Origin: a virus
Reading direction: 5' to 3' (one strand)
DNA: 25,646 bases
Virus record (IMG/VR): IMGVR_UViG_3300031566_003703
Span: 1 to 25,646 of that record
Shown: piece by piece, positions 1-25,646 of the stretch
How the letters are laid out: every line of letters begins with the position of its first letter
Position numbering within the stretch: the stretch's first letter is position 1
The notes under the pieces: generated by a model
What the model saw: only the letters and a program-made list of their open reading frames with translations
The model's database searches: none
What the model was told of the DNA's origin: nothing
Translations under genes and position numbers: made by a program

Positions 1-14
1 GTTTTTATGGCCAT
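1..14 (-). CDS. Start of a gene cut by the window edge
   Basis: An ATG at 14-12 is preceded by an AAGGATAT ribosome-binding site at good spacing, 10 bases after the stop of the Ig-like protein gene. Only Met-Ala-Ile-Lys can be read before the edge. By position it should be the next late virion gene, but nothing can be said about its product. Confidence 0.45.
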
Positions 15-23
15 AATATATCC

Positions 24-335
24 TTAAACGATATTACCAAACACATCGAACTCGGCAATCGTCGAATGAAATTCAGTGGTGGCATCGGATAAATGAGCCT
101 GAATCGCCCATGTACCAGCCGCGTCCCAAAACCCGGCGACCGCAGTATATTGCATCTTGCCGTCGGTGCCGTCGGTGGTGAAGGCCGTCGCTTGGGTAGT
201 TGTCGTATTGTCCGGCTTCAAAAAGAAAAATTCCATAGTAAGAACGCTGTCTATGGGAACCACCACCCCGGCGTCGTAAATAGTCGCCAATATCACCGTC
301 CCTATATCGCTTACGTGTATTTCATCTTGCGGCAT
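24..335 (-). CDS. Probable virion protein with Ig-like/beta-sandwich fold
   Basis: This is a 103-residue protein. It shows the pattern of phage baseplate or tail-fibre accessory domains: an N-terminal 'DIGTVILATIYDAG' strand pair, a 'KPDNTTTTQ' turn, then 'TDGTDGKMQYTA' and 'GTWAIQAHLS', ending in a 'FDVFGN' strand. Alternating hydrophobic residues and Thr/Gly turns suggest an all-beta fold of about 100 residues. There is no signal peptide, membrane segment or catalytic motif. The ATG at 335 has an AAAAGGCG ribosome-binding site and lies 2 bases after the stop of the 911-residue fusion gene. The fold class is inferred from composition and remembered family patterns. Its role as a connector or decoration domain fits the context but is not shown. 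Confidence 0.6.
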   Translation of the reverse strand: MPQDEIHVSDIGTVILATIYDAGVVVPIDSVLTMEFFFLKPDNTTTTQATAFTTDGTDGKMQYTAVAGFWDAAGTWAIQAHLSDATTEFHSTIAEFDVFGNIV

Positions 336-337
336 TA

Positions 338-3073
338 TTACGCCTTTTCAATAAAACAAATATTATAATAAAACGATATTGATTTAATGGTTGACTGTTC
401 GTGCATATCATCTATTAGTTTTTTCAATATCTCCATAGTCGAATCGGGCCGAAGGTGCTTACGATAATTGCCGTATAAATCTTCAATAATATAAAAACCG
501 CCACTATTTAGACTAGGCCACAACGAACGAAAGGTCGCTTGTTGTTCCAGAGGCAAATGGCCGCCGTCGTCAACAATAATATCATAAGGGCCGGACGGAA
601 AGACTTGTTCGGACAAAAACTTTGTATCTTCCTGGTGTCCCACAAACACCTTAATATTCTTTTGGCCCCTAAGATATTTCTGCCAAATACGAGTATTTTT
701 ATCGATGCCGAATATTTGGGATTGCGGGAACGCTTCTTTCCATAATAATAAAGATGCACCACGTAATACGCCAATTTCCAAAAACTTTAACGGTTTATTT
801 CTTAAATGCCCGATATGTTTATCATAAAGTCTAGTATATCCGTGAACCCAATATTTATCGGTCGCCAAATGCCTTAATTTCATAAACTGTTGCATAGCTA
901 AACCGTGAATCGAGTCGGAATCTACGGCTGATATATCAACTGATGGGTTATGCTTTATAAATATATCGCGACTCTTAAATATCCGGCATGGTATTTTGTC
1001 CCATTTTAATATTTTTAGCATTTCCAATCGTCGCCCACCACGATGCAAAACTAGCCGCCCTCCTGGTATTCGCCACATATCTAACGGATTTCTTAATCCA
1101 TTTTTTTCAATGTCACGATAAACTCTAATAGCGTCTTTCATTAAGTTGATGCAATGTCGTTTGCCCTTGCTGGTTAATGGATCACGGTCGGCAGGATTTA
1201 ATTTTTTTGTCAAATGTTGAAAATAAGGCAGTGCAACTAATTCGTCGTTAGTATAATCTTTACCATCAGCCACGTTTTGCATAAAAGGAGGAAAGGTCAA
1301 AATGAATTCTTTTATGCTACTAATGTTTTTGCGTGGATCGGAATAGGCTATGCGGTTATCGTACAATTCCTCGCTATCAAATATTATGCTACCGATATAA
1401 CTGTGTTGTTTGCGTTGTTTTGCTCCTCGTCCAAATTTCATAGGTTCACCTTTGATCGTATTTATTAAATCGACTGCATAGCCCCACGGCTTTAATTCAA
1501 CACAAGGATCGGCGTCCTTGCCCCGCAATTTCTTGCCGGTTATGTTTTTATCGTGACACAATACCAAATTAGGTTCCGGCGTCTCAAACGTCTCATAGGG
1601 ATATTTGTTTAACCCCAGATTCTCCTCAAATACTCCCATTTCCCCGCAATGCTTTTTGGGTATTTCCTTTAAGGCGAAACGCTCTTCTAGGCATCTAATT
1701 AATAATTGACGCGGGGCGATACATTGACTTAATACCGGTCGCTCGCGATAAGAATATAAACCGTCGTCAATATGTAAATTCCAGCGGTTTAAGTTGTAAG
1801 CAAATTTGTTTTGCGGGCGATAATCAAAGTGATCTTGAGTATAAAAACAATCATCCTCGCATAATGCGACATATTCGGTTTTAGTATTATGTGCCCCAAT
1901 CAAAACTTGTCGATATATATTTTCTAAAGAACGACCCATTTTACCGACGCAAATATTCTTACCCAAATCGGTCGGCTTTTGGGTTATGCTAATAATATCA
2001 TATTTTAATTTTTTTAATCTGTCCTCGACGAGACTAACCATATTGGCGTCGGCCACATTGGCCGTATAGTATAATATCGTCAAGTCGCTATTGGCGGGCT
2101 TAGTAGCTGATGTATCAATCGACGTATCGGCTTTAATCCCATCGGTAATACTAGATGTTACTCTCTCAAAAAATTCGCTGTGTTTTTTGTCATGTTGCCA
2201 AGTCGGTAGCGGGGCGAACTTATCCGCCAGCCATTGTAGGTCGTGTACTTGTTGCGGCCATTTATTACGGCCCCACAATTCAATCGAATATTTTCGGGCC
2301 TTACGTTGTTCCTTACCGCTCATCGGCCAGGGGATGCCCGCCGGGCCGTCGCCTTTACGGAACCAGTGAGAGAACCACGTATTTTTATTTACGACTTGCC
2401 GCCCACCCGACAGCCACGCCTTGCAAGCGACCTCGACGCCCATCTGCCCCCATTGTCCGTGGGCTTCGTCCATGCCGCCTAAATCCCAAAACCGCTTACG
2501 GTGAATAAACCAGCAGGCTCCCTGCCCGGTCATTACGTCGCATATCTTACCTTGCCGGTCAGGGTTGTTTTTGTGGGCTTGATATTCGTCGGGAAATTCG
2601 CGGGCAATCGGGGCGTCCCAATACTGTACCCGTAATGGCATATCTTTAGCGTCCGGCGACCGGAACCACATAAAGTCGGTCATCTTATTTAATTTTGGCG
2701 TCCAATTAACAACGTCCAGGTTGAACATCCGGGGAATAACCGTCCAGTCGTATTCGCAGTCGGCTTTTAGTTTTATATCAAAGCCCTGATCGAACATCGA
2801 ATGGCCGTCGGCCTTTAAGATGTACTTGGCGTCGGTTTGCCGGGCGGCTAAATTAATCGAGTGCCGTTGCCCAATGGCTTTTTCATGCACTATCGGTTTG
2901 ACACATGGGTCTTGTGGTAAACAACGCTCAATAGGGTTGTCATAACCGTCAAGAATCGGTATAACCTCAATGTCGCCTTCCGCTTTTTTTAATACATCCT
3001 CAATCGTATGCGGCAGATATATTTCATTACGGGCCGGTATGATTACGCATACTTTTTCATTAGTTAATTGCAA
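338..3073 (-). CDS. Multidomain glycosyltransferase / ParB-like / methyltransferase fusion
   Basis: This 911-residue protein has four recognisable parts. Residues 6-290 form a GT2-type GT-A domain: 'VCVIIPARNE', the metal-site-like 'ADGH' (88-91), 'GACWFIHRKRFWDLGGMDE' and a Trp/Gly/Glu block ending 'FSHWFR', a pattern close to polypeptide GalNAc-transferases (GT27). Residues 325-540 look like a second GT domain ('ALCEDDCF', 403-410). Residues 640-705 resemble a ParB/sulfiredoxin fold ('NGLRNPL', 'HRGGRRLEMLKIL'). Residues 745-911 are a class I SAM methyltransferase of the macrocin/rhamnosyl O-methyltransferase type ('FLEIGVLRGAS', 'IFGID', 'DIIVDDGGH', 'GGFYIIEDLYG'). The start is TTG with an AAGGA site, overlapping the repeat-protein gene by 14 bases. 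Substrates are not known; the neighbouring Ser-rich protein is the obvious candidate acceptor. Confidence 0.8.
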   Translation of the reverse strand: MQLTNEKVCVIIPARNEIYLPHTIEDVLKKAEGDIEVIPILDGYDNPIERCLPQDPCVKPIVHEKAIGQRHSINLAARQTDAKYILKADGHSMFDQGFDIKLKADCEYDWTVIPRMFNLDVVNWTPKLNKMTDFMWFRSPDAKDMPLRVQYWDAPIAREFPDEYQAHKNNPDRQGKICDVMTGQGACWFIHRKRFWDLGGMDEAHGQWGQMGVEVACKAWLSGGRQVVNKNTWFSHWFRKGDGPAGIPWPMSGKEQRKARKYSIELWGRNKWPQQVHDLQWLADKFAPLPTWQHDKKHSEFFERVTSSITDGIKADTSIDTSATKPANSDLTILYYTANVADANMVSLVEDRLKKLKYDIISITQKPTDLGKNICVGKMGRSLENIYRQVLIGAHNTKTEYVALCEDDCFYTQDHFDYRPQNKFAYNLNRWNLHIDDGLYSYRERPVLSQCIAPRQLLIRCLEERFALKEIPKKHCGEMGVFEENLGLNKYPYETFETPEPNLVLCHDKNITGKKLRGKDADPCVELKPWGYAVDLINTIKGEPMKFGRGAKQRKQHSYIGSIIFDSEELYDNRIAYSDPRKNISSIKEFILTFPPFMQNVADGKDYTNDELVALPYFQHLTKKLNPADRDPLTSKGKRHCINLMKDAIRVYRDIEKNGLRNPLDMWRIPGGRLVLHRGGRRLEMLKILKWDKIPCRIFKSRDIFIKHNPSVDISAVDSDSIHGLAMQQFMKLRHLATDKYWVHGYTRLYDKHIGHLRNKPLKFLEIGVLRGASLLLWKEAFPQSQIFGIDKNTRIWQKYLRGQKNIKVFVGHQEDTKFLSEQVFPSGPYDIIVDDGGHLPLEQQATFRSLWPSLNSGGFYIIEDLYGNYRKHLRPDSTMEILKKLIDDMHEQSTIKSISFYYNICFIEKA

Positions 3074-4472
3074 GGTCCAATTCCTTTTCCTGGTCGATAC
3101 CTAAATTAAATTCTATTTGTTGGTCTATGTATAAAACAAAGTCGGCAATCGAACTCATTGCCCCACTGGGCGAAGCCGATGGGCTAACGCTGGGAGATAC
3201 ACTAGGCGACGATGATGGGCTGACGCTTGGCGAAATAGAAGGACTGACAGACGGACTAACGCTAGGCGACACGCTAGGCGATACGCTAGGGGATAGGCTA
3301 GGGGATATTGATGGACTAATGGATGGTGAAAAACTAGGCGAAACAGACGGAGATAATGATGGCGACACGCTCGGCGAAACGCTGGGCGACAAACTAGGTG
3401 ATACGCTAGGCGACGCGCTAGGCGACAAGCTAGGAGAAACACTTGGCGTAGGCGACGGGCTAATAGACGGCGAGACCGACGGAGAAGCACTAAGAGAAAC
3501 AGAGGGTGATACGCTGGGAGATATTGACGGGCTAGCCGATGGGCTAATACTTGGGGAGACCGAAGGACTGGGACTTGCCGACGGACTAATGCTGGGCGAA
3601 ATAGATGGCGAAACACTTGGCGATAAACTTGGACTAATACTCGGACTTGGGCTGGCGGATGGCGAGATAGATGGACTTGTTGACGGAGATATAGACGGAG
3701 AAGCCGACGGGCTAACACTTGGCGATAAACTCGGCGAAACCGATGGCGAAACCGAAGGCGAAACACTTGGCGAAATACTCGGACTTGGGCTGGCGGATGG
3801 ACTAACCGACGGTGATGCGCTAGGGCTAACAGACGGCGATACACTAGGCGATACCGAAGGCGACGCACCATCGCCGCCCTCTTCTAAACTACACGCGAAA
3901 TCCGCCACCACGCCGCCGCCGCAATCACCTGTCCCCGTCCCTAAACTATTGACGGCGTAACAATGGCGGTAAGTAGTACTATTTGCGATAGTCACCGCTA
4001 TAGTATCGTGAACTTGAGTCCTGTTTGAATCTTTGTAAATAATATCTTGAAAGGTGGTGGCGGTGGGCCTTGATAGGGTGTGCCAGTATTGTGTGGCGTC
4101 ATTAACCGCCGCTGATTGATCTTGCGAATCATCCTCGCAGTTTCGCAGCCAAAAAGTAAAAATCGTATAATACCGTTGGGCGAGATAAATAGTTTCGGTG
4201 TGGTTGACTACCCAATAATAAGTATCATTGGTGTTATCATTCGAGACGGCCCAAAATGTCCAGTTAGAATTATCAACTCCAAAATCAGTGGTGAAATTTA
4301 ACGTAAAATCCCATGCCGAGGTATCAAAGAAACCCGCCCCGAAGTCTTTTTGCACGTGGGCATTAACCGACTTGTCCATTGACGTAACGGTGATATACGT
4401 CGCCGATTTGACTATATCATCGCTGGGGTCGGTTTCCACCCATGCAGCATCGGTAAATTGCTCGATAGACAC
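3060..4472 (-). CDS. Fibre-like protein with long Ser-Pro-Ser-x repeat domain
   Basis: The product is 470 residues. Residues 1-203 form a globular, Asn/Thr/aromatic-rich beta domain with four or more Cys, probably virion-anchoring or receptor-facing. Residues 204-436 are an almost perfect run of about 58 tetrapeptides Ser-Pro-Ser-x, where x is Val, Ala, Ile, Leu, Pro or rarely Thr, Phe or Ser. A 34-residue charged tail follows. Such arrays form extended rods like Ser/Pro-rich linkers in surface proteins, and dense Ser is a natural O-glycan acceptor. The start is GTG, with an AAGGAAAAAG ribosome-binding site just upstream. It overlaps the GT/methyltransferase fusion downstream. No signal peptide is seen, consistent with a virion rather than a secreted protein. 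The fibre role is inferred. Confidence 0.75.
   Translation of the reverse strand: MSIEQFTDAAWVETDPSDDIVKSATYITVTSMDKSVNAHVQKDFGAGFFDTSAWDFTLNFTTDFGVDNSNWTFWAVSNDNTNDTYYWVVNHTETIYLAQRYYTIFTFWLRNCEDDSQDQSAAVNDATQYWHTLSRPTATTFQDIIYKDSNRTQVHDTIAVTIANSTTYRHCYAVNSLGTGTGDCGGGVVADFACSLEEGGDGASPSVSPSVSPSVSPSASPSVSPSASPSPSISPSVSPSVSPSVSPSLSPSVSPSASPSISPSTSPSISPSASPSPSISPSLSPSVSPSISPSISPSASPSPSVSPSISPSASPSISPSVSPSVSLSASPSVSPSISPSPTPSVSPSLSPSASPSVSPSLSPSVSPSVSPSLSPSVSPSFSPSISPSISPSLSPSVSPSVSPSVSPSVSPSISPSVSPSSSPSVSPSVSPSASPSGAMSSIADFVLYIDQQIEFNLGIDQEKELDLAIN
3165..3863 (-). repeat. 12-base coding repeat array (Ser-Pro-Ser-x)
   Basis: About 58 in-frame copies of a 12-base unit encode Ser-Pro-Ser-x. Copies differ at synonymous positions and at the fourth codon, so the array is old enough to have diverged at the DNA level while the peptide period is kept. 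The periodic base pattern also opens long spurious frames on both strands. Such arrays expand and contract by slippage, so length variation between related phages is expected. Confidence 0.9.
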
Positions 4473-4841
4473 TTACTCTTTTTCCTTAAATCCGTTTGTT
4501 AAATCGACATTGCTAAACAGTGGGTTATCCAGTGGTTTGTCACGATAGGTATTTTTAATTTCGTTGCGTAAATCAAGCAACACGCTTTCGGGCGCAGTAT
4601 TTTTATTTTCGCTGCGCAGATCAAGAATCGCAATTAAAAGAGCGGTATTTTTAGGACCAAACACCTCGGCTTGATACATGCGGAATGTTTCTTCGTCGAT
4701 CTTACCATCCCTAAACTCATCCCCTTTGGTATTATGCTCCTGACGCAAATATTCCCTTGATGCCTCCAGATACCCGTATTTCTGCGTCCAGGTGATAACG
4801 GTCGGGGGAAAAACTACTTCCATTAATTTAATTTCCGCCAT
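4473..4841 (-). CDS. Hypothetical protein, possible tail or connector accessory
   Basis: This is a 122-residue soluble protein that I do not recognise. It begins 'MAEIKLMEVVFPPT', then is largely helical and charged, with two near-copies of a motif: 'LDLRSENKNT' and 'LDLRNEIKNT', about 15 residues apart, a short internal duplication. There are no Cys residues and no membrane segment. The ATG at 4841 has a good AAGGA site that lies at the end of the 14-residue mini-ORF upstream. It ends directly before the GTG of the repeat-fibre gene. A role as virion accessory or chaperone is only suggested by its position. Confidence 0.65.
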   Translation of the reverse strand: MAEIKLMEVVFPPTVITWTQKYGYLEASREYLRQEHNTKGDEFRDGKIDEETFRMYQAEVFGPKNTALLIAILDLRSENKNTAPESVLLDLRNEIKNTYRDKPLDNPLFSNVDLTNGFKEKE

Positions 4842-4843
4842 AA

Positions 4844-4888
4844 TCAGTCCTTAAACCCCTTATAGTATTGATAGCCTTTACCGGCCAT
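4844..4888 (-). CDS. 14-residue mini-ORF
   Basis: The frame reads MAGKGYQYYKGFKD and stops with TGA. An AAGGATAATAAAA ribosome-binding site precedes the ATG, and the stop codon is part of the leader of the next gene. It may be a real micropeptide or a leader that couples translation to the 122-residue gene. The only support is the well-placed ribosome-binding site. Confidence 0.35.
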   Translation of the reverse strand: MAGKGYQYYKGFKD

Positions 4889-4893
4889 TTTTA

Positions 4894-4953
4894 TTATCCT
4901 TGTACAAACAATTCATATTTAAACAAGGCGTTCATTTTTTCGGTGTTAGTCAT
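4894..4953 (-). CDS. 19-residue mini-ORF
   Basis: The frame reads MTNTEKMNALFKYELFVQG. The ATG has an AAGGATAGACT site and the TAA stop sits inside the ribosome-binding region of the next mini-ORF. Together the two mini-ORFs fill the 146-base gap between the virion-type protein and the 122-residue gene. I recognise no family. Confidence 0.35.
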   Translation of the reverse strand: MTNTEKMNALFKYELFVQG

Positions 4954-4987
4954 AGTCTATCCTTAACTCGGCGTGTAGGTAGTGTTG

Positions 4988-5599
4988 TTATACTTCGTAC
5001 CAGTTCAAAGTAATCCGGGCCACGGCGTTAAGGGCAAGGGCCGTTAATCGAAACGTATAAACCGTTTCAGGAATTAATATCCATTCGGCTTGCGACCTAG
5101 CTACGGCCTGTTGGCTGTTTTTCGTGCCAGAGAATCCTTCGACGCCAAATATTGTCGGTGCTCCGCCTAATGTATTAAGCGTGCCAGTAACTCCGAGCGA
5201 AACGGTATTGGCTGTTGCCCCCCCGGTAAAATCTGTAACCAGCGATGTAGTGGCAGAATCTCTGTTTCGATTCAACACGGTATATGCCGCTCCGTCAGCC
5301 GCTACGGTTCCTGCCTCTAAAATATCAAACGTGCCAAGGGCCGTCATAAAAATAGACGGGAATACGTGAACGTAATTAGCTCCGGTGGTAAACGATATGG
5401 TAATAAATTCGGCGGTGTCCATATCTAAATCCTGAACGACCGCGTAAAACATTCTGCCCTCATGTATCATGTAATGAGACCAATCCAATATCACTAACCC
5501 GCCGTCGTTAATATGGGCTATATTATCGGAATCAATACCTTCTGCCCCGTTCCTAATATACATAGCCCCTATGCCGGGTCGTTCTGCTTTTCTTGCCAT
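4988..5599 (-). CDS. Probable virion structural protein
   Basis: The product is 203 residues, rich in Ala/Thr/Gly/Val with beta-strand alternation and few charged residues. Motifs include 'HYMIHEGRMFYAVVQDLDM' near residues 42-60, 'NRNRDSATTS' near 110 and a C-terminal 'PETVYTFRLTALA' segment. The 'IHEG' strand, the NRNR turn and the late 'EGFSGTKN' loop recall a recurrent phage virion protein found near tail or decoration genes. The family match is from memory and unverified. The ATG overlaps the TAA of the upstream glycosyltransferase gene as TAATG, which indicates translational coupling. It has no membrane segment or enzymatic motif. Confidence 0.6.
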   Translation of the reverse strand: MARKAERPGIGAMYIRNGAEGIDSDNIAHINDGGLVILDWSHYMIHEGRMFYAVVQDLDMDTAEFITISFTTGANYVHVFPSIFMTALGTFDILEAGTVAADGAAYTVLNRNRDSATTSLVTDFTGGATANTVSLGVTGTLNTLGGAPTIFGVEGFSGTKNSQQAVARSQAEWILIPETVYTFRLTALALNAVARITLNWYEV

Positions 5600-6579
5600 T
5601 ATTTAACTCCTGCGACTATCGCGGATTCGATAAATTTATATACGTAATCCGCAAAGTGATTTGAGGTGTACTTGCTTAACATTAATCGCCGTCCCGCGTC
5701 GGCAATAGATTGATATTCTATCGGATTATTTGTAAACGCTTTAATCTTGTCAACGAAATTATTCTTATCGACATATATACAAGTTTCGCCGTCGACGAAT
5801 CCAAGCTGTTCATATTCTTTATGATACTGGGCGAAACAAACGCAACCGGCAAGCGGTATCTCGAAATATTTCGGTATAGGATAAAATTCACATAACGCTA
5901 ATGCCCCGACATATTCCGCCAGCATGTTGCCAAACTTCTTGCCTGATGGTGTCTTATTATTAAGATGGTAGTGCTGCCGAATACTAACACAGTCTTGATT
6001 AAAAGCCCACCGTCTAAACTCATAACAGGCAAACAGGTTCGCCCACGTTGCCCCGTTTGCCAACACCTGTGGATATCGGTCGCCCAATGATTTTCGTCCC
6101 GATTCAAACAGCGACGCGCCCGGTGCTATCGGAAAATACAAAAGCATATCGTCTGGGTTGCCGCCATAGCCTGTAATATGCGGGGCGATATATCTATAAT
6201 AACCATCCTTATACGGCGATATGATATATTTAACGCCTCTATCCAAAGCTCTTTTAACTCGCTGTGCCGCCGATAGTTTGTAAACATCGTCGCCGTTAGC
6301 ATACCGCCCGTTGAATTCCTTTTGATGTGGGTCGTTAAAATATTCTAACTTCAACGCGGGATGTTTTTCAATGTCTTCGATACGAATATGATGCGAACTG
6401 TGCGGGTCGAAAAAGATAATCACGTCGGCTTGAATATCGTCGGCATGGCAATCATCGTTAATTGATATTATTTTCTCAAACCTGTCTAACAACGATAAGA
6501 ACATACAGCGGTAAGACCAACTGTAAGTTGTGGTTTGCAGCTTGTGGTCTTTTTTGTTATATACTATTGCGGCTTTCAT
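5599..6579 (-). CDS. GT-B glycosyltransferase, CgeB-like
   Basis: This 326-residue protein has an N-terminal Rossmann-like half ('MKAAIVYNKKDH', 'ADVIIFFDPHS') and a C-terminal sugar-nucleotide-binding half with the typical CgeB/GT1-like signature: 'YFEIPLAGCVCFAQY' near 240, 'LGFVDGETCIYVD' near 258, and a final helix 'IADAGRRLMLSKYTSNHFADYVYKFI'-like region. The length fits single-domain GT-B enzymes. It should transfer a sugar from a nucleotide donor; donor and acceptor cannot be read. The ATG overlaps the stop of the 23-residue membrane peptide as ATGA, and its TAA overlaps the next ATG, placing it in one coupled operon with panD upstream and virion genes downstream. Confidence 0.75.
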   Translation of the reverse strand: MKAAIVYNKKDHKLQTTTYSWSYRCMFLSLLDRFEKIISINDDCHADDIQADVIIFFDPHSSHHIRIEDIEKHPALKLEYFNDPHQKEFNGRYANGDDVYKLSAAQRVKRALDRGVKYIISPYKDGYYRYIAPHITGYGGNPDDMLLYFPIAPGASLFESGRKSLGDRYPQVLANGATWANLFACYEFRRWAFNQDCVSIRQHYHLNNKTPSGKKFGNMLAEYVGALALCEFYPIPKYFEIPLAGCVCFAQYHKEYEQLGFVDGETCIYVDKNNFVDKIKAFTNNPIEYQSIADAGRRLMLSKYTSNHFADYVYKFIESAIVAGVK

Positions 6580-6647
6580 TTGCTTGACATTCCTATTGAT
6601 ATGCCGCAGGAAAAACCAAGAAGGAATCCTATTGCTAAATATATCAT
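6576..6647 (-). CDS. 23-residue transmembrane micropeptide
   Basis: The frame reads as 23 residues starting 'MIYLAIGFLLGFSCG' and ending 'GMSSK'. Nearly the whole chain is a hydrophobic helix with small-residue GxxxG-like spacing and one Cys. The ATG has an AAGGATAGAGAA ribosome-binding site and overlaps the stop of the 29-residue ORF (ATGA). Its own TGA overlaps the ATG of the glycosyltransferase (ATGA). It may tether enzymes to the membrane or couple translation. It matches no family I know. Confidence 0.5.
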   Translation of the reverse strand: MIYLAIGFLLGFSCGISIGMSSK

Positions 6648-6733
6648 TTCTCTATCCTTTCAAAGACTTGTAGGTTTTCCTGAAACCATCGCAGGCACGA
6701 TGCCCTGCCGATAATACTTTTACAACTTTCCAT
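6644..6733 (-). CDS. 29-residue coupled micro-ORF
   Basis: The frame starts 'MESCKSIIGRASCLRWF' and ends 'FERIEK'. The ATG overlaps the panD stop as TAATG and the TGA overlaps the next ATG as ATGA, so both junctions have the form of translational coupling. It has two Cys and an amphipathic, basic-aromatic character. The DNA within it also holds a strong hairpin (a 7-bp stem of GCAGG/GCA type with one bulged G, loop TCG), so the segment may act as RNA rather than as peptide. Confidence 0.4.
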   Translation of the reverse strand: MESCKSIIGRASCLRWFQENLQVFERIEK

Positions 6734-7188
6734 TATCGCCAGCGATAAGTCGGCACGATATTTATGCGTTCCACGTGAAACGATTTTATCCCGCCAATAC
6801 TCGTTCGATTGCGGGTTGACGTGGTCGGGGCTATTAGGTTTATCGCTGCCGGTGAAGACGATCCATACGGCTTTATTATTCTGGGAGTAATCGTTTCAAA
6901 ATGATTATCAGCAAACCCAAACGCTAATATATTAACCCTGTGCCCGACCGCCGACAATTGAGCTGTCGCCCCTAATATGTTTATTTCACCGCTGCCCCGT
7001 TTGGCTGCAACCGCATACGTTTCAAAGCGATTGCCGTTATCGCAATCAGCAACCAACACCTTTTCATAAACGCCAATATCAGCCCTGTCTAATAAATCCA
7101 AATCTATGCCGATGCTGCCGTCGCAATCGGCTTCGGTTTTAGTTACAACTCCGCTGTGTATTTTCGCTCTTAAATATTGTCTAAACAT
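6733..7188 (-). CDS. panD: Aspartate 1-decarboxylase (PanD)
   Basis: This protein would convert L-aspartate to beta-alanine with a pyruvoyl cofactor made by self-cleavage. It aligns with E. coli PanD without gaps over about 85 residues: Lys9, His11, the cleavage pair Gly24-Ser25 ('DGSIGID'), Arg54, Thr57, Tyr58 ('GNRFETYAVAAKRGS') and Gly73 fall at the same numbers. Asn72 is replaced by Leu. The chain is 151 residues against about 126 in E. coli; roughly the last 40 ('YGSSSPAAIN...') are an unrelated Ser/Thr/Arg-rich extension. The ATG has an AGGAAAGGA site 9 bases after the ATP-grasp stop. PanD normally serves pantothenate/CoA synthesis, but no other pan gene is present, so beta-alanine is more likely used in the local cassette. 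Confidence 0.85.
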   Translation of the reverse strand: MFRQYLRAKIHSGVVTKTEADCDGSIGIDLDLLDRADIGVYEKVLVADCDNGNRFETYAVAAKRGSGEINILGATAQLSAVGHRVNILAFGFADNHFETITPRIIKPYGSSSPAAINLIAPTTSTRNRTSIGGIKSFHVERINIVPTYRWR

Positions 7189-7200
7189 AATTGTCCTTTC

Positions 7201-8178
7201 CTATTGCCGTTCGACTATTTGTAGATTCGCAATGTCCTGAAACATTCCATCTAGCAATAACTGGGCTATTAGCGGAAATTGGTCAAGTCCTTTGTATTTG
7301 GTTCGATTATATGTTCCATGGGAATCTCGATCATACCACCAACCACCGCCCATCATACCAGTGCCCCAACTGCAAGTAATCTCTGTCATAATCGGCTTAT
7401 GATCGCAGTCGTAAATTAAATCAACAGCCGTTCTAGTAAAATTATATTTACTGGAAAATCGCCAGGCGTAATCCATCATTTCTACGGCAGCCTTATCTAA
7501 TATATCATAATGCTTAACGCCATATCTCCTAATTGATTCGCCGTCAACAATACCGTTGTCGCCTGCGGTTCGTTTGCCTATCCAAAAATAACGATTAGCC
7601 AAAACGATAACCCGGTAGTCGCCGTCGTTACCGGACATATATTTTTGTAAAATAACAGAGCTGTTAGGTTTGTCGGAAAATGCCTTTTCAATCGCTTGTA
7701 CCGATTCTATTTGATTATGAACTATTTTAACGCCCATACCGCCAGCCTGGTTACTAGGCTTAACGATAATAGGCAATTTCATCCGGCCAACTACTTTGTG
7801 CGCCTCGCTTTTATTTCGCAAACACAATGTCGGTGGAAAATAACCCGGAAACGATTCGTGCTGTTTGGCCTTATTATTATAAAGTTCACACTCAAATAAA
7901 GTTGGAGTCATAATAACGCGGGGACAAAGGCTGTGAGTTTGTTTGGCTAATAACAAATCTTTTTTTAATTGTTCGGTATGATGATGTAAGTTCAGAAATA
8001 ACGTCGATCCTTCAGCGTCAAGAATCTCTTTGGTATTAGTAACAATTTGAGCAATTGCGCCTAATTTTTTTAATTCCCAAAATATATTTTGCCCCCACCC
8101 TCTTAAATCGTTATTAAGATATATTTTACCTGTCACCGCTGATACCCCCATTACAATTATGGTTGGCATTGAAACCAT
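7201..8178 (-). CDS. ATP-grasp ligase (RimK-like)
   Basis: This 325-residue enzyme should join a carboxylate to an amine or thiol through an acyl-phosphate. The ATP-grasp fold is visible: 'LPIIVKPSNQAGGMGVKIV' (135-153) with the nucleotide-binding Lys140 and Gly-rich loop, 'GDYRVIVLANRYFWIGKR' (186-203) as in RimK, and the metal-binding 'AVDLIYD' Asp253 and 'ITEIT'-like Glu266 ('MTEITCSWG'). The N-terminal 110 residues hold a preATP-grasp-like region with 'FLNLHHHTEQ'. It overlaps the Asn-synthetase-like gene by 53 bases, an unusually long overlap. Later ATGs are possible starts, but none has a clear ribosome-binding site. Lying directly before panD, it is a candidate for ligating beta-alanine, but this is inferred from order only. 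Confidence 0.78.
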   Translation of the reverse strand: MVSMPTIIVMGVSAVTGKIYLNNDLRGWGQNIFWELKKLGAIAQIVTNTKEILDAEGSTLFLNLHHHTEQLKKDLLLAKQTHSLCPRVIMTPTLFECELYNNKAKQHESFPGYFPPTLCLRNKSEAHKVVGRMKLPIIVKPSNQAGGMGVKIVHNQIESVQAIEKAFSDKPNSSVILQKYMSGNDGDYRVIVLANRYFWIGKRTAGDNGIVDGESIRRYGVKHYDILDKAAVEMMDYAWRFSSKYNFTRTAVDLIYDCDHKPIMTEITCSWGTGMMGGGWWYDRDSHGTYNRTKYKGLDQFPLIAQLLLDGMFQDIANLQIVERQ

Positions 8179-9310
8179 TTTTTACATTAACGTCGTAAGG
8201 ATATTTATTACGAGTAAAATACTCATGTAACGGTGCTTTGTACGCAACGTTTTTTAATTTTGGCGTTAGATGTAAAAACTCTTGAACTAAATCAATATCA
8301 AGATAAGGATAACGGGCTTCAACACCGTAAAGACGACCAATAAATTCTGTTTTAGCGATATAAGCATCCATTGTTCCTTTATAAAAATTACCGTAGGGAA
8401 ATACCGATGATAAATCGTCGGGGAATAAGCCGCCCAATTGTGATTGCGAATAATGCTGACGATTGTTCCACCCGTAGTCGCTGATTATCTCGTCGCTGCC
8501 ATGCCCGGACAGCGCAATTGATTTATTGTTACGGCGGCCTTTGTCGCAAACCCACGCATCGCCAGCCGATGCTTTATCGAACTTGTAATTGTACTCGGTT
8601 TGTCCGAGATGGTCACTACTACTCTTTCCCCAGTGATTTATCCGACATTTGTAATCAACGCCACATTTGATTACGTTATCTCGGTACGAATTATATTCGT
8701 CGATAGTAAAATATTTTATCGTGCTGTTATTGAGCAGTTTATGTCTTGCGGTTAAAATATATTCTGCTTCATTTGCCCTTAGCGTATAAGCATCGAACGG
8801 CACATTCTGTTTCTGTAGCTCACAAGCAATCGCCCCGGAATCATAGCCGCTGGACAGGCCGATGAATAATTGGTCGGCGACATCCTTCGTCCGCTTAGCT
8901 ATCGCCGCCTCAAACGCCTCGATCCATTTGTCGTAGGTTTTTACGTTTTGGGTTAAGTCCCAATCGTAAACATTTATTCCTTGTCTTAACCCGCCATTAT
9001 CTAAATCGTACACGTAAGCGTAATTAGGCGGAACCTTTTGGCCACAACCTGGAGGAGGACAATCAACAACGCCAACCAACCCGCCTTTATCTTTGTGCGA
9101 CAATATCCATAGCGGCTTCGATGCAAACGCATCCACCGCCACGATCATTATGTTTTCGCCCTTGTCTTCAAGCACTAACGAAAAGTCGCCGTCGATATAC
9201 TTCACGAACTCAGACCCGGCGGCATTATATGCTTCTAATAGGTTCGTATTATAAACCGAACCCCATAGCTTGATCGTTATATCCCCGCTGCCATTTTTAA
9301 TTTCCTGCAT
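8126..9310 (-). CDS. Asparagine-synthetase-like amidotransferase lacking the glutaminase Cys
   Basis: The 394-residue product keeps the synthetase half of AsnB-type enzymes: ATP pyrophosphatase loop 'SSGYDS' (153-158), 'ALSGHGSDEII' (266-276), 'EARYPYLDIDLVQEFL' and 'YKAPLHEYF'. The N-terminal part retains late strands of the Ntn glutaminase fold ('YIDGDFSLVLED', 'VDAFASKPLWIL'), but the chain begins too late to contain the catalytic Cys2 of AsnB. It should therefore use free ammonia or another amine, or activate a carboxylate for a different ligation, as in beta-lactam synthetases. The ATG overlaps the upstream small gene by 14 bases. The synthetase class is confident; substrate and product are unknown. 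Confidence 0.78.
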   Translation of the reverse strand: MQEIKNGSGDITIKLWGSVYNTNLLEAYNAAGSEFVKYIDGDFSLVLEDKGENIMIVAVDAFASKPLWILSHKDKGGLVGVVDCPPPGCGQKVPPNYAYVYDLDNGGLRQGINVYDWDLTQNVKTYDKWIEAFEAAIAKRTKDVADQLFIGLSSGYDSGAIACELQKQNVPFDAYTLRANEAEYILTARHKLLNNSTIKYFTIDEYNSYRDNVIKCGVDYKCRINHWGKSSSDHLGQTEYNYKFDKASAGDAWVCDKGRRNNKSIALSGHGSDEIISDYGWNNRQHYSQSQLGGLFPDDLSSVFPYGNFYKGTMDAYIAKTEFIGRLYGVEARYPYLDIDLVQEFLHLTPKLKNVAYKAPLHEYFTRNKYPYDVNVKNGFNANHNCNGGISGDR

Positions 9311-9518
9311 TCGATTGTTCTCCTATCCGATATCCAACAAACTTTCTTTTTTTATCATCCTGGAGGGCCTCGATCAATAAAAGTATTTCCTTTTGTTCCC
9401 ATGTTTTACCATTGCCCAGTTTGCTAAGTAAAGATTCTGAATATGTTCCTATTATGTTACACCCTGGCAATCCGGTCATTTCTTCAAGATCGATAATTAG
9501 GCCTACCGTCCGATACAT
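9297..9518 (-). CDS. Hypothetical protein, possibly 5'-truncated by frameshift
   Basis: This 73-residue frame begins 'MYRTVGLIIDLEEMTG' and continues with a charged helical part ('WEQKEILLLIEALQDDKKR'). I recognise no family. The ATG at 9518 has no ribosome-binding site, whereas a short frame starting 43 bases upstream has a perfect ATGA junction with the preceding gene. The two frames together would give a natural-looking protein of about 85 residues. The product is therefore either an independent protein with weak initiation or the 3' part of a frameshifted gene. It overlaps the Asn-synthetase-like gene by 14 bases. Confidence 0.5.
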   Translation of the reverse strand: MYRTVGLIIDLEEMTGLPGCNIIGTYSESLLSKLGNGKTWEQKEILLLIEALQDDKKRKFVGYRIGEQSNAGN

Positions 9519-9561
9519 CGTATATTCGATTAATTTCGGTTCGTAATTCTTCTGCTGTCAT
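9484..9561 (-). CDS. 25-residue ORF, possible 5' part of the following gene
   Basis: The frame starts 'MTAEELRTEINRIYDVSDG' and ends 'RPNYRS' before TGA. Its ATG overlaps the stop of the GT8-like gene as ATGA, and a GGAAAGGTGG site lies upstream. Composition is protein-like. It overlaps the 73-residue frame by 35 bases in another phase. A single-base indel, or a real ribosomal frameshift near 9490-9510, would join them. Confidence 0.4.
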   Translation of the reverse strand: MTAEELRTEINRIYDVSDGRPNYRS

Positions 9562-10391
9562 CTCTCATTCCACCTTTCCAAATGGTCTATCCATAAATCG
9601 TACATCTTGCCGCCGTCGGTTTGCATAATCTTCAAATCGAATTGTCGCTCGCGTAATACTTTACGCCACGGACCTTTATAATGAATCACACAAACATCGT
9701 CAAAGTTTTGCGTTCGCCTAGTCTCATTCAAATACTTACACGGCACGCCACGCAAAAAACAGCCGTTGCGGACAAAACCGGTTTTATAGTCTTCTTTTTT
9801 TCTAGTCTTGATAATGCGACCGAACGCGGCCTGTTGCAAACCGCCCCAAAGATTAAGCGGATCGCCGTCATTTCGGATAACCCAGTTGGTTTCATTTTGC
9901 CATAGACTGTAAAATTTACGAACACGGTCGCTATTATTGATAATCTGGATACCGGCGTTAATCGGCCATTGTATCTGTTCGTCCGGCTCAGTCTTATAAG
10001 TAAATATTATATCTTCTTGAACCGGGTGAATATAATAATCTAATCGTTTTCGGACCAGCATATCACAGTCAAGCACAACCATCAGGCCGTCTATCGCGTC
10101 ATCTACTCCGACGGTTAAAAAATATCGTTCAAGGGCTATATGTTGCTGTTGACCTTTTACGTCGTCTTCGATATTCATATTACAACCATGTTTTTCTAAA
10201 TTGTAATAATACATCTTAGTTTGTGGCGATTTGCGTTTGATTTCCTTAACAATGTCAACCGATAAATTATCATAATAAATTATCGGCTGGGCGTCGCTGC
10301 CATAAACCTCGTCTATACTGTTCAATAGCACAAACAGATAATCGGCAAAATCATCGCTATATACACAAGTTAAAAATCGTAGTGGTTTCAT
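9558..10391 (-). CDS. GT-A glycosyltransferase, GT8-like
   Basis: This 277-residue enzyme begins 'MKPLRFLTCVYSDDFADYL', the nucleotide-binding strand of GT-A folds, and carries the metal-binding DxD in 'VVLDCDMLV' (DCD at 108-110). 'PINAGIQIINN' near 155 and 'CVIHYKGPWRK' near 243 match the acceptor-side NAG and terminal H-x-K-G motifs of GT8-type glycosyltransferases. The length is normal for a single domain without a membrane anchor. It should use a UDP-sugar with Mn; donor and acceptor are unknown. It is followed by an ATGA-coupled ORF and lies between another GT and the amide-forming genes. Confidence 0.78.
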   Translation of the reverse strand: MKPLRFLTCVYSDDFADYLFVLLNSIDEVYGSDAQPIIYYDNLSVDIVKEIKRKSPQTKMYYYNLEKHGCNMNIEDDVKGQQQHIALERYFLTVGVDDAIDGLMVVLDCDMLVRKRLDYYIHPVQEDIIFTYKTEPDEQIQWPINAGIQIINNSDRVRKFYSLWQNETNWVIRNDGDPLNLWGGLQQAAFGRIIKTRKKEDYKTGFVRNGCFLRGVPCKYLNETRRTQNFDDVCVIHYKGPWRKVLRERQFDLKIMQTDGGKMYDLWIDHLERWNER

Positions 10392-10432
10392 TTTGCCTTT
10401 TTCTTCTTACTCCCGGCAAGCCGTCGGATCGT
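10388..10432 (-). repeat. Diverged copy of the GT-B gene's 3' end
   Basis: This 45-base segment ends in a TGA that overlaps the ATG of the GT8-like gene. It can be aligned without gaps to the last 45 bases of the GT-B gene (10752-10708), with 32 of 45 bases identical by my count. Translated, the tails are TIRRLAGSKKKKAK here and TARQFTGGRKKKVK there. No start codon precedes it: its frame opens just after the stop of the CCGHG-protein gene. It looks like the stranded tail of a duplicated or interrupted gene. Confidence 0.45.
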
Positions 10433-10450
10433 TTTTTTAATAGTTAATGT

Positions 10451-10711
10451 TCATCCGTCTTCAAGAACAATGTAATCGCTTTCTGTCCCATGACCACAAC
10501 AGCTAGACGTGGTAATTATTCCATTATCATTTAATGCTTGAACAATATTTGATATACAATTATCTATGTGTCCGGTTTTTGTTTTTTGTGGTAATTTTCC
10601 GCATCGTTTACAAACACGTTCATCTTGTACTATCTCATTATTATCTATATACCGCCATTGTTTGCCGTCATAAATAGCTGGCCATCCGCGAAAATTACTA
10701 TATAGACTCAC
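10451..10711 (-). CDS. Small Cys/His metal-binding phage protein (CCGHG type)
   Basis: The product is 86 residues. It has 'GKQWRYIDNNEIV' near 16-28, then 'CKRCGKLPQKTKTGHIDNC' and 'SCCGHGTESDYIVLEDG', a layout I recall from many phage-encoded small proteins of unknown role (C-x-x-C-G, G-H-x-x-C, CCGHG). Conserved Cys and His residues probably bind zinc. The start is GTG at 10711, overlapping the GT-B stop (GTGA). No enzymatic function should be assumed. Confidence 0.65.
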   Translation of the reverse strand: MSLYSNFRGWPAIYDGKQWRYIDNNEIVQDERVCKRCGKLPQKTKTGHIDNCISNIVQALNDNGIITTSSCCGHGTESDYIVLEDG

Positions 10712-11883
10712 TTTACCTTCTTCTTCCTGCCCCCGGTAAACTGTCTAGCCGTATTGCATTGTTTCTTTTTCTTGTCCGCCTTCGTTTGCCGTCGTCGCTC
10801 CGCCCGACTGTTTTCCTGTCGCTCGGCGTATTCGCGTGATTCTGGCTTGTGGTTAGCAAGAGTATTTTCTAATACTTTTTTCATGGCGATACCGGTCTGT
10901 TCGAGGTTGAATAATCGTTGAGCCTTATGTCTTATAGTGTAACTATCCTGGCAGTTCTTACCTTCCTGTATCGCTTGCCAACATTGGGCTATTTGGTCGG
11001 CATAAGCCTCAATGTTTCTTGGGTCCACACCGAAATGAGTATAGGCACAACCGCCCCCCGCTACTATCGGAGTGCCACAAGCCATAGCCTCGCGGATAAC
11101 GCGGGTAGCGATTACATGAGGTGTTACTACAATATCAGCCGCCCGATACGTCTCGGCCATTTTTGTAATCGGACCCTTGCGGTCGCCGATACCGCCTCTA
11201 TCGTACAGCCATTTAATCATATTTGTAATTGCATCGTGTTTGCGGATACCGTAAATATGAACCTTAGCGGTCGGACAATATTTCTCTCTAAACAATAACG
11301 CGGCATGTATAACGTTATAAGGCGTGGTGTCTTCACGCCATTGATCGACAACTACGATGTTGGGCGACCCGGAATTTTCGCCAAAGTCTCGTTTCGGACC
11401 TTCCGGGCAGAACGCTTCCAGGTCGCACATCGCAGGTACGTAATTTAACTTCGAATTGTCAATGAGCTGCGACCAGTGGAATATATGTTCGTCCCAAAAC
11501 GAGACGAACGCATCCCACGCATCACGTTCGGTATATACGGTGCGATATACATCGTTTCTAGTATAGACGCCTAATAAAAACGAGTTTTCCGGGCGGCCAT
11601 GTAAGCACATGACCTTCGGCTGTTTACCGGAGTACATATACTTTTGTGGCACTAGAACATGCCGAACCAATATATCAGCTTCGTCCGCCCATTCCATTTT
11701 TTCGGTAGTCAGCCAGTCGTCTTTATGAATTCGTGCGCGGGTGAATTCGATTCCCGGTGAACTATCAACCGAAATCAGCCGGGCGTCTATCCCCTGCATT
11801 CGCTCGGCTTTTATCAAATCCTTTACCGTGCCGTATTGCCCGGATAAATTAGGGGCAAACCGGCTGAAGTGTGCTACTTTCAT
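10708..11883 (-). CDS. GT-B glycosyltransferase, GT4-like
   Basis: The product is about 391 residues. It starts 'MKVAHFSRFAPNLSG', with a Gly-rich donor loop, and carries the retaining GT4 C-terminal signature 'REAMACGTPIVAGGG' near residue 270, after 'AETYRAADIVVTPH'. This is the nucleotide-sugar-binding half of a GT-B fold. The last 45 residues are a highly basic Arg/Lys tail that could bind RNA or acidic surfaces and is atypical of the family. I chose the ATG at 11883 over one 15 bases upstream because GGAAAGAGAG sits correctly for it. The tail's DNA has a diverged copy 276 bases downstream. Donor and acceptor are unknown; cassette membership is clear from spacing. Confidence 0.78.
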   Translation of the reverse strand: MKVAHFSRFAPNLSGQYGTVKDLIKAERMQGIDARLISVDSSPGIEFTRARIHKDDWLTTEKMEWADEADILVRHVLVPQKYMYSGKQPKVMCLHGRPENSFLLGVYTRNDVYRTVYTERDAWDAFVSFWDEHIFHWSQLIDNSKLNYVPAMCDLEAFCPEGPKRDFGENSGSPNIVVVDQWREDTTPYNVIHAALLFREKYCPTAKVHIYGIRKHDAITNMIKWLYDRGGIGDRKGPITKMAETYRAADIVVTPHVIATRVIREAMACGTPIVAGGGCAYTHFGVDPRNIEAYADQIAQCWQAIQEGKNCQDSYTIRHKAQRLFNLEQTGIAMKKVLENTLANHKPESREYAERQENSRAERRRQTKADKKKKQCNTARQFTGGRKKKVK

Positions 11884-11897
11884 AATCTCTCTTTCCA

Positions 11898-12017
11898 TTA
11901 GGCTGACCGTTTCGCCGCTTCTTTTCCGCTAAAATGTTTTTCACAAAGATGGATTACTAAAAAATAATAACATGCACTTAAAAATCCAAACATGTATGCG
12001 ATAATTACAGTTGCCAT
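11898..12017 (-). CDS. 39-residue membrane protein
   Basis: The frame starts 'MATVIIAYMFGFLSACYYF' and ends in a polar 'GKEAAKRSA' tail, giving one transmembrane helix of about 20 residues with the basic end at the C terminus. The ATG at 12017 has a GGAAAGAGAG site. The same frame stays open upstream to 12134, but that part crosses a hairpin and the end of the tRNA and has no good start. It is the first gene after the tRNA. A holin or anchor role is possible but not shown. Confidence 0.5.
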   Translation of the reverse strand: MATVIIAYMFGFLSACYYFLVIHLCEKHFSGKEAAKRSA

Positions 12018-12053
12018 GATCTCTCTTTCCTGATAACGATGATTTTCTTGAAT

Positions 12054-12098
12054 AAAAAAAGGCCGACGCCGCCATGAACGGAGTCTAATACTCCGCCT
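12054..12098 (-). terminator. Possible terminator downstream of tRNA
   Basis: A perfect 6-bp hairpin (CGGAGT/ACTCCG, 5-base loop, 12079-12095) is followed by a GC-rich stretch and a run of seven T on the minus strand at 12060-12054. The T-run lies 18 bases beyond the stem, so it is not a textbook intrinsic terminator; it may be an RNA-processing or attenuation structure. Confidence 0.35.
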
Positions 12099-12122
12099 AC
12101 GCATGACAGGTGAGTTAAAAAA

Positions 12123-12196
12123 TAGCAGCGACAAAACTCGAACCTGTGACCTCGTGGTTATGGGCCACGCGAGCTAGCCAACTGCTCTACGCTGCG
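12123..12196 (-). tRNA. tRNA with CAT anticodon, initiator-like
   Basis: The 74-base gene folds as a complete cloverleaf: a 6-bp acceptor GCAGCG/CGCTGC with an unpaired C1-U72, D stem GAGC/GCTC, anticodon stem CGTGG/CCACG with loop CCCATAA, variable loop AGGTC, and T arm ACAGG-TTCGAGT-TTTGT. The anticodon is CAT. The C1-72 mismatch and A11-U24 pair are hallmarks of bacterial initiator tRNA. Of the three G-C pairs usual in the anticodon stem (29-31/39-41), two are present. Position 33 is C rather than U, which is unusual. CCA is not encoded. It could also be read as an elongator Met or lysidine-type Ile tRNA, but the D arm argues for initiator. Confidence 0.85.
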
Positions 12197-12202
12197 ATAT
12201 AA

Positions 12203-12238
12203 ATCGGCAGGCCCGACCCCTCGACGGGCCGTACCGAT
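12203..12238 (-). other. Strong hairpin before the tRNA
   Basis: ATCGG (12203-12207) pairs with CCGAT (12234-12238), and GGCCCG (12210-12215) with CGGGCC (12225-12230), with a small internal loop and a 9-base apical loop. It sits 6 bases upstream of the tRNA 5' end, in the gap after the capsid accessory gene. No T-run follows, so it is more likely a processing or stability element than a terminator. Confidence 0.45.
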
Positions 12239-12299
12239 ATATTGTCCTAATGGTACTAGGGTTTTTTACAACAAAGTTGTTGCCAACAGAATCGTTGGA

Positions 12300-12896
12300 C
12301 TAATCAAGAATCGCAGTAGGAGGGACTTCCTTCTGATAACGATTGTCTTTAACGAAGATGAACGTCAAGCTACACATCACCGAAGCTGCCGGATCGCTAA
12401 CCGTGATGTAAAAACAATCACGACTAACTCCGTCGTCGGCGGCGTTGTAAACATCCGCAGCGTCAACCTCGATAGTCGTCATCCCGCCACAAATACTATC
12501 CGCGTCAGAATCGTTAGGATTCCAAGCGTCGGATGCGGCCATATCGGATAACTGTAAATCGGAAGTGTTGGTTGTCATCGTTTGGGCGGTATCCCAGGTG
12601 TCCCCGGCTAAATCAGAAATCGTAGCCATTGCCACTTGAGCCTTACGCCACTTAAACGAATCCATCGCAACGGCATTAGCACCGGCAACCGTAGAACATG
12701 CGTAAAGATTAATTGTGGCGTCGGCTATTGCCGATGTAACGCCAAAGTTAAATGAACACAGTACGTGGTCGTAATTCTTGAGGCTAATCGCCCGACTCTG
12801 CGTAGTGCTGTTAGCCAATGAACCCGAACTGTTACCAGCCGCCAGATCAAAAGGCGGCCATCCTTGAACAATATGAATAGGTCCTAATTGTCTCAT
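12300..12896 (-). CDS. Probable capsid accessory or decoration protein
   Basis: This 198-residue protein directly follows the major capsid gene, with a GAAAGGCGG site before the ATG. It is Ala/Ser/Thr/Asp-rich, of beta character and without membrane segments: 'MRQLGPIHIVQGWPPFDLA' at the start, a repetitive middle with 'ISDLAGDTWDTAQTMTTN', and a final 'FYITVSDPAASVMCSLTFIF' strand. The position after the HK97-type major capsid gene is the usual site of a decoration or head-stabilising protein. The product itself has no motif that I can name, so the role rests on context. Confidence 0.6.
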   Translation of the reverse strand: MRQLGPIHIVQGWPPFDLAAGNSSGSLANSTTQSRAISLKNYDHVLCSFNFGVTSAIADATINLYACSTVAGANAVAMDSFKWRKAQVAMATISDLAGDTWDTAQTMTTNTSDLQLSDMAASDAWNPNDSDADSICGGMTTIEVDAADVYNAADDGVSRDCFYITVSDPAASVMCSLTFIFVKDNRYQKEVPPTAILD

Positions 12897-12913
12897 AGTA
12901 TATTACCGCCTTT

Positions 12914-14347
12914 CTATTGGGTGGACAGAATAATAAACGGACTAAGTTCGTTAGTATTATCTGTACCACCGGTCGGATGTTTCGGGGTTAAAGGTTCGCT
13001 CCAGTGGGGTTGCCCGTCATAACGCAATACGGCCCTGAAGGCTACTTCGTCGTAATCAAATTTAAGATGGATCGACTTGTCCATCGCCGGACTATTTCGC
13101 CCGGCCTTGCCGCCGATAAGATACTGACTGAAATCAGCTAGTATAATATCACCGGCAACTCTCGGAGCTTGGCAATGCTCAGTAATAATTACCGGGCGGC
13201 CAAAAATCGTGCCGTAAGGGGATACCGCGGCATTAGCGGGATCGCCGCCAACGTAAACCGGGGTATGGCTCGTAGTGATATCCGAACAATCGGAATCTTT
13301 ACAACTCACACAAGCGGTCATTAAGTCTGGCAGAGTCGAAGGTGCGACCAGCCAGACGGCTTGCTGATGGCCTCCGGCATACATCGAACTCCACATATTT
13401 ACTAAATCAAGATAGCTAATGCCGCAACCAGAACGGGTACGGGTAATCAGACATCCAGAATTCATTATACCGAGCGGCATATTGGCTCCGGTGCCATTGA
13501 TGAAATCATTGTCCTCTTGAAAAGCGATAGCTTGACCAAATAAATCATTGATCATGGGTTCGATAGAAATGGGAGAATCTTCCAAAAGTTCATCCGAAAC
13601 GTAAGTCAGCAATACTGTTTTATGCAGCGTCAACTGAATGCGTTCAAATTTAGGCTTGGAAGGATTCTTGGGCCCGGCTTCGGCGGGACGCTTGATTTGT
13701 AACGCACCAAACAATCCATCGCCTGCCGGACGGTGATCGTAATCGACTAATCCGGGCATTTGAATAGAGTTGGTATTCATCGGAATAAATCTGGCTAGTG
13801 GTCGAACGACAGATTTTTCTAATGATCGTTGCAATAGTGAGGCTGAGAATTCGGTCGGAACCAAATACCCACCCTGTTCAGGATCGACTTCCGCCATATG
13901 GCCGGTAGTTTTTTCCTGCCAAGAATCTTTTGACTTATCGGCAGTCATTTTTTGCCAGATACGCATTTTCTTATGAATTGCGGTATTACCGCCAGGGTTT
14001 TGCCCTACATCATATACGCTCTTGGCAAATTCTGCCATGCAGGAAAATCCACCTTTGGGATCGTCCTCGGCGAGGTCTTGGACCTCAAATTTCGGACCTT
14101 TTGGAATAAAGTCCTTCATCGCTATGACAACTGCTTTGGTGACGAATTCTATATCATCTTTACGTTTTTGATTCTCGTCTTCTGGTTCCTCGACAACTTC
14201 GGGAATCACAATTTCAAGAACGCCCTCGTCGATATAAGGTTGAATCTCCTTTTGGGAATGATTCAATTGAAACACCTTATTTTTCGGATATAGCTTATCG
14301 CCATTTTGCCAGCCATCATCGCTTAAAACACGAATAGTTAAACTCAT
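12914..14347 (-). CDS. Major capsid protein, HK97 fold
   Basis: The 477-residue product has a charged N-terminal scaffold-like (delta) region of about 140 residues ('VVEEPEDENQKRKDDIEF'), then the HK97 capsid core: 'EQGGYLVPTEFSASLLQ' near 152 (the N-arm), 'LLTYVSDELLEDSPI' near 250, 'AIAFQEDNDFINGTGANMP' near 280, and 'IFGRPVIITEHCQAP' and 'DFSQYLIGG' near 385-405, all typical in order and spacing. The N-terminal region should be removed by the neighbouring protease during head maturation. The ATG has an AGGAGCATAAC site. Several Cys between residues 300 and 370 are more than usual for this fold and could form disulfides that stabilise the shell. Confidence 0.88.
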   Translation of the reverse strand: MSLTIRVLSDDGWQNGDKLYPKNKVFQLNHSQKEIQPYIDEGVLEIVIPEVVEEPEDENQKRKDDIEFVTKAVVIAMKDFIPKGPKFEVQDLAEDDPKGGFSCMAEFAKSVYDVGQNPGGNTAIHKKMRIWQKMTADKSKDSWQEKTTGHMAEVDPEQGGYLVPTEFSASLLQRSLEKSVVRPLARFIPMNTNSIQMPGLVDYDHRPAGDGLFGALQIKRPAEAGPKNPSKPKFERIQLTLHKTVLLTYVSDELLEDSPISIEPMINDLFGQAIAFQEDNDFINGTGANMPLGIMNSGCLITRTRSGCGISYLDLVNMWSSMYAGGHQQAVWLVAPSTLPDLMTACVSCKDSDCSDITTSHTPVYVGGDPANAAVSPYGTIFGRPVIITEHCQAPRVAGDIILADFSQYLIGGKAGRNSPAMDKSIHLKFDYDEVAFRAVLRYDGQPHWSEPLTPKHPTGGTDNTNELSPFIILSTQ

Positions 14348-14356
14348 GTTATGCTC

Positions 14357-14500
14357 CTATGGGAGAGACAAATTAATCAGCCTTGCTTGTTCGGCCTCAT
14401 AAATAGCGGCGTCCATCTCATCGTCCGATCTCGTAATGAGCGGCGACGAAATTGGATGGCTGGCGACTATCTCCAGAGCAGCAACTTGAAGGAGTGGGGC
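14357..14500 (-). other. Gap with protein-like frame after the protease stop codons
   Basis: The 174-base gap between the protease and capsid genes contains a 47-codon stretch in the protease reading frame, after two TAA codons, that looks coding ('LEIVASHPISSPLITRS', then an internal ATG giving 'MDAAIYEAEQARLINLSLP'). The second TAA lies in the loop of a 5-bp GC hairpin (GGGGC/GCCCC, 14496-14512). There is no clear ribosome-binding site at the ATG. It may be the decayed end of a longer protease, or a mini-gene. Confidence 0.35.
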
Positions 14501-14521
14501 TTAACGCGCCCCGGACGAGCG

Positions 14522-15739
14522 TTACACTTTTCCCAAGGCGTTTCGCTCGTAAGAATCTTTAGCGTCCGCAATGATCTGTTGCGGATCGACAGTAGGTTTC
14601 ATATTAAACTCTTTTATCTCTGTGATCTTAAAAACTTTTGGTTCGGTTACTGATAAAACATCTTTGGTTTCAAAGCTTCCAATCTCGAATACAACCGAAT
14701 CGAATTGCTTTGGTTCGACGATAAACTCCGGCGGCTCCTTACCGAAGTCGTCTCGATAATGTTTGGCTAAATGATTATAAACACCCCGTCTGTTATCATT
14801 TGGTATTTTAGCGGTGAACAGTTGTAGTTTACTCATGGCTTCGACCAACCCATCCCAAACTAACGGATGGCTTGCTATCTTACGATGATGAATCAGTTTA
14901 TAAGATTTAGGCGATTCTTTATCGTCGTTATCTATCCAGGCCGCCATAATTGCTAACTGCTCAACGTTAGCCTCTCGTGTTTCTTCGGACAAACTCCAAC
15001 CGGCATTAACACCATCGACCGGTGTTTGGAAATACGGGATTGCCTTTTTGGAAACATCGGGTATCGGTGTATTGGGAGGCGAATAAAGACTTAATTCTTT
15101 TTGCATATCCACCGACATCTCTATCGTGCCTTTAGATACCGCCTCGATAGTGGCGTTCGGGTTGGCAGGCACATTGACGATGGAGAACTCTAAGAGTACA
15201 ACCTTATCGTGTATCCACCTAACACCTTTTAAGTTGGCGTCGGCTTTAATTTCTTCGTCGGTTGGTTCGTGACCGGCAATTGGAATAAACCCGATTGATA
15301 TAGTGTTTAATATTTCCTGTTGCATTAAGGTCAACACCTCCTCGGCCCGCGGTGTACCTTTAGCCATTAAACCTTTAGCTATTAAAGCGGTTTCACGTGT
15401 TACAGGATCGGTAAATCTTTTAATCCATCTTGCCCGACCGATTGCAGGTTGGATATAATCATGTGCCCACAATATCACCATATTTTTATTGTATTGGCGC
15501 AAATCAATACCTTCAGTGCTCACAATCTCATTATCGCGATCACGAATATTAGTAGTAATTTTGGCTATAAATTCCCTGTCGTTAAGTTTAATATCAGTAA
15601 TATTGACGGAATCTTTACCGACATATGACTTGCGGGTAAAGCCCTCTAGCATTGACGGATTAGTATAACCTTCGACGCTAATCTTTTGCTCGATTAACTT
15701 AACAATTTCTAATTCTTTTGTACTATATGTTATAGCCAT
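14522..15739 (-). CDS. Prohead protease, HK97 S78 family
   Basis: This 405-residue protein cleaves the capsid N-terminal region during assembly. Residues 45-205 match the S78 serine protease: 'VILWAHDY' with catalytic His93, 'ILNTISIGF' with Ser148, and 'VLLEFSIVNVPANPNA' near 187-202. Residues 245-335 carry a second domain often attached to phage proteases ('YKLIHHRKI', 'VWDGLVEAMSKLQ', 'VYNHLAKHYRDDFGKEPPEF'). The C terminus is a Lys/Glu-rich tail. The ATG at 15739 has an ATTGGAGTAATT site. It lies between portal and capsid, as is standard. The gap before it contains an inverted repeat, so transcription may start or be regulated there. Confidence 0.88.
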   Translation of the reverse strand: MAITYSTKELEIVKLIEQKISVEGYTNPSMLEGFTRKSYVGKDSVNITDIKLNDREFIAKITTNIRDRDNEIVSTEGIDLRQYNKNMVILWAHDYIQPAIGRARWIKRFTDPVTRETALIAKGLMAKGTPRAEEVLTLMQQEILNTISIGFIPIAGHEPTDEEIKADANLKGVRWIHDKVVLLEFSIVNVPANPNATIEAVSKGTIEMSVDMQKELSLYSPPNTPIPDVSKKAIPYFQTPVDGVNAGWSLSEETREANVEQLAIMAAWIDNDDKESPKSYKLIHHRKIASHPLVWDGLVEAMSKLQLFTAKIPNDNRRGVYNHLAKHYRDDFGKEPPEFIVEPKQFDSVVFEIGSFETKDVLSVTEPKVFKITEIKEFNMKPTVDPQQIIADAKDSYERNALGKV

Positions 15740-15777
15740 AATTACTCCAATTAAACAACTATTTTGTAGTCTATCGA

Positions 15778-15813
15778 AACTAAACTTATCTTTCTTGGCA
15801 TTAAAGTTTAGTT
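15778..15813. promoter_or_regulatory. Inverted repeat between portal and protease genes
   Basis: AACTAAACTT (15778-15787) and AAGTTTAGTT (15804-15813) form a perfect 10-bp inverted repeat with a 16-base spacer in an AT-rich 102-base gap. It could be an operator or an RNA hairpin. An AT-rich TATACT box lies upstream of it on the minus strand, but no convincing -35 box is visible. Confidence 0.4.
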
Positions 15814-15841
15814 AGTATATATATTCATTTGACATATAAAG

Positions 15842-18118
15842 TTATTCTGTCACCGGCAACCAGCTACATCGACAACTAGGATGCAACGGCTGAGACGGCT
15901 TCGAATCAATCGGAAACACTTGGCCGCTATAAGACATACATATTTCACAGGCATCACCCGCCGCATTCCATTCTAGTTTTGCAATGCCCGCTTGTTTGTA
16001 CGTATTAACCGAGCCTTCGCTTATAGCTTCAGCGGTTTCAGTTCTAGCAATCATGTTAGACCGCTGACGTAACTTATCTTTATATAATGCCTCGATCTGT
16101 TTGCGTTTTGGAACGAGCTTAGTCGGCTTGCCTGTTATTTTATCGGGATACCCGTCCTTAAACCTTTTCATCTCTTCCCATTGCCGTTTGTTCAATCCGA
16201 TATTGTCGCGTATCTCTGAAGCAATTTTAACATGCGTATTACCTTGATTTAATCCTTCGGTAATTATCCCCCGAACTACCGCCTCGGTATTCCTGGTGAT
16301 AGCAGTAACGCGAGAAACGGCATGTTGTTTAGCCCACTCTATCGCAGACGTCGGCCCAATGATCGGTAACGAAACAGCATTTGATATGTGTGCCGCGGCA
16401 AATTTACCACCGGCATTTAACGACCGTATAATCTGTGGACTTAACGTAGCAACCCCCGACTCTTCAACAGCATGCCAGGCCATAACGGTAGATGATTCGT
16501 AGGCGTTTATACTGCCTATAGTAAACTGGTTAATAAACGGCATAACAATAACTGTTGTGGCCGCGAACCAAGCCAACGCCGCCCGTTCCATATCGGCTTC
16601 AATCTTGTTTAGTTCATCAAGGTCGGTAGTCACCGTTAGTGTTTTATTGTGATTATTACATTCATGATGAAGACTTATAGCCTTTGCCATAATAACAGCA
16701 GCTCGAGCTTTTTCGGTATCGGCATCCGATTCGTTTTCAGCATCGGAACCATCGCCGCCAAACGCGGGCGGTAGTACAGGTTTAGGCGGATTAATGATTT
16801 GGTCTAACGTCTTTAATCCGCTTGGCACTAATATCGTGTCGCCGCCAGGTACAGGTTCCAGTCCGTCCATTTCCCGCACTTCGTCGATAGTTAAGTTTCC
16901 TAGTTTTTGCCGCTCAGTCTGTTTCCTTAATTGAAACAACTTATCTTGTGGAACCGGATCGTCGGGAGCTACAAATAGTTTATCATCGTATGACGGCATG
17001 ATGTTTTGATTAATCATATCCGCTTCATCAATAACTAACGGTTTAATCGTGTCCTGCATATAAGTATAATTAGCCGCCTCCGCGTGTGCCCGCGTGCTGT
17101 TCTCTGTCACCTTAGATACCGGCACACCAAATATACCGAATATTTTTTGTAGTGTTTGATTCATCCCCTTTTCATAATTAATATCAGTAGGCTTCCAGGC
17201 CAACGGCAACGGTTTCAGCCCGCTATGTAAAATGGCAAACTTACCCGCGTTAGCAAATCCGACATGTAATCGCATCAACTCTTTACGTTGCCGTTCGATA
17301 GATGTATCGTTGACAAATTCGTCCGTGCCTAATACGAAAGGAATAATCGCCCCGTTGTCTAAAATCGCCCGTTCGTATTCGTCAAAATTGGCATTTAACG
17401 TCACCGCTAAATACGCCGCCTCCATCGGACCTAACCCATAATACATCGACTTGACGGAGGGGAATTTAAAATGAACTACATTTGATGGATCAAATTCTTC
17501 TTGATTATTCGGCTCTAAACCATAAGTATAGCTTTTAATAAACTTTTCTTGGTCTGAAATAATCTTGACACATTGCGACGGCATAACCCAAATGGATTGC
17601 GGGACGCCGTTTAGGTCTTTAGCGACCAACCAATAAGCGTTGCCGGTTACTTGCTTATACAACTGGGTTAATGCTCGAAGACTAAATCCGTTCAAGAATT
17701 GATTGACTTCGCGCGACAAATTAAGCCACGGGTGATCCAATACTTCTTCAACATCAACCGCCTTATTCATATACGGTATTAATTCGGGCGTGTTAAAAAA
17801 TCGCTCTTTAGTCGCCTTGGATACCGAGCGGGTAGGCACGTTACGTCTAATTTTACAACTGCCACGAGGAGTGCCCCGAAACAGACGCAACGGATTAGCC
17901 GCCACCGCATTAGCGTTGCGGTTAGCACAGGCATACGCCCAGCCACTATACTCTTTGATTAACGCCAGATAATCTACCGGCGTAGATATTCCGCGCTCAA
18001 ACGACGAATACTTAGGCAATGACGCCCGGATAAATCGACGTATATCGGGTGGCAACTTTTCGAGTTCGCCTGCGAATTTACGATTATCTAACCATCGAGA
18101 AATGATGGGTATTTTCAT
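15842..18118 (-). CDS. Portal protein fused to MuF-like domain
   Basis: This 758-residue protein combines two head-assembly functions. Residues 1-450 are an HK97-type portal ('DYLALIKEYSGWAYACANRN', 'YKQVTGNAYWLVAKD', 'NVVHFKFPSVKSMYYGLGPM', 'LQKIFGIFGVPVSKV'), the dodecameric channel for DNA. After an acidic linker near 455-475, the rest is a MuF/SPP1 gp7-like helical domain ending in 'AGDACEICMSYSGQVFP' and 'PLHPSCRCSWLPV', the usual zinc-like Cys/His pattern; 'ARTETAEAISEGSVNTY' is also characteristic. Fusions of this kind are known in some phages, whereas most keep two genes. The start is ATG at 18118, with only a weak ribosome-binding site. Confidence 0.88.
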   Translation of the reverse strand: MKIPIISRWLDNRKFAGELEKLPPDIRRFIRASLPKYSSFERGISTPVDYLALIKEYSGWAYACANRNANAVAANPLRLFRGTPRGSCKIRRNVPTRSVSKATKERFFNTPELIPYMNKAVDVEEVLDHPWLNLSREVNQFLNGFSLRALTQLYKQVTGNAYWLVAKDLNGVPQSIWVMPSQCVKIISDQEKFIKSYTYGLEPNNQEEFDPSNVVHFKFPSVKSMYYGLGPMEAAYLAVTLNANFDEYERAILDNGAIIPFVLGTDEFVNDTSIERQRKELMRLHVGFANAGKFAILHSGLKPLPLAWKPTDINYEKGMNQTLQKIFGIFGVPVSKVTENSTRAHAEAANYTYMQDTIKPLVIDEADMINQNIMPSYDDKLFVAPDDPVPQDKLFQLRKQTERQKLGNLTIDEVREMDGLEPVPGGDTILVPSGLKTLDQIINPPKPVLPPAFGGDGSDAENESDADTEKARAAVIMAKAISLHHECNNHNKTLTVTTDLDELNKIEADMERAALAWFAATTVIVMPFINQFTIGSINAYESSTVMAWHAVEESGVATLSPQIIRSLNAGGKFAAAHISNAVSLPIIGPTSAIEWAKQHAVSRVTAITRNTEAVVRGIITEGLNQGNTHVKIASEIRDNIGLNKRQWEEMKRFKDGYPDKITGKPTKLVPKRKQIEALYKDKLRQRSNMIARTETAEAISEGSVNTYKQAGIAKLEWNAAGDACEICMSYSGQVFPIDSKPSQPLHPSCRCSWLPVTE

Positions 18119-18212
18119 GTTATGTCCACATTGAATGTGTGTTTATTGATATGATTGCCCCCGGAAAATTGATATTAATATTCTTGGTATTTACGCTAGG
18201 AGAATAAATAGT

Positions 18213-18638
18213 CTATTTTTTCGGGCGGGCTTTTGGCTTGGGTAGCGGATTAGGTGGCCCTTTGGTATAAAACTTCGCAATAATCGGTGCGTATTTCTCT
18301 AATAAAACATCCATTTTTTCTGCTGATTTTCGCAACAGACAGGCGATGTCTTTGTTTGCGTTTTCAAGTGTGACTATGCGACCATGAATATCGGTAACTA
18401 CCTTGGAACCGTCTTTGTCGATCCGCAATAAAATTGTAGCTAATGCTTTCTCGTTTCGTTCAAGTTCTCTAATGCGACGGTACGCGGCATCAGCAATAAA
18501 CCGTATGTGTTTTAAACAATCATCTCTGGTATGCCTGAACGTCCGAATCTCTTTAAAAATACCAGTCACATGTGAACTGCCACATAAACGACAAGTATCA
18601 CTATCGTGATTTATCGGTGTTCTTTTTTTCCAAAACAT
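18213..18638 (-). CDS. Hypothetical protein with zinc-knuckle-like N terminus and coiled coil
   Basis: This 141-residue protein starts 'MFWKKRTPINHDSDTCRLCGSSH', where the C-x-x-C followed by His could bind metal with a later Cys. Residues 40-120 form a long charged helix ('AYRRIRELERNEKALATILL', 'HGRIVTLENANKDIACLLRK') likely to be a coiled coil. The tail is Pro/Lys-rich ('PPNPLPKPKARPKK'). The ATG has an AGGAAAGGAACAAG site. It lies just before the portal gene. I recognise no family. Confidence 0.6.
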   Translation of the reverse strand: MFWKKRTPINHDSDTCRLCGSSHVTGIFKEIRTFRHTRDDCLKHIRFIADAAYRRIRELERNEKALATILLRIDKDGSKVVTDIHGRIVTLENANKDIACLLRKSAEKMDVLLEKYAPIIAKFYTKGPPNPLPKPKARPKK

Positions 18639-18663
18639 CTTGTTCCTTTCCTAATATCCGTAT

Positions 18664-18927
18664 TTATTTTTGCACATTTCGTTTCAGTCTTTTAGTCGTA
18701 CCATCGGAGTTGAGTTTAAATGCACTGTAAACCACCTTCTCTAAAGCGGCAATACGTTCGGCCTGTGTCGGCGACTTCGATGGTTCGATTTTAGGTTCAA
18801 CTTTTGCTTCAATTACCGGCTTCGACTTTTGAATTGGCGGTTCAACTTCCGGCTTCGGTTCAACCGGCATTCGTTTTTGTGTTTCAGCTTCCAAGACTTT
18901 GGTTAGATAGGTTTTGTTTGTTAGCAT
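18664..18927 (-). CDS. Hypothetical Pro/Glu/Lys-rich protein
   Basis: This 87-residue protein has a central low-complexity linker of Pro-Lys-Pro and Glu-Val-Glu repeats (about residues 18-52, with 'EPKPEVEPP' and 'KVEPKIEPSK'), flanked by short helical ends including 'QAERIAALEKVVYSAFKL'. It is likely disordered in the middle. The ATG has an AAAGGATAACTT site. No family is recognised. Confidence 0.55.
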   Translation of the reverse strand: MLTNKTYLTKVLEAETQKRMPVEPKPEVEPPIQKSKPVIEAKVEPKIEPSKSPTQAERIAALEKVVYSAFKLNSDGTTKRLKRNVQK

Positions 18928-18930
18928 AAG

Positions 18931-19236
18931 TTATCCTTTAATAATTAAATTGTATTTTGCTTGAATATCATTCGTTATATTCGACAGCACCGACATCCTT
19001 TTATTTAGAGCCGGAATTAATGCCTTAAAATCAGAGGCGGGCAATATAGTATTTACGTCGGTCATTACATTATCTATCCCGGTAGCGGCATGGCTATTTA
19101 AGTCGATTTCGATTGTATCGTTATCACCGATCTTTTCCATTATTTCTATCAGGCGCTTGATTCGTTTGTGCTCTACCTTGCATTTGCCATACAAAGATAT
19201 GTCATTGGCCAAATCATCCATGTTTACGTTTGTCAT
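18931..19236 (-). CDS. Hypothetical helical protein
   Basis: This 101-residue, acidic and mainly helical protein shows heptad-like hydrophobic spacing in 'EHKRIKRLIEIMEKIG' and 'LIPALNKRMSVLSNITNDI', so it probably forms a coiled coil. It has a single Cys, no membrane segment and no catalytic motif. The ATG is preceded by GAGGATTAGGAT, in which the TAG ends the upstream membrane-protein gene. Function is unknown. Confidence 0.6.
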   Translation of the reverse strand: MTNVNMDDLANDISLYGKCKVEHKRIKRLIEIMEKIGDNDTIEIDLNSHAATGIDNVMTDVNTILPASDFKALIPALNKRMSVLSNITNDIQAKYNLIIKG

Positions 19237-19239
19237 ATC

Positions 19240-19413
19240 CTAATCCTCAATTTCATCTTCTATTCGATCAAGAGCCGAAAGTATCCCGTCACACTTATCT
19301 ATCTCTCTCGAAATGGCTTTACCAAGATCACGCAATCTCCACAGTGACCATATAAATATTCCGGCAACCAGTGGTAAATATATATAAAACATGGCCCACT
19401 CGTAATCATTCAT
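19240..19413 (-). CDS. 57-residue single-pass membrane protein
   Basis: The frame starts 'MNDYEWAMFYIYLPLVAG' and has one hydrophobic helix of about 22 residues (6-27), followed by an acidic, coiled-coil-like tail ('ISREIDKCDGILSALDRIE'). The ATG at 19413 overlaps the stop of the upstream gene by 8 bases. Orientation is probably N-out with Arg/Lys after the helix. Size and topology would fit a small holin, spanin or membrane anchor, but neighbouring lysis genes are absent, so no function is assigned. Confidence 0.6.
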   Translation of the reverse strand: MNDYEWAMFYIYLPLVAGIFIWSLWRLRDLGKAISREIDKCDGILSALDRIEDEIED

Positions 19414-19639
19414 CCTTCACCGCTTCCCAACAGTCCTCGGTAAAATAATCGTAATCCTTATCCATTAAATCAGTACTCATCAGCTCGATATGCCGCCGCT
19501 GCTCGTCTAATTTCGCCTGTTGTATTTTATTGTTAATTACTTTATCGCGTTCGATTTCTTGCCAACGTAGAAACGCGGCGAACCGTTCCTTTGTTGGAAA
19601 CATCTTAGCGAATAATTTACCGGCTTGGGCTAGGTTCAT
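19406..19639 (-). CDS. Hypothetical small helical protein
   Basis: This 77-residue, charged and entirely helical-looking protein contains 'FPTKERFAAFLRWQEIERD' and 'QQAKLDEQRRHIELM'. It has a single Cys near the end and no membrane segment. The ATG overlaps the stop of the preceding gene as ATGA, and its own stop overlaps the next start. Coupling in this chain of small genes is its best-supported property. Confidence 0.6.
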   Translation of the reverse strand: MNLAQAGKLFAKMFPTKERFAAFLRWQEIERDKVINNKIQQAKLDEQRRHIELMSTDLMDKDYDYFTEDCWEAVKDE

Positions 19640-19812
19640 TTAGCAATCTTCTTGGCGGCGTCTAATATAGCCTTGTTTTGCATAATCTGTAATGTTATAT
19701 CTAAAATCGCTAAATCTCTATCCCTCCCATCCAAAATACCCATCTCGTCGGCCATAGCTTTAGCGTGTTTTATCGCACCTGTTTGGAATGGTGTTAATTT
19801 CCCTTTTATCAT
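19636..19812 (-). CDS. Hypothetical 58-residue protein
   Basis: The frame starts 'MIKGKLTPFQTGAIKHAKAM' and ends 'LDAAKKIAK'. It is a mostly helical, Lys- and Asp-balanced small protein. The ATG at 19812 has a textbook GGAAAGGATTTGAG leader, and the TGA overlaps the next ATG as ATGA. No family is recognised. Confidence 0.6.
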   Translation of the reverse strand: MIKGKLTPFQTGAIKHAKAMADEMGILDGRDRDLAILDITLQIMQNKAILDAAKKIAK

Positions 19813-19833
19813 CTCAAATCCTTTCCGTTAGAT

Positions 19834-20097
19834 TCAACCAATTATACCTAAAGCAAATCTGCATCCAGGACAAACATAATCGCCATCACATTGACATTGA
19901 TAGAATAATTCTGGCCTGCCTTTGGGGTCATCCTTTAATTGACAGGTTGCCGGAATACTAGAGGTATCCGCATGCTTATTGTTTTTGTCGTAACAACAAA
20001 ACCTTCTTTTGTCTTGTTCGTTGTCAGGATGACCGACAAGGCGAAACTCGCAATCCATTTCATCACACTTTATCAATCTAAGTTTATAATCACTCAT
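19834..20097 (-). CDS. Small Cys-rich, probably zinc-binding protein
   Basis: This 87-residue protein has about ten Cys residues: 'IKCDEMDCEFRLVGH' near 8-22, 'FCCYD', 'ATCQLKDD' and 'YQCQCDGDYVCPGCRFALG' near the end. The pairs could hold one or two zinc ions. I chose the ATG at 20097 because GGAAAGGATTGGCG is placed for it; a TTG 6 bases upstream is less likely. It resembles the many small zinc-finger proteins near phage terminases, without a specific family match. Confidence 0.6.
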   Translation of the reverse strand: MSDYKLRLIKCDEMDCEFRLVGHPDNEQDKRRFCCYDKNNKHADTSSIPATCQLKDDPKGRPELFYQCQCDGDYVCPGCRFALGIIG

Positions 20098-20136
20098 CGC
20101 CAATCCTTTCCGTTAAGTCCATACGCCAGATTCATC

Positions 20137-20346
20137 TTAGATTTTTGGCCCGCACTTACCACAATAGTATTTTGTGGTATCATTCGTAAATATCTCGCCT
20201 CTGGGATATGGAGCATCAAAGCATTGCATAATCAACGTTGCGATTCTCCATTTATCGGGGATTCTATCGCCCTCATGGCCCGGCTTGAAAACCACTGTTT
20301 CGCCACAATCATCACAAGTAAACTTTTTGGTTATTTCTATTCCCAT
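20137..20346 (-). CDS. Small zinc-ribbon protein
   Basis: This 69-residue protein has 'KFTCDDCGETVVFKPG' at 8-23 and 'YYCGKCGPKI' at the C terminus: two C-x-x-C knuckles as in a classic zinc ribbon. A 'PDKWRIATLIM' segment lies between. Its ATG lies inside the 3' end of the large terminase gene (10-base overlap). Such ribbons beside terminase genes are common in phages, with no defined role. Confidence 0.65.
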   Translation of the reverse strand: MGIEITKKFTCDDCGETVVFKPGHEGDRIPDKWRIATLIMQCFDAPYPRGEIFTNDTTKYYCGKCGPKI

Positions 20347-21794
20347 AATCCTGCCATCTCCGTTTCCACTTCTAAATCCTTAATACTCAATATTTTTTTT
20401 CCTTCATCCACCATCGAATCTAAATCAGATATAGTCAACGCCCCGCCCGGTATCGCATCGTCGTTGATTTTCGGAGGTTCCATTTTATCGCTAAACAATA
20501 TCATCGGCGAATCTAGTTCGGTGCTGTAAATGATATATCGCAAAGCATCCACGGTGTGATCGTCTTTTTTAGCAGGCTCGTCATTGGGATCACGTAAATC
20601 AGTTCCTTCTGGGTAATGGTAGGCTGCCAACTCTCTGATAAGATTGACACAATTATCGTGGATATATAATCTTGGTTTTCCATCTGCCTGAACCTTCAGT
20701 GCCCGCTGGACCGCTTCTATCCCGTTTCTGACAGCTTTTTTAGCCGGGGTGGTCTGGATGCCGTACTCCCACAGTTCAGCCCGATCCTGGGCATCGTGGT
20801 CGGCATAGGTGGCGTTATAAACATCAGCCCCACCAACCATCTTAATCCGGTTAGCATGTGTAGCCAGAGTGGTTTGCGCCCGGTAGTACTCATTATAAGC
20901 GTGCCACCGGTTGTCACAGTCACGCGCCAACCATAAGGTAGTAAACGGGTTGTTAAAGCCAAAGTCTATTCCTCGATATCGCTCCCATGATGTGGGAATA
21001 TCGAATCGTGGTATAACGTGGGTCTGTTTGCTAAATGTCTTGTAAACTGCCCCCATGAACGACGCGAAGTGGCCTTTAATTCTAGTCTCTTGTACTTCTT
21101 CCGGCCATTCCGCAATGAGTGCATCAATAACAGAATCAGCAACGTAGCCGCCACGAGAGATACGATTATCATTGAGATTAGCATAAAATACCTCATACCC
21201 ATCAGGTAGCGTATTAAACTTATCTTCCAGCCACGCCTGCGGTCGAATCGGCGTCATCGACCAGGCAAGAAACGAATCAGGCTTTTCTAACCGAGCCTGC
21301 ATCTCTAACCAAATCGCATGAGCGTCGTGACCACACTGCTCGTCGGGATATATCGCGTCAATCGCCCTGCCTTCAAACGCTTTTCTTCCTTGATCGAACG
21401 ACTTGAATTCGATCTTGTTGCCATTAATAAGGGGGATTTTTTTGGGTATACTATCTTGCTTGTTATGCCAGATTATCGGGTGGGCGATTTGATTATCGGG
21501 CAAATAGTTTTTTATCTTCTCCTGCCACAACAACTCCCCCACCAGTGGCCAAGTATCGGCACACGCCCAGATAGTGGCGTTCGGCGGCGTTGTGCGGGTT
21601 TGATGTACGCCCAGGGCGTAGGTGGTCAAATCGTAGCCGATGTTGGATTCGGACTTGCCTGACCGGTTGCCGCCTGATATGAACCGATACTTTGCTGCCG
21701 ACTGGTGGAATAATTCAGGTGCGGGTAGAGGTTTGTAGACGCAAATCGCCTTGCCCAGTTGTTTAATGGATTGGATTAGGCGGGGGTTAGTCAT
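20337..21794 (-). CDS. terL: Terminase large subunit
   Basis: This 485-residue motor packages DNA into proheads. The ATPase half shows Walker A 'GGNRSGKS' (41-48), Walker B 'AIYPDE' with Asp151-Glu152, and the coupling motif 'LAWSMTP' (176-182). The RNase-H-like nuclease half starts 'YRGIDFGFNNP' with metal Asp277, has a second acidic site in 'ATYADHDAQDRAELWEYG', and ends with 'DDHTVDALRYIIY', the conserved D-H-x-x-D-A-x-R-Y motif. It is complete in length for the family. The ATG overlaps the stop of the small zinc-protein gene upstream. The probable small subunit lies about 1.1 kb upstream, separated by small genes. Confidence 0.92.
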   Translation of the reverse strand: MTNPRLIQSIKQLGKAICVYKPLPAPELFHQSAAKYRFISGGNRSGKSESNIGYDLTTYALGVHQTRTTPPNATIWACADTWPLVGELLWQEKIKNYLPDNQIAHPIIWHNKQDSIPKKIPLINGNKIEFKSFDQGRKAFEGRAIDAIYPDEQCGHDAHAIWLEMQARLEKPDSFLAWSMTPIRPQAWLEDKFNTLPDGYEVFYANLNDNRISRGGYVADSVIDALIAEWPEEVQETRIKGHFASFMGAVYKTFSKQTHVIPRFDIPTSWERYRGIDFGFNNPFTTLWLARDCDNRWHAYNEYYRAQTTLATHANRIKMVGGADVYNATYADHDAQDRAELWEYGIQTTPAKKAVRNGIEAVQRALKVQADGKPRLYIHDNCVNLIRELAAYHYPEGTDLRDPNDEPAKKDDHTVDALRYIIYSTELDSPMILFSDKMEPPKINDDAIPGGALTISDLDSMVDEGKKILSIKDLEVETEMAGLWE

Positions 21795-21954
21795 CTAAAG
21801 ATTCGATTTGTGTTTTATTGCACTTCTCGCATTTGCGTCGCTGAAACCTTTTAGTGTATCTTATAATCTTGCCGCTAGCGTCACAAACGCCTACCGTGCT
21901 CATAATTTTTTCAAATGTTTCCCATTTCCCCCATTTATGAAACCAGCATCGCAT
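21787..21954 (-). CDS. 55-residue zinc-ribbon-like protein
   Basis: The frame starts 'MRCWFHKWGKWETFEK' and ends with 'RRKCEKCNKTQIESLDD'. The Cys/His and Trp pairs, plus the C-terminal C-x-x-C, are typical of small phage zinc ribbons. The ATG at 21954 has a GGAAAGGAATAAC site. Its TAA overlaps the terminase start by 8 bases, so the two are probably translated in coupling. Confidence 0.6.
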   Translation of the reverse strand: MRCWFHKWGKWETFEKIMSTVGVCDASGKIIRYTKRFQRRKCEKCNKTQIESLDD

Positions 21955-21968
21955 GTTATTCCTTTCCG

Positions 21969-22271
21969 TTAAATCTTTATATAAACCTCTGTAAACGGGT
22001 CGCCATTATCATGGGTATATGTTCGAGATATTATATTGGGCTGAAAGTCAAATTTGAGTACATCGACATACTTATAGTCAATATCAGGTTTAATCGTTCC
22101 CACACACTTTGGCTTGTCGCCGTCAACCTGCATCATAATGCGTAACGATCCATGAGACACCACAAGGCTGCCAAAAACCCCACAGCTAGTCTTGTTATCC
22201 TCGATCCACACATTAACCCGATTGTCGGCCTGCGGTTCGTCTTTGCCTGCCATCAGTTTTATCTTGCTCAT
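21969..22271 (-). CDS. Hypothetical protein, beta-rich
   Basis: This 100-residue soluble protein with strand-like alternation has 'NRVNVWIEDNKTSCGVFGSL', 'SHGSLRIMMQVDGDKPKC' and 'KFDFQPNIISRTYTHD'. No membrane segment or catalytic motif is seen. The ATG has a GGAAAGGACGAT site. No family is recognised. Confidence 0.6.
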   Translation of the reverse strand: MSKIKLMAGKDEPQADNRVNVWIEDNKTSCGVFGSLVVSHGSLRIMMQVDGDKPKCVGTIKPDIDYKYVDVLKFDFQPNIISRTYTHDNGDPFTEVYIKI

Positions 22272-22289
22272 ATCGTCCTTTCCTTCATG

Positions 22290-22586
22290 TTACCGATCCT
22301 TCCATATTCCATCATCGTCCAGACTTACGCCGTCGTCGTCACACCAAAACACCTCAACCAACTCTCCCCAATCTCTGTTAGGCCTTAACAATCGGTGTAA
22401 TTTTTTACGGTCGAATCGAGCCTGCCCTAACGGGTCTGTCGTCATAGTCTTGGTATTCATCTCGTGGACAAAACGCTTAATGGCTATTGGTATATGCCAC
22501 GATTCGCGACCACTTGGGATTTGTATCTTTTTCCAGAATTGTCCGTTTACAAAAAACGGAAACTCTTCGTATTTGTCATTAAGCAT
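22290..22586 (-). CDS. Hypothetical protein
   Basis: This 98-residue protein contains aromatic and charged clusters ('FPFFVNGQFWKKIQIPSG', 'ESWHIPIAIKRFVHEM') and ends with an Asp-rich 'WCDDDGVSLDDDGIWKDR'. It has a single Cys. Initiation is weak: the purine-rich AAGAAAAGAATAA lies far upstream of the ATG. It follows the broken frame at 22604-22894. No family is recognised. Confidence 0.55.
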   Translation of the reverse strand: MLNDKYEEFPFFVNGQFWKKIQIPSGRESWHIPIAIKRFVHEMNTKTMTTDPLGQARFDRKKLHRLLRPNRDWGELVEVFWCDDDGVSLDDDGIWKDR

Positions 22587-22603
22587 CGCGTGTTATTCTT
22601 TTC

Positions 22604-22894
22604 TTACCACGCCTCATCGAAGGCCGGGTTATCCTTTTTGTATCTCGCCGCAATATTCTTGATGGCTATTAGCCTATCAATTAAATCGTCGATCGACGGC
22701 AATCAGCCGTATCGTTCATCCGTTATTATTTCCGTAAAAATCGCCGGTGCCTATAATTTTAACGCCTGCCTGTCAATCCAGGTTTTAAGCGGATTCGCAT
22801 GTATGGCAATCACGCCAAAGACCTATGCCCGCACGTCGAGACCTCCATGAGCCGCGATCACCGGCCACTCTGTTATGGGCTTCCCTCGTGTCAT
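22604..22894 (-). pseudogene. Broken gene with three in-frame stops
   Basis: From an ATG at 22894, a single frame runs for 97 codons to TAA with only three internal stops: TAG at codon 24, TAG at 48 and TGA at 64. Between them the sequence is clearly protein-like: 'MTRGKPITEWPVIAAHGG', 'VFGVIAIHANPLKTWIDRQ', 'APAIFTEIITDERYG' and 'IDDLIDRLIAIKNIAARYKK'. The frame also starts 8 bases after the stop of the preceding gene and ends 17 bases before the next ATG, filling its slot. Each stop is one transition from TGG or from CAG/CGA. There is no good ribosome-binding site. It is probably a recently decayed gene; readthrough is possible but unlikely, since TAG ends many genes here. The family is unknown. 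Confidence 0.6.
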
Positions 22895-22902
22895 ACCGAC
22901 GG

Positions 22903-23355
22903 TTATTCGCTATTCTTCCTAATCGCCTCCCGGAATATTTCCATCGCCTCGGCGTTGGTTATCTCGGCCGTCTGCTGCACGATGTGATCAGGAACCTTGC
23001 CCTCGGACCGGTCAATCGTATCACGCAGGCGATTGTATTCGCCCTTGCCCATTTTCTCCACGTGCTTCAAAGCGATGATCTGGGCCATGATTAACTTGTT
23101 GGTGTCTAACGCCTTAAGTTGTTCCGGCGTCATCGCTACGTATTCGCAGATATACCGCCACAGGTTCATCTTGGCTTTAGGGGCACCGGCGGGGTTGCCG
23201 GACTCGCCGGGCTTCCATTGATACGGTTCGCCTTCTTTCGCCAAGTTTGGATTGCCGGATTTTTTGCCGGGTCTAGATGGTCGAACCCCTGATTCCTGTT
23301 TAGCAGCATTTGTGACCACTTTTTTAGATCGCTTTTTGTGACACTTCTTAGCCAC
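22903..23355 (-). CDS. Probable terminase small subunit (DUF5681-like)
   Basis: This 150-residue basic protein has an Arg/Lys-rich N terminus and the DUF5681-type motif 'YQWKPGESGNPAGAPKAKM' (about 45-65), followed by helices ('TPEQLKALDTNKLIMAQII', 'EYNRLRDTIDRSEGKVPDH'). In phages this arrangement occurs upstream of large terminases and is often taken as the DNA-recognition subunit. I chose the GTG at 23355 because the AGGGGGG site has 9-base spacing; a TTG at 23364 overlapping the upstream gene is poorer. Several small genes separate it from terL, so the function is inferred. Confidence 0.65.
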   Translation of the reverse strand: MAKKCHKKRSKKVVTNAAKQESGVRPSRPGKKSGNPNLAKEGEPYQWKPGESGNPAGAPKAKMNLWRYICEYVAMTPEQLKALDTNKLIMAQIIALKHVEKMGKGEYNRLRDTIDRSEGKVPDHIVQQTAEITNAEAMEIFREAIRKNSE

Positions 23356-23356
23356 A

Positions 23357-24439
23357 CTATGCAACCCCCCTGTCGCCTACATATTCGACAGTGACGGCCG
23401 CTCGCCCCTTAGATGTTTGTAACCCTGGAATCGTATGAGGTGCGTTACCTACCTTCTGCACACCAACCACTTTCCACAATGGAGACTTAGACCAATGTGA
23501 CACAAGCCCAGGATGCGACGCTTTATCTCGCACGCGATAACCTTTTTGTTTATAATAATCGGCCATTTTATCTAATACCGCCGCTCCAATACCCACGCCC
23601 TGATAGTCTGGCAATACTACTAATCTGGACCCTCTAATCATGCCCTTATATCCTATAACAGGCAAATAGGACCGAAACGCCACTGGTTTATCCTCCCACA
23701 ATACAATAAAACTTTGTGCCGCAACGTGCATTTTGCTCGTTAAATAGTGATATTTAGCAAACATTCCCCACGTTTTATGATGGGTACGGTATATTTCCAG
23801 TTTAATGTCCGGTCGCCGAAGACACCTCCGCGTAAAGGCGTTATTACTTAAATCATATATCCAATCAGGTCGCAGCCATTCGGCTATATCATAATGACAA
23901 GATAGCATTATATATTGCCTACCATTGTCGCTTCGATTGACCGCTTTATGTACTGCCGATGATCCCACTTTAGCAACGGTTCTGTCGACTACGCTGGTAA
24001 ATTCGTCGATCACACATAACGACGGACCTTCTAATAATATTCGTGCTAACTCGGACCTAAACTTCTCGCCGTTTGATAATACCCTAAAAGGCCTTGACCA
24101 GTTGGGCGTCGAGCCAAACCCGACAGCAGTTAATGACCCACACACTTCTTTAATCGAAAACTTCTTATCGAAACCATCGACAACGGCCTTGTTTTCCGGC
24201 CATTCAAATCCAGTATGATAAGCCGACTCGCCAAATAATTGCTTGCCTATAGTTGTTTTGCCTGAACCGGATGGACCTAAAATAAGACCAATTCGCCAAT
24301 CAGTATTTTCAATAGGAATATTTACATCCCATGATTCTTTTGATTTCTCGCCAAAACTAACATCATACAGCGCCGCTACTTGCTGCACTCTGAACGTCGA
24401 TTCAATATCAGTTTCAACTACAATATTAGCAGACGGCAT
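23357..24439 (-). CDS. ABC-type ATPase fused to GNAT acetyltransferase
   Basis: The product is 360 residues. Residues 1-205 form an ABC nucleotide-binding domain: Walker A 'GPSGSGKT' (55-62), signature 'LSNGEK' (121-126) with 'ELARILL', Walker B 'LCVIDEFTS' (141-149) and the His182 switch in 'LSCHYD'. It has no membrane or transporter part. Residues 215-345 are a GNAT domain: 'HYLTSKMHVAAQSF', 'KPVAFRSYL', the acetyl-CoA loop 'LPDYQGVGIGAAVLD' (276-290) and 'SHPGLVSHWSKSPLW'. Similar ABC-GNAT fusions beside ParB and terminase genes occur in other phages. The ATG has an AAGGATTGAA site and overlaps the ParB-fold gene by 22 bases. DNA-base or protein modification is possible, but no substrate is shown. 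Confidence 0.82.
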   Translation of the reverse strand: MPSANIVVETDIESTFRVQQVAALYDVSFGEKSKESWDVNIPIENTDWRIGLILGPSGSGKTTIGKQLFGESAYHTGFEWPENKAVVDGFDKKFSIKEVCGSLTAVGFGSTPNWSRPFRVLSNGEKFRSELARILLEGPSLCVIDEFTSVVDRTVAKVGSSAVHKAVNRSDNGRQYIMLSCHYDIAEWLRPDWIYDLSNNAFTRRCLRRPDIKLEIYRTHHKTWGMFAKYHYLTSKMHVAAQSFIVLWEDKPVAFRSYLPVIGYKGMIRGSRLVVLPDYQGVGIGAAVLDKMADYYKQKGYRVRDKASHPGLVSHWSKSPLWKVVGVQKVGNAPHTIPGLQTSKGRAAVTVEYVGDRGVA

Positions 24440-24966
24440 TTCAATCCTTCTTTAGTCAACCGTTCATATAATTCTCGTTGTTCGTTTTCGCTTTCCACTT
24501 CACAAACAACTTGCCAAACGGCATTTATCTCAACTTCTTTTATTTCCTTTTCATCCAGACCCCCCATCAGTCCCCCGATCTCGGCCATATCAAACCCGGA
24601 TAATTCAAGGTTCAAATCGCCAGTATCCAAATCTTGAAACAGGTCACCCAGTGCGGGCCAATCCCATTCGGTCAACTCCGCCGTCTTATTATCGGCAATC
24701 ACATACATCTTAGCATCGTTGCCGGATAACGGTAATCGTATAACAGGTATCGACTTAACGCCCGCTTTTATCGCAGCCTTCAGCCTGGCATGGCCTGCAA
24801 GTATAATCCCATCAGCGTCCAGTAATATCGGGTTCGTCCAGCCAAACGCTTCGATAGACTTTACCAGCTTATCGACAGCCTCGTCCGGGTGTTTGCGTGG
24901 GTTGCCCTTAAACGGCTTTAGTTTGCCGACAGGCACGTATTCGATTTGTAGTTTATCCTTTTTCAC
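24418..24966 (-). CDS. ParB/sulfiredoxin-fold protein
   Basis: This 182-residue protein has the ParB N-terminal nuclease-like fold: 'VPVGKLKPFKGNPRKHP' (11-27), 'LVKSIEAFGWTNPILLD' (34-50) and the phosphate-binding box 'GHARLKAAIKAG' (58-69). 'YVIADNKTAEL' and a C-terminal variable part without a helix-turn-helix follow. Phage versions of this type often sit by DNA methyltransferases or terminases and are not partition proteins. The start is GTG with an AAGGCGGGATT site, overlapping the upstream gene. Adjacent to the ABC-GNAT enzyme, it may direct or prime modification, but that is inference. Confidence 0.82.
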   Translation of the reverse strand: MKKDKLQIEYVPVGKLKPFKGNPRKHPDEAVDKLVKSIEAFGWTNPILLDADGIILAGHARLKAAIKAGVKSIPVIRLPLSGNDAKMYVIADNKTAELTEWDWPALGDLFQDLDTGDLNLELSGFDMAEIGGLMGGLDEKEIKEVEINAVWQVVCEVESENEQRELYERLTKEGLKCRLLIL

Positions 24967-25213
24967 AATCCCGCCTTACTCCTTCACCACAAAACTCGCC
25001 TTTGTGTGTATGGGGGAAGGCGTTATCACCGCTACTGGTGGGCCTGCCAATACAACAATCGCCCGAATCGTAACGCCAATCGCCCTCTTCAAACGTCCAC
25101 TTCTTATATTGATCGTTCCATTCATCCCAATAAATACAGTCCTTGCAATAACACACCGTAGGCGATAACGGCGGGGGTGGAGGCGGTGGGGGAGGAAGCG
25201 GCATTGCAACCAT
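24953..25213 (-). CDS. Small Cys-rich protein with Pro tract
   Basis: This 86-residue protein opens 'MVAMPLPPPPPPPPPL', then has 'CYCKDCIYWDEWND' (21-34), 'DSGDCCIGRPTSS' and 'FPHTHKGEFCGEGVRRDC'. The C-x-x-C-x-x-W and FP...FCGEG layout resembles a widespread phage small metal-binding protein; the nine-proline run is odd. The ATG at 25213 has a GGAAAGGTGATATA site. It overlaps the ParB-fold gene by 14 bases. Function is unknown. Confidence 0.6.
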   Translation of the reverse strand: MVAMPLPPPPPPPPPLSPTVCYCKDCIYWDEWNDQYKKWTFEEGDWRYDSGDCCIGRPTSSGDNAFPHTHKGEFCGEGVRRDCEKG

Positions 25214-25235
25214 TATATCACCTTTCCGGGACTAA

Positions 25236-25646
25236 TTAGTACTCGTCTATTTCAAGCTTCATATTACTGAATTTTGACGCACCAAGAACATTGGGGAACA
25301 TGGTCAAATAGTTTATATTTATCAAGCTTAAAAATCTTAAAACGTCCTCTCGGTCCTTGTTTGGAATTTTTATTTTAAGCAAGATACGGCTCTTACTGTC
25401 GCCCGGACAAGCCCTTTTAACTAACGATTCTATGTCTTGACCGTCAATAACTACAGTGAATATACCTTGTTGGGCTAAAAAACTGGGAAGCCGAAAAGAT
25501 AGTGGGTCAAAATATTGGAAACACTCGGTCCGATCTTCGAGTGCTTGATAATCAAGTGCATAAATAACCCGGTGGGGAGACTGAAGACTGTTGTCTAGGT
25601 TCTCCAATAAACTATTTAACAAGCCCCTTGTTTCGCTTTGCGTTTT
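25236..25646 (-). CDS. FRG-domain protein, 5' part beyond the window
   Basis: The frame is open from the edge of the window to TAA at 25236, about 136 codons; the first apparent start (TTG at 25622) is only internal. The residues match the C-terminal half of FRG-domain proteins: 'YFDPLSFRLPSFLAQQGIFT' has the R-x-x-x-QQG-F-T core, and 'KIKIPNKDREDVLRFLSLIN' with 'LTMFPNVLGAS' is the usual closing block. FRG domains are found in proteins of unknown or defence-related function. The match comes from family memory. It lies just upstream of the packaging genes, so it could be phage cargo or a flanking host gene. Confidence 0.6.
   Translation of the reverse strand, partial: KTQSETRGLLNSLLENLDNSLQSPHRVIYALDYQALEDRTECFQYFDPLSFRLPSFLAQQGIFTVVIDGQDIESLVKRACPGDSKSRILLKIKIPNKDREDVLRFLSLININYLTMFPNVLGASKFSNMKLEIDEY

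Follow-up and report, generated by a model that had tools for sequence, protein, structure and literature searches.

A panD, ATP-grasp and truncated AsnB-like cassette in the glycosyltransferase island of a tailed phage: a possible route to beta-alanine/amide tailoring of virion glycans

Introduction

Glycans on phage virions are already known. To our knowledge, there is no earlier case of their tailoring with amino acids or amides by phage-encoded enzymes, and papers searched for accounts of panD in phages yielded nothing usable in the texts covered. Among the closest described systems, the mycobacteriophages Che8, Corndog and Myrna encode glycosyltransferases that act on virion proteins, while the sections of that report covered here make no mention of PanD or amide-forming genes for these phages (PMC12363180). 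The DNA stretch analyzed in the present work (hereafter the window) is the whole 25,646-base virus record IMGVR_UViG_3300031566_003703, a metagenomic record of an uncultured phage. In the same way as these mycobacteriophages, it carries phage-encoded glycosyltransferases. Several of them are located in its virion operon and form a glycan island that is conserved in two relatives, a sister phage and a more distant one (L191). Unlike what is described for Che8, Corndog and Myrna, the island also contains genes for a predicted aspartate decarboxylase and for two predicted amide-forming enzymes.

Gene layout of the window

The original prediction placed a three-gene cassette at 6733-9310, inside a glycosyltransferase cluster among virion genes. 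Its coordinates, strand and gene order proved correct: glycosyltransferase ORFs were found on both sides, and the island is located downstream of the genes for capsid, protease, portal and large terminase. The features are listed below in minus-strand order.

24418-24966, minus strand: ParB-like partner of the ABC/GNAT gene (PF02195)
23357-24439, minus strand: ABC-ATPase/GNAT fusion, context for a possible DNA acylation
12914-14347, minus strand: HK97-type major capsid protein, upstream of the island (PF05065, E 2e-39; sister 74%)
10708-11898, minus strand: glycosyltransferase group 1 of the island (Glyco_trans_1_4, E 4.5e-8; sister 79%, L191 45%)
9558-10391, minus strand: glycosyltransferase-like island protein (no Pfam match of its own; sister 68%, L191 copies 32-33%)
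8126-9310, minus strand: AsnB-like synthetase half, 394 aa (PF00733, E 5e-9)
7201-8178, minus strand: predicted ATP-grasp amide/peptide-type ligase, 325 aa (Pfam ATP-grasp models)
6733-7188, minus strand: PanD, pyruvoyl-type aspartate 1-decarboxylase, 151 aa (PF02261, E 2.6e-28, active-site residues)
5599-6579, minus strand: glycosyltransferase directly downstream of PanD (Glyco_trans_1_2, E 5e-10; sister 78%, L191 53%)
3060-4472, minus strand: Ser/Pro-repeat (mucin-like) protein (134 Ser and 62 Pro of 470 residues)
338-3073, minus strand: large protein at the end of the island, GT2 N-terminal and methyltransferase C-terminal (PF00535, PF13578; sister 79% over residues 1-333)

A small ORF precedes and another follows the glycosyltransferase-like gene, whose L191 homologue has a Nucleotid_trans match below cut-off, and a further ORF (4988-5599) is found between the glycosyltransferase that follows PanD and the Ser/Pro-repeat gene. 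A tRNA-Met gene (12122-12197, minus strand) is located between a post-capsid ORF (12300-12896) and the island.

The cassette is tightly packed, with a 53-nt overlap of the AsnB-like and ATP-grasp genes and a 12-nt gap before PanD. It does not resemble a recent foreign insert, since its GC content (39.6-45.6%) compares with that of the whole window (44.1%). No uronic-acid-forming nucleotide-sugar enzyme was identified in the island. A second record, IMGVR_UViG_3300031539_000503, contains two stretches essentially identical to the window (10063-24347 at 100% and 18360-25646 at 99.99%). It provides no independent confirmation of the cassette, because the matching stretches read end short of it and an AsnB search of this record was empty.

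The cassette in a sister phage

Scans of viral contigs with the single PanD, ATP-grasp and AsnB sequences each returned zero relatives, and alignments were needed. A genome scan with the AsnB alignment allowed identifying the contig JAAEQF010000145.1 (53,453 bases), binned in a 'FCB group bacterium' MAG. This contig is a phage, whose portal, capsid, terminase and three island glycosyltransferases are 68-84% identical to their counterparts in the window; its capsid and portal are 74-76% identical (74% for the capsid). It contains a truncated AsnB, an ATP-grasp and a PanD gene in the same order as the window, separated by intergenic gaps of 1 nt and flanked by the same glycosyltransferases. The AsnB copy is 66% identical over 393 aa, the ATP-grasp copy 47% and the PanD copy 79% over 105 aa. 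The conservation of this order in the same island of a clearly diverged phage indicates that the three genes form a unit and did not come together by chance in a single assembly. The complete trio was found in these two genomes only.

Nei-Gojobori dN/dS between window and sister was ~0.09 for PanD (dN 0.165, dS 1.8) and ~0.15 for AsnB, rough values with dS near saturation; by this rough estimate, both genes appear to be under purifying selection. A Ser-rich repeat protein (L161 14844-15623) is found in the sister at the same place as the Ser/Pro-repeat protein of the window. Downstream of the sister PanD, a 255-aa ORF without Pfam match was observed; it has a homologue in L191 and a conserved size of ~240 aa. 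By eye, this island ORF (L161 10438-11205; L191 10074-10775) resembles alkaline phosphatases and sulfatases (LDACRxD, T/S-DHGE), and it is not present in the window.

The three enzymes of the cassette

PanD matches PF02261 at 98.7 bits against a cut-off of 25, over residues 1-105, and residues 106-151 form a C-terminal extension that is not common to the sister copy. Like bacterial PanD and most viral PanD found, it keeps K9, H11, the G24-S25 cleavage site, R54, T57 and Y58 (E. coli numbering); the original prediction had named all of these except H11, and all are present. It differs from bacterial PanD in its score with the NCBI panD equivalog model (79.7 bits, under the 106-bit cut-off) and at Asn72, which is replaced by Leu in window and sister, a change that might affect processing; some PanD of other viruses have His or Arg there. 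Moreover, in a tree whose deeper forks are weak and whose long branches were flagged, the window and sister PanD pair on one long branch (100/100) that is separate from the viral PanD groups of Jace-type and T4-like phages. This suggests that they were acquired separately from the other viral PanD groups.

The neighbouring enzyme had been called Asn-synthetase-like, a description that holds for its synthetase half. This half is intact, with an ATP-pyrophosphatase loop SSGYDS (SGGxDS-like), a SGHGSDE motif and the conserved Lys (K358), as in AsnB and the uronic acid amidotransferases of polysaccharide clusters. Unlike in these enzymes, the glutaminase half is cut: GATase_7 matches in its C-terminal part only (profile 58-109 of 123), and the first ~70-90 residues, Cys2 included and reaching to about position 85 in relatives, are gone from window and sister alike. 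Relatives with a recognised loop motif start with Met-Cys in 28 cases out of 30, the exceptions being the sister and L166. The lost N-terminus was found neither in any frame of the window nor in the sister, and a frameshift as the cause of the short protein was ruled out, the sister being equally truncated.

Glu348 of E. coli AsnB plays a role in aspartate handling. At this position, His is found in the window (SGHGSDE versus SGEGSDE), Gln in the sister and mostly Ser or Gln in relatives; wherever the motif was found among AsnB-like relatives, the residue was His, Gln, Ser or Gly and Glu occurred 0 times. Lacking Cys2, the glutaminase half and Glu348, the protein is not an ordinary asparagine synthetase. 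Judged from these residues, the predicted protein is unlikely to synthesize asparagine from glutamine and cannot work as a normal amidotransferase fed by glutamine. Its closest phage relatives, at 41% identity, come from cyanophages such as S-SCSM1, in which the gene is surrounded by a run of nucleotide-sugar epimerases, glycosyltransferases and methyltransferases. AsnB relatives among sugar genes were also observed in two bacterial loci checked.

The ATP-grasp protein gave weak matches to several models, namely GSH-S_ATP (39 bits, E 5e-10), Ddl and CPSase, over their cut-offs, as well as RimK. In an alignment of the window with two relatives, K140, D253 and E266 are invariant, and the acidic metal ligands are kept. 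A low-confidence AlphaFold model from three sequences (pLDDT 55, informative for fold class only) matches Ddl, LysX/ArgX and biotin carboxylase folds. The protein thus has, by profile and weak fold match, the ATP-grasp core of amino acid ligases (Ddl, LysX/ArgX, RimK, carnosine synthase) but differs from them in its third metal ligand, the usual Mg-binding Asn not being conserved. Used alone as a query against phages, plasmids and genomes, it retrieved only generic ATP-grasp proteins. It is predicted to be an amide/peptide-type ligase.

Carnosine synthase, itself an ATP-grasp enzyme, joins beta-alanine and histidine, and small-molecule pathways include ATP-grasp plus AsnB-type enzymes. By analogy with these families, the cassette could release a soluble beta-alanyl dipeptide or amide, with no decoration of the virion. 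Yet the cassette is located inside a glycosyltransferase island of the late operon and is kept there in the sister, and such a product is considered very improbable.

Core and optional members of the glycan island

L191 is a distant relative (capsid 49%) with the same island frame as the window. It contains a glycosyltransferase (45%), two glycosyltransferase-like copies, a methyltransferase, an ATP-grasp (27-30% identity), a second methyltransferase, two copies of the glycosyltransferase found at 5599-6579 in the window and the homologue of the 255-aa ORF. In the 9.6 kb read after its capsid gene, neither AsnB nor PanD is present. From this pattern in three genomes, which is not a statistic, the ATP-grasp looks like a core member of the island, and AsnB and PanD like an optional pair.

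The three genes may also be unconnected genes for tailoring or metabolism, placed in one island but serving no common pathway. The ATP-grasp would then add another acid or amine to the glycan, the AsnB-like enzyme would use free ammonia to amidate a uronic acid, and PanD would act independently. Indeed, the ATP-grasp is found in L191 without the other two, flanked by methyltransferases, and so need not act on beta-alanine; their absence from that island means that the three genes need not form one pathway. In parallel, PanD was absent near the AsnB relatives in 17 phage and 20 bacterial loci. On the other side, PanD and AsnB occur together, two of the genomes having both and the third having neither, and the packing suggests a single transcript. 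On balance, independent functions are possible but rather unlikely.

The tentatively preferred reading, held with somewhat less than even confidence, is that beta-alanine would be made locally for amide tailoring of a virion glycan. PanD and AsnB would then constitute an optional beta-alanine/amide branch of the island, which builds glycans and belongs to the late (virion) operon of a tailed phage. As a first step, PanD would self-cleave at Gly24-Ser25 and decarboxylate aspartate to beta-alanine, as its family and conserved residues indicate. The glutaminase-less AsnB-like half would next activate a carboxylate with ATP and join it to an amine other than glutamine-derived ammonia, candidates being beta-alanine or free ammonia. 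The ATP-grasp would add another amide bond by way of an acyl phosphate, like carnosine-type or amino acid ligases. Finally, the island glycosyltransferases would put the modified sugar on a virion protein; from its position, the Ser/Pro-repeat protein at 3060-4472 is a possible mucin-like candidate for the glycan acceptor. In this scheme, the ligation of beta-alanine to any acceptor is inferred. The earlier idea of a beta-alanine/amide cassette thus survives in part: its order is kept in the sister, in which ABC/GNAT and family III CoA-transferase matches are missing, but the ATP-grasp of L191 occurs without PanD and AsnB. If tailoring of the virion is confirmed, panD in viruses would gain a reason other than coenzyme A, and beta-alanine would offer an easy mass label (+71 Da).

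PanD in other viruses and the supply of coenzyme A

The gene was expected to be rare in phages and is so: tblastn with PanD matched 15 of 50,697 phage records. Of the records inspected, those of Jace and Achromobacter phage 2-1 clearly belong to phages, and some others resemble bacterial contigs. Such bacterial-looking 'phage' records, for example one with panC-panD (MT839897) and a region of Acinetobacter phage MD-2021a, inflate phage panD counts. In IMG/VR, a four-row PanD alignment matched 55 panD loci.

The arrangement of panD beside ATP-grasp and AsnB genes, proposed as a database search by the original prediction, was found in the sister and at none of the other viral panD loci, neither family being near panD in more than 50 of them. 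In addition, 36 records with a PanD or AsnB gene, examined over their full length, gave no GSH-S_ATP match. Viral panD without these neighbours, which the original prediction had named as counter-evidence if seen in related phages, is thus found in a broad sense. In marine T4-like contigs (L007-L019 except L014), panD has the gene of the gp45 sliding clamp on one side and that of the gp44 clamp loader on the other. In others, it directly follows ribonucleotide reductase genes, whose two subunits are separated by a GDSL hydrolase (L028-L031, L040, L041, L043, L044), and in Achromobacter phage 2-1 its neighbours are RNaseH/DNA polymerase genes.

This recurrence in unrelated phages lacking ligase neighbours is what would be expected if PanD served as an auxiliary metabolic gene, giving the infected host more beta-alanine for its pantothenate and coenzyme A. 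Several observations argue against this role for the window. As had been predicted, no panB or panC is nearby, their models having no match among the 20 window ORFs compared with Pfam; a separate PanD is encoded by the MAG to which the sister contig was binned, although the virus-host assignment is putative; and the gene is positioned in a late glycan island rather than in a metabolic module. Supply of coenzyme A is accordingly rated as unlikely.

ParB, ABC/GNAT and DNA modification

In Jace and relatives, panD belongs to an operon of ParB, ABC-ATPase/GNAT, PanD and a short family III CoA-transferase, often just upstream of terminase genes. Loci of this type are L003 (Jace, 2347-5112), L046, L048, L055, L057, L058 and L151; L061 starts inside PanD, so that only PanD and the CoA-transferase are visible. 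The ABC-ATPase/GNAT family was predicted to acylate a DNA base (PMC7824862), and the operon suggests beta-alanyl-CoA as the acyl donor for a DNA-base acyltransferase. Like Jace (a Rhodococcus/Gordonia phage), the window has a phage PanD as well as ParB and ABC/GNAT genes, and beta-alanine might be activated and the ABC-ATPase/GNAT at 23357-24439 might then transfer it to a DNA base.

Yet the window PanD differs from that of Jace in its partners and position: it is 16 kb from the ABC/GNAT gene, no CoA-transferase (CoA_transf_3) match was found, and it groups apart from Jace-type PanD in the tree. Moreover, ParB adjoins the ABC/GNAT relative at 74 of 83 loci, and PanD does so at 7, each time accompanied by the CoA-transferase (a sample of 80 loci plus four others, in which some of the 7 PanD loci are the same contig twice), so PanD is missing from most ABC/GNAT loci. 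In the sister, the ABC/GNAT slot at the ParB locus is occupied by a TET-associated glycosyltransferase (TAGT; PF20691, E 7e-43), and neither ABC/GNAT nor family III CoA-transferase had a match in the binned genome. Since the cassette is kept there, it does not depend on the ABC/GNAT gene, and alternative uses of PanD are weakened. A DNA-modification reading, initially favoured for the Jace-type operon, was lowered for this reason and is now regarded as highly improbable for the window.

In a broader view, phages would have recruited PanD several times, installing beta-alanine on virion glycans here, by means of an ATP-grasp ligase and an AsnB that lacks its glutaminase, and on DNA bases in Jace-type phages, through beta-alanyl-CoA (family III CoA-transferase) and an ABC/GNAT acyltransferase; this combined scenario is decidedly unlikely. 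Finally, comparison of window 23357-24966 with L184 10550-12047 revealed an apparent swap of DNA-modification enzymes beside ParB, ABC/GNAT in one and the TET-associated glycosyltransferase in the other, which makes the function of the uncharacterised ABC/GNAT family testable.
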